This document shows positions 1-64,000 of a stretch of DNA of 64,000 nt, piece by piece. Under the pieces are notes generated by a model. It saw nothing but the letters and a program-made list of their open reading frames with translations. It did no database searches and was not told the origin of the DNA. The stretch is from a virus. Numbering within the stretch: position 1 is the first letter of the stretch; every line of letters begins with the position of its first letter. Where the stretch lies: the IMG/VR virus record IMGVR_UViG_3300027741_000021, positions 1 through 64,000 of that record; one strand, written 5' to 3'. A program made the position numbers and the translations under genes.

Positions 1-1679
1 AATATGTTTCCTGTGCCAGTGCTGTCATTGCCGTCTTTGCTGACGTGCATTTCGCCAGCAAAACTGTTATTGATACCAGTCAACTGACTGCCGTCGCCAA
101 TAAAATAGTTACCAGTGATGTTGCCTGCAACACTTATGACATTACCATATGTGATTTCTTTTGAGGTGGCATTGTAGAACACGATTTCAGCTGTGTTGGC
201 CACATCATTGCGGACCGGTGCCACTGTGAATGTGTTGGCTGTGGTTTGATTCAACGCACTTCCAGTGGCATTGATGATAATTGAGTTGTTGCCCTGATCG
301 GTTCGACCAGCATCGCTACCAATAGCCACTGAATTGACACCTTGATTGGTTCGACCAGCACCGATACCAACAGCCACCGCTTCTTGACCTTGTGAGCTAT
401 TACCAGCAAGCACGCCAATGGCCACTCCCCCATTGCCTTGTGAGGTTCGACCAGCATAGTGGCCGATGGCTACTGATTCTTGACCTTGTGAGGTTAGTCC
501 AGCATCTTTACCAAATGCCACTGCATGATACACAGTATCTTTTATCACTGCATTATATGGTAATGTTATATTACCATCTGCGGCAAAGGTCCACTGTGCA
601 GAGTTACCAACATTATCGTTGCTGTTGATAACAATATTGCCGGTGTTGGCCAGTTGTATATATTTGTTGTCATCGCCGATAAACTGATTGTAGTATTGAT
701 TGTTGCCGGTGTCAAAATGTATGTGAGTGGGTTCGTCATTGATATTACCCCGCACTCGCAAGTACATATTGGCATCTGCGCTGGAACTGCTGGGTGCAAG
801 ATACAATCCACTGATGAGATTGCTTGTGCCCGTACCTATCACTATCTCGTTTCTGAATGTTACATTGCCGGTTATTCGGTTACCGTTGGCATAGTTGATT
901 GCGATAGTATTACCGGGCAATGTTAGATTACCGGTGCTATCAAAGGTCCAGGTTTGTTGAGGTGTAGAATTTCCATCCACAATGATCTGGGCAATTGGCG
1001 CTTCTGTGTTGCCGTTGTCTAGATACAGTTCAGCGTAACTGTAGGGAGAGTTATTAAAAGCATAGAGGTCAACGCTGGTTGGATTGATAATTATTTGATT
1101 AAGATTATTGCCAAGGCTATTGCCCTGAATGGTCAATGAGATGTTGGCATCATCACTGATGCTCATGGTGTCACCAGTGAACACAAAATTACCAATAGCA
1201 GCATTGCCACCGCCAACAAATGGTGCGCCATTGGCGTAGAAATACCCATTGGTACGTATACCTGGTGTTATCACATTGCCATTGGTATATGTGAGGTAAG
1301 CATCGCTGGCAAAACTGTTGGACCCTGAATTGAATTGTATCTCTCCTACATTTCCTGAGGGATAGTTAGTAGTTGATGTGACTTGATTTGTTGTGCTAAA
1401 AGTCTGTTCTTCAAGAACAATGTTTACATTAGCACCTTCAAACACACCAGGTTGACTTGTGGTAGTCAAACTGTTTAATGCAGCTTGACCAGTCACGTAT
1501 ATTGATACGTTAGGATCGGTAGGTGTGGTGGCTGGTCCATTAACATCAACAGTGGCAACAGTAGCAACAATGTTAGCCAGTGTAGTAGTCCCATCAGCAC
1601 CTGCGCGGAGAATCGTGGGTGCGGCTGTTGTTGGTTCGTACGGTGAAACGCCAGCGCCTGGTGTGGTGATAATAGCCAT
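1..1679 (-). CDS. Tail fibre protein with YadA-head-like repeats (3' end off window)
   Basis: The minus strand is open for 559 codons from the ATG at 1679 to the window edge, so the C-terminus is missing. An AAAGGA ribosome site lies about 9 nt upstream and a TAAATA late promoter 20 nt upstream. The protein is rich in Gly, Asn, Thr and Ser, and has short beta-strand motifs such as GNITLP and TWTFDSTGNLTLPGN that are typical of phage fibre and appendage proteins. Residues about 387-466 are five 16-residue repeats of the form VAIGxxAGRTxQGxxS, like the trimeric left-handed beta-roll heads of YadA-type adhesins. It probably forms a trimeric receptor-binding or fibre component on the virion. No chaperone domain is visible in the part present. 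The fibre class is well supported by composition and repeats; the exact role is inference. Confidence 0.75.
   Translation of the reverse strand, partial: MAIITTPGAGVSPYEPTTAAPTILRAGADGTTTLANIVATVATVDVNGPATTPTDPNVSIYVTGQAALNSLTTTSQPGVFEGANVNIVLEEQTFSTTNQVTSTTNYPSGNVGEIQFNSGSNSFASDAYLTYTNGNVITPGIRTNGYFYANGAPFVGGGNAAIGNFVFTGDTMSISDDANISLTIQGNSLGNNLNQIIINPTSVDLYAFNNSPYSYAELYLDNGNTEAPIAQIIVDGNSTPQQTWTFDSTGNLTLPGNTIAINYANGNRITGNVTFRNEIVIGTGTSNLISGLYLAPSSSSADANMYLRVRGNINDEPTHIHFDTGNNQYYNQFIGDDNKYIQLANTGNIVINSNDNVGNSAQWTFAADGNITLPYNAVIKDTVYHAVAFGKDAGLTSQGQESVAIGHYAGRTSQGNGGVAIGVLAGNSSQGQEAVAVGIGAGRTNQGVNSVAIGSDAGRTDQGNNSIIINATGSALNQTTANTFTVAPVRNDVANTAEIVFYNATSKEITYGNVISVAGNITGNYFIGDGSQLTGINNSFAGEMHVSKDGNDSTGTGNI
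282..521 (-). repeat. Five in-frame 48-bp repeats in the tail fibre
   Basis: Five consecutive 16-residue units (VAIGxxAGRTxQGxxS type) occupy exactly 240 bp inside the fibre gene. The pattern of an AIG strand followed by an AG-turn matches YadA/Hep_Hag head repeats. They diverge enough at the DNA level to be an old expansion. Confidence 0.8.
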
Positions 1680-1699
1680 AGTTCAAGTTTCCTTTGATG

Positions 1700-1705
1700 T
1701 ATTTA
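1700..1705 (-). promoter_or_regulatory. T4-type late promoter (TAAATA) before the tail fibre
   Basis: On the minus strand the box reads CGGTAAATAC and lies 20 nt from the fibre ATG, leaving room for a short leader with an AAAGGA ribosome site. It fits the gp55-dependent late element of T4-like phages. Confidence 0.6.
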
Positions 1706-1728
1706 CCGATATCAATGTAATAATTAAC

Positions 1729-1742
1729 AGTCAACAAAAAAG
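1729..1742. repeat. 14-bp direct repeat, copy 1, flanking the homing endonuclease
   Basis: AGTCAACAAAAAAG occurs here and again at 2624-2637. The pair brackets the GIY-YIG gene. Copy 2 belongs to an intact terminator; beside copy 1 the stem has decayed, so it resembles a degraded terminator. Confidence 0.6.
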
Positions 1743-1786
1743 GGCCTTGCGGTGCTTTCCTGAACTTCCCATCCCGGGGTTGTTGC

Positions 1787-2584
1787 TTACGGGGTATTTA
1801 TGCTGGCACAGGCAGAACCGTGCCAACGGGCATACATTGCCACACTGACTTGTTTATTACAATGCTCACAAGTTTTTTTCAGCTGACTTGGATGTGTTCC
1901 GTTGGCAAGACGTTTTTGATTTGACTCTGCACCAACCCAGGGATTTTTACCTTCAGCAATCATCTTGCGATTATGTTCAGGACCAAGTAAGTTGTGTGTT
2001 CCATCTTCAATCAACTTTTTGTTTAACTTGCCGCCTGCATTTGGGCTATTGCCATTCTGCCAGTGATGTATTCCTGCCTCACTACGCCACTTGCTGGGAT
2101 TATTAGTCAGGTTAATGTGTCTGCCACTGGCCATTGCTGCACTGGCGTTCCGACCATCTTTGTTTGGATTACGGTCACCTTGTAGATTGTGTTTACCTTC
2201 ACTAACTAACTTATTTTGTTTTTGTCTTAATACTTCAACAGATTCAGGATTAGTTTTAGTCCAGTGGTTATCACCACTTAGTTTTGCTACAACTAATGGA
2301 TCTTTCATTGGGTTATTAGTCGATTCAAATCCCACAGGATCCGATGTAAGATTCATACAGCCCGGCTTACCGTAGTGTTCAGCAAGGTATTTGCCCTCAA
2401 GTAATTTAAGTTCAGTTGAATCAGTTGCATACTCAAGCACTTCTCGTGTAAGTGTTGTTTGATCTTTTATTGATCTTGGCCACATGCCGGATCCAATATA
2501 GCCATCGTTGATATTTTCTGTGCTGTGTCTGCCAACATAGTATTTTCCGTTAACGTGAGTTGTTTTGTATATGAAGTGTATCAT
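1787..2584 (-). CDS. Freestanding GIY-YIG homing endonuclease
   Basis: This 265-residue protein is probably a site-specific DNA endonuclease that mobilises its own gene. The N-terminus carries the GIY-YIG core (FIYKTTHVNGKYYVGRHST), with the catalytic Arg in GRHST and the Glu of LEGKYL near residue 64. Residues about 105-230 carry NUMOD3-like and GTHNLLG-type repeat motifs used for DNA binding. The C-terminus has a C-x2-C...H...C zinc-ribbon-like motif (CEHCNKQ...HGSAC). The ATG at 2584 is chosen because the frame upstream runs back into the capsid terminator and the GIY-YIG domain starts exactly here. The gene sits alone between the capsid terminator and the fibre gene, with a TAAATA box 5 nt upstream and no clear Shine-Dalgarno. 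It resembles seg-type genes of T4. Confidence 0.85.
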   Translation of the reverse strand: MIHFIYKTTHVNGKYYVGRHSTENINDGYIGSGMWPRSIKDQTTLTREVLEYATDSTELKLLEGKYLAEHYGKPGCMNLTSDPVGFESTNNPMKDPLVVAKLSGDNHWTKTNPESVEVLRQKQNKLVSEGKHNLQGDRNPNKDGRNASAAMASGRHINLTNNPSKWRSEAGIHHWQNGNSPNAGGKLNKKLIEDGTHNLLGPEHNRKMIAEGKNPWVGAESNQKRLANGTHPSQLKKTCEHCNKQVSVAMYARWHGSACASINTP

Positions 2585-2589
2585 ACAGT

Positions 2590-2595
2590 TATTTA
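2590..2595 (-). promoter_or_regulatory. Late promoter box abutting the endonuclease start
   Basis: The minus strand reads ATAAATA-ACTGT-ATG. If transcription starts 5-6 nt after the box, as at T4 late promoters, the mRNA would begin at or next to the start codon. No Shine-Dalgarno is visible. Confidence 0.5.
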
Positions 2596-2623
2596 TGATA
2601 CTCGCCAGCATTACTAAATTTAT

Positions 2624-2637
2624 AGTCAACAAAAAAG
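2624..2637. repeat. 14-bp direct repeat, copy 2, at the capsid terminator
   Basis: Identical to 1729-1742. Forms the left arm and A-run of the terminator at 2631-2656. Confidence 0.6.
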
Positions 2638-2656
2638 CACCCGAAGGTGCTTTTTT
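2631..2656 (-). terminator. Intrinsic terminator after the major capsid gene
   Basis: A GCACC/GGTGC stem is closed on the minus strand by a TTCG tetraloop and flanked by six A and six T residues, so it can work in both directions. It lies 25 nt after the gp23 stop codon and closes the head operon. Confidence 0.9.
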
Positions 2657-2680
2657 GAGTTCTTTTTGACCAATCTCTGA

Positions 2681-3892
2681 TTAGGAGAATGACAAATTAC
2701 TCACCGCGATTTCTCCCACATAATCTCCGGCATTGCCGAAACTCGATGCGGTGTTGGTGAGCTCAATGAAACCATAACGAGTCATGAACGAAACAACTGG
2801 TTCGAATGTTGTTGGATCCAATACAACACCTGAACTCATCAAGGGGATGTATGGGCAGTAGAATGCAGGAGCGTCAGCTTCTGAACTACCTTTGTAGCCA
2901 ACCAATACAGGTGTAGTGTCGCTAGCATAGCTATCAACAAACACACGCATTGCGCCGTTCAGAGTACCAACAAACTTGGTGTTTGTAGGTGCTTCGAATG
3001 TACCTTCTGTAGTACGTGCAAACGCACTAGTAGTAGCACTTTGCAACACTGTGAGTGCAGCAGAGCTAACCACAGCATAGTTACCAGCGCCACGACGTGT
3101 GCGTTGGGCGATCAAGTTAGCAACACGGTTGATCAGAACTGCCAGAGCGGCGTGTTCGTCACCAACGAATGTAGCTGTACCAGATACAGTAGCTTGGTTG
3201 TATGTGTACTCAGTTGTTGCCAACGAGCGCAGGCTCAACAAGATCTCTTGGTCAATTTCAGCTGTAATCTCTTGTGCCAGAGCTGCCATGATTTCGGCTT
3301 CTACGTCGATACCATGCATAGCTTGTGCGTCTTGAGCAGCTTCAAATGTCCAACGAGCTTGCAACTTACGTGTCTTAGCTTCAACAGCTTGCTTCAAGAT
3401 TTGCACAGAGATCTGACGACCACCGCTACCTTCAAGCACTGATGTGTTAGCACCAGAGTAGATGTTTTGTGTTGGATCAACAATACCAGCTGTTACGCTG
3501 CTTGCTGAACTGTATGCTTGAGCAATCAAGAATGGGCTCAATGCTTCTTGACCGGCAGCAGTACTGGTTTGAGCAGTGCTGTTGTCAGTCATTGTGTTGG
3601 CATAACGCACACGCAGGGTGTGTATCTGACCAACAGGTCCGGTCATGGGCTGAACGCCAACCAATTCGTTAGCAATAACAGTTGGCATAACACGACGGAT
3701 AACTGGCAGAATCACACGGTTAAGTGTGGCAATGTTGCCAGAACCAGTAGAACCAGAGCTTGCATTTTCTTTCAAATACTTGCGTGTGTTCTCGAGGATC
3801 ACATTCATACTGGTGCGCTTGTTGCCTTTTAGGCCTTCAAGAAGGGCTTCCTTGGTTTCATCCCAGCGGCCTTCTAATAGTTGTTGTGACAT
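2681..3892 (-). CDS. 23: Major capsid protein, gp23-like
   Basis: The 403-residue protein forms the icosahedral shell. It is recognised by the gp23 context and by family features: an N-terminal region with LNRVILPVIRRVMPTVIANELVGVQPM, a central helix EAEIMAALAQEITAEIDQEI, and the terminal segment on capsomer contacts ending in VSNLSFS. It is somewhat shorter than T4 gp23 (521 residues), as in many marine T4-like phages. The start has a strong AAAGGAG site. It follows gp22 by 16 nt in the order 20-67-21-22-23 seen in T4, and ends just before a strong terminator. N-terminal processing by gp21 is expected from the family but cannot be located with certainty here. Confidence 0.93.
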   Translation of the reverse strand: MSQQLLEGRWDETKEALLEGLKGNKRTSMNVILENTRKYLKENASSGSTGSGNIATLNRVILPVIRRVMPTVIANELVGVQPMTGPVGQIHTLRVRYANTMTDNSTAQTSTAAGQEALSPFLIAQAYSSASSVTAGIVDPTQNIYSGANTSVLEGSGGRQISVQILKQAVEAKTRKLQARWTFEAAQDAQAMHGIDVEAEIMAALAQEITAEIDQEILLSLRSLATTEYTYNQATVSGTATFVGDEHAALAVLINRVANLIAQRTRRGAGNYAVVSSAALTVLQSATTSAFARTTEGTFEAPTNTKFVGTLNGAMRVFVDSYASDTTPVLVGYKGSSEADAPAFYCPYIPLMSSGVVLDPTTFEPVVSFMTRYGFIELTNTASSFGNAGDYVGEIAVSNLSFS

Positions 3893-3908
3893 TTAAGTCT
3901 CCTTTAAA

Positions 3909-5006
3909 TTAAAGCCCTGCCAGACGCTTGATGGCAATAACATTGCTGTTGTCAGCGTTATCTTCATCTTGTCTCTGAGCAGTTTTATTACCAGTTACTT
4001 CTGACACATTTTCTGAAATCACCTGGCGGGCTTTTACAGACTTGCCTTCAGCTAATACTGCTGGTAGATACTTTTCAAAAGCGTTTTTCAGACGAGGTGT
4101 CTGCACGCTTTCGAGTAAATTACGCATGACTTCACGCTTCTCTTCGTTGAGAGGAGAAAGCAGATCGTCTAATGTGTTTTGACGCACATTGGATTCACGG
4201 ATCACACGTATTTCACGTTCCTTGGACTCAACCAAGACTTTCGCCTTGTGACTGAGTTTAATGGCCTCGGACAGTTGACGTTCTCTTGAGGCGATGATGT
4301 TTTGCAACTTGCGAACTTCGGCTTTCTCATTGAGATGAGTGGCACCAAATTCCGCAGCATACGCTTCAAAAATACGACGACCAAAACTGTTCTCGCGAGC
4401 AGTCTGGATGTCTTCATGTAACTGACTAAGTTCAGCCTTCAAGTGATGGCTAACAGCTCGACTCATTTTTTCAGCACTTTCTTTTACAAAACGTGCTTTG
4501 AGATTCTCCAACTTGCCACGTGCTTCACGCACCAAACGTACTTTAGTTTCCACTACATCACGTTTGTCTTGAGCAAATTCTTGGATCTCACGAGCCAACG
4601 CATGCACCATGAAGTGTTCTAGTTTTTCTAGTCCTTCATTGTGCTGCTTGCGGTCTTTGCGTAATTCGCTGATTTCTTCAGATAATTTTGTTACCATGAA
4701 ATTGTTAAACTTCACAGCACTTTCTTTCATCTTGGTTTGAAACTTCACGCGATCTTCACGCAGGGCAGCTTTCTCTTGGGCAAACTCAGCAAGTTCACCG
4801 GTGAGACTTTCTGTCATCATCTTGTCTAAGGCTTCAACCATCACTGTCTTATCGTGCTCGTAGCGTTGAGCAAACTCTTCACGTAGTTCTACTCGAACCT
4901 GTTCACGTGCTTCTGTCAGTTTTGATTCCCAAGCTTCGTTGAGTTCTCTGCTGACGTCTTCGTTGATCAGGCCGCTATCTAGCAATGGTTTGATTGCATC
5001 TAGCAT
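3909..5006 (-). CDS. 22: Prohead core scaffold protein, gp22-like
   Basis: The 365-residue protein is almost entirely charged alpha helix with long coiled-coil stretches (many E, K, R and L; for example repeated AQEKAALRED and AQDKRDVVETK segments). This matches the internal scaffold that templates T4-like head assembly and is later destroyed by the gp21 protease. The order protease-scaffold-capsid and the near-zero spacing to gp21 (3 nt) support the assignment. The C-terminal tail is polar (NKTAQRQDEDNADNSN). Identification rests on composition, length and synteny, since gp22 sequences diverge strongly. Confidence 0.88.
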   Translation of the reverse strand: MLDAIKPLLDSGLINEDVSRELNEAWESKLTEAREQVRVELREEFAQRYEHDKTVMVEALDKMMTESLTGELAEFAQEKAALREDRVKFQTKMKESAVKFNNFMVTKLSEEISELRKDRKQHNEGLEKLEHFMVHALAREIQEFAQDKRDVVETKVRLVREARGKLENLKARFVKESAEKMSRAVSHHLKAELSQLHEDIQTARENSFGRRIFEAYAAEFGATHLNEKAEVRKLQNIIASRERQLSEAIKLSHKAKVLVESKEREIRVIRESNVRQNTLDDLLSPLNEEKREVMRNLLESVQTPRLKNAFEKYLPAVLAEGKSVKARQVISENVSEVTGNKTAQRQDEDNADNSNVIAIKRLAGL

Positions 5007-5009
5007 GCT

Positions 5010-5651
5010 TTACTCCTTAATTTTGAGATCCTTGATAAGGCGTTTTACTTCCTCACGCAGGTATCTCTGTACCTTGCTGTTCTGACCTGCGTCCTTGGCA
5101 ATCTCTAACACTTTATGACCATACTTCATATTGCGAAGTCCTTCATAAATTGCACGAGGATATGCATGCGGGGCACTGGGCTGAGCAACAATATCCACAG
5201 TGACTATCTCAAAGTCACTGACATGTCCGTTGCCTTCGTTCACGTTACCGGAACCACGGCTCGAAACTCCGAGTTTCACACCCGAATCCAACATGGTCTT
5301 GACCAGTTGTCCCATAGGTGTAGGTAATATCTTTAACTTACCGTAACCAGCAGGGCCGTCCATCCACATTTTTTCAATGCAATGACTGACTCTGTCTAGG
5401 TTGATTTTTAAATCTTCAGGGTGATCTACTTCACCCAGCACCGAATAACCTTCACGCAGTTGTTCATTGATACTGTGAACCGCTCTACCAATTTCATTCA
5501 CGGGGTACACACGTTCATTGGCGTTCTTTACTCCGCCTTCGATACATATACCTTCCATGTACAGGGTCTTTCCTGCGCCGTCAGGACCATCTTCAACCAA
5601 GACGCGAATCTTGGCTTGGTTGAAGTTTAGATGTTCCTGTAAGTATTTCAT
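5010..5651 (-). CDS. 21: Prohead maturation serine protease, gp21-like
   Basis: The 213-residue protein is the T4-type prohead protease that cleaves core and capsid proteins during head maturation. His77 in GEVDHP and Ser130/Ser131 in GVSSRGSG fit the His/Ser active-site motifs of the family, followed by the VSDFEIVTVDIV strand. Length is close to T4 gp21 (212). It sits between the gp67-like core gene and gp22, as in T4. Confidence 0.93.
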   Translation of the reverse strand: MKYLQEHLNFNQAKIRVLVEDGPDGAGKTLYMEGICIEGGVKNANERVYPVNEIGRAVHSINEQLREGYSVLGEVDHPEDLKINLDRVSHCIEKMWMDGPAGYGKLKILPTPMGQLVKTMLDSGVKLGVSSRGSGNVNEGNGHVSDFEIVTVDIVAQPSAPHAYPRAIYEGLRNMKYGHKVLEIAKDAGQNSKVQRYLREEVKRLIKDLKIKE

Positions 5652-5657
5652 TGCTGA

Positions 5658-6512
5658 TTACTTGCCACTACGTGGAAATGGTGTGCGTGTGTTTACACCA
5701 GCAGCTTGACCCAAGTTTGGCTTGGTTGCAGGCTTCAAATCTTGCGTGGTTTGAGCAGGTGAGTTACCAACTTTACCAATTAGATCTTTTGTGGTGTTCT
5801 TGTAAGCGGCAGTGTCGTGATGACCGCCTTCTGCTTGTCCAGTTTTCACAGGACGACCTTCCATACCCGCTTGTCCACTGTTAAATGCAGTGATAGACTT
5901 GGTGTTGGTTCCGGCTGGTTCTGAAGTTACTGGTTTTGGAGCAGCTTTAAGCGTGATGTTTTCCATCATGCCTTCTGTTTCAAATTCGTCGTTGTCCATG
6001 CCCATGTCATCCATGCCATCCATGTCGCCCATGTTGTCTGCATCGGGTTCACCGTTGCCCATCATGTGCTCAAATTCAGCCATGAGTTCGTCTAACTTGT
6101 CAGCTAGATCCATCACATCGCCTTTGGTAGCAGCTTCATCACCACCCATTTCGTCATGGTCTTGTTCCATGTCATGAGTGAGATCTTCACCGTCTGATTC
6201 AGCTTCGTCATCAAACTCTGCATCATCTTCGCCTTCGTGCATGCCCGACTCTTCAGTCTCAACATCGTCGATCATGTCGCCGGCTTGGCTTCCGCCCATC
6301 ATGTCGTCACCTTCTTCCATCGGAGGATTACCGTCAGTATCTGGCGGCTCTTCACCCATGGCATTGTCTTCTTCTAATTCGTCCTCTTGCATGATATTCT
6401 CATAGATCTGACGACTCTTAGATACTACAATTTGATGAAAAAGTTCTTTGGCTTTGGCATCTTCGTCGTTGATAACATATTCAATCAACTTTTCAAACTG
6501 ATTTTTACTCAT
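5658..6512 (-). CDS. 67: Acidic prohead core protein, gp67-like, enlarged
   Basis: Residues 1-45 (FEKLIEYVINDEDAKAKELF...SRQIYENIM) resemble the short helical head of T4 gp67. After this comes a very acidic, Met/Asp/Glu-rich stretch to about residue 190, then a polar, Gly/Thr/Pro-rich tail. T4 gp67 is only about 80 residues, so this 284-residue form is greatly enlarged. The position between the portal and the protease matches gp67/gp68, which are internal core components cleaved during maturation. The ribosome site AGGAGCC is well placed. The core-protein role is likely; the choice between gp67 and gp68 is inference. Confidence 0.72.
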   Translation of the reverse strand: MSKNQFEKLIEYVINDEDAKAKELFHQIVVSKSRQIYENIMQEDELEEDNAMGEEPPDTDGNPPMEEGDDMMGGSQAGDMIDDVETEESGMHEGEDDAEFDDEAESDGEDLTHDMEQDHDEMGGDEAATKGDVMDLADKLDELMAEFEHMMGNGEPDADNMGDMDGMDDMGMDNDEFETEGMMENITLKAAPKPVTSEPAGTNTKSITAFNSGQAGMEGRPVKTGQAEGGHHDTAAYKNTTKDLIGKVGNSPAQTTQDLKPATKPNLGQAAGVNTRTPFPRSGK

Positions 6513-6541
6513 TTAACTGGCTCCTATAGATATTCGTTAAC

Positions 6542-6558
6542 TTTGCCACCCTGGCAAA
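6542..6558 (-). promoter_or_regulatory. Hairpin in the leader of the core protein gene
   Basis: TTTGCCA and TGGCAAA form a perfect 7-bp stem with a 3-nt loop in the leader, 30-46 nt before the gp67-like ATG. It may stabilise the mRNA or end upstream transcripts; no U-run follows. Confidence 0.45.
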
Positions 6559-6569
6559 ATGTATATCTA

Positions 6570-6575
6570 TATTTA
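6570..6575 (-). promoter_or_regulatory. Late promoter box before the head core operon
   Basis: The minus strand reads TGTAAATATAG about 58 nt before the gp67-like start. This gives a leader of about 50 nt that contains the hairpin at 6542-6558. Confidence 0.5.
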
Positions 6576-6634
6576 CAAATTAAAAGAAAAATATGCCAGT
6601 TATGGCTGGTTTTTTGCCAATTAATACAAAAATG

Positions 6635-6853
6635 TTATGCTGGAGGAGCAACCGGTGGAGCATATTGAGTTCTAATGTCTTTTAGCTTTTCATTATACTC
6701 AAATGTCCTAGTATCATTCATTTTTCGCAATTTATTCAATTGCATGAGTGTGAGCTTGGTCTTGCGTAATTGGCCAAGATGAGGCTGAGTGTTATCAGCG
6801 GCAACATCTTGATATGCACTGGGACTACGTTCGTAAAGCTCGTTGAGGATCAT
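6635..6853 (-). CDS. Small conserved-looking protein between portal and core gene
   Basis: A 72-residue ORF starts 7 nt after the portal stop codon. A longer frame from 6994 exists, but its extra N-terminus is out-of-frame portal sequence, so the ATG at 6853 (MILNELYERS) is preferred. The middle is basic and helical (LGQLRKTKLTLMQLNKLRKMND), and the end is Pro/Ala-rich (YAPPVAPPA). I do not recognise a function. Its position between portal and core protein suggests a head-assembly or virion accessory role. A TAAATA box ends 4 nt before the ATG; a GGAG lies about 12 nt upstream. Confidence 0.7.
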   Translation of the reverse strand: MILNELYERSPSAYQDVAADNTQPHLGQLRKTKLTLMQLNKLRKMNDTRTFEYNEKLKDIRTQYAPPVAPPA

Positions 6854-6857
6854 GAAG

Positions 6858-6863
6858 TATTTA
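6858..6863 (-). promoter_or_regulatory. Late promoter box overlapping the portal stop codon
   Basis: The minus strand reads GCATAAATA-CTTC-ATG. The box overlaps the portal TAA and sits 4 nt before the next start codon, so a transcript from it would be essentially leaderless. Confidence 0.4.
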
Positions 6864-8669
6864 TGCTCCAGGTGCTGCTGCCGCAGCCGGGGGTTGAGCA
6901 GCTGGAGTTGATCCAATTGTGCCGCCTGGCGCTCCAGGTGCACCTTCCTGCCCTGCCGGTGTGAGATTTGACATGTCTTGACCCATTGCAACATCGCTTT
7001 CTAATCCAGCAGGTGTGATACCCACCGAACGTAGATCTTGTCCTTGTGATGTTTCCAGTTCTGGCTTTGAGCGTTCTTCTTTCCACAGCTTGGAATTTTG
7101 TTGAATTTCGTCTTCGGTCAATCCCAAGAAACGCTCTAGCAAGAATCTTTTGCTCATGTAAGGCAGTGCTTCCAAACTGGTAAATGCTGTGATACGTGAT
7201 GTATCTAATTCAGCTTGACGATAACTGGCAAAATTTTGAGGTGGATTAAACTTGATCTGGAACAGTCCCGCATCAATGTTAAACCCTCTCCAACGCAGGA
7301 ACATTTTGAATTCATCATCCAGCTTCTGCATGATCAATGCTTGCAGTCGTTCGCAATATTGATTGAATCTGTACTCTTGAATCAGTGCTGTACCCACTTT
7401 GCCGTCTTGCATGGTGCGATCTGAATCATCCGGACCTGTGGGCAAATAGCTTGACGGCACACGCAGACCACGAGCCATTTTGTTGTTAAAATACTTTAAA
7501 TCGTCAATTTCGCCAAGATTTTGTCCGCCGGGCAATACATCTACTGAGCTGCCGCGTCCGTCTACTCCTACTGGAAAAAAGAAATCTTCGTTGATACTGA
7601 GTGGATTATAGCTTGAATCCATGATGTTTTGACCGCCGCCGCCGTATGTGGGAATACGACGTTGATGCATTTCATTTTTCACACGTTCCACAAACGCCAT
7701 GGCCATGTGGCTGGGCATGTTGCCCACGTCAATCTTGAATACTCTACGCTCAGGCGCACGTTGCACACGATAGATCAACATGGCATCTTCCAGCAGTTCT
7801 TTTTGCTTGAATACTTTGAAAATGTTTTCTAGGATGCTTTTACCAAATGGCCAGAATGTGTCTAAGCCTTCGTTCAGGCTCATATGCACCACATGCTTGG
7901 CATCAATGCAAGTTTCGTTCACAGCACGATTGAATCTGCTGGCGCCACTCATGGCCGAACTAGGTGCTGTATAACCACCGCCTTGCATGCTACCACCAAT
8001 TCCGCCTGCTCCGCCAGAACTTGGGTTGACCATAAAGTCAGTTGTGGTCTTGGCTGCCACAGTCAAATTCTGAAAATTAGGATTGATGTCACGAATAATG
8101 TATTGTTCTGGGCGTTTGCCTTCGTTTTCGTTCACAATCACACGAACCACTTTGCTCATGTCCACCCAGTACATTTCAAATGTTTCTGGGTCACGTACAA
8201 AAATTTGATCACCGTACTTGATTGTGTTGCGGAACAGTTTGAAGATTCGTTGATCCAGTTTGTTCAGCTTGACCCATTGCTGCATCTGTTTGCGGATGAT
8301 TTCAATTTCGTGATCTGTAGGATCATCGTTATAGGTTATGTCAAATGGTGTGTCGTTTTGTTCGTTCAGCTGTGTGGAGAATTCAGATATAATATCTAAA
8401 CATGCATTCACTTCTGAATCTGCATCCATATTTTCGTACTGATTATAACGTTCAATACGATTAGGGTGTCCACTATACACTTCTGGCAATCGGCTGGCGT
8501 AGTTGCGAAAGCTGAAATCAGTATCTGCTTGATTGCTTCGACGTCCGTCGTTTTTTGGATATCCAGGTAATCCTTGATCTCGGCCGCCCGCAATTGGGCT
8601 CATCTGTCCAGATAAATCTGCGACTTTGAAAAATTTTTTCCAACCGGTGCCTTGTTTTGGTTCTGCCAT
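6861..8669 (-). CDS. 20: Portal vertex protein, gp20-like
   Basis: The 602-residue protein forms the dodecameric DNA-entry ring at one head vertex, starts prohead assembly and docks the terminase and neck. Family features include an N-terminal YENMDADSEVNACLDIISEFS segment, the FEMYWVDMSKVVRV strand, the VQRAPERRVFKIDVGNMP region and the clip/crown segment around KMARGLRVPSSYLPTG. A low-complexity Ala/Pro/Gly tail ends the protein. Length is near T4 gp20 (524), with a small extension. There is no Shine-Dalgarno, but a TAAATA box lies 7 nt before the ATG. It begins 16 nt after the tape-measure-like gene. Confidence 0.93.
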   Translation of the reverse strand: MAEPKQGTGWKKFFKVADLSGQMSPIAGGRDQGLPGYPKNDGRRSNQADTDFSFRNYASRLPEVYSGHPNRIERYNQYENMDADSEVNACLDIISEFSTQLNEQNDTPFDITYNDDPTDHEIEIIRKQMQQWVKLNKLDQRIFKLFRNTIKYGDQIFVRDPETFEMYWVDMSKVVRVIVNENEGKRPEQYIIRDINPNFQNLTVAAKTTTDFMVNPSSGGAGGIGGSMQGGGYTAPSSAMSGASRFNRAVNETCIDAKHVVHMSLNEGLDTFWPFGKSILENIFKVFKQKELLEDAMLIYRVQRAPERRVFKIDVGNMPSHMAMAFVERVKNEMHQRRIPTYGGGGQNIMDSSYNPLSINEDFFFPVGVDGRGSSVDVLPGGQNLGEIDDLKYFNNKMARGLRVPSSYLPTGPDDSDRTMQDGKVGTALIQEYRFNQYCERLQALIMQKLDDEFKMFLRWRGFNIDAGLFQIKFNPPQNFASYRQAELDTSRITAFTSLEALPYMSKRFLLERFLGLTEDEIQQNSKLWKEERSKPELETSQGQDLRSVGITPAGLESDVAMGQDMSNLTPAGQEGAPGAPGGTIGSTPAAQPPAAAAAPGA

Positions 8670-8676
8670 AGTGAGT

Positions 8677-8682
8677 TATTTA
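8677..8682 (-). promoter_or_regulatory. Late promoter box just before the portal start
   Basis: The minus strand reads CAATAAATA-ACTCACT-ATG. It would give a leader of only one or two nucleotides if initiation follows the T4 late rule. Confidence 0.5.
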
Positions 8683-8685
8683 TTG

Positions 8686-10896
8686 TTAATTTCTAGACTG
8701 TTGCAGTATTCTACCTTGTACACCTAGGCTGCGACGCATGAGATCTACAAGTTCATTCATACTGGATGTTTGTAATCCAATATTTCTAGCCAGTTCCATA
8801 ATGCCTTGCGTGAGTTCTGGTGATGCACCAGCTGCTGATTGTGTTGTTGTTTCAGTTTTAGGTGGTTCAGGTCTAGTGTCATCCAAGGATGTACGATACT
8901 TTGTATTAGGACCAGCCAATGGCTCTGGTTTAGGAACTATATTCACAACCGGAGGAGGTACCACTGGTTCTATATTCACAACTGGTTTGACCAAAACTGG
9001 TTTGGCTGATTGCGGCGCAACAGATTTAACTGCTTGTGCAGTATCCAATTTAGGCTCTGGTGTTTGTGGTACAACAGATTTAACTGCTTGTGCAGTATCC
9101 AATTTAGGCTCTGGTGTTTGTGGTACAACAGATTTAACTGCTTGTGAAGTGTCCGATTTAGGCTCTGGTGTGCGTAATTCAGCTAGTTTCTGCATGGCTG
9201 TTTTATCACTTGCCGCCGGTGCTTCAGTAGTAGGAGTGGCATTTTTAGTGGCATTTTTACCTTTTAATGCATCCATTTTTTCTGTAAATGTAGTTGGTTC
9301 TTTTCCAACGTTGTTCAGTGATTTTATTGCGTTGGCTACCGATTCTTCTAAGAATTTTTGGAAATCTGCTGGCTTGACTGAGGTACCGTATCCAGCAGCA
9401 GGAGCATTTTGTCCACGGCCAGACCCTGATTCTCCAGGTCTGGCTTTCGTGGATGTTTTTTCTCCAATGTATTGAGGTGGTATGGTAGTAATTACTTTTT
9501 CAATGCCAATGGCTAATTCTGCCATTCCGGCAGTAACAGGCCCTACACCTTTTTGCACCAGATTGTCCATGGCAATGGTAGTTGCTGTTTGTGCTTGTCG
9601 CATGGCCACTTGATTGTTGATATCTACATCACCACCTTTTCTTAATTTGTCCTGCGCTTCTTTGGCTGCTTTATCATTTTCTTCCGCAGTTTTTGTTCGA
9701 TTTTTATTTTCAAGCTCTCGTACGCCTGCAAAATCTGCATTTACTTGATTGCTCAATCCTGCTCTGGCCAACGCACTATTTCTATTGAGTGCGCCAGTTG
9801 CTTCGGTTGCACCCTTGGTCAGCACTGCACTGGCTTTGTAGTTTTGGCTCATGATTGCCTGGGACATCTCAGGCAACGTTGTATACATTTTTTTAGCTTC
9901 TGGACTGTTTACAAATCCACTCATCAGGTCCTGCACACCTTGTTTTAATGCAGCAGGAGTTTGTGCCATCAACTCTCGATTTTGTGCAATTTGATCTTCG
10001 GCTGCTTTGGCTCCGGCTTCGTCACCTGATGCTCTTGCAGCGGCTGCTTTTTGTTCTAGTTCTCGTGTGACCGCTGCATAACGCTGATCTGACAGTCGTG
10101 CTTCTTCTTCTTTGGCCAGTGCATCTGCTGATTTTCCTGTTAGTTTACTGAGTCTGTCTTGTTGTGCAATATACTCAGCAGCACCAGCTGTAAGTGCTTC
10201 TTGTGATTTTTGGGCACTAGCACCGGTTAATGCTTGTAGTCTTAGATAATTTGCTGTACCTTCGTTAATATCCTTGATCTTTAACCCCATGCGTAGAAAT
10301 TCAGACTGTATTCCCGACTGCTCTATACCAGCAGCAACTTCTGCAAACTTCTTGATACCTTGACTAACTGTGCCGCCCATCACTGCTAACGCTTCACTGT
10401 TCTGAGCAATCATTGCTCCAAACTCGGGCAATTGATTCATTGACAAACCAAACTTCTGCATGTTGCTAAACACGCCAGTCATGCCTTCGGCACTGGCACC
10501 ACCTACTCTACTGAGATCTTGAAAACTCTTGAATAATGCATCACCTTGCTGATTGGCTCTGACTAAGTATGCTCCGGCAAAATCAGTAAGTTTACTAAAC
10601 GCTGTACCCAATGGTCCCAGCTGTGTTAGCAATGTGCCCAGTGCAGTAGAACTGGAATTGATTACACCGTTGAACGCACTAGCACCTTGTTGGCCATTGG
10701 CCATTGCTGTGGTAAATCCAGAGACTCCTGTTCCAATTTGTTTGCCAGCTTGAATTAAACTTGATCCAAGCCCAGCCGATGAAGTTGTTAAATTTTGAGC
10801 GGCTTTGCCCATTGCTGCGGCATAGTCCATTGCGGATATAGTACCAGCGTTAAAGGCTGCTTCCAACTCGGCTAATTTTGATGGATCGAGACTCAT
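8686..10896 (-). CDS. Tail tape-measure-like protein
   Basis: The 736-residue protein has an Ala/Gly/Ser-rich helical N-terminal half with alternating hydrophobic segments (GTLLTQLGPLGTAFSKL, FGAMIAQNSEALAVMGGTV) and a charged coiled-coil section (residues about 250-420). It ends with a Pro-rich linker containing 18-residue repeats and a C-terminal helix. This composition and size fit a tail length tape measure that threads the tube during assembly. It lies head-to-head with the gp26-like assembly gene, a position expected for a tape measure and its chaperone. It differs from T4, where gp29 lies within the hub cluster. The role is inferred from composition and context, not from a specific motif. 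Confidence 0.6.
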   Translation of the reverse strand: MSLDPSKLAELEAAFNAGTISAMDYAAAMGKAAQNLTTSSAGLGSSLIQAGKQIGTGVSGFTTAMANGQQGASAFNGVINSSSTALGTLLTQLGPLGTAFSKLTDFAGAYLVRANQQGDALFKSFQDLSRVGGASAEGMTGVFSNMQKFGLSMNQLPEFGAMIAQNSEALAVMGGTVSQGIKKFAEVAAGIEQSGIQSEFLRMGLKIKDINEGTANYLRLQALTGASAQKSQEALTAGAAEYIAQQDRLSKLTGKSADALAKEEEARLSDQRYAAVTRELEQKAAAARASGDEAGAKAAEDQIAQNRELMAQTPAALKQGVQDLMSGFVNSPEAKKMYTTLPEMSQAIMSQNYKASAVLTKGATEATGALNRNSALARAGLSNQVNADFAGVRELENKNRTKTAEENDKAAKEAQDKLRKGGDVDINNQVAMRQAQTATTIAMDNLVQKGVGPVTAGMAELAIGIEKVITTIPPQYIGEKTSTKARPGESGSGRGQNAPAAGYGTSVKPADFQKFLEESVANAIKSLNNVGKEPTTFTEKMDALKGKNATKNATPTTEAPAASDKTAMQKLAELRTPEPKSDTSQAVKSVVPQTPEPKLDTAQAVKSVVPQTPEPKLDTAQAVKSVAPQSAKPVLVKPVVNIEPVVPPPVVNIVPKPEPLAGPNTKYRTSLDDTRPEPPKTETTTQSAAGASPELTQGIMELARNIGLQTSSMNELVDLMRRSLGVQGRILQQSRN
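9014..9175 (-). repeat. Three 54-bp tandem repeats in the tape-measure-like gene
   Basis: Three in-frame copies, starting at 9014, 9068 and 9122, encode the 18-residue unit TPEPKLDTAQAVKSVVPQ. The first two are nearly identical and the third has a few changes, which suggests recent expansion of a Pro-rich linker. Confidence 0.9.
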
Positions 10897-10941
10897 GTTA
10901 TATCCTTGTAATTTTTCTCAGGGGTGAGTTTGTCATAATTA

Positions 10942-10947
10942 TATTTA
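10942..10947 (-). promoter_or_regulatory. Late promoter box before the tape-measure-like gene
   Basis: The minus strand reads GCTAAATATAAT about 45 nt before the ATG at 10896, in the 63-nt divergent gap. CTAAATA is the form typical of marine T4-like late promoters. Confidence 0.5.
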
Positions 10948-10959
10948 GCGAGGAAAATC

Positions 10960-11796
10960 ATGCTACCAAACAACCCCCTAACACAATATTTCCGTCAACC
11001 TGCCATCTACATACGACTGCCTTCTGGAGGTAAATTTTATCCACCAGGCACACTGAATATGCCAGCCAATGGCGAATTACCAGTGCTGCCCATGACCAGT
11101 GTGGATGAAATAACTTACAGAACTCCAGATGCATTGTTTAACGGCACAGCCACAGTAAATGTGATCAAAAGCTGTATTCCGTCTATCAGAGATCCATGGG
11201 CCATGCCAGCGTCCGACGTTGATGCTGCACTAGTAGGTATCCGCATTGCCAGTTACGGGCATGCTATGGATCTTGATGTCACATGCCCAGCATGCAGTAC
11301 TGACGAATCAATCAGTGTTGACTTACGTGTGGTCAACGATACATTAAAAATAGGTGATTATGAAAACTCGTTAAGCATTAGTGATTTGGAATTTTGGTTT
11401 CGCCCTATTCCATACAAATTTGTAAACGACAACAATCAGATGCAAATTGAACAACAACAGGCCATGCGTGTGCTTGAAAGTGATGTGGACGAAAAAACAA
11501 AACTGGAACAGTTGAATCGTAGCATGCGGTTGATCAATGAAACCACATTAAGAACCATAGCCCAGAGTATTGCTGCCATCAAGACACCACAAGCAATGGT
11601 AACTGAAACTGAATTTATCATTGACTATCTACAAAATTGCGACAGTAAAATATTCAATCAATTACGTGATCATGTGATTGCAATCAAAAAACAAAGTGAT
11701 GTGCAACCACTGGCACTGACGTGTAAGGAATGTAGTCACCAGTATTCACAACCTTTTACACTGGATCTATCAAGTTTTTTCGTCGACGCCTCCTGA
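10960..11796 (+). CDS. 26: gp26-like baseplate hub / tail assembly protein
   Basis: The 278-residue protein matches the T4 baseplate gp26 family: an N-terminal YIRLPSGGKFYPPG strand, then LPMTSVDEITYRTPDALFNG, a central helix DVDAALVGIRIASYGH, and two Cys pairs (CPAC near residue 110 and CKEC near 257) that could bind zinc. It starts with a GAGGA site and diverges from the tape-measure-like gene. The 3' end carries a perfect -1 slippery heptamer at 11775-11781, after which the -1 frame stays open into the next ORF. This suggests two products, as for the G/GT tail chaperones of lambda. Family call good; chaperone function is inference. Confidence 0.75.
   Translation: MLPNNPLTQYFRQPAIYIRLPSGGKFYPPGTLNMPANGELPVLPMTSVDEITYRTPDALFNGTATVNVIKSCIPSIRDPWAMPASDVDAALVGIRIASYGHAMDLDVTCPACSTDESISVDLRVVNDTLKIGDYENSLSISDLEFWFRPIPYKFVNDNNQMQIEQQQAMRVLESDVDEKTKLEQLNRSMRLINETTLRTIAQSIAAIKTPQAMVTETEFIIDYLQNCDSKIFNQLRDHVIAIKKQSDVQPLALTCKECSHQYSQPFTLDLSSFFVDAS
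11775..11781 (+). promoter_or_regulatory. Candidate programmed -1 frameshift site (TTTTTTC)
   Basis: In the gp26-like frame the codons are AGT TTT TTC, which gives the canonical X-XXY-YYZ heptamer T-TTT-TTC five codons before the stop codon. The -1 frame has no stop from here through 12011. A shift would join 274 residues of gp26-like protein to 76 residues of the downstream ORF, giving a 350-residue fusion. Confidence 0.65.
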
Positions 11797-11822
11797 CCTC
11801 TAGCCCAGAAGAGATCGACCAG

Positions 11823-12011
11823 TTGATCGAGAACATGGACAAAGATTGTCAAAACATACGCCAGGAGGCTATCAAGATAAGTTGGTTTATGAGAGGTGGA
11901 TTAACTTACGATCAAGCCATGGCATTGGGTATGCATGAACGTGAGATCATAAACAACTTGATCAAAGACAATTTAGAGACCACCAAAAAAAGTGGATTGC
12001 CATTTTTTTAG
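11823..12011 (+). CDS. Small protein in -1 frame to gp26-like gene; probable frameshift extension
   Basis: A TTG start at 11823 gives 62 residues, but the same frame is open back to the slippery site at 11775-11781, so it is more likely the C-terminal part of a gp26-like fusion. If read alone, an AGAAGAG stretch lies upstream of the TTG. The sequence has an acidic helix (SPEEIDQLIENMDKDC), then a compact helical part with FMRGGLTYDQAMALGMHERE and a Lys-rich end (LETTKKSGLPFF). I recognise it as a conserved-looking small tail protein of T4-like phages, possibly equivalent to the T-type extension of tail assembly chaperones. Confidence 0.6.
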   Translation: MIENMDKDCQNIRQEAIKISWFMRGGLTYDQAMALGMHEREIINNLIKDNLETTKKSGLPFF

Positions 12012-12057
12012 TAAAACGGAAACTTTCATTTGTTAGTCTGAAGAAACAAAACAAAAA

Positions 12058-12159
12058 ATGCGTAAACCAAAACCAAAACCAAAATCAGAAGCGCACAAGA
12101 AAGCAATTTCACAAGCACGTATTGCAAAATATAAAGCATTACATGAGTCATCTGTTTAG
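12058..12159 (+). CDS. Tiny basic NUMOD3-like protein
   Basis: A 33-residue ORF starts with a KPKPKPK run followed by SEAHKKAISQARIAKYKA. This resembles the NUMOD3 DNA-binding motif normally found repeated in GIY-YIG and HNH homing endonucleases. It may be a decayed remnant of such an endonuclease or a small DNA-binding peptide. The ribosome site is weak (GAAG about 15 nt upstream). A stem-loop begins right after its stop codon. Confidence 0.45.
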   Translation: MRKPKPKPKSEAHKKAISQARIAKYKALHESSV

Positions 12160-12271
12160 AGACTTGCTACGCAAGTCTATTGATTCGCTGTCGCTCATCA
12201 ATGTATTTTTGTTTCTTGAATTAGTATCATCTAGATACTGTGGTCATAATTCACCGTATGCACGGTGAATT
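12160..12271 (+). ncRNA. Run of stem-loops in a gene-poor interval (candidate structured RNA)
   Basis: Three perfect inverted repeats follow each other: 12160-12178 (8-bp stem, 3-nt loop), 12223-12239 (6-bp stem, 5-nt loop) and 12248-12271 (10-bp stem, 4-nt loop). None is followed by a U-run. A fourth, weaker stem (TTGAT/ATCAA) lies between the first two. The interval 12160-12550 carries no convincing gene. I could not match it to a known RNA family or to a tRNA cloverleaf. Confidence 0.35.
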
Positions 12272-12369
12272 GATGCATCATCTGAGTGACAGCAGTCATT
12301 TATTATAAAGAGATTGTTGTTTCCAACGCAGAGGCGGTTGACCGGTACCCCTTACTCTAGCTTCACATA

Positions 12370-12435
12370 TCAACGGAACCCTAGTGACCCGATAATAAAT
12401 CCAAGTCCTATGAGCATGGGGTGTATCTTTTTCAC
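12370..12435 (-). CDS. Possible 21-residue hydrophobic peptide
   Basis: A GTG-initiated frame in the gene-poor interval encodes a Lys-Lys start, then a hydrophobic Gly-rich stretch (MLIGLGFIIGSLGFR), like a tiny single-pass membrane peptide. There is no clear ribosome site (an AAGG lies about 18 nt upstream). It could equally be chance or part of a structured RNA. Confidence 0.2.
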   Translation of the reverse strand: MKKIHPMLIGLGFIIGSLGFR

Positions 12436-12520
12436 AGAGCCCAAACCATTTATTGCCTTAAGTTAGCAATTGCCTTTGACGCCCAAGTCCAGACCGGGTA
12501 TCGCACCGTTCCTCAATGGG

Positions 12521-12540
12521 GTTGAGTCATATCACTCAAC
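12521..12540 (-). terminator. Stem-loop after the sulfotransferase-like gene
   Basis: GTTGAGT and ACTCAAC form a 7-bp stem with a 6-nt loop, 10 nt after the end of the minus-strand operon. It lacks a U-run, so it may be a weak terminator or a 3'-end stabiliser. Confidence 0.35.
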
Positions 12541-12550
12541 ACAGAGTCTA

Positions 12551-13363
12551 TTAGATATATTTGATTTGCTGCCAGGAGGGGTCGAATGTGACTAGGAGAT
12601 TGTGATAAAATTTTAAATCAGGTGATAACATCAAGTATGTAAACTCGCCTCGACCTTCGTATTCTTCGTCGTCGAATTCTGAGTCTTCAAATACTTGTTT
12701 GACTAACTTGTATAAATCTAGTTTTAGTTGGCCTGACTGATGAGTTTTTTGATCGTTGATTGGTAGTCTGATGTTGTGATTTTGTGTGGCAAACAGATTT
12801 ATCATATGTGTTTTGATCTGTTCATCACTTTGCTGATACATAGGAATGCAGTTGATTTTATCTAACCATGGGCCTAGAGTCATTGTATACGACATACTAT
12901 GCGGATCTCCTACAATGACTGATTTTAACAGCACCAGAGGAATTTGATTTATATCATAATTCATGACCGGAAGGATTTTCCTCCATAACCACTCTGTGAT
13001 TCCTTTGAGATATCTCTTAGTAGGATCTTCAAAAATTCCAAAACACACGGTGCCGGGTTTTAGATCCAAAATGTTAGTTTCTTTCCAACCAAGGGTATTC
13101 TTAAACAGGGTTATGTAGTAGTCAGATGCACACTTCCGCAACGGTAAAAACGCCAAGTTCTCATGGCAATACACAGTGATCAAACTGTCTTGCCAATAGC
13201 TCTGCGATTCTATCTGCTTGCGTCGATGATTAAACCCATGTAGATTCACACATTCTTGTTGTATTTTTGCCGGCAACTTTAAAAAATCAGCGTAGTTTTC
13301 AACCTTAGGCCAGGACTTGTCTTTTACATCATTGTAAAATCTTTTTAAAAATATGTCCGACAC
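12551..13363 (-). CDS. Sulfotransferase-like protein
   Basis: The 270-residue protein has a region resembling the two PAPS-binding elements of carbohydrate sulfotransferases: a strand-loop-helix (LAFLPLRKCASDYYITLF, residues about 70-88) and a later strand-loop (CFGIFEDPTKRYLKGI, about 107-122) like the RxPxxRxxS element. The canonical P-loop residues are not well conserved, so catalysis is uncertain. The C-terminus is acidic (FEDSEFDDEEYEGRG). It is the last gene of the gp55-gp47-gp46 operon and follows the GIY-YIG gene by 4 nt. A role in modifying a surface glycan or another small molecule is inference; it might also be an unrelated P-loop-like fold. Confidence 0.4.
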   Translation of the reverse strand: MSDIFLKRFYNDVKDKSWPKVENYADFLKLPAKIQQECVNLHGFNHRRKQIESQSYWQDSLITVYCHENLAFLPLRKCASDYYITLFKNTLGWKETNILDLKPGTVCFGIFEDPTKRYLKGITEWLWRKILPVMNYDINQIPLVLLKSVIVGDPHSMSYTMTLGPWLDKINCIPMYQQSDEQIKTHMINLFATQNHNIRLPINDQKTHQSGQLKLDLYKLVKQVFEDSEFDDEEYEGRGEFTYLMLSPDLKFYHNLLVTFDPSWQQIKYI

Positions 13364-13367
13364 GGTG

Positions 13368-13802
13368 TTATATTCCTATTTTGTTTAGTATCTGCCGGCC
13401 GTGTACTCTTACCTGTATATGGCCATTGTAATAGTCTTGTGATTCTAATACTTGTCTGCTGAACTGCTCACGTGCTTCAATGTATGAACATTCACTTTTG
13501 CTATTGCAGTAGAAAAGTATTTCTCTGGTAAAATTGTTGGTGCCTAGTTTTTCAATGTCTGCGGATAATTCTGCACTGGATCCATAATATTGCTGCCAAT
13601 CTGAATCAATTTTGCTTCGTATACGTTTTTTCTTTTTGATGCCGTTTTTTTGTTTGACTGTTCGGTAAGTTGTTTTTGAAAACTTAGCTAGTTTTTTGCC
13701 TATGTATTTGCGTCCTGATAGATTATTTGTGATCAAGTAAACAAACCCTACACATGTTTCTGGTAATGTCTCCACTGGGGTGTTTTGATATATCCATGTC
13801 AT
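13368..13802 (-). CDS. GIY-YIG domain endonuclease
   Basis: The 144-residue protein has the GIY-YIG start GFVYLITNNLSGRKYIGKK (residues about 19-37). A Lys-rich insertion follows, then a helix with the YYGSS signature and the ARE motif (YIEAREQFS), which supplies the likely catalytic Glu. It lacks NUMOD repeats and is a minimal, single-domain protein, unlike the endonuclease at 1787-2584. It could be a homing endonuclease or a phage nuclease involved in DNA processing. It lies between the SGNH-like and sulfotransferase-like genes in the recombination operon, with short gaps. Confidence 0.75.
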   Translation of the reverse strand: MTWIYQNTPVETLPETCVGFVYLITNNLSGRKYIGKKLAKFSKTTYRTVKQKNGIKKKKRIRSKIDSDWQQYYGSSAELSADIEKLGTNNFTREILFYCNSKSECSYIEAREQFSRQVLESQDYYNGHIQVRVHGRQILNKIGI

Positions 13803-13819
13803 GTATACTAGTTATCATG

Positions 13820-14614
13820 TTATAAAAATGCCTGTAATTTTTGGATTAAAAAGGTTGCAAATGCTCGATTGCTTTTGATTCCTGGATGTAAATTATCTAA
13901 TCCCCTGTCTAGAAAAAAATCATTACGATAGCACTGATCTATATTTAACCAGTTACATTGTGTGATACCGTTATACTCTTGATGAATACGATCGTAAATT
14001 TTAAAATATTCATTGTCGTCGCGTAAGGTGGCATTTAACATCTGTTGCGTAAATTTGGTAGTCATGCTAGGAGTTCTATTTGGCTCAGTAATCTGATCAA
14101 AATAATTGCGATCCCACTCTGTCACTAATGCGTTTAAAAAAAACACAGTTATTCCCAATTTATCACATAATTTTTTTAATACATTGGTATAATTTACTAT
14201 TTCTACCATGAGATAGTGCGGAGAATACAAGTCAAATAATCTATTCTTGATATTTTCAATATACTTTGCACTGTAAGTTATACCGTTGTTGAGATTTACA
14301 TCATTAATTTGACTTTTTGGTCCAAAATATAGTTTGGTACTATAAGTTTCTGTTCCTGGATCTAAATGCATTCTAAATAGTTCTGTCCAAGAGACAAACA
14401 AATATTCACAGTCGACAGTTGATACAGCATCAATGGCATTGAGAAAAATATCTCGGTTGGTTCCTCCACTCTTTCCAACATTCATCAATTGTGTAGTTTT
14501 CAAACGATCAACAGTTGAATGCAGTATGTTGACCCATAAATCTGAATCCAATGATTGATTTAATAATCCGACGCCGGCAGTATATGAACATCCTGAAAAT
14601 ACTGTGTATCTCAT
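13820..14614 (-). CDS. SGNH/GDSL-hydrolase-like protein
   Basis: The 264-residue protein begins with the block I motif GCSYTAG (Ser10 likely nucleophile). It has an Asn/Gly block (NVGKSGGTNRDIF, about 45-58) and ends with the DxxH block (DNLHPG, Asp240 and His243). These three elements define SGNH esterases/acyl hydrolases, which remove or transfer acyl groups on sugars, peptidoglycan or lipids. It overlaps gp46 by 4 nt (ATGA), so it is translationally coupled to a DNA recombination gene with no obvious functional link. The substrate is unknown; a role in glycan deacylation fits the modification genes elsewhere in the genome. Confidence 0.65.
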   Translation of the reverse strand: MRYTVFSGCSYTAGVGLLNQSLDSDLWVNILHSTVDRLKTTQLMNVGKSGGTNRDIFLNAIDAVSTVDCEYLFVSWTELFRMHLDPGTETYSTKLYFGPKSQINDVNLNNGITYSAKYIENIKNRLFDLYSPHYLMVEIVNYTNVLKKLCDKLGITVFFLNALVTEWDRNYFDQITEPNRTPSMTTKFTQQMLNATLRDDNEYFKIYDRIHQEYNGITQCNWLNIDQCYRNDFFLDRGLDNLHPGIKSNRAFATFLIQKLQAFL

Positions 14615-16377
14615 GATGCAAGTTCTGTATCTGTGCTATAGCTGGTAAATCCATTCTCTTTTACCACCTTGAGAATGTTCTCTACCCTGCTGGTAAGTTC
14701 ATCTCTATGACTAACCAACCAAATTGATTTGTGTCGTTCGCGACTCATCTTTTTCAGCAATGCTAATGCATTTTCCACACCCTGAGTATCTAGTCCAGAA
14801 TCAATCATCTCATCAATGAATAAAATATTGATAGGACTATACAAACTTTCCCATACATCTCTAAATGCCCAACTCATGCTGAGGATTAGTCGATTCCGTT
14901 CTCCACGTGATAAATTGTCAAAGTCTAGTTCGCGACCCAGTTCTTCAATGCTCACAGTGAGATCATTCTGAAACTTTACAGTATGTGGCAATCCAATTCG
15001 ATCAAGATAATGTGTGAGTCGACTGTTGAGATAACTTAAATTTTGATCAATAATTTTCTTGCGTACAAATGAGTCTTTGCTGGTCAGTAGCTTCAGCAAA
15101 AACTCCTGATGTTCCTGCACCCTTGTAAACTCGTTTAGTGCATCGTAGCTGACCACTTGCAATGCCTGATGCTGCATGTCTGTAATTTGTTCGGTATATG
15201 GATCAGTATCTGCGGTCCTGGCCGCAAGATCCTTGCGCAAGGCATCCACGGTATTTTTGTGATTCAATGCTTGTTCTAAATTGTCATAAAACACCACTGG
15301 AGCAGATCCAATGGTACCAAGAGAAATTAATCGATCTTTGTGCTCCAGTCGTTGTGCGTCATTGGTTAACAATTGCAACGCTAATTCTTGAAGATTTTTT
15401 TCACGTTGTGCTTTTACAGTGTCCAGACTATTATCATGAATCTCTGTCCCACAAGCAAAACACTTATGACTGGCAATTTGACTGAGATCTTTTTTGATCT
15501 GATCAATTTGCTTTTGTAATTTCACATCATCAGCATTAATCTGTTTGATCCAGCAATTTGCATCATCTGTAGATTTCTTTTGCACATGATATGCTTCGAG
15601 ATCTCTGTGTGCTTGCACTTCTGCGCCAATATCAATGTGTTCAAGATCGGCAATGCCTTGTGCAAGGCTTTCTGTGTCTTCTGTTTGTTTGCGTAGCCAC
15701 AGGGTTCGGCGTTTCTCTAAACTGACAATCTGTTCTTCAATACGCTTGTTAGCTTCTTGCACAGCACGGATACGTAGTTCTTCTGCTTGGATAGAATCTT
15801 TGGTCTGTCTGTTGAGTTCTTTGATGCGATCTGCACGCTCACTCAGCAGCGTGATGCCCAGCAGTTGTTCAATGATTGTTCGTTGTTCATTGGCTTTGAG
15901 ACTCAAGAACGGCGGCGTATATGTGTTTAATGCCACAATGTGTTGGAACATGTCGTGACTCATGCCTAACACACGTTCTATGGCTTCTTGTGTTTCTCTT
16001 GAATCGCCTTGTGCTTCGTCTTGTGCCGCTTGGTGTTCGTTGTTGACATAGAACTTGAGCACATTGGGTTTACGACCACGTTCAATTCTATAATTCTGGC
16101 CACCCACACTGAAGTCTAAACTCACTAACATGTGTTTGGCATTGGTCTTGTTTACAAGATTGTCTTTGCGTATGTTTGATAGTGCTTGTCCATACAATGC
16201 ATAGCTTAGAGCATTGATAATTGTGGTTTTGCCGGTACCGTTACGTGAGCCGTCACCACCCATGTCCAAGTTTTCACCTAGTACCAAGGTAAGGTCACTG
16301 CGATCAAAGTCAATAGCCTGTGTGGCATTGCCCACACTCATGAAGTTTTTAACAGTAAGATTTTTAGTTTGAATCAT
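14611..16377 (-). CDS. 46: Recombination endonuclease subunit, gp46-like (SbcC/Rad50 family)
   Basis: The 588-residue ATPase pairs with gp47 to resect DNA ends for recombination-dependent replication and host DNA breakdown. Visible motifs are the P-loop (NGTGKTT, residues 47-52 area, with the insertion typical of gp46), a long coiled coil split by a Cys-x-x-Cys zinc hook (C306, C309), the ABC signature LSRGERNRL (489-497) and Walker B ILFIDEMID (518-526), with a D-loop His at SHRDE. Length is close to T4 gp46 (560). Its ATG overlaps the stop codon of the small upstream ORF, and the 5' end is duplicated 209 bp upstream. Confidence 0.95.
   Translation of the reverse strand: MIQTKNLTVKNFMSVGNATQAIDFDRSDLTLVLGENLDMGGDGSRNGTGKTTIINALSYALYGQALSNIRKDNLVNKTNAKHMLVSLDFSVGGQNYRIERGRKPNVLKFYVNNEHQAAQDEAQGDSRETQEAIERVLGMSHDMFQHIVALNTYTPPFLSLKANEQRTIIEQLLGITLLSERADRIKELNRQTKDSIQAEELRIRAVQEANKRIEEQIVSLEKRRTLWLRKQTEDTESLAQGIADLEHIDIGAEVQAHRDLEAYHVQKKSTDDANCWIKQINADDVKLQKQIDQIKKDLSQIASHKCFACGTEIHDNSLDTVKAQREKNLQELALQLLTNDAQRLEHKDRLISLGTIGSAPVVFYDNLEQALNHKNTVDALRKDLAARTADTDPYTEQITDMQHQALQVVSYDALNEFTRVQEHQEFLLKLLTSKDSFVRKKIIDQNLSYLNSRLTHYLDRIGLPHTVKFQNDLTVSIEELGRELDFDNLSRGERNRLILSMSWAFRDVWESLYSPINILFIDEMIDSGLDTQGVENALALLKKMSRERHKSIWLVSHRDELTSRVENILKVVKENGFTSYSTDTELAS
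16352..16377 (-). repeat. 26-bp direct repeat, copy at gp46 start
   Basis: This segment encodes the first residues of gp46. It matches 16561-16586 at 24 of 26 positions, where it encodes the start of the 70-residue ORF. The two copies are 209 bp apart and include the start codons. Confidence 0.85.
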
Positions 16378-16586
16378 AAAGTCTTATTATACACATAACC
16401 CATGGCTTTTGCAACCTCAGGATGGGTATTGGCAAAATTCTGATTCCGTATGTGATCAAAGTGCTTACAAAGTTTTATAAATTCTTGACCATCCGAATCT
16501 GGCGCCAATTTAACATAGTTTAAAATATACTGCCTAGAAAGTGTTTGTTTTAAGTGTCTGACAGTGAGATTTTTAATTTGAATCAT
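16374..16586 (-). CDS. Small ORF starting with a copy of the gp46 N-terminus
   Basis: The 70-residue protein begins MIQIKNLTVRH, close to MIQTKNLTVKN of gp46, and then diverges completely (EFIKLCKHFDHIRNQNFANTHPEVAKAMGY). Its stop codon overlaps the gp46 ATG. The 26-bp DNA repeat shows that the start arose by duplication of the gp46 5' end. I do not recognise the rest. It looks like a small module inserted in front of gp46 that supplied gp46 with a second, intact start region. It may be an expressed accessory protein or a relic of an insertion. Confidence 0.55.
   Translation of the reverse strand: MIQIKNLTVRHLKQTLSRQYILNYVKLAPDSDGQEFIKLCKHFDHIRNQNFANTHPEVAKAMGYVYNKTL
16561..16586 (-). repeat. 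26-bp direct repeat, copy at the 70-residue ORF start
   Basis: Matches 16352-16377 at 24 of 26 positions and includes the start codon of the 70-residue ORF. Confidence 0.85.
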
Positions 16587-16707
16587 TACGGATCTTTATT
16601 GCTTCTTGATAATGTTGATACAGCATATTTTCTGGCCACTGTCTGTACTTGGAATACCATATAGGAACAATAGAAATATTACCATATTCAGCAGACAACG
16701 TTAACAA
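16573..16707 (-). CDS. Possible 44-residue ORF or gene fragment
   Basis: Between the end of the 265-residue gene and the 70-residue ORF, the minus strand has an open frame that reads like real protein (EYGNISIVPIWYSKYRQWPENM). There is no ATG; a TTG at 16707 is the best start, 2 nt after the upstream stop codon. The same frame is open back to 16735, inside the upstream gene. It could be a TTG-started small gene or a fragment left by a frameshift or deletion. It ends overlapping the start of the next ORF. Confidence 0.35.
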   Translation of the reverse strand: MLTLSAEYGNISIVPIWYSKYRQWPENMLYQHYQEAIKIRNDSN

Positions 16708-16709
16708 CT

Positions 16710-17507
16710 TTATGCAATTAATTTTATAATCTGTTTAGTGTTAGAAAAAAAATCAGCAAAATCATTGTGCGGAACTTCTATACCAAAATTTATCCAAATA
16801 TAATAATAAATTACAGATTGTGTCCATATGTCTGTGATATGAGTGAGATCGCATAATTGCTTATTTTGCACTGATGTGATAATTTCTTGTGCAATTTTAA
16901 TTGGTTCAATGTGTTTAACATTTCTAAGATACCACTCGGACCATATCTGATCAAACGGTTCTACCTTTACAATCAAATTTAACATATTAAACAAATATTT
17001 GTAGATTAACAAATCATCAACGTTTAATGAAGGATCAGCTGTGTGCTTCCACGCCGATCTCAGCGGATGATCACGTAAATATAAAAAATATTTTTCTCGT
17101 TTGGCCCACAAGTCTTGGGTATTCCAGATGTCGATAGGTAGCTCGCGCTCGAGGCTGCTCTCCATAGCTTTCTCTATCATTGTTTGAGCAACAATAGGCC
17201 AAGTATAGTCGGTGTAGCAAATTTTAATAATGGTTGAATTGGGAAAAATATGTTTAAACTGTTCGCCTTCATCATTAATACCGCTATCAATCAACACTGA
17301 ATAATTTTTGTTGTCTTCAAACTCAAAAGTTCCTGTCCAGGCACCGTGCAAATATTTAGGTACAACCAAATCAAGATCATGGCTATTTCCGTTATTGCTA
17401 AACGTTAGTTGTTTTTTTGGTCTAACAAAGTTTTCACCATGCAATGATAGAATTGCATTGATAAAATGTCCAAACCCTCCACTGGGATACCACACACAGT
17501 AGATCAT
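16710..17507 (-). CDS. Unknown protein inserted between gp47 and gp46
   Basis: The 265-residue protein begins MIYCVWYPSGGFGHFINAILSLHG, a strand followed by a Gly-rich loop and helix, reminiscent of nucleotide- or PAPS-binding transferases. The rest is alpha/beta with many aromatic residues and a C-terminal PHNDFADFF motif. I do not recognise the family with confidence; a glycan- or sulfo-transferase is possible. Its ATG overlaps the gp47 stop codon (ATGA), so it is translated with gp47. In T4, gp47 and gp46 are separated only by small genes, so this is an accessory insertion. Confidence 0.6.
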   Translation of the reverse strand: MIYCVWYPSGGFGHFINAILSLHGENFVRPKKQLTFSNNGNSHDLDLVVPKYLHGAWTGTFEFEDNKNYSVLIDSGINDEGEQFKHIFPNSTIIKICYTDYTWPIVAQTMIEKAMESSLERELPIDIWNTQDLWAKREKYFLYLRDHPLRSAWKHTADPSLNVDDLLIYKYLFNMLNLIVKVEPFDQIWSEWYLRNVKHIEPIKIAQEIITSVQNKQLCDLTHITDIWTQSVIYYYIWINFGIEVPHNDFADFFSNTKQIIKLIA

Positions 17508-18520
17508 AGATTCTGATAGATCTTCAACAGCAGTTTGTTATCGTAGAATTCGGATTCAATGTTGGTTATCTGGTCTGTGACAATTTGATCCACACTTTCA
17601 AACTTGATCTCACCAGGAGCCATGTCTATATCCACTGAGCTGGATTTATTAGGTATCAAAGCCATCTCTCTAAGACTGTAGTCTTTGATGTATGTTTCTT
17701 TGATAAAGTTGGCCTCTTCGTAACTAATCTCAATATCCAAGTTCACACGCACATGCATCTTGGGTGCAAGCAATTTGTCTGCATTGTCAATGATGTTGGC
17801 CAGTCCTAACACTCGATATCTAGGTTGATCAGGCCAAGCATGGTATACAGGATCCCGGCCCCATTCTATAATGGTCAATCCTCGATCATCATCGCCGGCA
17901 TCTGCATAGTTGTGGGGAAATGCATTGCCAATATAAGTGATGTTTTTCTTGGTCTGGCGTTTGTGGAAATGACCGGTAAACACATGTTCAAAGTTGTTGA
18001 AATCTTCTCTGCGCACTTCGCCGTGATCTGGCATCTCTACCATGGCGTTCATCAAGTAGCCAGGCAATTCAAAGTGCCCAAACATGTATTTGCCTTTTAG
18101 CTTGGGGATACGTTTGTAGTCATCGCCTACCAGCCAAGGAGCAATGACCACATCACCAGCTGTAACCCAATCATTGCAGATTTCAACGTTGGGTAAATGT
18201 TTGGCCCATTCAACACTTTGGATATCACGTTTATCGCGATAGTACAAATCATGATTGCCCGGGATGAAATAAACACTGGAAAAATTGTCATTCATGTGCT
18301 CCAGTGCCCGAAGGCTATAATTCAGCGTGACAATGTTCAAACTGGCTCGATTGTTGTGCCAGTCGCCCAGGAACATGCAGGTCTCGCAACCTTCCTCTCG
18401 GGCTTTGGAAGTGGCCCACTTCACAAAGTTCAAGCAGTCCTCATTGTGAGTGACACTGTTGCTCTTTAGGCCAAAGTGGATGTCAGTGAAGATTGCGGCT
18501 TTTCGGAATAGATTACTCAT
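17504..18520 (-). CDS. 47: Recombination endonuclease subunit, gp47-like (SbcD/Mre11 family)
   Basis: The 338-residue metallophosphoesterase is the nuclease partner of gp46. All core motifs are present: TDIHFG (D13, H15), GDWHNNR (D53, H55), GNHD (88-91), GHF (H149) and GHFH (H184, H186), which bind two metal ions. Length equals that of T4 gp47 (about 339). It follows gp55 by 12 nt, keeping the 55-47-46 order of T4-like genomes. The C-terminal part (about 270-338) would contact the gp46 coiled coil. Confidence 0.95.
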   Translation of the reverse strand: MSNLFRKAAIFTDIHFGLKSNSVTHNEDCLNFVKWATSKAREEGCETCMFLGDWHNNRASLNIVTLNYSLRALEHMNDNFSSVYFIPGNHDLYYRDKRDIQSVEWAKHLPNVEICNDWVTAGDVVIAPWLVGDDYKRIPKLKGKYMFGHFELPGYLMNAMVEMPDHGEVRREDFNNFEHVFTGHFHKRQTKKNITYIGNAFPHNYADAGDDDRGLTIIEWGRDPVYHAWPDQPRYRVLGLANIIDNADKLLAPKMHVRVNLDIEISYEEANFIKETYIKDYSLREMALIPNKSSSVDIDMAPGEIKFESVDQIVTDQITNIESEFYDNKLLLKIYQNL

Positions 18521-18532
18521 CCTTTGATTATA

Positions 18533-19432
18533 CTACTCATCCAAGGTGCTTACAACCGGTCCGGACATGGCTTCCATTGAGTGTTTGCCGGAGTTTTGCC
18601 GAGTCCATGAAGGATTGAGTCCGTTCATCTCCAGGATGTCGTCACGTATGTTCTGCATCTTCTTTTCAATGTTTAGGATACGAGTAAAGCTATTAGTGAT
18701 AGCGGCAGTATAATATGCAAAAGGGTTCTGCGATTTTGATTCGTCAAATTGCAGTCCAATTTGACTGAGCTGTAACAAGGCTTGACCGCGCATTTCTTCA
18801 TTGTAAGTGTATCCTCTCCAGTTTGATCTTGTGGCATAACGTTCGCACAGTTTCATAAACATCCGAGCCAGAGTGCGAGTCATCTCGCCATGATCCTTTG
18901 AAAACTCCCCAGTTTCAAGATCTCCTTTCCAATGGCTTTTGCCAACCAAAAACGGAATTTTGTTCTCGTCCACACGATAGTGAAAAAATGGAGGAAAGTT
19001 CACTCGCATGTGTGTGGGATCTAGCATGGGTTCGTCGATTATTCCTGCCAGTGTATCTTCTTCTACAGGATCGTCTAGCTCCAGCAGCTCTTCTAATTTG
19101 CGTTTTTTGGCAGCAGCTTTGGTGATTTTTTTAGGTGCCATGGGTATGTGTTCCCAGGTCATGATGCGAAAAACAATGTCTGTGTTGGGTATCTTTTTTG
19201 GATCAATGATTTCACCAGTTTCACGTTTGATGCGATCTGCTTGATTTCTACGTGCTTCGGCGGTGCTCTTTTGATTGATCTTGCTTACTGATGGTAGGAT
19301 GATATCGTATTGATGATCCAACACAGGATCTCTAAAAGCACAATAATTCTTTTTGCTAAGGTGAATTTCCTTGAGAATATCTCTGTTGTTGAGATAGTTG
19401 GTCTTTGGTGTTGCTCTTGTAATGGTTGCCAT
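18533..19432 (-). CDS. 55: Late transcription sigma factor, gp55-like
   Basis: Residues about 185-275 match the sigma region of T4 gp55: a segment MKLCERYATRSNWRGYTYNEEMRGQ-type followed by LQFDESKSQNPFAYYTAAITNSF and EKKMQNIRDDIL, which binds core RNA polymerase and reads the late promoter box. T4 gp55 has 185 residues; here a roughly 150-residue N-terminal extension (NYLNNRDILKEIHLSKKNYC..., TDIVFRIMTWEHIPM) is added. It leads the recombination operon. A consensus sigma-70 promoter lies just upstream, followed by an AAAGGATC ribosome site. This protein would recognise the TAAATA elements found before the structural genes. Confidence 0.85.
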   Translation of the reverse strand: MATITRATPKTNYLNNRDILKEIHLSKKNYCAFRDPVLDHQYDIILPSVSKINQKSTAEARRNQADRIKRETGEIIDPKKIPNTDIVFRIMTWEHIPMAPKKITKAAAKKRKLEELLELDDPVEEDTLAGIIDEPMLDPTHMRVNFPPFFHYRVDENKIPFLVGKSHWKGDLETGEFSKDHGEMTRTLARMFMKLCERYATRSNWRGYTYNEEMRGQALLQLSQIGLQFDESKSQNPFAYYTAAITNSFTRILNIEKKMQNIRDDILEMNGLNPSWTRQNSGKHSMEAMSGPVVSTLDE

Positions 19433-19455
19433 CAGGGCGAGATCCTTTAAAATAT

Positions 19456-19461
19456 TATTTA
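19456..19461 (-). promoter_or_regulatory. TAAATA box overlapping the gp55 promoter
   Basis: The minus strand reads TATAATAAATAAT. The TAAATA box overlaps the last base of the sigma-70 -10 hexamer. gp55 could thus reinforce its own transcription late in infection. Confidence 0.4.
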
Positions 19462-19488
19462 TTATAACACATTTTTCCAGTTTGTCAA
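19461..19488 (-). promoter_or_regulatory. Consensus sigma-70 promoter for the gp55-gp47-gp46 operon
   Basis: On the minus strand TTGACA (19488-19483) is followed after 16 nt by TATAAT (19466-19461). Both hexamers are perfect. The gp55 ATG lies 28 nt after the -10 element, with an AAAGG ribosome site between. This marks the operon as early or middle, transcribed by host holoenzyme. Confidence 0.8.
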
Positions 19489-19519
19489 TGGTTATAAACT
19501 GCGCGGTTTATTTTTTGGG

Positions 19520-19525
19520 TAAATA
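19520..19525 (+). promoter_or_regulatory. Late promoter box before the baseplate operon
   Basis: The plus strand reads GGGTAAATAAAGGATAGG. The box lies 16 nt before the ATG at 19542, and the AAAGGATAGGA stretch after it serves as ribosome site. Confidence 0.55.
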
Positions 19526-19541
19526 AAGGATAGGAATTATC

Positions 19542-21128
19542 ATGGCATACATCAAAAGCAACGCAACAACATTTAATCAATTGATACAGCAAGGTTTATC
19601 AGTGGCCGAAGCCACTGCGCAATCTGGAATCAGTGCCGATGCTGCTTCATATGGGTCCGGCACAAATTTCAATGCAGGTGCAATAATTCCAGGTGCCGGC
19701 GGAATTGTTGATCCATTGGGACTAACACAAGTATCTTATACACAACCAAGTGTTGCACTGAATTCACAATCTCCTTTGCAGACTACATCAGCACCGTTCA
19801 CTGATCCACGCATAATTGTGGGAGCACCGCCACCTCCTATTACAGATGCACCGGCCCAGGCAGTAGATGAATTCACCGGGATAGATCAACAAGTTGCAGC
19901 TAACGCAGCAGAAAATCAACCATTTCCCTATGGTGATGACGCCACAGGTGTGGATGCTCAGGTAGCTGCTAACGCAGCAGAAAATCAACCATTCCCCTAT
20001 GGTGATGACGCCACAGGTGTGGATGCTCAGGTAGCTGCTAACGCAGCAGCAGCACAAGAATTCCCCTATGGTGATGACGCCACAGGTGTGGATGCCCAGG
20101 TAGCTGCTAACGCAGCAGCAGCACAAGAATTCCCCTATGGTGATGACGCCGCCGGAGTAGATGCTAGAGTAGCTGCTAACGCAGCAGAGAATGTGGAACA
20201 AAGTGATGCTGAAACAGCTCGACTGGCAAGACTAGATCTAGAAGCCACGCCCAATGAATCATCAGCTGAAACAAATAGACTCATTGCTCAAAATTCACAA
20301 GCTGTGGTTGGAACACAATTGGCACAGCGACAAGCAGTATTAGAAGCTCAACGCAAATTGGTCAACAATGGTGATTGGCGTGTTCGCCTTAGTCTTGCTG
20401 CCGGTGCCACCTATTTGTATAATGCATCCAGCCCTGGCATATTGCAACCATTGGCTCGAACTGGAGGAGTAATATTTCCATACATGCCCAAGATTGATGT
20501 AGCATACAAAGCTGATTACGATTCATATGCACTTACACATTCAAACTACAAGGGTTATTTTTACAAAAGCAGTTATACTGATGCTGTGAGTCTTACTGCA
20601 ACTTTCACAGCACAAGACACCGCCGAAGCTAATTATTTGTTAGCGGTGATACATTTTTTTAGATCAGTAACAAAAATGTTCTATGGTCAAGATGCACAAC
20701 GTGGTGCTCCGCCACCGATGGTATATCTCACTGGTCTTGGAGAATATCAGTTTGCAGCACATCCTTGTGTGGTTAGTAGTTTTCAATATAGTTTACCCAA
20801 CGATGTAGATTATATTCGTGCAGGCAGTACCAACATCAATGGTACTAATTTGATCACCCGCAGAGCAAGACAAGATTTGCCTACTAACCCCATAACAGGT
20901 GCTATCAAAAGATTAGAAAACTTGTTCTCTAGTCAAGGTATCAACAAAGGTGCTATTGTGAGCCCACAGGCACCGCCAACTCTGGGTAAAAATTCACCAA
21001 CTTATGTTCCTACCAAGATTGATTGTACAATAAGTTTATTGCCTATGCAAACTCGTGCTCAGGTCAGCCAAGTGTTCAGTCTCAAGAGCTTTGCCAACGG
21101 TGACTTGATCAAAGGAGGATTTTGGTAA
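19542..21128 (+). CDS. 48: Baseplate tail-tube cap protein, gp48-like, with repeat insert
   Basis: The C-terminal half (residues about 275-430) resembles the T4 gp48 type of tube-cap protein: WRVRLSLAAGATYLY, TGGVIFPYMPKIDVAY, SYTDAVSLTATFTAQDTAEANYLLAVIHFFRSVTKMFYG-type segments and LPNDVDYI. This protein caps the baseplate centre and primes tube polymerisation. The N-terminal third is Ala/Gln-rich and includes about 4.6 copies of a 23-residue repeat (residues about 113-219). It leads a plus-strand operon and overlaps gp53 by one base (TAATG). The identification rests on the C-terminal domain and its gp53 neighbour. Confidence 0.68.
   Translation: MAYIKSNATTFNQLIQQGLSVAEATAQSGISADAASYGSGTNFNAGAIIPGAGGIVDPLGLTQVSYTQPSVALNSQSPLQTTSAPFTDPRIIVGAPPPPITDAPAQAVDEFTGIDQQVAANAAENQPFPYGDDATGVDAQVAANAAENQPFPYGDDATGVDAQVAANAAAAQEFPYGDDATGVDAQVAANAAAAQEFPYGDDAAGVDARVAANAAENVEQSDAETARLARLDLEATPNESSAETNRLIAQNSQAVVGTQLAQRQAVLEAQRKLVNNGDWRVRLSLAAGATYLYNASSPGILQPLARTGGVIFPYMPKIDVAYKADYDSYALTHSNYKGYFYKSSYTDAVSLTATFTAQDTAEANYLLAVIHFFRSVTKMFYGQDAQRGAPPPMVYLTGLGEYQFAAHPCVVSSFQYSLPNDVDYIRAGSTNINGTNLITRRARQDLPTNPITGAIKRLENLFSSQGINKGAIVSPQAPPTLGKNSPTYVPTKIDCTISLLPMQTRAQVSQVFSLKSFANGDLIKGGFW
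19878..20198 (+). repeat. 69-bp tandem repeats in the gp48-like gene
   Basis: Units start at 19878, 19947, 20016, 20085 and 20154 (last one partial) and encode GVDAQVAANAAxxQxFPYGDDAT. Copies are highly similar in DNA and in frame. They look like a flexible or fibrous Ala-rich insert. Confidence 0.9.
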
Positions 21129-21427
21129 TGGCCACATACGACTCAACCAGTGCATACTATACCACAGGGTATAGTCAATTTTTCCTGGACGTGATGGCTA
21201 ATCGTGCTATCCCCAAAGAAACCGATGATCGACTTATGCAAATAAATCAGACATATCAGTATAGACCCGATCTGTTGGCATTAGATTTGTATGATAATCC
21301 TGGCCTTTGGTGGGTTTTCTATCAACGAAACCCAAACACGCTCACAGCACCACCGTTGGATTTTAAAGTAGGTGTACAAATTTATCTACCTAAAATAACC
21401 ACACTACGCGGCGTATTGGGATTCTAA
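21128..21427 (+). CDS. 53: Baseplate wedge protein, gp53-like
   Basis: A 99-residue protein with the gp53/LysM-like core: TGYSQFFLDVMANRAIP, RPDLLALDLYDNPGLWWVFYQRN and VGVQIYLP. T4 gp53 (196 residues) joins baseplate wedges around the hub; this is a short form. The ATG at 21128 overlaps the gp48-like stop codon, which makes the alternative TTG at 21122 unnecessary. Its place directly after the tube-cap gene and before the hub genes fits. Confidence 0.8.
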   Translation: MATYDSTSAYYTTGYSQFFLDVMANRAIPKETDDRLMQINQTYQYRPDLLALDLYDNPGLWWVFYQRNPNTLTAPPLDFKVGVQIYLPKITTLRGVLGF

Positions 21428-21430
21428 TCA

Positions 21431-22990
21431 ATGTCATCATTTATTCAAAGCGAAATTTTACGTGTCAAATTGGATATTGAATACACTCAAGACAGTGTAC
21501 GTGCATACGAGGAAAGATTACAAGATCCAAATATTACGCCATTGCAACGAGCCTCGGCTCAAAGAAACTTGGCTCAACAACAACAAAGACTTGTTGCCTT
21601 GCAAGGGGAACAGGCCACTTTACAAACGCAGGCCAACGCTCCACCAAGCAGCGCCGGCGATGTTGCAGCCGTGGCACAAGGAGCACGTGATGATAATGCC
21701 AATACCAGTGCAACAGCACCACAACAGCTGGTTGAAACCCCAGATGGTCGCATTACTAACAAACCCCCCACAGTAGATACCAATGCTAATCTACCCAATA
21801 CTGCTGATAATGGCAATACGGATTCAGGAACCGATGACGAAACAAGATCATTAAATGACACCCAATCTATTGCATCTCCTGAGCCATCAGGGGCATTGTC
21901 AGCGCCGCCATTCTTGGATCCTCAACAACGAGCAGAGTTCAACAGCTTGCAAACTCAAGGAGCATTGCCCAGCTATGCACCAGTGAACAATGCCACACAA
22001 GGTGGAGTAGGCGCACGGGGAGATGATGCTGCACAACCTACAACCAATACAGTGCGAAATAGACTGGATGAACTGTACGGTGGTGCGGCCAATGCTATCA
22101 TATCACAAGACAATATCTTGGATTACTATGCCAGCTATACCTATAGTCTCAGCTGGTATCTAGTGGATCCAGATACCTATAACAAATTGGTCAAATCTCC
22201 AAAAAGAAATCTTGAAGGCTATTATCTCCTGGTACAAAGTGGCGGAGCACCAGCAAACAATCAAGTACCTGCAAACAACGGCACTGATCCCACTGTGCAA
22301 ACATCTGGTACAGTGGGCTATGGACGAAGTCCATTTTTTCCACTGGACTATTACATTGATAATCTTGAATTTGACGTTGCTTATGCAGGTACTGCAACCA
22401 ATGGTGCAGCTACATTTAGCAATTTAACCTTTACCATAACTGAACCCAATGGAATTTCTTTGCTAGATAATTTGTACAGTGCCGTGGCAGATTTGTACAG
22501 CAAGAAAAATATTACCAAACCAGGAACTCCGCCAAATTACTCTGCTGCAATGTATGTGATGGTAGTAAGATTTTATGGATACGATGTGGACGGAAATCTT
22601 GTGCAGCCTATTGCACGACGTACTGGAGTTACAGATAATCGAGCAGCAGTAGAAAAATTTATTCCTTTCATTATTAGCAACATTGATTTTAAAGTAGCTA
22701 ACAAACTGGTTGAATATCAAATTGCAGGAACATTACCAGGAACCGCTACAGGATTTAGTACCAATCGTGGTAGTATTCCGCAGAACTTTCAGTTCCAAGG
22801 AACCACTGTCAGGGACATCTTGGTCGGAACTGTGGCTCAACAAACAGCCAGCGAAGCAGCAGGTGATCAGACCAGAAATGGTGTCCCTATCCAAACATCT
22901 CCGCCGGGCAGCAACAATGTTCAAGATCCCCAACAACAAGCACAAGCTAGACTAGCGGCGATCAACAACAACGGATGGGGAGAAGGATAA
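21431..22990 (+). CDS. Baseplate structural protein, hub-associated
   Basis: The 519-residue protein starts with a coiled coil (about 1-65), then has a low-complexity Asn/Ala/Thr/Pro region to about residue 210. A folded domain follows (about 215-455) with DYYASYTYSLSWYLVDPDTY, FFPLDYYIDNLEFDVAY, AAMYVMVVRFYGYDVDG and FIISNIDFKVANKLVEYQIAG. The last segment resembles NISCQAEQLEYDPKQNDFAY of the next gene, suggesting that the two are related halves of a hub-type (gp27-like) assembly. No T4 symbol can be given with confidence. It lies 3 nt after gp53 in the baseplate operon. Confidence 0.55.
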   Translation: MSSFIQSEILRVKLDIEYTQDSVRAYEERLQDPNITPLQRASAQRNLAQQQQRLVALQGEQATLQTQANAPPSSAGDVAAVAQGARDDNANTSATAPQQLVETPDGRITNKPPTVDTNANLPNTADNGNTDSGTDDETRSLNDTQSIASPEPSGALSAPPFLDPQQRAEFNSLQTQGALPSYAPVNNATQGGVGARGDDAAQPTTNTVRNRLDELYGGAANAIISQDNILDYYASYTYSLSWYLVDPDTYNKLVKSPKRNLEGYYLLVQSGGAPANNQVPANNGTDPTVQTSGTVGYGRSPFFPLDYYIDNLEFDVAYAGTATNGAATFSNLTFTITEPNGISLLDNLYSAVADLYSKKNITKPGTPPNYSAAMYVMVVRFYGYDVDGNLVQPIARRTGVTDNRAAVEKFIPFIISNIDFKVANKLVEYQIAGTLPGTATGFSTNRGSIPQNFQFQGTTVRDILVGTVAQQTASEAAGDQTRNGVPIQTSPPGSNNVQDPQQQAQARLAAINNNGWGEG

Positions 22991-22991
22991 C

Positions 22992-24647
22992 ATGGCTGAT
23001 AATTTACAACCACAACCAAGATATTCCAGCAAACCCGGCGAAAACGCACTGGGTGGTGTTGGCGCACCACCCAAGGCTGATTCTGCTCCAAAACCCGGTG
23101 CCACTGATACCGGCACTGGATTGATTGCAGCGCTCAATGCCTATTGGGGAGGCATAGCTAAATCCAAAGGTATAATACCTGACATATACGAAATCAAATT
23201 TGTTGACCCGTTGTTGAGCAATGCCAGTGTGGTACCACCAGGTCCACTGGACAAAAGTTTTGCCGGCGGATCTTTGCAGGTCACTGCTGCTGATGAATTA
23301 CTCAGTGAAAAGCAAAACATGAGTCCGGCAGTGCGACAACGATCAGCCACTGCCGGACAACAAATTATACAATTTATTGATACAGTATTACGTAACAGTA
23401 ACTATATCACAGATCAACAAAAAGTAATATGGAATTCAAAAACCAACACATGGGAATACAACGGAAAACCTGCACAAAACTTTGTGTGGTTTAATATATC
23501 TTGTCAAGCAGAGCAGCTGGAGTACGATCCCAAGCAGAATGATTTTGCATACAGAATAACTTATATCATTGCACCGTATCAGATTCCTGTTCAGAGTGAA
23601 TATTTTGACAACGGTTCTTTTAGAGGTGTGCATAAAGTTTACAACTACTGGTTCACTGGGCAGAATTCTCAAGTCACACAATTTGAACAAAACTACAACA
23701 ATGCTTGGACGCAAGCCTTGACCAGCGACGTATCTGTCAGAGCAGGCAATGAATCCCAAGCCAGTCGAGTCAACAGCAGAGAGCAATGGAAAAAAAGATA
23801 CATGCCTGCTAGTAATCAAGCCAGACAAGGCAGCGATGGTAATACATTTGAACCAGGAGCTAATGCTGCTGATTATCTTTACTCCGTTGATACTGCTACT
23901 ATTGCATTGAATATACTGGGAGATCCTGCATGGATTCCGCCACCTACCAACATACAGCCAGGGCAATTTACAACATCACCATTTTTTGCCGATGGCAGCA
24001 TTAACACCACAGCAAGTGCAGCATATTTTGAATTTGCCTGGAACAAGCCAACCGATTACAATACCACAACTGGTCTCATGGATCCTGGTCAAAACAACTT
24101 TGGATCCAACCGGGCTGCTGGTCGAGCAGGTATTGCTCAACAAGCAGTTTCGTATCAGGCCACTGGTGTAAAAAGTAAATTCCGTGGCGGAAAATTCACT
24201 CAAGAACTATCTGGAACATGGTTACAAACACCTGCCAAGAATGCTGTGGCTGCTGCTGACACAGGTAGAAAAACTGATCCTGCAACTGGAACAAAAACTG
24301 TGGGCAGCATTAGTAATGTTCAAGATGCTGCACAACCAACCGCAGTTAATTCTTTAGGATTACTAGCCGGTTCATCAGTATACAGCATTAATAATGTTCA
24401 AGATCGCGCCCCATCAGCAGTGAATATTGAATCGTCATCAACTCCCAATTCAATTTCGTCAATTAGCAATGCAGAATTACTGCCGGCAAAACCTCCAGGT
24501 ATTGACGGTGCAGAGCCAACTACAGAATTTCAACCGCCACCGGTTCTACGGGGAAATCCCACTGCTGGATTTGATGGCCTAGATTTATCACCAGCTCCTG
24601 CTCCAACTCCTCCACAGGGTATAGTTAACGACGATCAGGGACCCTAA
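22992..24647 (+). CDS. Baseplate structural protein upstream of gp5
   Basis: The 551-residue protein has a Pro/Gly-rich N-terminus, a domain at about 55-250 (IPDIYEIKFVDPLLSNASVV, RQRSATAGQQIIQFIDTVL, FVWFNISCQAEQLEYD, FAYRITYIIAPYQIPV), and a long low-complexity tail rich in Ala, Thr and Pro. It starts with GAAGGA one nucleotide after the previous stop codon and lies just before gp5. In T4 the hub partner of gp5 is gp27, so one of the genes at 21431-24647 probably fills that role. This is inference from position and weak internal similarity. Confidence 0.55.
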   Translation: MADNLQPQPRYSSKPGENALGGVGAPPKADSAPKPGATDTGTGLIAALNAYWGGIAKSKGIIPDIYEIKFVDPLLSNASVVPPGPLDKSFAGGSLQVTAADELLSEKQNMSPAVRQRSATAGQQIIQFIDTVLRNSNYITDQQKVIWNSKTNTWEYNGKPAQNFVWFNISCQAEQLEYDPKQNDFAYRITYIIAPYQIPVQSEYFDNGSFRGVHKVYNYWFTGQNSQVTQFEQNYNNAWTQALTSDVSVRAGNESQASRVNSREQWKKRYMPASNQARQGSDGNTFEPGANAADYLYSVDTATIALNILGDPAWIPPPTNIQPGQFTTSPFFADGSINTTASAAYFEFAWNKPTDYNTTTGLMDPGQNNFGSNRAAGRAGIAQQAVSYQATGVKSKFRGGKFTQELSGTWLQTPAKNAVAAADTGRKTDPATGTKTVGSISNVQDAAQPTAVNSLGLLAGSSVYSINNVQDRAPSAVNIESSSTPNSISSISNAELLPAKPPGIDGAEPTTEFQPPPVLRGNPTAGFDGLDLSPAPAPTPPQGIVNDDQGP

Positions 24648-24674
24648 ATTAAGAGTAATAAGGAACAATAAACA

Positions 24675-26192
24675 ATGGCATACAACAACAATCAAGCATC
24701 GGGAACAACAAAAAATTTCAAGTTTGATCGCGGCGGTACACCAGCCGAGATGGGACCATTCATTGGCAGAATTGTCAACAATATTGATGCCACCCGAACT
24801 GGTCGTTTACAAGTGTTTATTGAACAATTTGCTACAGGGCAACCTAGTACCAATCCTGAAACTTGGCGCTGGGTGAGATATTTGCCACCGTTTTATGGTG
24901 TAACAGAAAAAAACAGTACCAGTGCAGGTACAGGTTCGTATCCAGGCAATCAACAAAGCTATGGCATGTGGTTTACTCCTCCAGATATTGGAACATCAAT
25001 CATGTGTTTTTTTGTCGAGGGCGATCCTGATCAAGGATATTATATTGGCAGTGTGATTGACAACAGTTTGAATCACATGTTGCCAGCCATTGGTGCTGCC
25101 AACAAATCTCAGTATGTCACACAGAACAAAACTCAAGCAGCATATTTTGCCAATGCTCCGCAACTTCCAGTCACTGAAATCAACACTGCCAACAAAGAAG
25201 TGGATCAAAATCCAAGATTTTTTGATCAACCCAAACCAGTACATAGTTATCAAGCAGCTATATTTTTCCAACAAGGACTAGACAAAGATCCTGAGCGTGG
25301 ACCTATTATCTCTAATGCACAACGAGAAAGTCCAAGCACAGTGTATGGAATATCCACTCCTGGCCAACCAATCTATCAAGGTGGTCTGGATCCTGCTACC
25401 ATACGCAAACAACTCAGTACAGGCGCAGTTAAACCGCAAGATGTCACAGTGATTGGACGCAAAGGCGGCCATACATTGGTAATGGACGACGGCGATTTAG
25501 AAAACAAAAATGCTTTGTTCAGATTGCGCACATCTAAAGGTCATCAGATCATGATGAATGATTCAGAAAATTTCTTTCAGATCATTCATGCCAATGGCCA
25601 GTCCTGGGTAGAGTTTGGAGAAGAAGGCACCGTGGATGTGTACTCTACTAACTCGGTAAATGTTCGTACTCAAGGTACCATAAACTTACATGCCGACAAA
25701 GACATTAACATGTACGCTGGCGGCAATCTCAATATGAAATCAAATGCTGATACCAATATAGGTTCTGTGGGCACTATGAATATAGCCAGTCAAGGTGAAA
25801 TGGTATTATATAGCCAGTCAAGCATAGGTGTAAAAGCTGACGGAACACTGGCATTACAAAGCAAGACAACTGGATCATTTGATGGTGGTTCTGCATTGCG
25901 ATTCAAAGCATCAAGAATAGATCTCAATGGATCGCCAGCAATATCAGTTACAACTCCTCGACTGTATCCCAAAACAACATTAGATGATACCGAATTTGAT
26001 AATTCAACTGGGTGGAAAGTAAAACCCAAATCTTTAGAAAGCATTGTTACTCGTGCCCCTACACATGAGCCATATCCGTATCACAACAAAGGTGTGGCAG
26101 TGAGTGTAAATCTTGGAGGTACAGGGTCTCCTACTCCGCCACCGGCAGCAGAACCAGTTCCTACCAATTGGAGTATCATAAGAAAATCATGA
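24675..26192 (+). CDS. 5: Baseplate central spike protein, gp5-like, without lysozyme
   Basis: The 505-residue protein has an N-terminal OB-fold (about 25-130, MGPFIGRIVNNIDATRTGRLQVFI, and DIGTSIMCFFVEGDPDQGYYIGSV) as in T4 gp5 and VgrG. A middle linker leads to a gp5C-type triple beta-helix (about 280-400) with alternating 8-residue strands such as TINLHADKDINMYAGG. The T4 lysozyme domain that normally sits between these parts is missing. The protein should form the membrane-piercing needle. An AAGGAAC site precedes the ATG, and the stop codon overlaps the next start (ATGA). Confidence 0.88.
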   Translation: MAYNNNQASGTTKNFKFDRGGTPAEMGPFIGRIVNNIDATRTGRLQVFIEQFATGQPSTNPETWRWVRYLPPFYGVTEKNSTSAGTGSYPGNQQSYGMWFTPPDIGTSIMCFFVEGDPDQGYYIGSVIDNSLNHMLPAIGAANKSQYVTQNKTQAAYFANAPQLPVTEINTANKEVDQNPRFFDQPKPVHSYQAAIFFQQGLDKDPERGPIISNAQRESPSTVYGISTPGQPIYQGGLDPATIRKQLSTGAVKPQDVTVIGRKGGHTLVMDDGDLENKNALFRLRTSKGHQIMMNDSENFFQIIHANGQSWVEFGEEGTVDVYSTNSVNVRTQGTINLHADKDINMYAGGNLNMKSNADTNIGSVGTMNIASQGEMVLYSQSSIGVKADGTLALQSKTTGSFDGGSALRFKASRIDLNGSPAISVTTPRLYPKTTLDDTEFDNSTGWKVKPKSLESIVTRAPTHEPYPYHNKGVAVSVNLGGTGSPTPPPAAEPVPTNWSIIRKS

Positions 26193-27310
26193 GTAATTTT
26201 ACATTTACAGGCCCAGATGGCGCAACTTATGAAGTACAAGGCCCGTCCACTGCTACTTTTGCTCAAGCTCAAGCAGTGTTTGCTCAACAAACATCTACAG
26301 GTGGGTTAACTGGGTTACCAGTGGGCGGGCTAGTCAATGCAGTTACACAATCAGCCGGCGGGTTAAGTTCTGCGTTAGCACAGTTGGGACCACAAGCTAT
26401 AAGTTTAACAAAACAAATAGGCAATTATATCAATTTGCCAAACTTAACTGGGTTGCCAGTACCAAATGCTATAACGGTCAGCAACTTTGTTGACACCAGG
26501 ACCACAGCACAATCCATTGGAGCCATTGGATCTACACAGATTCAAGGGTTGGTGGCACAAACTGCTGCATCGGTAAATCAAGCCACAGATGTAATTACCA
26601 ATACCAAAGGACTAGGACAATTTGGACTTAATGCTGATCAACTGCAACTCTCAGGATTGATCAAACCAGGAGTAGCTGATCAGATTAATTTAGACCCATC
26701 ACAATTTACCAGCATTTTGTCAAGTCCCACAAGCTGGACAGGCAAATTGGGTGCCACTAACCTTACTTCTGTACTCAGCAGCAGCAGTTTACAAACCTCA
26801 GTTCAACAAGGATTAATGAGCACAAACTTTGATCAGCTTAAACAGCTGGGCGCAATCACGGGATTAGAATCAGCATCACAGTTGGGTCCTTTAGTGAATG
26901 TGGCCACAAAATTTGGTGCAGGTACTGCCACTGAATGGTTATCAAGTGCAACCGGAGCATCGGGTATCACAAGTGCAATAACCAATGGATTAAGTAACAA
27001 CGTAAGTGCATTAACAGGCGCTGCAAGCAGTTTGTTATCCGGAGGAGCGGGCAGTTTATTATCTGGGAGATTGCCGTCGGTGCCTGGGTTGTCTTCAGCA
27101 ATAGATGGCTTTGCACAATCTGCACAATTTGCGCAGGTATTTTCTTCTGATATTTCTTCTCTGGGCGGCGGTGGTAATCCTCTTGAAGCAGGTACCGTAA
27201 CACCCACAGCGGCAGCAAACACAGTGAATAGACAAACTGTAAATCAAGCAGTATCAGCAATAATTGGTAATAGCAAGATACCTGTTCCAGATTTTATACC
27301 CGCAGTGTAA
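26189..27310 (+). CDS. Low-complexity structural protein next to the spike
   Basis: The 373-residue protein begins with a compact motif, FTGPDGATYEVQGPSTATFAQAQAVFAQQ (residues 4-32), of the kind seen at the ends of various virion and tail proteins. The rest is Ala/Gly/Ser/Leu/Thr-rich with many Gly-Leu-Ser segments. The ATG at 26189 overlaps the gp5 stop codon, so translation is coupled to the spike. No family is recognised beyond the N-terminal motif. It may be a spike tip, a hub accessory or an injected protein. Confidence 0.55.
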   Translation: MSNFTFTGPDGATYEVQGPSTATFAQAQAVFAQQTSTGGLTGLPVGGLVNAVTQSAGGLSSALAQLGPQAISLTKQIGNYINLPNLTGLPVPNAITVSNFVDTRTTAQSIGAIGSTQIQGLVAQTAASVNQATDVITNTKGLGQFGLNADQLQLSGLIKPGVADQINLDPSQFTSILSSPTSWTGKLGATNLTSVLSSSSLQTSVQQGLMSTNFDQLKQLGAITGLESASQLGPLVNVATKFGAGTATEWLSSATGASGITSAITNGLSNNVSALTGAASSLLSGGAGSLLSGRLPSVPGLSSAIDGFAQSAQFAQVFSSDISSLGGGGNPLEAGTVTPTAAANTVNRQTVNQAVSAIIGNSKIPVPDFIPAV

Positions 27311-27332
27311 ATCTGCGCTGGAATCCAATGGA

Positions 27333-27338
27333 TAAATA
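27333..27338 (+). promoter_or_regulatory. Late promoter box abutting gp25
   Basis: The sequence reads GGATAAATA-TAAAC-ATG. The box ends 5 nt before the start codon and no Shine-Dalgarno is visible, so a transcript from it would start at the ATG. Confidence 0.5.
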
Positions 27339-27343
27339 TAAAC

Positions 27344-27718
27344 ATGCCTACATTCATTGGATTCAACACACAAAATCAATACAAGAAGTTTACTCTAGTA
27401 GACCAAGAGCTAATCAAACGTGACCTCTTGAATGCTTTTAACATATGGCAAGGACAACTGCCAGGGCGTCCTGCATACGGCACTATACTTTGGGATTTTT
27501 TGTTTGAAAATCAAGATCAAACTACCATGGCTGCTATCTTGCGAGAAGTGCAGCGTGTGGCCGGCGGCGACCCCAGAGTAGCATTAACAGATGTAAATTT
27601 ATTCCCACAAGAAAATGGTGTATTGATTGAACTTGAAGTGCAGTTTGTTCCTAATACTGATGCTCAATTGCTGAGTGTGTTCTTTGATCAACAACAACGT
27701 AGAGCATCGTTTGTATAA
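27344..27718 (+). CDS. 25: Baseplate wedge protein, gp25-like
   Basis: The 124-residue protein is a GPW/gp25 family member: LVDQELIKRDLLNAFNIWQGQLPGRPAYGTILWDFLFE (shown in two parts in the protein) and a C-terminal strand VLIELEVQFVPN. gp25 is the conserved wedge core protein of contractile tails, next to the sheath. Length matches T4 gp25 (132). It precedes gp6, as in T4. Confidence 0.93.
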   Translation: MPTFIGFNTQNQYKKFTLVDQELIKRDLLNAFNIWQGQLPGRPAYGTILWDFLFENQDQTTMAAILREVQRVAGGDPRVALTDVNLFPQENGVLIELEVQFVPNTDAQLLSVFFDQQQRRASFV

Positions 27719-27740
27719 ACGTAGCCGTTTATAGATTCGG

Positions 27741-27746
27741 TAAATA
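27741..27746 (+). promoter_or_regulatory. Late promoter box before gp6
   Basis: The sequence TTCGGTAAATAACA lies 20 nt before the gp6 ATG, leaving a short leader with a weak CGGA ribosome site. Confidence 0.5.
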
Positions 27747-27766
27747 ACAAATAACAACGGACGATC

Positions 27767-30700
27767 ATGGCAACCACTACTAGACAAACAGTTATATTCG
27801 GGGTAGAAGATTGGAAACGCATCTACGAGACCTATAGAGAAGCGGATTTCCAAAGTTACGACTTTGAAACCTTACGCAAAAGTTTTGTAGACTATCTGCG
27901 CCAGTATTATCCTGAGACGTTCAATGATTACATTGAAAGTTCCGAATTCATTGCATTATTAGATGTAATAGCATTCATGGGTCAGGCCATGAGTTTTCGT
28001 AACGATCTCAACACCAGAGAAAACTACATAGACACTGCTGAACGTAGAGACAGCGTGGTTCGCCTGGCCAATTTAATAAGTTACACACCCAAAAGAAATA
28101 CTGCTGCCAGTGGATATCTCAAGGTGTTTTCGGTACAAACCACAGAAAATATTACAGATTTCAATGGTATAGATCTAGCCAATGTCACAATCAACTGGAA
28201 CGATCCTACCAATTTCAACTGGTTGGAGCAGTTCACCGCTGTTGTCAATGCAGCATTAGTAGATACACAGCGAGTTGGTCGCCCAGGCAACCGTGAAACT
28301 ATTGTGGGTGTGGACACATCAGAGTATTCAATTAACCTAGTGCCTGGATTTTTGCCAGTGCTGCCTTACACAGCCACTGTGGACGGCGTCAACATGCCAT
28401 TTGAAGCAGTGAATGCCACCTCGGTGGGAACACCATCAACTTCACCGTTTATCTTTGAACCAGCACCACAACCCAGTGGCATTTTCAACATGTTGTTCCG
28501 CAATGATTCACTGGGTTATGCAGCAGCCAATACAGGATACTTTTTTTATTTCAAACAAGGTGTATTACAGAATCAAGATTTTAACTTGGCCGAACGTATC
28601 CCTAATCGTACAGTTAATATCAATATTGACGGTGTAAACAACGAAGATCGTTGGTTGTTCCAATTGGACAACACTGGCACCGTGACTAAAGAGTGGCAGT
28701 ATGTACAGTCTGTATATGCTGCGGCAGCAGAACAATTGGCTCCTGAACAACGCAGTTTGTTTTCAGTAACATCCAGAGCCAACGATCAAATTACATTGAC
28801 ATTTGGTGATGGGGTATTCTCAGCTGTGCCCACCGGATTGTTTCGTGCGTATGTTCGTGCATCAAACGGATTGCAATACATTATCAATCCAGACGAAATG
28901 CAAAGTGTTGTGTTGCCTATCAGCTATATCAGCAGATCAGGGCAAATAGAAACTATCACATTCACTTGTGGTATTACAACACCTGTAAGTAATGCTCAAG
29001 CTAGAGAAACACTGGATGAGATCAAACAACGTGCGCCTGCCAGATACTACACACAGAATCGCATGGTCAACGGTGAAGATTATACTAACTTTCCGTTTAC
29101 TGAATACAATTCTATCATAAAGAGTTATGCATTAAATCGTGCCAGTATTGGCACCAGTCGATATCTTGATCTAGTAGACAACACAGGCAAGTATAGCTCT
29201 ACAAATATTTTTGCGTCTGACGGTGCCTTGTGGGAAGACAATCAGCTGCCTACATTTTTGTTTACTTGGCTTACCAACAATGAAATTGCCAATGTGATTG
29301 TTAATCAAGTACAGCCTTTAATATCAACCAATGCATTTGTGCAGTTTTACTATGACAACTTCATTAGACCAGATCTAGCAGTGTTAAATTTATCCTGGAA
29401 TCAGAGTACAACCTTGGCCAACGAAACCACTGGATACTTTAAGAATGCTGCTGGTAACCCTGCGCCTATCAGTATATACAGCAGTTCTAATTCAAAGTTT
29501 ATCACTGTGGGCAGTTTGGTTAAATTTGCAGCACCACCTGGATATTTCTTTGATGCTAACAATCGTCTCAAGTTGGGTATACCTACCTTGGCCGATGAAC
29601 GACTGTATTTTTGGGCTAGTCCTTTAAGTATCTATTTAGACGGCACCAATCAAGGGCAAGGAAACTTTGTGGACGGAACAGGTCCGGTGGCATTGAATGT
29701 TTTTGTACCAACTGGTGCTATACCTGTACGAGTAATTCCATTGTTGATCACCAGTTTGCCCAGTAGTTTGATCACAGAAATCACACAGCAAATTTTGCTG
29801 TATAGAAATTTTGGTCTGGGTTATGACAACACAGGTGAAATCACAGGGACTCCTTACACTTGGTATCTAATCACTTCCAACAACATAGACATTGATGCCA
29901 AATTTAGTTTGGCCAATGCAGGCAGCACATCGGGTACAAATCAAGATGCTTCATGGATGATACAAGCAGTGACCAATGGAACAAAATACACCGTGACCAA
30001 TCGTGCCTTGTTATACAACTGGGGATCAGTTTTACAAACCAGATTCTTCTTTGAGAATGGCAATCGAATTTACGATCCTCGACTGGGCAACATAGTGAGC
30101 GACTATATCAATGTGCTCAAAGTCAACAGCTTGCCTGACTCAAACAGCCCTCAACCAGGAGATATCTATCTCAAAATTACTGGACAACCAGTGGAGTCTG
30201 ATGGGTTGGTTGACGACTTCCAAGTCATTGTCAGTTACGAAGACCGCAACAACGATGGGGTCACAGATAATCCTGATTTTTTTGATGAGATTGTTGCACC
30301 CAATGTGAATTCAAATACAAAATATGTGTTTTTCCAAAAGACTGTGGACTTTGATAATCTACAACGTTATTTGTTGATTGCTCCGGGCATTGTGAATTAT
30401 GACTATGCTACCATGAATGATATTGAAGTTGTAAAAGCCCAGTATATTGTTGGACAGATATTTTATGCATATTCTCAAACAATAACAGTAGGGCCATTGG
30501 CTGGACAAGTGGGTGCGTTTTATCAATTGGTAATCAGTACCAATGGAACAAAAATACTACTAGATGTAACTGCTGAGTGGTTGGCCAAGGTAGGTCGATC
30601 AGGTATGTATTTCCAATACAGGCACAATGCTCCGTTGACAGATCGTATTGATCCAGGCACCACTAACATTATTGATTTGTATGTGGTCACACAGGCCTAC

Positions 30701-31237
30701 TATACTTCTTATCAGAATTGGATTAGAGATTCAACAAACACAGTTCCCAAACCAGATGTTCCCACAATCAATGAACTTGACACCGCGTATCAAGGCCTGG
30801 ACGCTTACAAGATGATATCTGACAATATAGTATTAAATTCAGTATCATTCAAACCATTGTTTGGTCCCAAAGCAGCTGAAAATCTACGTGCAACTATCAA
30901 GGTAATACGTGCTGCCAATTCCACTGCCAGTGAAAGTGAAATTAAAACCCTGGTAGTGGCCAATTTGAATGAATATTTCAGTATTGACAAATGGAATTTT
31001 GGAGATACATTTTATTTCTCAGAACTGGCTGCGTACATACACAGAAACATGGGCGGTATTGTGAGTTCAGTGGTCTTGGTACCACTGGATCCGACAAAAT
31101 ATTTTGGTGATTTGTATGAAATACATTCGGCACCAAATGAAATATTTGTAAATGGTGCTGGTGTAAGCTCAGTGGAGGTTATCACTTCCTTGACATCAAC
31201 TAATATCAGAACTGCACCCGGCAGCGGAGTAATTTAA
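27767..31237 (+). CDS. 6: Baseplate wedge protein, gp6-like (baseplate J family)
   Basis: The 1,156-residue protein starts [29 protein letters not shown] and [34 protein letters not shown] (read as shorter blocks), the conserved N-terminal helices of gp6. Later elements include [16 protein letters not shown] and [15 protein letters not shown]4 gp6 has 660 residues; the increase comes from insertions in the C-terminal half. gp6 forms the inter-wedge ring that changes shape on infection. It follows gp25 and overlaps the giant gene by one base. Confidence 0.92.
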
Positions 31238-34200
31238 TGGCCACAACAAAGTCGGTAGATTTTTTACCACCAATATTTCAAACCAGCACCAACAAGCAAT
31301 TCTTATCGGCTACCTTGGATCAACTGATTCAGGAACCTGAGTTCAAAAAAACCCAAGGATTTGTTGGACGTCATGTGGGCCCTGGAGTAAATCCCAACGA
31401 CTACTATGTAATCGAACCCACTGCGTCTCGATCAAACTATCAGCTGGAACCGGGTGTTATAAGTTTAGTACCTGATACCAATACCATTCAAGATGCAGTG
31501 ACTTATCCAGGTATCACCGATGCAATAGGTCGTCAAGGCGGGTTTACCAACAACTCGTCAAGACTTTATACCAGCGATTATTACACTTGGGATCCTTTTA
31601 TAAACTTTGATAAGTTTACAAATTACAGCCAATATTACTGGTTACCCGGCGGGCCAATATCCGTAGGTGTAAGTGGATCTACAATTCCTACCACTGCCAC
31701 ATACGATGTAACCAGAGCAACTACATATTATGAATTTTCAAGTATAAAAGGTAAAAATCCTGTAATCACTTTGGTTCGCGGCGGCACATATGAGTTTGCA
31801 GTCAATCAAGCGCCTAATGCTTTTTGGATACAAGCCGAACCAGGCGTAAGTGGACGATTGCCTTATGCACCTAACATCAGCTCAAGAACTGTGTTGGGTG
31901 TTACCAACAATGGCGAAGATTCAGGAACTGTTACTTTTAGTGTGCCTTATAAAACTGCTCAACAGTTTTATTACAATCTAGCTCTGGCTCCTACTATTCC
32001 CACAGCAGGGCAAGTTGATTTAGTAACCAACATTGACTATAATCAAATCAACGGGTCATTGGTATCTACATTCTTTGCCAACTATCCTTCAGGTATAGAT
32101 GGCATAACTAATCTTCAAAATCGCACAGTGATATTTGACAATACCACAGCACCTACCAACGTATATCAAATACAATATATAGGCACTGGATTAGGTCAAA
32201 CTATACAACTGATTCCGGTGTTGTCAGTTCCTGCCCTGAACAAATTTACTATCATGTTTGGTACTGAATACAGTACCACACAGTGGTATCTCAATGCATC
32301 TGGCTATTTTGAACAAATACCATTGCTGACTGCTGTGCAAGATCTACTGTGGTATCAAGACGGAACTAACCCAGAAATTTTTGGGCAAATTAGATTGGTA
32401 GATCAGACTCAGTCAGTGACCATTGATGTGATCACTGACATACTTGGCAAGAAAAACTATACTTCTCCCAATGGAGTAGTATTCACCAACAATTTAAAGA
32501 TAACATTTGAAGGTGAAGTATTTCCTACTAGCTATCAGGCGCAGACTTACTATGTAGCTGGGGTAGGCACGGCCATACAGTTGTTGTTGGAAACCGATTA
32601 CGTCACTCCTGAAATTGTACGTACTGCCACTACTCCTTGGGATTTTGTGCCATGGGATTCGGGCAACTGGGACGGAACACTAAATCAACCATTGGATCCT
32701 GATTACATTACAATAGCGTTAGACAGTGCTGATCTCAATGCTTGGACAAGATCAAATCGCTGGTTTCATATTGACGTAATCAACGCAGCCGCCGCTTACA
32801 ATAACACAAATGTAGTGTTGGACAATGTATTCCGAGCCAAACGTCCTATCATTGAGTTTCGCGGCGGTACACGTTTGTACAATATGGGCACACAAGCCAA
32901 AGATCCAGTGAACATAATTGATCTTGCCCAAACTGATGCACTGTCCAACGTGAATGGCGCTACTGAATATTATGTAGACGGATATCAATTGCAGCAAGGC
33001 AGCAGAGTTATCTTTGCACAGGATGACGATTTTAATGTACGCAACAAGATTTATGTGGTGAATTTTATCAGCCCAGCTTCGGTACCATTGCCCGACAGTT
33101 CGCTAGTGGACCAGCCTATTATTGATCTAGTACCAGCAGATGACGCATTGTCACTGATTGATCAGTGTGTGGTTTGTTTGAGTGGTAACACCCTGCAAGG
33201 CGTGACTTTTTATTATGATGGCGTGCAATGGATTCGGGCACAGCAGAAAACAGTTGTGAATCAAAATCCCATGTTTGACGTGTACGATCAAGCAGGATAT
33301 AGCCTTGGTAATCGTGTGATGTATCCAAGCTCGACTTTTTCAACCAACAAAAACAATCTTGGTACTGTGACTGGCGGTAGCCCATTATTCAGTTATGCAA
33401 TTGGTCCAGGTACAGTGGCAGATACTGTGTTGGGATTTCCGCTGAAATATCTCAGCTTGAACAACATTGGCGATATTGTGTTTGATAACAATCTGTATGC
33501 AGACACGTTTATCTATGTCAAAGACAATGTACAACAAACTGAAAATATCAGTATAGGGCATGTTCGACAATATGAAAATCGAACTGTGTATGTAAAAGAA
33601 CTTGGCTGGCAAAAAGCTGCGGTCAAAAGTCAAATTTATCAACAGTTCAACTTTACATACAGTACCACTCCGATAACAGCATCTATCTCAGGTACAACAC
33701 TAACTGTGACACAGGTTCCGGCCACAGGTTCACTGTTGATAGGGCAAAGTCTTGCTGGCAAAGGAGTCATTCCGGGTACTCAAATCACAGGATTACTCAC
33801 AGGCACCGGCGGAACAGGAACTTATATTGTTAGCCCGTCACAGACTGTGCTGTCGGAAATTATCACAGCAACTACACCATTGATTTTGGATGTGGCTGCT
33901 GTGCCAACTGGATTGGTACCTAGTGTTAAAGTGTATGCCACCAGTGTGAGTCAAAACTACAGTAGTTCATTCCAAGACCCGGGTAATTACACAGTCACTA
34001 CCACAGATGACACCACAATCATTAGATTCAATCCCACAACAAAAATAGTGTTGGGTGATATTGTTGAAGTATTGGTTCTAAGCAATCAGGTAAGTGCTGC
34101 GGGGTTTTATCAAGTTCCTATCAACTTGGAAAACAATCCATTAAACGGCAATAATCCATATTTTACATTGGGTACCATAAGAACACATTATGATACTATT

Positions 34201-37200
34201 GCAGAAAATTTAGTCAACCTCACTGGCATTGTGAATGGTGCCAATAACACAAGAGACCTGGGCAATATTGTTCCTTACGGTTTGAGCATTTTGCAACAAA
34301 GCTCACCTATGACGCTGGCTGGGTACTTTTTACGCAAACCTGATTACGATATCTTCGCATCGTTGGCTTTCAATTCTAGAGAATACGAAAAATTCAAAGC
34401 TCAGTTCTTGAACACAGCAATTCAGGGTGACTACACAAATATGTCAGTGGCAGAAATACTGAATGCAGTATTTTCTGAAATCAACACAGGTCGTACCAGT
34501 TCAAATCCATTCTATTGGTCAGACATGTTGCCTACGGGTACCGTGTACACACAGCTTCAAACTACTATAACACCAATCACCGGAAGAGTATTTGACCTCA
34601 CACAAGTGTACAATTACACGTCTGCCAATTATCAAGCATTGCTGGTGTACATCAACAATCGACTGCTAACTAGAAATGTAGAATACATTGTCAGTGTTGA
34701 TGCACCGGTGATTGTTATTGACGAATTAGTACCATTGGCAGTGGGTGATGTAGTGACCATTCAAGAGTACGAAGCTACTTTTGGTAGCTATGTTCCTAAT
34801 ACTCCTACCAAATTGGGATTGTATCCAGCGTATGTTCCTGAAATATTTCTAGATGAAACTTATGTAACACCCACATTTGTCATTCGCGGGCATGATGGAT
34901 CTATCACTAGGGCATTCAGCGATTTCCGTGATCAGTTGTTGTTGGAGTTTGAAACAAGGATTTACAACAACTTGAAACTGGATGGCAATCCTGTGCCATT
35001 GACTGCTGCAGAAGTTATTCCAGGACAATTTCGCACCACTGGTTACAGTCTGGTAGAGATACAAAATATTCTAAATCAAGACTTTTTGACTTGGGTAGGA
35101 TGGAATAAACTTGATTACAAAACACAAGATTACATTGCAACCAACGAATTTACTTGGAATTACAGCACAGCATCAAACAAACTCACACGTGATCCATTGC
35201 TGATTGGCGCCTGGCGCGGCATCTATAATTACTTCTACGATACTATCTATCCTGATACCCGGCCCTGGGAGTTGCTGGGATTCAGTGAACGCCCAATTTG
35301 GTGGCAAAATCAATATGGCCCAGCACCTTATACTTCGGGTAACTTGGTGTTATGGGGCGACCTGGCAGCAGGCCTGGTAAGAGATCCAGTTGCTCCTTAT
35401 ATTCGTGCAGCATATGTTCGCCCTGAACTACTGCAAGTGATTCCAGTTGACAGCGAAGGCCAATTATTGAGTCCACAACAAGTGGTAGTAGGTAACTTCA
35501 ACACAGCTGATTTCCGCAAGAGCTGGGTGGCTGGCGACGACGGTCCTGTAGAAAATGCCTGGCGCACTTCGAGCGCATATCCATTTGCTATCATGAGATT
35601 GTTGGCATTGACTCGCCCGGCTGAATTTTTCTCATTGTTTGCTGACAGAGATCTGTACAAGTTTGACACTGATTACAATCAGTATCTGTACAATAATCGT
35701 TATAGATTAGATGCCAATGGAGTGGAAGTGTATGGCAACGGTACCAGCAAAGCCAGTTACATTGATTGGATAGTAGATTTTAACCGAGTGAGTGGTATCA
35801 ACTCAACTGATGCACTTACAGCTGATCTCAAAAATCTTGACGTGAGATTGTGTTATAGAATGGCATCATTTAGCGGAAAAAATCTGCTAGAGCTCTATAC
35901 TGAAAAATCTAGCCCTAACAGTTCAAATTCTAGCTTGTTGTTACCAGACGACAGCTACAATCTGTTGTTTTACAAAAATGTACCATTTGACCAACTCACC
36001 TACTCTAGTGTGATTGTGCAAAGCACTACCAACGGCTGGGCTGTGTATGGTTACAATATGAGCCAACCATATTTTAACATTCTACAAAGCAAGATCAACG
36101 GCAATTTAGGTACCATATCAGCTGGCAGTAGCACAGTTCGTGTTCCGGTAGCATATACCAATAATGTAGTGCAGATTCCATATGGGTATGTGTTTACTAA
36201 TCAAACATTAGTAGCTGATTTCTTATTGAGTTATGGAGCACTATTACAACGCCAAGGCCTTGTGTTCAACACAGTAGAAAATGGATATGTGTTAGACTGG
36301 AATCAAATGGTCAGTGAATTCTTGTACTGGAGCAATCAAGGATGGGATACTGGTAGTATTATTAATTTGAACCCAGGTGCAAGCAAATTGATTGTAGAAC
36401 GTGTTGGTGCAATTGTTGATAGCATTGCAGTACAAACCACAGAAAACATGGTGTTGAATGCTGACCGTACACCATTCAACGCTAGAGATTTGGTAATTGA
36501 AAGACTGGATAATACTTTTACTATTACCAGTTTGACCACTGAGACTATCAACTTCCTCAACATCAAGTTCACCAGTTATGAAAACATGATTGTGTTGGAC
36601 AATACCAGTATCTTTGCCGACTTGATCTATAATCCCATAACTGCTGCAAGACAAAGCCGTATTAGACTGGTAGGATGGACTACCACGGAATGGAACGGTC
36701 AATTAAATGCTCAAGGGTTCATCTTGAATCAAGATGATGTTAAACCATGGAATCCATTGAAAAAATATGCTCGTGGTGAAATTGTAAAATGGAAAAATAC
36801 TTATTACAGTGCTCTTGACATAGTACAGCCATCTGCAGAGTTTGATATCAACAACTGGAGAGTGTCTAACTATACATTAATCCAACAAGGATTATTGCCT
36901 AATTTGGCCAACAAAAGCAATCAACTGGCCAACAGTTACAATATCTACACTGCCAATCTTGAACTCAATCAAGATTTATTCTCATATGCGTTGATTGGAT
37001 GGAAACCTCGACAGTACATGGTGAATCTAGAATTAGATAGTACCAGCCAAGTTAGCTTATATCAACAATTTTTAGGTACCAAAGGCACACTACGTGCTGC
37101 TGACATATTTTCGTTTGCTGACATAGGGCATGGACCTACACAGTATCAGATCTATGAAAACTGGGCCATCCTTCGCGGAGTATACGGTGCCAACGCCAAT

Positions 37201-40200
37201 CGCAGTTTCTATGAACTGCAACTCAACGAATCGTTGCTTACTGCCAACCCAAGCACTATCCAAGTTGTGTTGCCCAATGAATCTAGTTTGGCTGAACAAA
37301 CAGTTTTGCTGAGTAACCTATGGAAAACCAGCTATAAAATAACCAGTCCGAACATATTAACCACAGTAACATTGCCTATAGAAGATTCGGCATTGCCCAG
37401 TGCCGGCTATGTGAATTTTAATGATGTTGATATCACGGTATTTGATATTGCAAACACCGCAGAACTAAATGCCAACATTGACAATATCAACGTAGGAACT
37501 GATATATGGGTAGCACGGATCAATAGCTACGACTGGGGAATTTTTAGAACCAGCCAACTTCCGGGATATCTCAGTACAGTTACTACAAATCTTGATGGTA
37601 CTAGTGTGTTTACCTTTACTCAACCTCACGGCATTACCACTGCTGGGCGCTTGTTTATAATTCGATTCTTCTCAGACGAAGTCAATGGAGTATATGAAGT
37701 AGTACGTGTGCCAAGTATCAATCAACTGGTTGCTGCATTTAGTTTTGTTAACCCCAGTCAAATCACTGCCTCTGGCAGCGGCATTGGTTTTGTATTGCAA
37801 ACTCAGCGGGTAAAACAAGCTAGTGATGTAATCGCATTGCCATATGCCAACAGTTTGATTCCAGGCAACAAGGTATGGGTAGATAACAATGGATCGGGGC
37901 TATGGCAAGTGTTGGAAAAACAATTGGTTTTCACATCCACTTCTGAAATAAAAGCTGCTGTACCTCAAACAAATAGTCAATATGGTCAAAGCCTGGCACA
38001 GAGCAAGGATAATATCTATGTAATTGTTGGTAGTCCAGCATACAATTCAGGTAGCGGTGCTGCATACACTTACATACGAACAGCAGTTAATCCGTTGGTA
38101 GAAAATTCTGTGCTTGAGCTTGGCGCAGAAAACACTGTTGGATACGGACATGCTGTAAGCATTGGTGACCAAACTTGGCAAGTGATAGGTGCCCCGGCCA
38201 GCAATAACAATCTAGGTTATGCTGCCACAGTTTATAGAATTCCCGACACCAGCACCTTTATAACTTCAAGTGTACTTACAGTACCTATTGTGACTGATCT
38301 AGTACGTCCAGCTGAGTTTGGTTACAGTGTAGCAATCAGCCAAGATGAGCATTGGATGTATATTGGTGCTCCTGGCATCAACAAAGTATTTGCATACGGA
38401 TTGGTAGAAGTTCAGACTCAAACTAAAAAATACATAACTGACGGCACTACTTCTATTTTTAATTACAGCAATTACATTGTGATTGATTCGCAGTATTCTG
38501 ATCAGCTCAATGTGGTACTGAATAATGAAAATCTAACACAAGGATTTGATTATACGTTAACAGCTACCAGTGTGGTGTTTAACTCAACGCCACCAAGTGA
38601 TTTGGTACTACAAATCACTCGTCAAACTTCTGTAACATACACTGGTGATGGATCAACACACATATTCTCACTGAACGAATATTTGTACACCGCAACCAAC
38701 ATCTACAGTTTTGTTGTTTCTATCAATGGAGTATTACAACGTCCAAATATTGATTACGAATTCAATGCAGACTACAGTACCACTGGTAGAGATTTAATAT
38801 TCTTTATACCGCCTGCTGCCAATGCATCAGTCACAGTATCCACCAACAGCTACTACACATTCGTTGATGCGTTGGAGTTCACTATTGAATTCACAGCGTC
38901 AATTGCTGGTAACATACTCACAGTGACTGATGTACCTGTTGGGTTTCAATCTCTTGCGATTGGCATGGTTCTCAGTGGCACCAATGTTGCACAAGGTACA
39001 CGTATCACAGCCCTGCTTACCGGAACTGGCGGCACAGGTACATATATTGTGTCACCGGGACAGACCACTGCATCTACTACAATCACAGCCAGATTGGCCG
39101 ATGACAGTAGATTTGGTCAAAGTGTTGCATGTACCATTGACGGCACACAGATTCTGATTGGTGCACCAAACACCAATGCTGATAATGTTGCGGATGCTGG
39201 TACAGTTTACGCATATGATCGTTCAGTGCAAAATTTTGTAGTAACCAATACTGCACAAACATCTTACACTGTGGATGGTGGTGTATTGGTTGCACCCACT
39301 TTTGTAAATTTAAACAACACCTTCTTGGTCAACACCGAAGATAACATAGGCGGAACATTCTCTGTGAGCGGTGCCACAGTCACGGTGACAGCTTCACTGG
39401 CAGTAGGCGATGTGTTGCAAATACAACCAAACACATTTAGTCTATTGCAGATCTTGAATGCCAACTCGCCAGGTGTGAGTGCTAACTTTGGTGGTAGTGT
39501 GGACGTGTGTAGATATAGTTGCAGTGTGTACACTGGCGCACCAAGCGATAGTTCTGTGTTGGCCAACGCTGGATCAGTACAACGCAATGTAAATCAAAGT
39601 CGCTTGTATGGCACCACTACTAGTTTTAACGTCAATCCTGTATTGACTCCTGGGCAAAGTCTCAGAATCAACAATCAAGAATTTGTATTTGCAGATCCTG
39701 ATCAGTGGAACAGCAATGTGAGTTGGCCTATCAACAGCGTGGTTCAGGATAGTGGAATGATATATCAGTCCATTCGACCTGTGCCTGTGGGCATAACACT
39801 CAATAATGCGTACTATTGGAAACAAAGCAATTGGATGACTGCGTTGGTTGATAGTATCAACGCATCGGGCATTGCTAACGTGATAGCTAGTACCGGTGCT
39901 CTTGGCACAACATCATTTGGATTGCTAACATTAAGTGTGAAGAATGTGTTGGCTGCTGACCCTACCAATCGTCTTACTGTATTGCCAGGCCTGATTGGCA
40001 ACATGTTCTATGTACTTGGATTCAACACCTATGCTTACACACAAACTATTACCAGCCCGTTGCCGTCAATCAACGCCAATTTTGGCTCAGCACTGAATAT
40101 TGATACGTCGGCTACTACATTAACTGTGGGAGTACCTGGTGGAAACTTGTATCGTCCCAACACATTTGATCAGGGTACCACATATTTTGACGGCCGTACT

Positions 40201-43200
40201 ACCACATTCAATGGACCATTGTATCAGACTGGAGTGGTTTACACATACGATTATCTGCGTAGTGCATCTGACTCTGTTAGAGATCCGGGCAAGTTTGCAT
40301 TTGGACAACAAATATATGATCAACGTGTGAGAGAACTAGATCAGTTTGGTACTGCAATAGATTACACCAATGGTGTACTGATGATAGGCAGTCCAGGTAG
40401 TGATGTGGATGACAGCACTCACAGTGAACTGAATTATGGGCGTGTGGCAGTATTTAAAAATGACACACTTACACCAGCGTGGGTAGTAATACACGAACAA
40501 CTGCCTGTGGTCAACATCAACTTGATCAATTCGGTCTACAGTTACAATGCCAACACAGGTGCTAAAACTACATTCTTTGATTTTATTGATCCACTACAAG
40601 GAAAAATACTAGGAGCCGCTGCTGAAAATATTGATTATACCAGTGTGGTAGATCCTGCTGCATATAATGTAGGTCCAGTAAACAACTATGGTAGGATCTG
40701 GGACGAAGTACATGTAGGTGAAATTTGGTGGGATACCAACAGTGTGAGATTTATTGATCCTAACCAAGACAATATCACTTATGCAGCTCGACGGTGGGCA
40801 CAAATATTTCCAGGATCAACTGTTGATGTGTATCAATGGGTCAGTAGTACAGTACCGCCAGCTGGGTACACCGGACCGGGTACACCACGAGATATTTTCA
40901 GTTACAATGCAACCAATGGAATAAACTCTGATGGAATTTTTACCACCACTTATTATTTCTGGGTACAAGGGATTACCACAATCAATACCACAGCTGGCAA
41001 AACTCTCAGTATCGCTGGTATTTCTAGATATATTGCAGATCCACGCAGTTCGGGCATTCCTTATGTGGCATTTTTGAACGCCAGTGCAACCGGTATTTAC
41101 AATGCATTGAATGATATTTCCGCACAAGATACCATCCTCAGCATTGAGTTTGATCAAGAATTGACCAGTAACAATGTTCACACACAATACAGTTTGATTC
41201 CTCAAGATCGGGCCGACGGATTCCTTCCTGACAATCTATATCTTAAATTTATAGATAGTCTTTGCGGAGTCAACTCAACTGGTGCAGCAGTACCGGATAT
41301 TACTCTAAGCCCTGCTAATCGTTACGGAGTACAATTCCGTCCACGACAAAGCATGTTTGAAGATAGATTCCTGGCATTAAAGAACTATTTTGGCCGAGTG
41401 AACTCAGTATTGGCACAGTATCCAATTACAGAAATTCGCAGTTTTGCATTGTTAAACAGCAGAGAACCTGAGCCACCGGCAGGAACAGGAGCCTGGAACA
41501 AACGAGTGGCCAACCTTGAAGAGTTGAGTTATCAGGATCTTGCACAGATTCCAGTCGGCTATTTGTATCTTGTGGTAAGCGATTCTAATCAGAACGGTCT
41601 GTGGACTATCTATCAAGTCACCGCAACAAAAACATTTGCCACATTGGATCTAGTACGAGTGCAAAATTACGATACTCGTCGATACTGGAATTATATCAAC
41701 TGGTATCTACCAGGTTATAATCCCAGCAAATTAGTTATTGCCACAGTGGGTGTATACAGCGACCTAAGTAAGTTGAGTTTGTATCAAGCACCAGTGGGTT
41801 CTAGTGTGCGAGTCACTGCTAATTCACAAAACAAGTGGGAAATATATCTGCGTGTGGCCACTGACAAATGGGATCGTGTGGCCTTACAAGACGGTACCAT
41901 AAAAATCTCTGCCAAATTATGGGATTATCAATTGGGCCGCTTTGGATTTGATGTGGAAGTTTTTGATGCACAATACTTTGATCAAGAGCCTGTGATTGAA
42001 ACACGACGTATTATTCAAGCAATCAATCAAGAACTGTTAGTTGATGAATTGTTGATTGATCGCAATCGTGCATTGATCTTGATGTTTAATTTTGCACTCA
42101 GCGAGTTCGAAGCCCCTGACTGGTTGTCAAAGACTTCATTGATTGACGTGGATCATACCATTCGTGAATTGATTGCATTCCAAACATATCGTCGAGACAA
42201 TCAAGATTTTGTGTTGGACTATATTCAAGAAGTCAAACCGTATCATGTGCAAATACGTGAATTCAACTTGATCTACAACGGATTAGATGATTATCAAGGA
42301 TCAATTGCTGACTTTGATGTTCCGGCATATTACGATACCGATATAATTCCCAATCAGTTTGTGAGTCCTATACTGACTCCGTACACTGTGAGCACAGCAG
42401 TTGGTACCGGTACTCCAGACGATGCCAGCGACGCTGCATCAGACAGTTTAATATGGCAAACACAGCCTTGGAATTTCTGGTATCAAAATTACACTCTAGC
42501 TGTGGTGGGCGCTTCTGTAGCAGCAGCCGGGTCAGGATACACTGTTCCTCCAGCAGCAATAGTCACAGGTGATTGTGTTACCCCTGCTGAATTGACAGTG
42601 ACAATCAATAGTCTTGGAAAATTAACCGGAGTTGTAGTAAACAATCCAGGAGTAGGGTATACCACAACAGCATTGATTACTCTTAGCGGCGGAAATGGCA
42701 CTGGCGGGCAGTTGGTGGCCATAATGGCTGGTCCGGGCACCGGAGAAAATCAAAATCCAACACTGGCAACCTACGGTGATACACAGTATTATAATCTAGT
42801 ACGCAGTTTCAATATCACAATGAAATATGATAGGTATCAATATGTATCAACCATTGTAGATTGGGAGCCCAATGTAAACTATGACAACGGCACCCAAGTA
42901 CGCTATGATAATCGTGTGTGGACTGCAAATAGTTCAGATTCAACTGGAGTTGACACTGCTACATTCGATCCTGCCAACTGGTTGTTGGTAAATGCTGCCA
43001 CACTAAGTGGTGTAGACCGTACCATGGGATTATATGTGCCCACAGTAAACGAGCCTGGGTTAGATCTAGGCTTGTTAATTGATGGTATAACTTACCCAGG
43101 TGTGCAAGTATCTGCACCAACTTTTGGACAGAACACCGGCTTTGATATAGGCAATTTTGATGTAAACCCATTTGACAACATTGCATATGGTCCAGAAGGA

Positions 43201-45411
43201 CTGCCTACATATGATCCAGGTATCCTAGATGCCATTTACGAAAGCAGATTCTTGGACACCTATTTGGGCACACGCCCTACGGATATCAATGTCAACGGAG
43301 GCGAGTTTGTTGGCCCTTACGAAAGTCACGCACCTGAAGAACTAGTACCTGGATCAGAATTTGATACCTTAGACTTCCGTGTGTACACTCGTCCAGGATC
43401 AGACTGGGACAACAACGGCCATGGATTTGCTTGGAAGATTACAAAATGGGTCTACAACAGCACCACAGCCGCTACACAGAGTTTTGACAACATTATTACT
43501 GCTCCTGTACAAGTGCGTGTGACCAATCAAACACAAGGTCGTGATCTTGTGCAAGACGTAGCATACACTATCAATTGGGTCTCTAATATTGTGACCATTG
43601 TGCCCAGCGTCAGCGCACCACCAGCAGCCAACGGGGACACATTGGTTATTTCAGTGTTTGGTATTGGTGGCGGCAATCAACTGTACAAAAACGTATTCAA
43701 TGGTGCCAATGTTGGTAACTTCTTGAATATTCCAGTTGCTAATGCTGAAATATTTGACATGGCTATCTTTGTTAATGGCACACTAATAACCAACTATACA
43801 TATAGTGCAGGTATCGATCGTAGCACAGACATCTTGTTTGATGACACATACACATCAACTGATGAAATCAACATAACAGCCATTGGGGATACTGACGGAT
43901 CGTTGCCTTACACTTGGTCTACTCCGCAGACACAATACTTTAACAGTTTGGGTCAGTTGGATTATCAGCTGGACAATTCTATGTCAGGCACCAACATTCC
44001 TAACTTGATAGTAGAAGTCAACGGCATTCGTGCAAGACCGCCCGAGGGTGCATTTTACATTGCAGATGGCAGTTCAGGATATGCATTGCCCAATCGCGGA
44101 GGATACAGTCTGGCACTGGTAAGTGACAACGATGTACTGGTATATGTAGACAATCAAAAATTAAATTTAGGGACTGATTACATTGTAGAACCTTACACAG
44201 GCAATGACACCAGATATGTAGATTTTACCACAGCGCCACCAGTGGCATCTGAAGTATTGATCAGTGTTATTACCCGAGCTGACTATGTGATATACGACGA
44301 TGGCAGTAGCATAGACAATTATCAATTGGTATTCCGTACCACCGGTGGATTCTATCCTCAATACGGCGATGTGGTATCGGTCACAAGCTGGAATAATACT
44401 GCACAGCAAAGTATAGTGACTCTACTATGGCAAGGTCCTGTAACAGAAGGTGCAGTTGTTAACGAGCCATTTGACAGCACAGTATTTGATGCAGGTGATG
44501 TATCCAACGATCCCGGCAGCTTTGATTACACCGAAGGAGTTCAAGTTGTTGTGAATGATTTCCAACTGGGTAGAATTGTCACGGATCCAACCAGAATGTG
44601 GGTTACCAAGAACGGCAGTCGTATTTTCTACGGTGATGATTATTTGATCTCTGGTGAAGAATTGATAGTGCATGGTGGACCAATCGGCACAACCACAGTT
44701 ATTGTAGCCGAGTTGTTTACTGATTCAGTGGTACCCGAAGCAATGGAATTTAGAATCTTTCAAGACATGCGAGGTGTGCAAGCTACCTACAGAATCACAC
44801 CAGATACCACAACCACACTAACACAAAAATTGTACAAAGATGAGGACACTATCTATGTTGCCAATGCTGGTGCACTAACACAACCTGATTTGCAAGCAAA
44901 CATCTGGGGTGTTATCACTATCAACGGTGAACGCATTATGTATCGTGAGCTTGACACCAACAACAACACAGTCAGCAGTTTGTTGCGTGGCACAGCAGGT
45001 ACCGCAGCGGCCGAGCATGAAGTAGATTCCATAGTGTACAACACAGGTAGAGGTAATTTGGCACCAGCTGAATATCAAGATCATGTGGTTTATACCAATA
45101 CTCTAGCTGATGGAAGTACCACAATATTCTCTGCACCAAATATTGATTTGAGTGCATTGACCGTGAGTTTTGCCGAACAAGCTATCTTGGTATATGTGGC
45201 TGGAATACGGGTGTACACTGGATACACTGTGGATTCTGTGGCACCTGCCACTGTGACATTTGACACAGCACCCACTGCTGGATATGAAGTTTCCATCCTG
45301 GTGCGTCAAGGATTTGGGTGGTATCAACCAGCAAACGGTGAACCGTCAGATGGTAGAGCATTGCAAATTACCCAAACTGACGCCGCAAGGTTCTTCCGAG
45401 AACAAAATTAA
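31237..45411 (+). CDS. Giant baseplate/virion structural protein (4,724 residues), gp7 position
   Basis: The start [22 protein letters not shown] and the one-base overlap with gp6 place it where T4 has gp7 (1,032 residues), but it is over four times longer. It is rich in Asn, Thr, Ile, Tyr and Val with many beta-strand segments and no signal peptide. Residues about 2245-3075 contain seven FG-GAP-like blades (YGQSLAQ...[18 protein letters not shown] and equivalents), as in an integrin-type beta-propeller, with insertions between blades 3 and 4. A roughly 60-residue module with [15 protein letters not shown] occurs twice. The C-terminal 2 kb has a chain of NGxRxY-type beta domains. It probably forms an enlarged wedge arm or peripheral fibre network. 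No frameshift is seen. Confidence 0.75.
33671..33880 (+). repeat. Internal duplicated module, copy 1
   Basis: Encodes [11 protein letters not shown]...[18 protein letters not shown]; paralogous to 38881-39093 in the same gene. This module type is common in phage tail proteins. Confidence 0.75.
37975..40440 (+). other. Seven-bladed FG-GAP-like propeller region
   Basis: Blades begin near 37981, 38142, 38318, 39110, 39484, 40078 and 40346, each with a YG/FGxS...hhhGAPxxx...GxVYxY pattern. The 700-bp gap between blades 3 and 4 holds two inserted beta domains, including copy 2 of the duplicated module. Confidence 0.65.
38881..39093 (+). repeat. Internal duplicated module, copy 2
   Basis: Encodes [11 protein letters not shown]...[18 protein letters not shown], inserted between propeller blades 3 and 4; paralogous to 33671-33880. 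Confidence 0.75.
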
Positions 45412-45413
45412 GG

Positions 45414-45419
45414 TAAATA
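45414..45419 (+). promoter_or_regulatory. Late promoter box abutting the 48-residue ORF
   Basis: The sequence reads AAGGTAAATA-AATC-ATG. The box ends 4 nt before the start codon. An AAGG 10 nt upstream of the ATG could serve as ribosome site on read-through mRNA from the giant gene. Confidence 0.45.
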
Positions 45420-45423
45420 AATC

Positions 45424-45570
45424 ATGCAGCAAAATCAGCAGATCACTCCACAGACACCCCAACCCACACCAGTAGCTCGCCCAGACGAGCGTGGCGCTAT
45501 TGCAGTTTCAGGATCGTTAAAGATCTCTGACCCTGTGACCAAACAAGTATTTGTGGAGACACGAGCATGA
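45424..45570 (+). CDS. Small protein paralogous to the N-terminus of the next gene
   Basis: A 48-residue ORF too short for most callers. It has a Gln/Pro/Thr-rich start and then GAIAVSGSLKISDPVTKQVFVETRA. This resembles VRIQGFVKIFDPKSGEVFVDKKNA at the start of the next protein, so the two share a short beta motif. Its stop codon overlaps the next ATG (ATGA), so the pair is translationally coupled. It is probably a small virion or baseplate component; function unknown. Confidence 0.65.
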   Translation: MQQNQQITPQTPQPTPVARPDERGAIAVSGSLKISDPVTKQVFVETRA

Positions 45571-46178
45571 TGATACCAGTTCGAATACAAGGCTTTGTGA
45601 AGATTTTTGATCCAAAATCTGGTGAAGTTTTTGTAGACAAGAAGAATGCCATACATTACGAAAACATGAGTATTGCGTTGGCCCAGACTCTAAGCAATAG
45701 AACTCTGGCACAAGGTGGCGGATGGATTTATGCTATGGCATTTGGCAACGGAGGAAGTTCCGTTGATCCCACTGGAGTAATCACATATTTGCCTCCCAAT
45801 ACCACTGGTATCAATGCAGATTTGTACAATGAAACTTTTGCCAAAGTAGTAGATGACAATTCTGCTGCTGATACTGATGTAACTAACAATTACCTGCAGG
45901 TGTTGCACACGTCTGGGCAAGTATATACAGACATTCTAGTTAGTTGTTTGTTGGACTACGGCGAACCACCGGGGCAACAACCTTTTGATAATTCAACCAA
46001 TTTCAATGGTGAATATGTGTTTGATGAGTTGGGACTCAAAGCTGTCAACGGAGATACCACCAATCTTCGCTTGCTCACACATGTAATTTTTCACCCAGTA
46101 CAGAAAAGTCTAAACCGCCAGATACAAATTGATTATACTGTGCGGATTCAGACGTTAACTAACCTAAGCACAGCATAA
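45567..46178 (+). CDS. Virion structural protein, baseplate/tail region
   Basis: The 203-residue protein starts MIPVRIQGFVKIFDPKSGEVFVDKKNAIHYENM in blocks and continues with a beta-rich fold (GGWIYAMAFGNGGSSVDPTG, GEYVFDELGLKA, LLTHVIFHPVQKSLNRQIQIDYTVRI). Such proteins are common after the large baseplate genes in marine T4-like phages. I cannot assign a T4 counterpart (gp8 is one option but not supported). It is coupled to the 48-residue gene upstream. Confidence 0.6.
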   Translation: MMIPVRIQGFVKIFDPKSGEVFVDKKNAIHYENMSIALAQTLSNRTLAQGGGWIYAMAFGNGGSSVDPTGVITYLPPNTTGINADLYNETFAKVVDDNSAADTDVTNNYLQVLHTSGQVYTDILVSCLLDYGEPPGQQPFDNSTNFNGEYVFDELGLKAVNGDTTNLRLLTHVIFHPVQKSLNRQIQIDYTVRIQTLTNLSTA

Positions 46179-46200
46179 ATATGTGTAGATTAACAGGTAA

Positions 46201-46206
46201 TAAATA
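46201..46206 (+). promoter_or_regulatory. Late promoter box before the tail-fibre genes
   Basis: GGTAATAAATACC lies 24 nt before the ATG at 46231, with a CGGAG ribosome site between. A second TAAATA (46176-46181) overlaps the end of the preceding gene. Confidence 0.5.
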
Positions 46207-46230
46207 CCTATAAGATTCGGAGCAAGCAAT

Positions 46231-47646
46231 ATGTCATATACAATCACTCTTACCGATGGTTCAACGTTCGCAACCATACCCGACGGTACCATCAACACCA
46301 GCTCAAGCATGACCCTGGTGGGTAAAAACTACGCCGGTTACGGGCAGTTTATCAATGATAACATCATCCGTTTACTACAAAATGGAGCAAATACCACAGC
46401 ACCGGGCGCACCGCTGCAAGGTCAATTATGGTACGACCAGACCACTGGCACAATGAAAGTGTACACTGGCTCAACTTTTAAAGTTATCTCGGGTGCCACG
46501 GCTAGTTCAACTGCACCCTCTGTTTCAACAGTAGCCGGTGATTTATGGTACGACAGCGTTAACGCTCAGCTGAATGTTTACAGCGGTGCGGCTTGGATCT
46601 TGGTAGGTCCAGCCTATACTGGTGGTACTGGTGTAACTGGAGCAATTGTTGCAACCATCACAGATACCAATGCGGTAAGTCATGTGGCAGTGGAAATGTA
46701 TGTGGCTGATGCAGTTGTGGGTATCTTCAGCAAGGATGCTGCGTATACACCTGCTACACCTCCCGCAGGTGGTGGATGGACTGGTAGCAGAACAGTTCAA
46801 CCAGGTCTCACCATGTCAGGGCCAATTTCGGGTGTAACACCTTTGTTTCAGGGCACAGCCAACAATGCCAATTATCTAGGCGGAATAGCAGCTTCAGGAT
46901 TTTTAGCTACCACTACCAATCAGACCATGACAGGAACATTGGGTATCTTGAACAACACTGGACTTGCAGTTGGAGTAAATTCAGATTTCAAAGCTTCGGT
47001 GACTGGGTCTGATGTATTTTTACGTAATCAAACTACCAATGGTAACTTGATAATCCAAGTCAACGATGGTGGTGTTACAACCAATGCCATCAGTATCAAT
47101 GGTTCAACCGGTGTGGTTACTATTCCTTCAATAACTTTAGGAGCAGGTGGAAATATTGCAGTTGGAAATATTACCAACTCCAATGGTAACGGTATTGGTA
47201 ATATTGGAAACAGCACCGGTTACTTCAACACTGTGTTTGCAAAAGCTACCACAGCACTGTATGCCGACGTTGCAGAACGTTTTGCTGCTGACGAGATCTA
47301 CCAACCTGGTACTGTGGTTGAACTGGGCGGATCCGCTGAAATCACCAGGGTGTTAATAGATGCCAGTGAAAATGTGTTTGGTGTTATTTCTACTCGTCCT
47401 GCATTTACCATGAACGGTGGCGCAGGAGACAATGACACCCACCCACCAGTGGCCATGACGGGTCGTGTGCCTGTAATGGTAACAGGTGTGGTAAACAAAG
47501 GTGACAGGTTGATTTCTGCCGGTGATGGGATGGCACGTGCAGCACTAGCAGGTGAAGCTACAGCATTCAATGTGATTGGCCGTGCGCTGTCTGGCAAAAC
47601 AACCACCGGTACAGGCACTATAGAAGCCATTGTCACAATAAAATAA
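46231..47646 (+). CDS. Tail fibre-like protein
   Basis: The 471-residue protein contains two QLWYDQTTG/DLWYDSVNA-type repeats near residues 65-125 that are typical of phage fibre shafts, then Gly/Asn/Thr beta repeats. The C-terminal domain has TTALYADVAERFAADEIYQPGTVVELGG and GRVPVMVTGVVNKGDRLISAGDG, a common fibre-tip domain of marine myoviruses. The usual S74 intramolecular chaperone motif is not visible. It probably forms a trimeric fibre for host recognition. It is preceded by a late promoter and a good ribosome site. Confidence 0.72.
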   Translation: MSYTITLTDGSTFATIPDGTINTSSSMTLVGKNYAGYGQFINDNIIRLLQNGANTTAPGAPLQGQLWYDQTTGTMKVYTGSTFKVISGATASSTAPSVSTVAGDLWYDSVNAQLNVYSGAAWILVGPAYTGGTGVTGAIVATITDTNAVSHVAVEMYVADAVVGIFSKDAAYTPATPPAGGGWTGSRTVQPGLTMSGPISGVTPLFQGTANNANYLGGIAASGFLATTTNQTMTGTLGILNNTGLAVGVNSDFKASVTGSDVFLRNQTTNGNLIIQVNDGGVTTNAISINGSTGVVTIPSITLGAGGNIAVGNITNSNGNGIGNIGNSTGYFNTVFAKATTALYADVAERFAADEIYQPGTVVELGGSAEITRVLIDASENVFGVISTRPAFTMNGGAGDNDTHPPVAMTGRVPVMVTGVVNKGDRLISAGDGMARAALAGEATAFNVIGRALSGKTTTGTGTIEAIVTIK

Positions 47647-47658
47647 TAGGAAACTGAC

Positions 47659-48642
47659 ATGACATATTCAGCAGGCGGATTAATCCAGGCAGCAGACTAT
47701 AATACCTTTGCTACAAATCTTAACGCAATTTGGAGTACAGGAACAACTGACAGCGGATGGGGACAAACTGCAATTTCATCCGTCAGCGCCGGCGGGGTCG
47801 TAACTGCTACCAACTGGGCAACACTGGTCAATAATCTCGCTACATCGGGTGCTCAAACTAACACTACGATAACAGCAAGAACAGCACCAGTCACAGGTGA
47901 TGTTGTTGCCATTTTAACTAATGTAGCTACAGATATCACTAACTGTACTACCAATCGTGGTAATGCAGCTAGTTCGGGTGCTGAAGTTGGATATGCCAGT
48001 GGCACCACAAGTAAAACCACTGCCACTGGTTCTGGGCAAGCGGCCTGGACTATTACATTTACACATACCATAACATTCCCTAGTGCTGGTCAAGCTAGAT
48101 ATTTTTGGAATGCCGGCGGTCGTGTGCGATTACAATATGGCAAATCCAGTACAGGTACCGACATTGACCCTGATTGGAATACTTTTGCAGGACTTTGTGG
48201 ATCAATTTATATAACAGGAAGAGTTAACAGCGCAGCACAGACCATTGCCGGCGTCAGCTACACTGGAACCACACGTATTGGTGGCACAGGCGGAACACAA
48301 ACCACTTTGGCCACAACCACTGGGTGGTATCAACTGACCACCTCACCTGCAACCATATTTCAACTAAACAATGCCACATCTCCTTATACCGGTGAATTTA
48401 TTCGGACACAAGCCACAGCTACTTCAAGTACAGTACTGACCTTGACCACCGTTTGGAATCAACCGGCTGTGGCCGCAGCTGGAACAACAGCTAACATCTC
48501 AGGCGGAACAGCACCTGCACTTGGTGCCACTACAATCACAGGAACAGCACCAACCACATTGTGTACCTTTTTTCCACCATCAACTGCACAGGGATTGGCC
48601 AACACCTGGGGAACACCTAGTATTGCTGCTTCAGTGGTATAA
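47659..48642 (+). CDS. Virion structural / tail-fibre-associated protein
   Basis: The 327-residue protein starts with a compact motif, YSAGGLIQAADYNTFATNLNAIW...GWGQ, followed by VTATNWATLVNNL. This defines a family found, often in several copies, among tail genes of marine T4-like phages. The rest is Thr/Ala/Gly-rich beta sequence (SIYITGRVNSAAQTIAGVSY). It is the last gene before the strong terminator at 48660. A role as a fibre or decoration component is inferred from context. Confidence 0.65.
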   Translation: MTYSAGGLIQAADYNTFATNLNAIWSTGTTDSGWGQTAISSVSAGGVVTATNWATLVNNLATSGAQTNTTITARTAPVTGDVVAILTNVATDITNCTTNRGNAASSGAEVGYASGTTSKTTATGSGQAAWTITFTHTITFPSAGQARYFWNAGGRVRLQYGKSSTGTDIDPDWNTFAGLCGSIYITGRVNSAAQTIAGVSYTGTTRIGGTGGTQTTLATTTGWYQLTTSPATIFQLNNATSPYTGEFIRTQATATSSTVLTLTTVWNQPAVAAAGTTANISGGTAPALGATTITGTAPTTLCTFFPPSTAQGLANTWGTPSIAASVV

Positions 48643-48659
48643 TAGGCTAAACACCACAA

Positions 48660-48688
48660 GGGCAAAAGGTAGACTTTTGCCCTTTTTT
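48660..48688 (+). terminator. Strong intrinsic terminator ending the tail operon
   Basis: A perfect 9-bp stem GGGCAAAAG/CTTTTGCCC with a 5-nt loop is followed by seven T residues. It separates the structural operon from the modification operon. Confidence 0.92.
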
Positions 48689-48698
48689 TGTTTATAAT
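48670..48698 (+). promoter_or_regulatory. Sigma-70-like promoter nested in the terminator
   Basis: TAGACT (4 of 6 matches to TTGACA) lies 17 nt before a perfect TATAAT (48693-48698). The -35 element lies in the hairpin and the spacer includes the T-run. The expected start point, 7 nt after TATAAT, is the ATG at 48705, so the first message would be leaderless. Confidence 0.5.
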
Positions 48699-48704
48699 AC
48701 ATCA

Positions 48705-49010
48705 ATGAATACTGACAACTTACTTGCTCATGCGCGAGCCCGGTTCGACCATGCGGCTGCACGTCGTGTGTTAAAAGAAAAATATGAAGCTAAAATGCTA
48801 TTTGCACATGCTGGCGGTATGTGGCGTGCAGGTCCTGAACTGATTGCACTATTACATGCTTGCCCCGAAGAACAAGTGGTATTGCTAGATCTTTATGAAA
48901 CTCCGGTCAAAGTAAACATTACGGATTTACAGTTGTTGGCACACAGCCATTGGCAAGAGCAAATGAATGCTTGGTTGGTAGAGCATGAAGAATTAAACAA
49001 AAAACGATGA
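48705..49010 (+). CDS. Unknown small protein heading the modification operon
   Basis: The 101-residue protein has a basic helical start (HARARFDHAAARRVLKEKYEAKM), then FAHAGGMWRAGPELIALLHA and an acidic end. No catalytic motif is visible. I recall similar proteins in T4-like marine phages without known function. It has no Shine-Dalgarno and starts 7 nt after a TATAAT element. It overlaps the next gene by 4 nt. A regulator or adaptor for the operon is possible but unsupported. Confidence 0.65.
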   Translation: MNTDNLLAHARARFDHAAARRVLKEKYEAKMLFAHAGGMWRAGPELIALLHACPEEQVVLLDLYETPVKVNITDLQLLAHSHWQEQMNAWLVEHEELNKKR

Positions 49011-49810
49011 CCACTGGCGCTGTAATCTTTGCATTCAACAACGAACTCACTGACTATGTAGGTATGGCGTCATGGAGTGCTGATCGTATTCGTCGTCATC
49101 TTGGTATTCCGGTAGCAGTAATAACTGACTGTTTAGATCAATCTAAGCTACACAAGTTTGACCAAGTGATACATGCAGATCCCGTCAGCGGTGGCACAAG
49201 ATATTTTGATGATTACAAAGAAACCATCACATGGTACAATGCTGGACGAACAGATGCATACAGTCTGACTCCTTGGGATCAAACTCTAGTGCTGGATGCT
49301 GACTATGTTGTTTGTAGCAATGAATTAAAAAATGTGCTTGATATGTCGCAAGACTTTGCGTGTCATCGCCTGGCCTGGGATGTTGCAGCCATCAATCAAT
49401 TTGAAGGATTAAACTATTTTGGGCAGAATAAATTTCCCATGTGGTGGGCCACAGTAATGATGTTTCGCAAAGGTAATATTGCACAATACATCTTTGATTG
49501 TATGAACATGGTCAAACAAAACTGGATACACTATCGAGATTTATACCACATACAAGGCTCTAATTATCGTAATGATTATGCACTCAGCATTGCATTAGGC
49601 ATAGTAAGTGGACACACATTAAAAGTACACAGCATACCCTGGAGTTTAGCCAGTGTGTTGCCCGAGCATGAACTCTTACAAATTGGTGTAGATCATTTTG
49701 AAATCAAATATCAAGATCAAGGTCAATCAAAAAAGATGGAGTGGCATGGCATGGACTTTCATGCCATGGGGAAAAAATATCTAGGAGATATCATTGCCAA
49801 TCCAGTCTGA
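49007..49810 (+). CDS. Glycosyltransferase-like protein (GT-A type)
   Basis: The 267-residue protein has a GT-A-like layout: an N-terminal nucleotide-binding strand and helix (GAVIFAFNNELTDYVGMASWSA), a second strand (PVAVITDCLD), and a DxD-type motif in LVLDADYVV (D97, D99) that would bind the metal and sugar nucleotide. The C-terminal half is Trp- and His-rich (PMWWATVMMF, HGMDFHAMGKKYL). It overlaps its neighbours on both sides, so it is translated with them. The acceptor is unknown. Confidence 0.65.
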   Translation: MTTGAVIFAFNNELTDYVGMASWSADRIRRHLGIPVAVITDCLDQSKLHKFDQVIHADPVSGGTRYFDDYKETITWYNAGRTDAYSLTPWDQTLVLDADYVVCSNELKNVLDMSQDFACHRLAWDVAAINQFEGLNYFGQNKFPMWWATVMMFRKGNIAQYIFDCMNMVKQNWIHYRDLYHIQGSNYRNDYALSIALGIVSGHTLKVHSIPWSLASVLPEHELLQIGVDHFEIKYQDQGQSKKMEWHGMDFHAMGKKYLGDIIANPV

Positions 49811-50567
49811 ACGCGGGTATATTATTGTTGCACAAAACTCTGACACAATAGACTATGTTGCTTGTGCCAATCAGTTGGCTCGATCTATTAGGCATTTCCA
49901 CCCTGATGCTGAAATTTGTTTATTAACCAATACTGAAGAACACGATTCTGATCTATTCAACTACCATAAAACTTTTGCATTTCCGCCAAGTGACAATCCT
50001 TATGCCAGTGATTGGCAAGTGTTTGGTGCAAGCCCGTTTAGACAAACTATCAAACTAGAAGCAGACATGGTCATTGCCAGTGCTATAGATCATTGGTGGA
50101 CTATGTTTGAACATCGAGATGTAGTAATATCCACTGGCGCCAGAGACTTTTATGATCAACCAGCCGACAGCAGATTTTACAGAAAAGTATTTGATACCAA
50201 CAACTTGCCAGACGTTTATAATGCTATAACATACTGGAGGGTGAGTGAAACGGCACAAGAGTTTTTTCGATTGGTTCAAAAGATTTTTGAACATTGGACC
50301 AACTACAAAACTCTGTTAAAATTTCCTGACGAAGTTGCTTCAACTGACTTGGTATATGCTATGGCAGCACAGATCATGGGTGCCGATCGTGTGACCATGC
50401 CCTTTGCAACATATCCACGCATGGTACATATGAAACGCTATGTGATTCCAACTCAAACACACAATTGGACAAAAGAATTAGTATGGGAATTGAATCCGTT
50501 GAGAATCAACACTGTAGCACAATGGGGTGCAGTGCATTATCATGTGAAGGATTGGCAACATGACTGA
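49794..50567 (+). CDS. Glycosyltransferase-like protein (GT-A type)
   Basis: A TTG start at 49794 is supported by an AGGAG site 8 nt upstream; the gene overlaps the previous one by 17 nt. The 257-residue protein has the same architecture as its neighbour: YIIVAQNSDTIDYVACANQLARS at the start, ICLLTNTEEHD, then KLEADMVIAS (E89-A-D91) in the place of the DxD motif. The sequence looks paralogous to the gene at 49007. The Glu-for-Asp change in the first position is seen in some GT-A enzymes. Confidence 0.6.
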   Translation: MPIQSERGYIIVAQNSDTIDYVACANQLARSIRHFHPDAEICLLTNTEEHDSDLFNYHKTFAFPPSDNPYASDWQVFGASPFRQTIKLEADMVIASAIDHWWTMFEHRDVVISTGARDFYDQPADSRFYRKVFDTNNLPDVYNAITYWRVSETAQEFFRLVQKIFEHWTNYKTLLKFPDEVASTDLVYAMAAQIMGADRVTMPFATYPRMVHMKRYVIPTQTHNWTKELVWELNPLRINTVAQWGAVHYHVKDWQHD

Positions 50568-50904
50568 AGAAGAATTCTTGGAATTTTGGAAAATCTTTCA
50601 GTGGCCTGAACCTAAATCAGTATATTATAGACTCTACTACAATGATGTTGGCGAGCCATTGTTTTATAGCCATGAAGATTTACCCGGTAAACATATTGAT
50701 ATCACTCCTGAGCAGTTTGTACTACAAGACCAATCAGTCAAGATTATTGACGGAAAGTTAGTACGCCAGCAACAAACCAGAATAACTAAACTTGTACCCA
50801 GAAACTCTGGTGTACTTTGCCATTCGAATGATGTGACTATTGTAGTCGATCAACAACCAGGCCGATATTGGAAGAAAAAAGAAAATGTCGTTGACACAAA
50901 TTGA
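50560..50904 (+). CDS. Unknown small protein in the modification operon
   Basis: The 114-residue protein starts with an acidic helix (MTEEEFLEFWKIFQWPEPKSVYYRLYY) and has a beta-rich middle (GEPLFYSHEDLPGKHIDITPEQF), ending in a basic tail (GRYWKKKEN). No family is recognised. It overlaps both neighbours, by 8 and 20 nt, so it belongs to the coupled series. Its small size and place next to several radical SAM genes make it one possible substrate or adaptor, but nothing in the sequence shows this. Confidence 0.6.
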   Translation: MTEEEFLEFWKIFQWPEPKSVYYRLYYNDVGEPLFYSHEDLPGKHIDITPEQFVLQDQSVKIIDGKLVRQQQTRITKLVPRNSGVLCHSNDVTIVVDQQPGRYWKKKENVVDTN

Positions 50905-51817
50905 TATTGCAGACTTAGATTGCGTGTATCTAAGTTATGATGAACCACAAAAGGAAGAACACTGGGTTAAAATTAAGAATATGGTTCCTTGGGCCACTCG
51001 AGTAGACGGAGTCAAAGGTAGTGATGCTGCCCATAAAGCAGCAGCTGATGTCAGCACTACTGAACGTTTTATCTTGATTGATGGAGATAACCTTCCTGAT
51101 CCAAAGTTCTTTAATCAAACATTATCATTTCCCACCAAAGATCATGAACATGCTGTATTTAGATGGAGAGCACGTAACCACGTGAATGGACTCATGTATG
51201 GTAATGGTGGGTTGAGTTCATGGACTAGGACTTATGTGCAAGACATGCACACGCATGAAAATACCGACGGCCGCACAGAAACACAGGTTGAGTTTTGTTT
51301 TGATCCGTTGTACTGGTCTATGCATGACTGCTACTCAACCACATACCCCAATGGATCGGCATTCCATGCTTGGCGTGCAGGATTTAGAGAAGGTGTAAAG
51401 ATGTGTTTGGATCGAGGTCGCAGACCCACTGTGACTGAGTTTCAAGTTCGGGTTCATCAACGCAATCTTGACCATCTCACTATTTGGCACAATGTAGGAG
51501 CAGATACAGACTATGGATATTGGGCTATAGCTGGCGCCCGACAAGGCACATATATGACCATGCTGACAGCATGGGATTACTTACAGGTACAAAATTTTGA
51601 TGCATTAGCAGAACTATGGAATACTGTAAAAGATGAACAACCTGAACATGTGAGTAACAATGTTGCCAACGAATTGCACACACAATTGGATCTGCCCATG
51701 CACCTGCTCACTGTAGAAGCCAGTGCATTTTTCAAACATCACTATCGTAGTAACTGGCACAATCGTGGCGTTATGGTAAGAGAAATAGATGTAATACGTC
51801 AGCAAGAAGGTTGGTAA
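50885..51817 (+). CDS. Glycosyltransferase-like protein with DGDN motif
   Basis: The 310-residue protein has an N-terminal strand (DCVYLSYDEPQKEEHW), the block ATRVDGVKGSDAAHKAAAD and RFILIDGDNLPDPKFF, where D66-G-D68-N resembles the DxD metal site of GT-A transferases. Conserved aromatic and His residues follow (FRWRARNHVNGLMYGNGG). This domain is frequent in marine phages as a predicted glycosyltransferase. It overlaps the previous gene by 20 nt and the next by one base (TAATG). Confidence 0.6.
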   Translation: MSLTQIDIADLDCVYLSYDEPQKEEHWVKIKNMVPWATRVDGVKGSDAAHKAAADVSTTERFILIDGDNLPDPKFFNQTLSFPTKDHEHAVFRWRARNHVNGLMYGNGGLSSWTRTYVQDMHTHENTDGRTETQVEFCFDPLYWSMHDCYSTTYPNGSAFHAWRAGFREGVKMCLDRGRRPTVTEFQVRVHQRNLDHLTIWHNVGADTDYGYWAIAGARQGTYMTMLTAWDYLQVQNFDALAELWNTVKDEQPEHVSNNVANELHTQLDLPMHLLTVEASAFFKHHYRSNWHNRGVMVREIDVIRQQEGW

Positions 51818-52779
51818 TGTTTGTTATAAGTGGAGTTGATGATAAATTTTGGAATCAATTTGAGTTTATTGAATATCTGGTTGCTAATCAGCACAAAGTC
51901 ATTGAACTAAGCATAGTGTCAGAAGCCATTGATTTAGAAAATCTTGGTGTATACAAATTGCTGGATTTGTTTGATTTTGAGCAAGTGATTATCAAAACTT
52001 GGAATCCATTGGAAAAACATAGTCAATACAAAATTAACTTTCAAGGACCTACATTTTGTTTCAATAAAAATAATTACAATGGTTTAAAATATGTAGTTGA
52101 TATTGATCCTAAATTACACTGCTGGAATCAAGAAAAGATTTTTATGTGTTTATATGGTCGACCCAATGCTGGAAGATTAGCGTTGGCCAGCGTGCTCAAT
52201 GAAAAATATCCTAACCAAAGCACAATTCATTTTTCATGCAACACGAGTGACAATTCACTGATACAATTTGAATTTGATAAATTGCTATCTTATGATATAC
52301 ATACTATGGAATTTGCGGCAAAATTATTAAAATACCTTCCAATATTACAATCCAGCAAAGATCGTTATACACAGTTCAATGGATATGATTATAATGATCC
52401 ATTGACTAAATTATACAAAAACATATTTGTAGATATAGTAGGAGAAACACATGTAATGGGAAGAACATTTTTCCCAACTGACAAAACTACCCGACCCATG
52501 TTATTAAAAAAACCTTTTATAATATTTGCATCTCGGAATCATCTAACGTATCTAAGACAAATGGGATTTCAAACATTTCATGACTTTTGGGATGAGGATT
52601 ATGATGGATACGAAACCAGAGATAGATTATTAAAAATCTATCAAATTATCGATGATTTAGCAACCAGACCAATAGATAAACTAGTTGCTATGTATCAAAA
52701 AATGCAACCCATACTAGATCACAATTATAATTTGTTAATAAACCAAACATACAGTACAACCGTAACGGAGGTAATCTGA
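51817..52779 (+). CDS. Glycosyltransferase-family protein, paralogue 1
   Basis: The 320-residue protein ends in a shared domain: TTRPMLLKKPFIIFASRNHLTYLRQMGFQTFHDFW in parts, followed by DEDYDGYETRDRLLKIYQIIDDL. The same block occurs in the genes at 54130 and 62896, where it reads EKIYKPI...LRxxGFKTYHTLIDES. This is like the nucleotide-sugar-binding half of exostosin/GT-B-like transferases. Here the usual SEK/TEK motif is changed (TDKTTRP), so activity is less certain. The ATG at 51817 overlaps the previous stop codon. The middle has LYGRPNAGRLALASVL, matching the NGRxRxHR block of the paralogues. Confidence 0.55.
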   Translation: MFVISGVDDKFWNQFEFIEYLVANQHKVIELSIVSEAIDLENLGVYKLLDLFDFEQVIIKTWNPLEKHSQYKINFQGPTFCFNKNNYNGLKYVVDIDPKLHCWNQEKIFMCLYGRPNAGRLALASVLNEKYPNQSTIHFSCNTSDNSLIQFEFDKLLSYDIHTMEFAAKLLKYLPILQSSKDRYTQFNGYDYNDPLTKLYKNIFVDIVGETHVMGRTFFPTDKTTRPMLLKKPFIIFASRNHLTYLRQMGFQTFHDFWDEDYDGYETRDRLLKIYQIIDDLATRPIDKLVAMYQKMQPILDHNYNLLINQTYSTTVTEVI

Positions 52780-52811
52780 GTAAAAGCAATTTCTTATCTT
52801 CTGCCGAACAG

Positions 52812-54140
52812 ATGCATGCTGATCTTGGCCCAGCATTATGTTTGGCCAAATGGAAACAGGTCAGCTTACATCTTACCACAGGGTTGAATAATTCATGTTA
52901 TCATCCGCCATTGCACCAGATAGATCCTGATGTAATAGCGATCAATCCTGCGGCATTGCATAATACACAGCATAAAAAAGCACAACGAAAAATAATGCTA
53001 CAACAAGAACGCCCTAGTGAATGTAGTTATTGTTGGAACATGGAAGATCTTGGCAAACTGAGTGATCGTCATTATAGATCAGGCGAGCCTTGGGCAGCAG
53101 TAGATTTTGACAAAATAAAAAAATCAACCGGAGAAGAAGATGTTGTACCATCGTATGTGGAAGTTAATTTCAACAATGCATGCAATCTTAAATGCAGCTA
53201 TTGTAGCCCGCAGTTCAGCTCTAGCTGGCAACAAGAAGTTGAACGCCACGGCGCCTTTCCTACTTTGGTTCCCCATAACGCTCCTGAGCATTTTAGCGGC
53301 CATCGCAGGCCTATCCCTTCTCGTGATCACAACCCTTATGTAGAAGCCTTCTGGGCCTGGTGGCCCGCACTGTATCCGGAACTCAAACACTTTCGTATGA
53401 CCGGTGGTGAACCACTAATGGACAAGAATACCTATCGAGTGTTTGACTATGTGCTGGAACATCCTAAAAATGATCTACATTTGGCAGTAACTTCAAACTT
53501 CAGTGTAGAGCCTGAATTATCACAAAAATACTTTGACTATGTGAAACGACTATGCAATACCAACATTGAACACTTTATGCAATATGTGAGTCTTGACTCA
53601 GGAACTGGACCGCAGGCAGAATATATTCGGCATGGGTTGAATTTTGAAAGATTGCAGAACAACGTAGAAAGATATCTGACAGAAATCCCATATCGCAATA
53701 GTCTTACATTTATTGTGACCATGAACAATCTAAGTGTAACAGGATTTTTGCCGTTGATGCAATGGATACTGACTCTACGTCGAACACACAGTAAAACATA
53801 TCAACGTGTATGGTTTGATACACCAGTTCTAACACAGCCTGCATGGCAAAGCCTACAAACATTGCCAGAAAGCTATGCTTCAAAACTGGAACAGGCCAGA
53901 GACTTTATGTTGGCAAATCTTGAAACTACCGATGATCCATTCCATGGATTCAAAGACTACGAAGTGCAACGCTTAGAACGTGACATAGCCTGGATGAAAT
54001 CAGCACAACCACAACCCACAGCACAAGCAGATTTCTATAGATTTTTTACCGAACACGACCGCCGTAGAGGTACAAACTTTGAGAACACCTTTCCTGAGAT
54101 GTTAACTTGGTGGAAACAATGTAGTTTACATGTTAGGTAA
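52812..54140 (+). CDS. Radical SAM protein 1 (N-terminal twitch/SPASM-like, C-H subtype)
   Basis: The 442-residue protein carries the radical SAM cluster motif CNLKCSYC (C124, C128, C131) and the MTGGEPL SAM-binding motif. Before it lies a cysteine-rich SPASM/twitch-like region: C10, the SCYHPP motif (C29, H31) and CSYCW (C71, C74), which may bind a second iron-sulfur cluster. The frame is open upstream to a GGAGG site at 52767-52771, and a CTG at 52776 overlapping the previous stop (CTGA) would add 12 residues that align with paralogue 2; the ATG at 52812 has no ribosome site. The substrate is unknown; peptide or glycan modification is possible. Confidence 0.85.
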   Translation: MHADLGPALCLAKWKQVSLHLTTGLNNSCYHPPLHQIDPDVIAINPAALHNTQHKKAQRKIMLQQERPSECSYCWNMEDLGKLSDRHYRSGEPWAAVDFDKIKKSTGEEDVVPSYVEVNFNNACNLKCSYCSPQFSSSWQQEVERHGAFPTLVPHNAPEHFSGHRRPIPSRDHNPYVEAFWAWWPALYPELKHFRMTGGEPLMDKNTYRVFDYVLEHPKNDLHLAVTSNFSVEPELSQKYFDYVKRLCNTNIEHFMQYVSLDSGTGPQAEYIRHGLNFERLQNNVERYLTEIPYRNSLTFIVTMNNLSVTGFLPLMQWILTLRRTHSKTYQRVWFDTPVLTQPAWQSLQTLPESYASKLEQARDFMLANLETTDDPFHGFKDYEVQRLERDIAWMKSAQPQPTAQADFYRFFTEHDRRRGTNFENTFPEMLTWWKQCSLHVR

Positions 54141-55245
54141 TCGACCAGTCATCTGCGACACTGCCTGTGAGATTTATCCAGAAATACAGCATCTGGTGGA
54201 TGATACATTTTGGGATTTTGATCAGCACGATCCACAGGCCAATTCAATCACAATCTTTGCCAGACAAACAGTAAATCAGCATTACATAAAGATAAAAGAA
54301 TTGGCCACAACAGGATTCTTTTTACCTGTGTTGGCCAATCCAAGTGAAGGTTCAATTGTACTTAAACTTCAATGTCAACGCCTAGGACTCCTAGAGTTAA
54401 TTACTCAAAAGAAACTACTGTTGATAGGCTGCGGAGAGATGGAACCCGAACTCAATTGCATGGTGTATGATTGCTATCTTAATCGAGTAATAGGCTATGA
54501 ACAAAATATTGAACAGGGTAATCGTATTAATGAAATATACAACAAACCAACCAAACCTTACAAATTTCTATTCTTAAATGGACGTACCCGCCCTCATAGA
54601 AAATACATGATAGAAAAGATGCGTGATGCACATTTATTGGAACATGCACTTTGGACCAATCTAGATACAACTCCTGTATATCATCACACGTACCAAACTG
54701 ATCTCTTAAGCAGACCATCCGAGATACAGCTATTGCCAGTTGAATATGAAGTAGAACAATATCTCAACGGTCTTAAAGACCAATATCAACAATCGTTTAT
54801 CAAGCACGAACTGTTCAACAACCAATGGGGAGATGTATATATTCGTGCCGAACCGTACATTGATACCTATTTTAGTTTGATAACTGAAACTGTATTTGAT
54901 TATCCTTACAGTTTACGCAGCGAAAAGATTTATAAACCTATTGCCATGGGTCATCCGTTTGTGGTTGTGGCCAATCGTGAATTCTATAGAGATTTACGTA
55001 ACATGGGATTCAAAACTTATCATACACTAATAGACGAATCATTTGATCAAATAGACAACAATCAAGATCGATTAGATCGAATATCACAAGTGGTTGAAGA
55101 TCTGTGTTCAAGCGATCTGAATCAATTCCTGGTTGCAGCCCAGTCAATAAGTAAGTATAATCAACAACATATGGCTGATATAGGCCCAAAAATACATGAT
55201 GAATTCCCGTACCGTTTCTCCAACTTTATTCAAAATAACCTGTGA
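54130..55245 (+). CDS. Glycosyltransferase-family protein, paralogue 2
   Basis: The 371-residue protein has a middle block FLFLNGRTRPHRKYMIEKM (residues about 145-163) and a C-terminal block SEKIYKPIAMGHPFVVVANR followed by LRNMGFKTYHTLIDESFD. These resemble exostosin/fucosyltransferase-like GT-B domains in which the Glu-Lys pair contacts the nucleotide sugar. It lies between two C-H subtype radical SAM genes and overlaps both, repeating the order transferase-radical SAM seen just upstream. The acceptor is unknown. Confidence 0.6.
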   Translation: MLGNRPVICDTACEIYPEIQHLVDDTFWDFDQHDPQANSITIFARQTVNQHYIKIKELATTGFFLPVLANPSEGSIVLKLQCQRLGLLELITQKKLLLIGCGEMEPELNCMVYDCYLNRVIGYEQNIEQGNRINEIYNKPTKPYKFLFLNGRTRPHRKYMIEKMRDAHLLEHALWTNLDTTPVYHHTYQTDLLSRPSEIQLLPVEYEVEQYLNGLKDQYQQSFIKHELFNNQWGDVYIRAEPYIDTYFSLITETVFDYPYSLRSEKIYKPIAMGHPFVVVANREFYRDLRNMGFKTYHTLIDESFDQIDNNQDRLDRISQVVEDLCSSDLNQFLVAAQSISKYNQQHMADIGPKIHDEFPYRFSNFIQNNL

Positions 55246-56588
55246 ACGATTTAGATTTTAAACGCACTGTACTAGACAATCTAAGTGCAAGTTTTTGTGC
55301 AGCAAAATGGTACAATGCGACCATTTGGTTAGGGAGTGGCATGACTACCAGTTGCCATCATCCTCCGGCTCATTTAGTGGATATTTCTATGTTATCTGCT
55401 AACCCTAAGCTGCTGCACAATACTGATCAGAAGAAAGCGGATCGACGCAAGATGCTGGCAGGTGACCGTCCTGCAGGTTGCGAATACTGCTGGAAGATTG
55501 AGGACATGGGCAGCGATGCCATCAGCGACCGTGTGTACAAGAGTAAAATTTATCCCATCAAGGCTCTAGATGAAGCATATACCAATCCACCTGATCAGGA
55601 CGTCAACCTCCGTACCTTGGAGATTGCTTTTGACCGCACTTGTCAATTTGCTTGCAGCTATTGTAATCCTGCTTTCAGCAGCACATGGGTACGAGACATT
55701 CATAAAAATGGACCTTACAAAGGCCTTGTGTCTGATGGTCGCAATCACTTTACTCATGAGCATACAAGTAGTCAACTGTATCGGTTTGGCGAAACAAATC
55801 CTTATGTGGAGGCGTTCTTTGCCTGGTGGGAAACGGATCTTCACAAAACTCTTCAGGAACTAAGAATTACCGGCGGCGAACCACTGATGTCTGGTGAGAC
55901 TTGGAAACTGATTGATTGGTTCAAGAACAATCCTGGACGTAGCCAAACACGATTAGCTATCAATTCAAATTTGGGCACAGCAGTAGATTTGGATCGATTG
56001 CTTGCTAGCATCACAGGACTAGAAGTTGATCTTTACACTTCCAACGAAAGTGTAGGCTTACAAGCTGAATACATCAGGGATGGTCTAGTATGGGATGACT
56101 GGGCAAACAATGTAGAGCGATTGTTGGACAGCGGACAATTCCGCGGAATACATGTGATGAACACCATCAATGCATTGTGCTTGGATACCCTAGACCAATT
56201 TTTAGAATGCATGCTGCAATGGAAAACTGAATACGGGCGTGATGCGCTGAGCTTTACTCTGAACATACTGAGATTTCCTAGTTTTCAATCACCATTGGTA
56301 TTGCCTGATGATATGCGTATGCAATATGCACACACATTAGAGACATGGCTTGTGGCCAATCAGCACAGTGAATTCTTGCACGAACATGAAATCAATCATC
56401 TACAACGGCTGATAGATTATCTTGACATAGTAAAAACTCCACATTCAGAATCATTTGAAATGCCCAAGTTGCTAAACGATTTCAAACAATTCTACATACA
56501 GTATGACCAACGTCGAGACAAAGACTTTGGTTACACATTTCCTAAATTAAAATCCTGGTATGACTCAATACAAATACAACAGCAGTGA
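55242..56588 (+). CDS. Radical SAM protein 2 (C-H subtype)
   Basis: A GTG start overlaps the previous stop codon (GTGA). The 448-residue protein is clearly paralogous to radical SAM protein 1: N-terminal C19 in FCAAKW, SCHHPP (C38, H39), CEYCW (C80, C83), then the cluster motif CQFACSYC (C134, C138, C141) and ITGGEPLM. The Gln-Phe in the cluster loop is unusual but keeps the CxxxCxxC spacing. The C-terminus ends with a RRDKDFGYTFPKLKSW segment that matches RRGTNFENTFPEMLTW in protein 1. Substrate unknown. Confidence 0.85.
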   Translation: MNDLDFKRTVLDNLSASFCAAKWYNATIWLGSGMTTSCHHPPAHLVDISMLSANPKLLHNTDQKKADRRKMLAGDRPAGCEYCWKIEDMGSDAISDRVYKSKIYPIKALDEAYTNPPDQDVNLRTLEIAFDRTCQFACSYCNPAFSSTWVRDIHKNGPYKGLVSDGRNHFTHEHTSSQLYRFGETNPYVEAFFAWWETDLHKTLQELRITGGEPLMSGETWKLIDWFKNNPGRSQTRLAINSNLGTAVDLDRLLASITGLEVDLYTSNESVGLQAEYIRDGLVWDDWANNVERLLDSGQFRGIHVMNTINALCLDTLDQFLECMLQWKTEYGRDALSFTLNILRFPSFQSPLVLPDDMRMQYAHTLETWLVANQHSEFLHEHEINHLQRLIDYLDIVKTPHSESFEMPKLLNDFKQFYIQYDQRRDKDFGYTFPKLKSWYDSIQIQQQ

Positions 56589-57819
56589 ACTAGTTCACAA
56601 TATTGATCTTACCGATCGTGAACGTTTCTTATTAGAAGATTCAAAAACTTTTTGTATCTATCCTTGGATACATCTGCATGCATATCCTACCGGGGAAGCA
56701 TATCCTTGTTGTCATTCAGAAATGAAATTTCCAGTAGGCAATTGTCGTACTCAAACTCTTGAAGAGATATGGCAAGATCAGCCCATGCAGAAATTAAGAG
56801 CTGACATGTTAAGCGAAACTCCTAATCCAGCATGCGGTCGCTGTTACGAACAAGAACAATCAGGATTTTTCTCTGGCAGAAAAAGTGCAAACAAACATCA
56901 TGGGCATCATGTAAACAAAATAGAAAAAACTCCTTTTGAGATGACTTATTGGGATATACGTTTTAGTAATCTTTGCAATCTTAAATGCCGCAGTTGCGGG
57001 CATATTTTTTCAAGTCAATGGTATCAAGATCAGGCCAAATTAGCCGGCGGCGACTGGAAGGACCGCAACAAAGTATTAAACTATGCCGGCCGAACAGAAA
57101 CTGATATGTGGGAACAGTTGTTACCGCACATGGATTATGTTGAGCAAATATACTTTGCTGGTGGCGAACCATTGTTGATGGAAGAGCACTATCGTATTTT
57201 GGACGAACTGGTGCGTAGAGAAAGATTTGATGTTAGACTGATTTACAATACAAATTTCACACATACAGATCTCAAAGGTCAAAGTGTGTTTGAATACTGG
57301 AAACTGTTTGACAATGTATCAGTGGGCGCCAGCTTGGATGGGTCAGGCCGGTATGCTGAATACATACGAAAAGGTAGCCGTTGGGATCAAATTGAAAAGA
57401 ACCGTCTTGAAATGTTAGACATATGCCCTGCGGTAGATTTTTATATCAGCCCTACACTGAGCATTATGAATGCATGGCATCTGCCTGATTTTCATCGAGA
57501 CTTGGTCAGTCGTGGATTAATAAAACCTCAGGATCTCAATGTAAATATATTGCAAGATCCTCCATTCTATAGAATTGATATTGCACCAATGAAATACAAA
57601 CAACAGTTACGCATGAAGTATCAGGAGCATATTGAATGGTTGCGTCCTCGGGATCCATTGCAACGTGCCACAGTGGGATTTGAATCAGCCGTTAACTTTA
57701 TGATGTCCACAGACAATACACATTTGATTGATACGTTCTGGCGCAAGACTCATGAACTGGATGCCATACGCTCAGAACAAATATTAACTGTGATTCCTGA
57801 ATTGCACGCATTAACATGA
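56560..57819 (+). CDS. Radical SAM protein 3 (PCC subtype)
   Basis: The 419-residue protein starts inside the previous gene (29-nt overlap). The N-terminus is a textbook SPASM/twitch-like stretch: FCIYPWIHLHAYPTG (C32), PCC (C50, C51), VGNCRTQTLEEIWQ (C62) and CGRC (C92, C95). The radical SAM motif CNLKCRSC (C139, C143, C146) and FAGGEPLL follow. SPASM elements normally sit after the radical SAM domain; here they precede it. Such proteins are usually annotated as twitch-domain radical SAM proteins in phages, with no known substrate. Confidence 0.87.
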   Translation: MTQYKYNSSELVHNIDLTDRERFLLEDSKTFCIYPWIHLHAYPTGEAYPCCHSEMKFPVGNCRTQTLEEIWQDQPMQKLRADMLSETPNPACGRCYEQEQSGFFSGRKSANKHHGHHVNKIEKTPFEMTYWDIRFSNLCNLKCRSCGHIFSSQWYQDQAKLAGGDWKDRNKVLNYAGRTETDMWEQLLPHMDYVEQIYFAGGEPLLMEEHYRILDELVRRERFDVRLIYNTNFTHTDLKGQSVFEYWKLFDNVSVGASLDGSGRYAEYIRKGSRWDQIEKNRLEMLDICPAVDFYISPTLSIMNAWHLPDFHRDLVSRGLIKPQDLNVNILQDPPFYRIDIAPMKYKQQLRMKYQEHIEWLRPRDPLQRATVGFESAVNFMMSTDNTHLIDTFWRKTHELDAIRSEQILTVIPELHALT

Positions 57820-59027
57820 AAACACCACACGATCAATTCTGTGTGCTGCCTTGGGTCAGCATAGAAGCCAGTCCAATTGGCACAGTTAGGCCTTGTTGTT
57901 TAGCTGATGATGAAATCTTAGATAACAATGGAAATAAATTCACCTTGTCCACAGCTAAGTTTGTTGATATTCAAAACAGCAATCACATGCGTAACCTACG
58001 ATTAGAATTTTTAGATGGCAAAAAACCTACCACTTGCCGTCGGTGTTGGAATGAGGAAGAGTCCGGTCGCAAATCAAAACGCATGCATACGCTGGATCGT
58101 CTTAAACATTCTCTTGGAGATGAACCATGGACCAGGGATGCCAAACCCTTGATGTTTCTAGATCTCAAACTGGGAAACATATGCAATCTCAAATGCAGGA
58201 TCTGCGGATCGTGGTCAAGTTCTCAATTTGCAGGCGAAGAAATTTCTTTTTTGCCAAGAGCAGAACAAAAATCCAGTCATGCATACAAGATGCTTCGAGC
58301 CGGAGCCTGGCCCAAAGAAAACACACATTTTTGGGCAGAAATTGATCACATACTAAACGACATACGTTATATTGAGTTCACTGGCGGCGAACCATTCATG
58401 ATTGATCAGCATTTTGATATGCTGCAAGGTATAGTGGATCGTGGTATAGCTGGCCAAGTGGAGATACACTACAATACCAATGGCACCTTGTTTCCTGAGC
58501 GTGGACCAGAAATATGGCAACACTTCAAAACAGTAGAAGTGGCATTCAGCATTGATGATATTGGTGCAAGGTTTGAATATCAACGAAGTAATGCTGTGTG
58601 GCAAACTGTGGTAGAAAACATCAACCGGTTCAGGATCATGCGTGAGCACATGCCCAATTTGCAGTTGCAATGTTGCACCACTGTGAATGTGTTTAATGTG
58701 CGATATCTTGATCAAGTGGCACAATGGATAACTGAACAAGCATTTGATTTTGTATACTGGAACATCATGCATGATGCGTGGTATTTCTCAATCTCACGAT
58801 TGCCCGTAGAAACCAAACAAGAAATTGCCAGTTATCTCAGCATGTGCGATATGCCATCAATATATCAATCAGAAATTGAAAGAATTATCAACTTTATGAC
58901 CAATGGAGAATCCATGGACGGCGTAGAAACATGTCAGCAAATACGCATGCTAGATCAACGTAGACAGCAAGATCTAAATCGTGATCATGGGGAATTGGCA
59001 TACCTACTAAATTATGCAAAAACCTGA
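57816..59027 (+). CDS. Radical SAM protein 4 (PCC subtype)
   Basis: The ATG overlaps the previous stop codon (ATGA). The 403-residue protein has FCVLPWVSIEASPIG (C9), PCC (C27, C28), CRRCW (C74, C77), the radical SAM motif CNLKCRIC (C123, C127, C130) and FTGGEPFM. Sequence after the cluster (GSWSSSQFAGEE) resembles that of protein 3 (GHIFSSQWYQDQ). The barrel half carries a VAFSIDDIG motif in place of the VSLDGxG seen in other members, a possible specificity difference. Substrate unknown. Confidence 0.87.
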   Translation: MKTPHDQFCVLPWVSIEASPIGTVRPCCLADDEILDNNGNKFTLSTAKFVDIQNSNHMRNLRLEFLDGKKPTTCRRCWNEEESGRKSKRMHTLDRLKHSLGDEPWTRDAKPLMFLDLKLGNICNLKCRICGSWSSSQFAGEEISFLPRAEQKSSHAYKMLRAGAWPKENTHFWAEIDHILNDIRYIEFTGGEPFMIDQHFDMLQGIVDRGIAGQVEIHYNTNGTLFPERGPEIWQHFKTVEVAFSIDDIGARFEYQRSNAVWQTVVENINRFRIMREHMPNLQLQCCTTVNVFNVRYLDQVAQWITEQAFDFVYWNIMHDAWYFSISRLPVETKQEIASYLSMCDMPSIYQSEIERIINFMTNGESMDGVETCQQIRMLDQRRQQDLNRDHGELAYLLNYAKT

Positions 59028-60303
59028 TACCTTATGTTTGGCACCGTGGACGCACACGTACCTTTCCCCACAGACTGAAAGGCGTATGTGTTGCGCCAGC
59101 CGAGAACCTGCGCAGAATTTTACACAGTACATAGACACTCAATCTGGAACAGGTACTTACATACCTATCACATTGGCTCAGCATTGGAACAGTGACCACA
59201 TGAAGTCGGTGCGTAGACGTATGATAGCAGGTGAAACACTGTCTGAGTGCGAAGTATGCAACGATCAACTGTTGAATACAGATGTATATCGCACGTATTT
59301 TTGGCATTTATTCCAACATAAATATTCTGAACTGATGTCTAACACACATGATGATGGTTCTTGTGATGTATTACCAGTTAGCTGGGATTATAGATTTAGC
59401 AATTTGTGTAATTTTAAATGTAGAACATGCGGCGATATGTTAAGCAGCGCCTGGGAGTCAGAGCAAAAAACTCACAATATGGTCAACTGGGCAGATTCCA
59501 AAAACAATTGGATGCAGCCCGCAGTACGTGAACAAATTTCCCAATTCCAAGACAGTCAAATTGAACAAGAGTTTTCAGACGCTGTGGAACAGCATCGAGT
59601 TGAAGAAGTATATTGGGTCGGCGGCGAACCATTGATGTATGAACAACATTGGCGCTACATGCAACGCATAATTGAATTGGGAGATGGGAGCAAAGTATAT
59701 GCTAGATATAATACTAACTTGTCCAGAGTTGAGTATCGTGGGATTAATCTCTATCGCGACATTCTTCCTGGGCTTAGGGATTGGCAGATATGTGCAAGTC
59801 TCGACGGCACAGGCCCAATTGGCGAGTACATTAGAACAGGTCTTGACTACAATAAATGGCTTGAGAACTTTCGTGGAGCAGTTGCAATACAACGTCATGC
59901 TCGACAAGTTAGAATTGACTTTACGCTCACTCTGCCCGGAATGTTTGAAGTTGGCCGAATTACAGAACTTGCCAAACAACAGGGAGTAGATATCCTTGCT
60001 AAAGTTATTTTTTCATTCTCTCCAAACATTGTGATGAGTCCATTGGCATTGCCTAGACATATATTGCATCCGTGGTTAGACGAATTGATAAACAATACGT
60101 CGGGTGCCATGCAGGCTGTTCTAATACAGTTAAAGAATCGTCCTACATTTGAAGAACAATGGCCCAATGAATATCAACAAGGATTTACCAAAGGCCGAGC
60201 ACGTATTCTACAACTAGAACAGATAAGAACACAATCAATCACAATGTCCAATATCCTGGCAGCAAGACCTGATGTATTAAAATGGTGGATGAATAATGCT
60301 TAA
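59014..60303 (+). CDS. Radical SAM protein 5 (MCC subtype)
   Basis: The 429-residue protein overlaps the previous gene by 14 nt. It has LCLAPWTHTYLSPQT (C8), MCC (C26, C27), CEVC (C79, C82), the radical SAM motif CNFKCRTC (C132, C136, C139) and WVGGEPLM, with a central ASLDGTGPIGEYIRTG. It is the most divergent of the five in the N-terminal region, with an insertion after the CC pair. It directly precedes an unknown 346-residue protein. Substrate unknown. Confidence 0.87.
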   Translation: MQKPDTLCLAPWTHTYLSPQTERRMCCASREPAQNFTQYIDTQSGTGTYIPITLAQHWNSDHMKSVRRRMIAGETLSECEVCNDQLLNTDVYRTYFWHLFQHKYSELMSNTHDDGSCDVLPVSWDYRFSNLCNFKCRTCGDMLSSAWESEQKTHNMVNWADSKNNWMQPAVREQISQFQDSQIEQEFSDAVEQHRVEEVYWVGGEPLMYEQHWRYMQRIIELGDGSKVYARYNTNLSRVEYRGINLYRDILPGLRDWQICASLDGTGPIGEYIRTGLDYNKWLENFRGAVAIQRHARQVRIDFTLTLPGMFEVGRITELAKQQGVDILAKVIFSFSPNIVMSPLALPRHILHPWLDELINNTSGAMQAVLIQLKNRPTFEEQWPNEYQQGFTKGRARILQLEQIRTQSITMSNILAARPDVLKWWMNNA

Positions 60304-61336
60304 CAACTCAATTGAAATGGATCTGCGCGGTGTGCATGATCAGTTGCTTACAGTTTATATCGATGTGTACGATAACAGTCTTGCACGTAAATGGATGACC
60401 GCACTTAATCAGTTGATCTGTGCAGACTATCATTTGGAAAAAAACTACTGTTGGCTAGGGTGGACCGAAAGTGCTCGGACATTGGAATATTTGTGTACCC
60501 AAATCAATCGCAGTATTGATGCTGTCAATGCAGCAGGGCTAGGATACACCATAAACGATTCTTTCAGTCCAACTGACACAATGACCCAGGATAACAGAGT
60601 TAATCATGCACATATGAATCAACTTCACAGATACTTTGAAGATTTGCAAGGAGTATCAGGGGCAATGAGTCCGTATTACACCGCAGCCGACGATCGCACT
60701 AGGTGGCATATAAGACAACTAAACCTACTGTGTCATGAACTTGAAAGTTTGGTATTGAGCATACGTAAATTACTCAGAGCACCAGAATGGCGCCGCCCAT
60801 CACAGCTAATGTGTTGGTTACAAGCACCTAGATTTGCACTTGATGTTGAAGACTACAATTTGTTTGGAATTGATTCAATAAATCGTCAGCTGGGTGGAAT
60901 ATATGTAGGAGTAAATAAAGCAGTTGGCAAGCACCATTGGGAAGTGTTCAACGATGAAGGGAGAGATAGTCGTGTGTCTGAATTAGTTACAACTACATTG
61001 CGATCACAAACTGAAGCAGCAGGAGACTTTGATATTGAATGGGCAAATGATCCTGGATCGTTTCCTTGGCAGATTCAAACTCTTAACGAATTTAGAACCT
61101 GGTTAATAAAGAATGGGTTTGATCCAGAGGACAAATCATTGACCATTGGCCATCCTAAGGTGGCTCAAGTGGATCTATTGCGAACATTTGGTACCACAGA
61201 CTATCGGGTGATATGGGCACAGTTAGCACAATACTTAGATGTATATAAAATACGCACTTGTGATGGTGAAGCTACATACAAGTATCGCTGGAGTGATACA
61301 GACTATGAACAACAACAAATAAGGAAATTAAAATGA
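60296..61336 (+). CDS. Unknown protein following the radical SAM array
   Basis: The 346-residue protein is alpha-helical and aromatic, with no signal peptide or membrane segment. Notable features are a VNHAHMNQLHRYFEDLQG block (about 101-118), whose His residues could bind metal, and IRQLNLLCHELESLVLSIRKLL. I do not recognise the family. It overlaps radical SAM protein 5 by 8 nt and the next small gene by 4 nt, so it is part of the same pathway unit. It could be a redox partner, substrate carrier or further enzyme. Confidence 0.6.
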   Translation: MLNNSIEMDLRGVHDQLLTVYIDVYDNSLARKWMTALNQLICADYHLEKNYCWLGWTESARTLEYLCTQINRSIDAVNAAGLGYTINDSFSPTDTMTQDNRVNHAHMNQLHRYFEDLQGVSGAMSPYYTAADDRTRWHIRQLNLLCHELESLVLSIRKLLRAPEWRRPSQLMCWLQAPRFALDVEDYNLFGIDSINRQLGGIYVGVNKAVGKHHWEVFNDEGRDSRVSELVTTTLRSQTEAAGDFDIEWANDPGSFPWQIQTLNEFRTWLIKNGFDPEDKSLTIGHPKVAQVDLLRTFGTTDYRVIWAQLAQYLDVYKIRTCDGEATYKYRWSDTDYEQQQIRKLK

Positions 61337-61434
61337 ACTGGATTCGACGACTTTGGGCAAAAATTACTCTAGAAATTCGCTATCGTAAAAAGTTAAAAGA
61401 ACTACGCAAGCGTGATCCTTTCATCTACAAATGA
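61333..61434 (+). CDS. 33-residue basic protein before the carbamoyltransferase
   Basis: An ORF of 33 codons joins its neighbours by ATGA overlaps on both sides (61333-61336 and 61431-61434), with an AAGGA site upstream. The product is strongly basic and helical (MNWIRRLWAKITLEIRYRKK) and ends KRDPFIYK. Precise double coupling argues that it is expressed. Function unknown; a small adaptor, membrane-surface peptide or enzyme substrate are all possible. Confidence 0.7.
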   Translation: MNWIRRLWAKITLEIRYRKKLKELRKRDPFIYK

Positions 61435-62912
61435 ATTACATAGGAATATCTGCTGGGTTCCATGATGCTGCTATCAGCGTGGTCAACAACTCTGGCAATA
61501 TTTTATTTGCAGCACACAGCGAACGCTACAGCAAAAACAAGCACGACAAGGATATATGTTCAGAGTTATTGGCTGATGCATTAGCTTATGTAGAGTCAGA
61601 CTGGATTGAATACCATTATTACGAACGTCCCTGGGTCAAAGCCTTTAGACAACTGCGTAGTGGCGAGGGATTCCAATGGCCTAGCTGGGATCGATTATTA
61701 GGCAATACATATAATCACATGGGCAGGCCTCGTGTGCATACACATGGTCATCATCTGTGTCATGCAGCAGCAGGATTTCAAACCAGCTCATTCAATGATG
61801 CCACAGTGGTTGTGATTGATGCCATTGGTGAGTTCGACACTGTGACCATATGGGATGCCGTGTACAATGATCACACCGGCCGGGCTGAATATAACAAGTT
61901 GTGGGGTCAGAAGTATCCACACAGTATCGGATTATTTTATTCTGCAATGACTCAACGTGTGGGTCTACGTCCATTGGATGAAGAATATATTCTCATGGGC
62001 ATGGCTGCATATGGGAAACCACGGTATCTTAGAGAGATGCAACAGCAATTGTTAAATTCAAAAGACAATTCTCAGTTTGTGCAAAATTTGCACATTGGCA
62101 TTGATGATAACTTCTTGCCTGATGCAGATATAATGGACATTGCCTGTAGCGCACAACTCCTGGTAGAGCAATTGATACAAAATATTATCAGTCGTGCCAG
62201 AATGATAGGACACAGTCGTAATCTGGTTTACGGAGGTGGAGTGGCGTTGAACTGTGTGGCCAACAGCACCCTGGGGGCATATTATGAAAACATCTGGATC
62301 ATGCCCAATCCTGGCGACGCAGGCAATAGTCTTGGTGCAGCAGCTCTTGGAATGGGCGGTCATCTCGGGTGGGATACTGCTTTTCTTGGGCATGACATTG
62401 CTGGTGAGTATCCTGTTAACAGTATACTTGATGGTCTACTCACTGATCGTATTATTGGTGTTGCATCAGGGCGTGCAGAATTTGGACCAAGAGCATTAGG
62501 CAATAGGAGTCTACTGGCTGATCCACGAGGATGTTCAATCAAGAACAAAGTAAACGAAATCAAACGACGGCAAAAGTTTAGACCATTTGCACCAGTTATT
62601 CTCGAAGAATATGTTGATCAATATTTTGATATGCCTAGACATTGGAGCAACAGCAGATACATGCAAGTGGTAGCCACTTGTAGACATCCAGAATTATTTC
62701 CTGCTATTGTTCATCATGACGGCACTAGTCGTGTACAAACAGTTCCAGCAGATGGGTCAGGAATACGAGCTCTGCTAGAAAAATGGCATTTCATGACTGG
62801 GTGCCCTATGCTATTAAATACCAGTTTGAACATACGTGGTGAACCCATGGTAAATGATCGAACAGATGCTGATAGATTTCAGCAGTTGTATGGCATTACT
62901 GTTTGTAGTTGA
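61431..62912 (+). CDS. Carbamoyltransferase, NodU/TobZ family
   Basis: The 493-residue enzyme should transfer a carbamoyl group from carbamoyl phosphate, through carbamoyl-AMP, to a hydroxyl group. The N-terminal Kae1-like domain has GISAGFHDAAIS, the HHLCHAA motif (H107, H111) and VVVIDAIGE (D130). The YrdC-like C-terminal part has GRAEFGPRALGNRS, KFRPFAPVIL and LNTSLNIRGEPMV. It is somewhat shorter than typical members (about 550-600). It overlaps the 33-residue gene by 4 nt and is the last gene of the operon. Substrates of relatives are sugars or antibiotics; here a glycan or a nucleoside is likely. Confidence 0.9.
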   Translation: MNYIGISAGFHDAAISVVNNSGNILFAAHSERYSKNKHDKDICSELLADALAYVESDWIEYHYYERPWVKAFRQLRSGEGFQWPSWDRLLGNTYNHMGRPRVHTHGHHLCHAAAGFQTSSFNDATVVVIDAIGEFDTVTIWDAVYNDHTGRAEYNKLWGQKYPHSIGLFYSAMTQRVGLRPLDEEYILMGMAAYGKPRYLREMQQQLLNSKDNSQFVQNLHIGIDDNFLPDADIMDIACSAQLLVEQLIQNIISRARMIGHSRNLVYGGGVALNCVANSTLGAYYENIWIMPNPGDAGNSLGAAALGMGGHLGWDTAFLGHDIAGEYPVNSILDGLLTDRIIGVASGRAEFGPRALGNRSLLADPRGCSIKNKVNEIKRRQKFRPFAPVILEEYVDQYFDMPRHWSNSRYMQVVATCRHPELFPAIVHHDGTSRVQTVPADGSGIRALLEKWHFMTGCPMLLNTSLNIRGEPMVNDRTDADRFQQLYGITVCS

Positions 62913-64000
62913 TACGATCCACCACAGCTTGTAATCGATGACCCATGCCGTTAAGGAAAACTTGAGAATTGTGTTGTATCTCAGGTGCAAGATCTTGATA
63001 CAATTGATGTAAATTATCCTGACCAGACTGTATCAATGATTTTGTAAGGTCAAGTACTGATTCAAATCGATCTTGATTGTTGGTAATTGTATCGTAGCTT
63101 TCATCCATAAAACGACCAAAAGTTTTATATCCTAGATCACGCAGGTGGCGGAGATGATCTACAGAACTCACTGCCACAAAGAATTGATTGTTGAATATGG
63201 GTTTGAAAGTTTTTTCCGTAACAAATTGTCCACCAGAGTTGTCAACATCAATCATGGTTTCCAACACAATGTTGAAATAACTGTCGATATACAAGTTGGT
63301 CATATTCAAGTCATAGGTATTATGTGCATGGGTATCTAGATTGTCCACACGGAACGGCCCGGCCGCAATAAATTGATCTATCCTGGGTTGGCATTTGGCT
63401 AGATAACTATTGCTCAAGGCACACCCATGATAGTCGTCTTCGCTGCCCAAAAGATGTTGCGTATAACTAAAATACCCGTGGTGGTGCAGACCATGACTCC
63501 AAAGATCGCTCATGAATGTTTTCCGCCATAGTTTGTCTATCCTGCACAGTCCAGTATAGGCATGTGATCTTGGATTGAGATGATACCTAGCTCCGGCATT
63601 TCTATCCACGGTTCGCCAGTACATGAATTCTAGTTCAGGCCAATATATGGTATTATGATATTGATCAGCAGTGGTATTTCCAGATATCAGCCATACCACG
63701 TTGGGATCAATACCATGCTGATTGCACAACCAGTCCAGTCGATTTCGTATGTGTCCAGGATGGTCGCCTTCGTGATAGGTAAAAATCAATTTGAATTCTT
63801 TTCTTTTGATTCTTTCAAGCCCTTCAACAGAGATCATGTCAATATAATCTTGATCAAAATCAAACCATCCCAATACCATTGGGTACCAGGACCCTACTGG
63901 AGCATCTGTGGTGCGCCCCACTTGTACAGGTATTTTGCAGTCACGTAGATAGTAGATCAGTCGGGGAAAATCCAGTCGTTTTCCATCCAAGAAATCAAGC
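62896..64000 (-). CDS. Glycosyltransferase-family protein, paralogue 3 (5' end off window)
   Basis: The minus-strand frame is open to the window edge, so the N-terminus is probably missing; a TTG at 63990 is the only start inside. The C-terminal block TEKTFKPIFNNQFFVAVSSV and LRDLGYKTFGRFMDESYD is shared with the genes at 51817 and 54130. The middle has a CRIDKLWRKTFMSDLWSHGL block matching NGRTRPHRKYMIEKM. The typical Glu-Lys pair is intact. Its 3' end overlaps the carbamoyltransferase by 17 bp in convergent orientation, so it belongs to a separate transcript from the next region. Confidence 0.6.
   Translation of the reverse strand, partial: LDFLDGKRLDFPRLIYYLRDCKIPVQVGRTTDAPVGSWYPMVLGWFDFDQDYIDMISVEGLERIKRKEFKLIFTYHEGDHPGHIRNRLDWLCNQHGIDPNVVWLISGNTTADQYHNTIYWPELEFMYWRTVDRNAGARYHLNPRSHAYTGLCRIDKLWRKTFMSDLWSHGLHHHGYFSYTQHLLGSEDDYHGCALSNSYLAKCQPRIDQFIAAGPFRVDNLDTHAHNTYDLNMTNLYIDSYFNIVLETMIDVDNSGGQFVTEKTFKPIFNNQFFVAVSSVDHLRHLRDLGYKTFGRFMDESYDTITNNQDRFESVLDLTKSLIQSGQDNLHQLYQDLAPEIQHNSQVFLNGMGHRLQAVVDRINYKQ

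Follow-up and report, generated by a model that had tools for sequence, protein, structure and literature searches.

A conserved tail-linked gene unit with five radical SAM enzymes and a carbamoyltransferase in a large uncultured T4-like phage: a candidate decoration pathway

Fifteen genes at 48705-62912, all on the + strand of a 191,975-base virus record whose bases 1-64000 form the stretch analysed here (the window), include five radical SAM enzymes (rS1 to rS5) and end with a carbamoyltransferase, and their shared order in more than 100 related phage fragments indicates that they probably form a dedicated pathway for an unusual decoration. With somewhat less than even confidence, we read the unit as a phage-encoded pathway that would combine an aminodeoxy sugar, radical edits and carbamoylation, with a tail protein as the likeliest acceptor. 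The phage is large and uncultured and, judged from its portal, major head protein and baseplate wedge, is a T4-like myovirus.

Layout of the unit and its flanks

The genes follow the order a101-b267-c257-d114-e310-f322-rS1-g371-rS2-rS3-rS4-rS5-h346-33-residue ORF-carbamoyltransferase. The translation-coupled unit described in the first-pass annotation is borne out by 13 of 14 junctions, which overlap by 4-29 nt, the single gap (32 nt) lying between f322 and rS1, and all of its ORF coordinates stand. Its limits hold for the coupled genes, but the module continues past 62912 with j364 and the nucleotide-sugar genes. No transmembrane segments were found in any unit protein. The features are as follows:

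27767..48642, + strand: tail genes (baseplate wedge, 4724-residue virion protein, 203-, 471- and 327-residue proteins), given as context
48658..48684, + strand: intrinsic terminator at the end of the tail operon; most relatives have a comparable hairpin
48705..49010, + strand: a101, small protein conserved in relatives
49007..49810, + strand: b267, transferase-like, LDADYVV motif, conserved core; no Pfam match
49794..50567, + strand: c257, homologue of b267; weak match to phrog_1903 (family function unknown)
50560..50904, + strand: d114, small protein conserved in relatives
50885..51817, + strand: e310, DGDN protein, one of the best-conserved genes; weak GT-A-like N-terminal model
51811..52779, + strand: f322, variable-slot transferase-like protein, g371/j364 family
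52812..54140, + strand: rS1, radical SAM, N-terminal twitch-type cysteines; NF033640, 318.5 bits
54130..55245, + strand: g371, variable-slot transferase-like protein
55242..56588, + strand: rS2, radical SAM; NF033640, 289.3 bits
56560..57819, + strand: rS3, radical SAM; NF033640, 386.8 bits
57816..59027, + strand: rS4, radical SAM; NF033640, 323.4 bits
59014..60303, + strand: rS5, radical SAM; NF033640, 286.5 bits
60296..61336, + strand: h346; confident model, phage-only structural relatives
61333..61434, + strand: 33-residue peptide with KRDPFIYK at its C-terminus; its gene is a conserved partner of the carbamoyltransferase gene
61431..62912, + strand: O-carbamoyltransferase; closest solved match decarbamoylnovobiocin carbamoyltransferase
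62896..63990, - strand: j364, convergent transferase-like protein, f322/g371 family

The same row of tail genes precedes the unit in 18 of 18 genomes, and a terminator stands between the two in most genomes. The T-rich tail of this terminator occupies the position of a -35 element, a TATAAT-like -10 element comes next and the start codon follows within a few nt; in the window, a sigma70-like promoter with its -10 TATAAT at 48693-48698 lies just ahead of the first start codon. The unit is thus probably transcribed on its own, with almost no leader. The T4 late promoter TATAAATA was not found in the window, where about 3 occurrences would be expected. The 327-residue tail protein is rich in serine and threonine.

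Nucleotide-sugar genes lie just beyond the window, on the opposite strand to the unit. Among 21 downstream flanks, a StrS-type aminotransferase is encoded in 20 and an SDR in 20, and a protein with an e310-like part in all 21. A DesII-like radical SAM enzyme is encoded downstream in the source record and three relatives; within the 21 flanks it occurs in three (the source record, G011 and G014), exactly those with a second aminotransferase, a co-occurrence that is suggestive only, because the relatives are not independent. The protein matches TIGR04426 with 348 bits (E 8e-104) and solved DesII with E 7e-70, and is called DesII-like only, since its score lies below the equivalog cut-off of 450 bits. 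Three other flanks add a gene of one family, of which one member was identified as a GFO/IDH/MocA oxidoreductase.

Conservation of the radical SAM enzymes

All five radical SAM proteins are complete, as the first-pass annotation had held: they match the N_Twi_rSAM model (NF033640) over nearly its full length with 286-387 bits, above the curated cut-off of 170 bits, and four N-terminal auxiliary cysteines accompany an intact CxxxCxxC motif in each. Across 455 radical SAM sequences from the loci of relatives, the CxxxCxxC motif is intact in every one, and the auxiliary-cluster cysteines are 99-100% conserved. No PQQ model matched any of the five.

Relatives were collected from IMG/VR with two separate seeds, rS3 and e310 (80 kept of at least 550 for the latter), which gave 160 loci from about 143 contigs, some of them close relatives of each other; the presence of the seeds follows from this design, that of the other unit genes does not. 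The order of twelve core genes is unbroken in the 160 loci, and rS1 to rS4 are all present in 109 of the 110 loci that hold both e310 and rS5. Variation is seen in the slots after e310, rS1, rS3 and rS4, which carry differing f322/g371/j364 family members or extra radical SAM genes. The multi-step system suspected in the first-pass annotation, which had called for a survey of gene neighbourhoods, thus gains support: the five genes are kept together, intact and in order in related phages, neither scattered nor decayed.

In a tree of sequences picked by similarity thresholds, rS1 to rS5 form five monophyletic orthologous clades with support near 1, and they are therefore old, distinct enzymes rather than recent copies. 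On sequences picked in the same way and within one set of genomes, mean pairwise identity is 61-74% for rS1 to rS5 and 71% for e310. The 203-residue tail protein is higher (78%), whereas two fibre-like proteins reach 54-61% and the giant tail protein 52%. The five enzymes equal or exceed their neighbours, the tail-fibre proteins and the giant tail protein, in conservation.

Each of fifteen related large records carries about 5 to 17 N_Twi_rSAM genes over the cut-off. Farther afield, eight e310 relatives were found in 84,980 genome records, on contigs resembling phage DNA binned with bacteria. Most of these eight loci hold the row a101-b267-c257-x-e310 with one or two radical SAM genes behind it; all nine radical SAM proteins scanned there exceed the N_Twi_rSAM cut-off, and upstream genes match tail or virion families in 4 of 4 loci scanned. 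The distant relatives holding this smaller version are marine, and their short row indicates an old, small core that was expanded into the five-enzyme array. Among GenBank phages, megablast of the unit gave no match, tblastn against 50,697 phage records found none for e310, h346, g371, a101 or d114, and tblastn of the DesII-like protein likewise returned nothing. The radical SAM cluster of Vibrio phage K566 was considered as a counterpart and rejected, as the unit profiles match its radical SAM proteins only.

The carbamoyltransferase, its small partner and the transferase-like proteins

The last gene of the unit can be assigned securely from its sequence as a carbamoyltransferase of the TobZ/NovN/NodU type with both domains: PF02543 and PF16861 score over cut-off and phrog_1601 matches, in agreement with the first-pass call. 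Among solved proteins it matches the novobiocin (noviose) enzyme best, and its stretch ALGNRSLLADPR resembles ALGNRSILADAR of that enzyme but not ALCNTTTLARAD of the enzyme that acts on DNA 5-hydroxymethylcytosine (5hmC). We favour the capping of a sugar hydroxyl as its predicted reaction.

The ORF at 61333-61434 encodes MNWIRRLWAKITLEIRYRKKLKELRKRDPFIYK and is a real, hyperconserved gene, overlooked as such in the first-pass annotation. In relatives, 48 distinct small-ORF sequences were recovered from the site that separates h346 from the carbamoyltransferase gene, one of them unrelated. In the peptide codons, third positions are two to three times more variable than first and second positions, an excess indicating that the peptide is a selected protein; its C-terminus is invariant. 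Scanning DNA for the coding sequence of K-(R/S/G)-D-P-F-I-Y-K-stop, with the motif obligatory, gave at least 120 stretches, of which 80 were read, many of the loci being short. Among the matches listed, this carbamoyltransferase is present in 68 of these 80 loci, its start usually within some 35 nt, and a radical SAM match in 22. The peptide thus pairs with the carbamoyltransferase in most phages sampled, also where the array is absent, and it may act as a docking partner, carrier or substrate. A variant, DPYIYEE, occurs in Marine virus AG-345-D19, and no DPFIY peptide was found at the eight cultured-phage carbamoyltransferase regions checked. A membrane anchor role was considered and rejected, as the peptide has no transmembrane-like stretch and its amphipathicity lies mostly within the shuffled range.

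The glycosyltransferase-type labels of the first-pass annotation fared less well. The "GT-A-like" pair and the "DGDN" and "exostosin-like" proteins match no Pfam family, PDB profile searches with the transferase-like proteins gave no match, and hhalign against the E. coli GT8 pair WaaJ/WaaO was negative. The predicted structure of e310 is poor (pLDDT 49) and its GT-A-like fold matches are weak. We therefore treat b267, c257, e310 and f322, g371 and j364, the last three forming one family, as putative transferases. Against the PDB, h346 had no match at E 0.001.

A candidate decoration pathway and its rivals

We infer the reaction of each enzyme, the transferase activity, the role of the peptide and the acceptor as follows. 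The nucleotide-sugar enzymes just downstream would supply an aminodeoxy sugar; the transferase-like proteins (the conserved b267, c257 and e310 and the variable f322/g371/j364 family) would assemble the product in the cytoplasm; each of the five radical SAM enzymes would edit it as it grows, for example by epimerisation, dehydrogenation or deoxygenation; and the carbamoyltransferase, aided by the 33-residue peptide, would cap a hydroxyl. The likeliest acceptor would be one of the tail proteins whose genes lie immediately upstream, for instance the 327-residue protein. A sugar decoration is favoured by the sugar-nucleotide genes, the deoxysugar-like carbamoyltransferase and the soluble transferase-like proteins, and a phage-made acceptor by the constant core, the fixed place behind the tail genes and the lack of a membrane protein. 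That the product is a glycan or sugar is probable; that it is also placed on the virion is a tentative proposal. The glycan assembly suggested in the first-pass annotation is accordingly favoured by the sugar-nucleotide neighbours and the novobiocin-type carbamoyltransferase, with a putative acceptor and putative chemistry. Several points count against the decoration pathway: no profile marks the transferase-like proteins as glycosyltransferases and e310 is poorly modelled; radical SAM enzymes of the twitch and SPASM types act mostly on peptides; the sugar genes lie on the opposite strand; and the apparent host-type promoter of the unit is separate from the tail operon. Phage tail regions also often hold host-surface genes (PMC7029224).

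The main rival to a phage-made acceptor is a host-surface target: the same enzymes might build or edit a host glycan, such as lipopolysaccharide, for receptor change or exclusion of competing phages. We regard this as rather unlikely, although it accords with the unit's own host-type promoter, an HldE/RfaE-like nucleotidyltransferase at G000 72279-72782, the phosphoheptose isomerase and heptose epimerase genes that adjoin the more distant carbamoyltransferases of cyanophage S-CAM1, and the interpretation given to pelagimyophage glycosyltransferases (PMC7029224). The unit has no flippase, polymerase or membrane-anchored transferase, and core enzymes 60-75% identical across diverse phages would be odd for variable host surfaces. 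Alternatively, the radical SAM enzymes could modify a protein or peptide directly, in a RiPP-like manner, with the tail protein or the 33-residue peptide as substrate. SPASM and twitch enzymes are a mainstay of such modification (PMC11002830), the unit includes a short, hyperconserved peptide and adjoins tail genes; however, the peptide tracks the carbamoyltransferase and not the array, which makes its maturation by the array less likely, its invariant C-terminus is unlike a typical variable core, and neither a protease nor a transporter was recognised among the unit genes. A RiPP precursor would follow its maturase genes, which the 33-residue peptide does not, leaving room for other precursors. 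We thus consider direct modification distinctly unlikely; of the first-pass suggestion that the small ORFs are peptide substrates, the reality and conservation of the 33-residue ORF stand, whereas its distribution makes it a less likely substrate of the array.

DNA hypermodification, in which the carbamoyltransferase and transferases would act on a modified base, finds a precedent in a phage carbamoyltransferase of the same superfamily that modifies 5hmC (PMC8670742). Such enzymes co-occur with PF00303, and a profile search found none in 15 records, namely the source and 14 related large records (several of 337-364 kb; the source and several others may be incomplete), all of which nevertheless carry the carbamoyltransferase domain; together with the novobiocin-like stretch, this makes the reading very improbable. 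Least probable of all is a metabolic helper role in host PQQ or Fe-S metabolism, as earlier work proposed for radical SAM genes of similar T4-like phages from aquatic environments (PMC7678222, PMC5332604), given that the five enzymes match N_Twi_rSAM and no PQQ model and are locked in order with transferase-like genes and the carbamoyltransferase. A bolder reading, which we hold to be unlikely, would have the five radical SAM enzymes carry out successive radical reactions directly on a tail protein, or on its attached sugar, with the peptide as a partner that the carbamoyltransferase requires, either as a carrier or for docking; if true, this would be virion chemistry not known from any virus.

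Parts of the decoration pathway resemble known systems. Desosamine and novobiocin sugar pathways share with it a DesII-like enzyme, two StrS-type aminotransferases and a sugar-type carbamoyltransferase, and the phage aminotransferases and DesII-like enzyme match the DesI-DesII-DesV logic; unlike in the desosamine pathway, the phage DesII-like protein falls below the cut-off, occurs in few of the related phages and stands beside five further radical SAM enzymes. To our knowledge, the glycosylation genes of chloroviruses do not lie in one operon. Chlorovirus capsid glycosylation is, in the available part of its description, also a large virus's own glycan pathway with viral sugar-nucleotide enzymes, and its conserved core and virus-specific outer sugars resemble the conserved core and variable slots of the unit, but the host is eukaryotic and that part includes neither radical SAM enzymes nor a carbamoyltransferase (PMC7019647). 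The host recognition cluster of pelagimyophages and cyanophages, likewise T4-like phages, occupies the same tail region and holds glycosyltransferase and radical SAM cassettes; these are called hypervariable (PMC7029224), whereas the unit has a fixed order and highly conserved radical SAM genes. A T4-like environmental phage similarly carries many radical SAM genes (12, reported as Fe-S proteins), with no operon of orthologous enzymes in the available part of the report (PMC5332604). The phage 5hmC carbamoyltransferase (PMC8670742) places the superfamily in phages, but the unit has no thymidylate-synthase-family partner and a different active-site stretch.

The unit represents a deeply conserved, putative multi-enzyme radical pathway tied to a tail locus and widespread in uncultured phages. 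It offers five separable radical SAM enzymes, a viral DesII-like enzyme and a very small, conserved peptide that partners a carbamoyltransferase, and it would be a sign of a large, as yet unexplored class of virion or host-surface chemistry.

Genes encoded beyond the window

The full source record (G000) also encodes the following proteins past the window, where L009, L011, and L012 are stretches with their own numbering:

L009:2206-4800 (G000 65206-67800), plus strand: 864-residue protein with tandem repeats and an e310-like end
L009:5875-7257 (G000 68875-70257), minus strand: DesII-like radical SAM enzyme (solved DesII 8hzv, E 7e-70)
G000 86601-88052: second B12-type radical SAM enzyme
L011:3842-5149 (G000 104842-106149), minus strand: TctA-family tricarboxylate transporter subunit (PF01970, E 4e-38)
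L012:8653-10578 (G000 128653-130578), minus strand: B12-type radical SAM enzyme, KedN5-family C-methyltransferase-like

The KedN5-like enzyme matches KedN5-family C-methyltransferases with E 4e-72, under the cut-off. The flanks of the DesII-like gene hold two StrS-type aminotransferases and an SDR; no match to this enzyme was found among GenBank phages. Of the proteins seen beyond the window, only the TctA-family subunit is strongly polytopic.

Proteins and peptides related to the operon

The repeats of the 864-residue protein, whose end resembles the conserved DGDN protein e310, follow the form PDPxDPPYIYxFG...VPGATExKYV; relatives ranging from 438 to 1456 residues occur in all 21 genomes compared. 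The 346-residue operon protein h346 (window 60296-61336) was modeled with a pLDDT of 86; comparison with the PDB returned no relative at E 0.001, and BFVD yielded ten, all from phages, including Agrobacterium phage Atu_ph07. The T4 late promoter TATAAATA is absent from both strands of window 1-64000 (chance expectation approximately 3).

A relative of the 33-residue operon peptide was located in another stretch:

L166:13532, minus strand: short peptide with C-terminal end KLKELRKQDPFIYPLW

This ending indicates that the peptide family extends beyond the scanned KRDPFIYK form.

Radical SAM genes in other phages

A single 320-kb phage record (G026, the record of L087) carries approximately 17 N_Twi_rSAM genes above the cut-off. 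A cultured vibriophage has a cluster of its own:

L016:14965-21701: Vibrio phage K566 radical SAM cluster, four distant N_Twi-like genes

A PagP gene lies a few kb from this cluster, and K566 may serve as a testable model.
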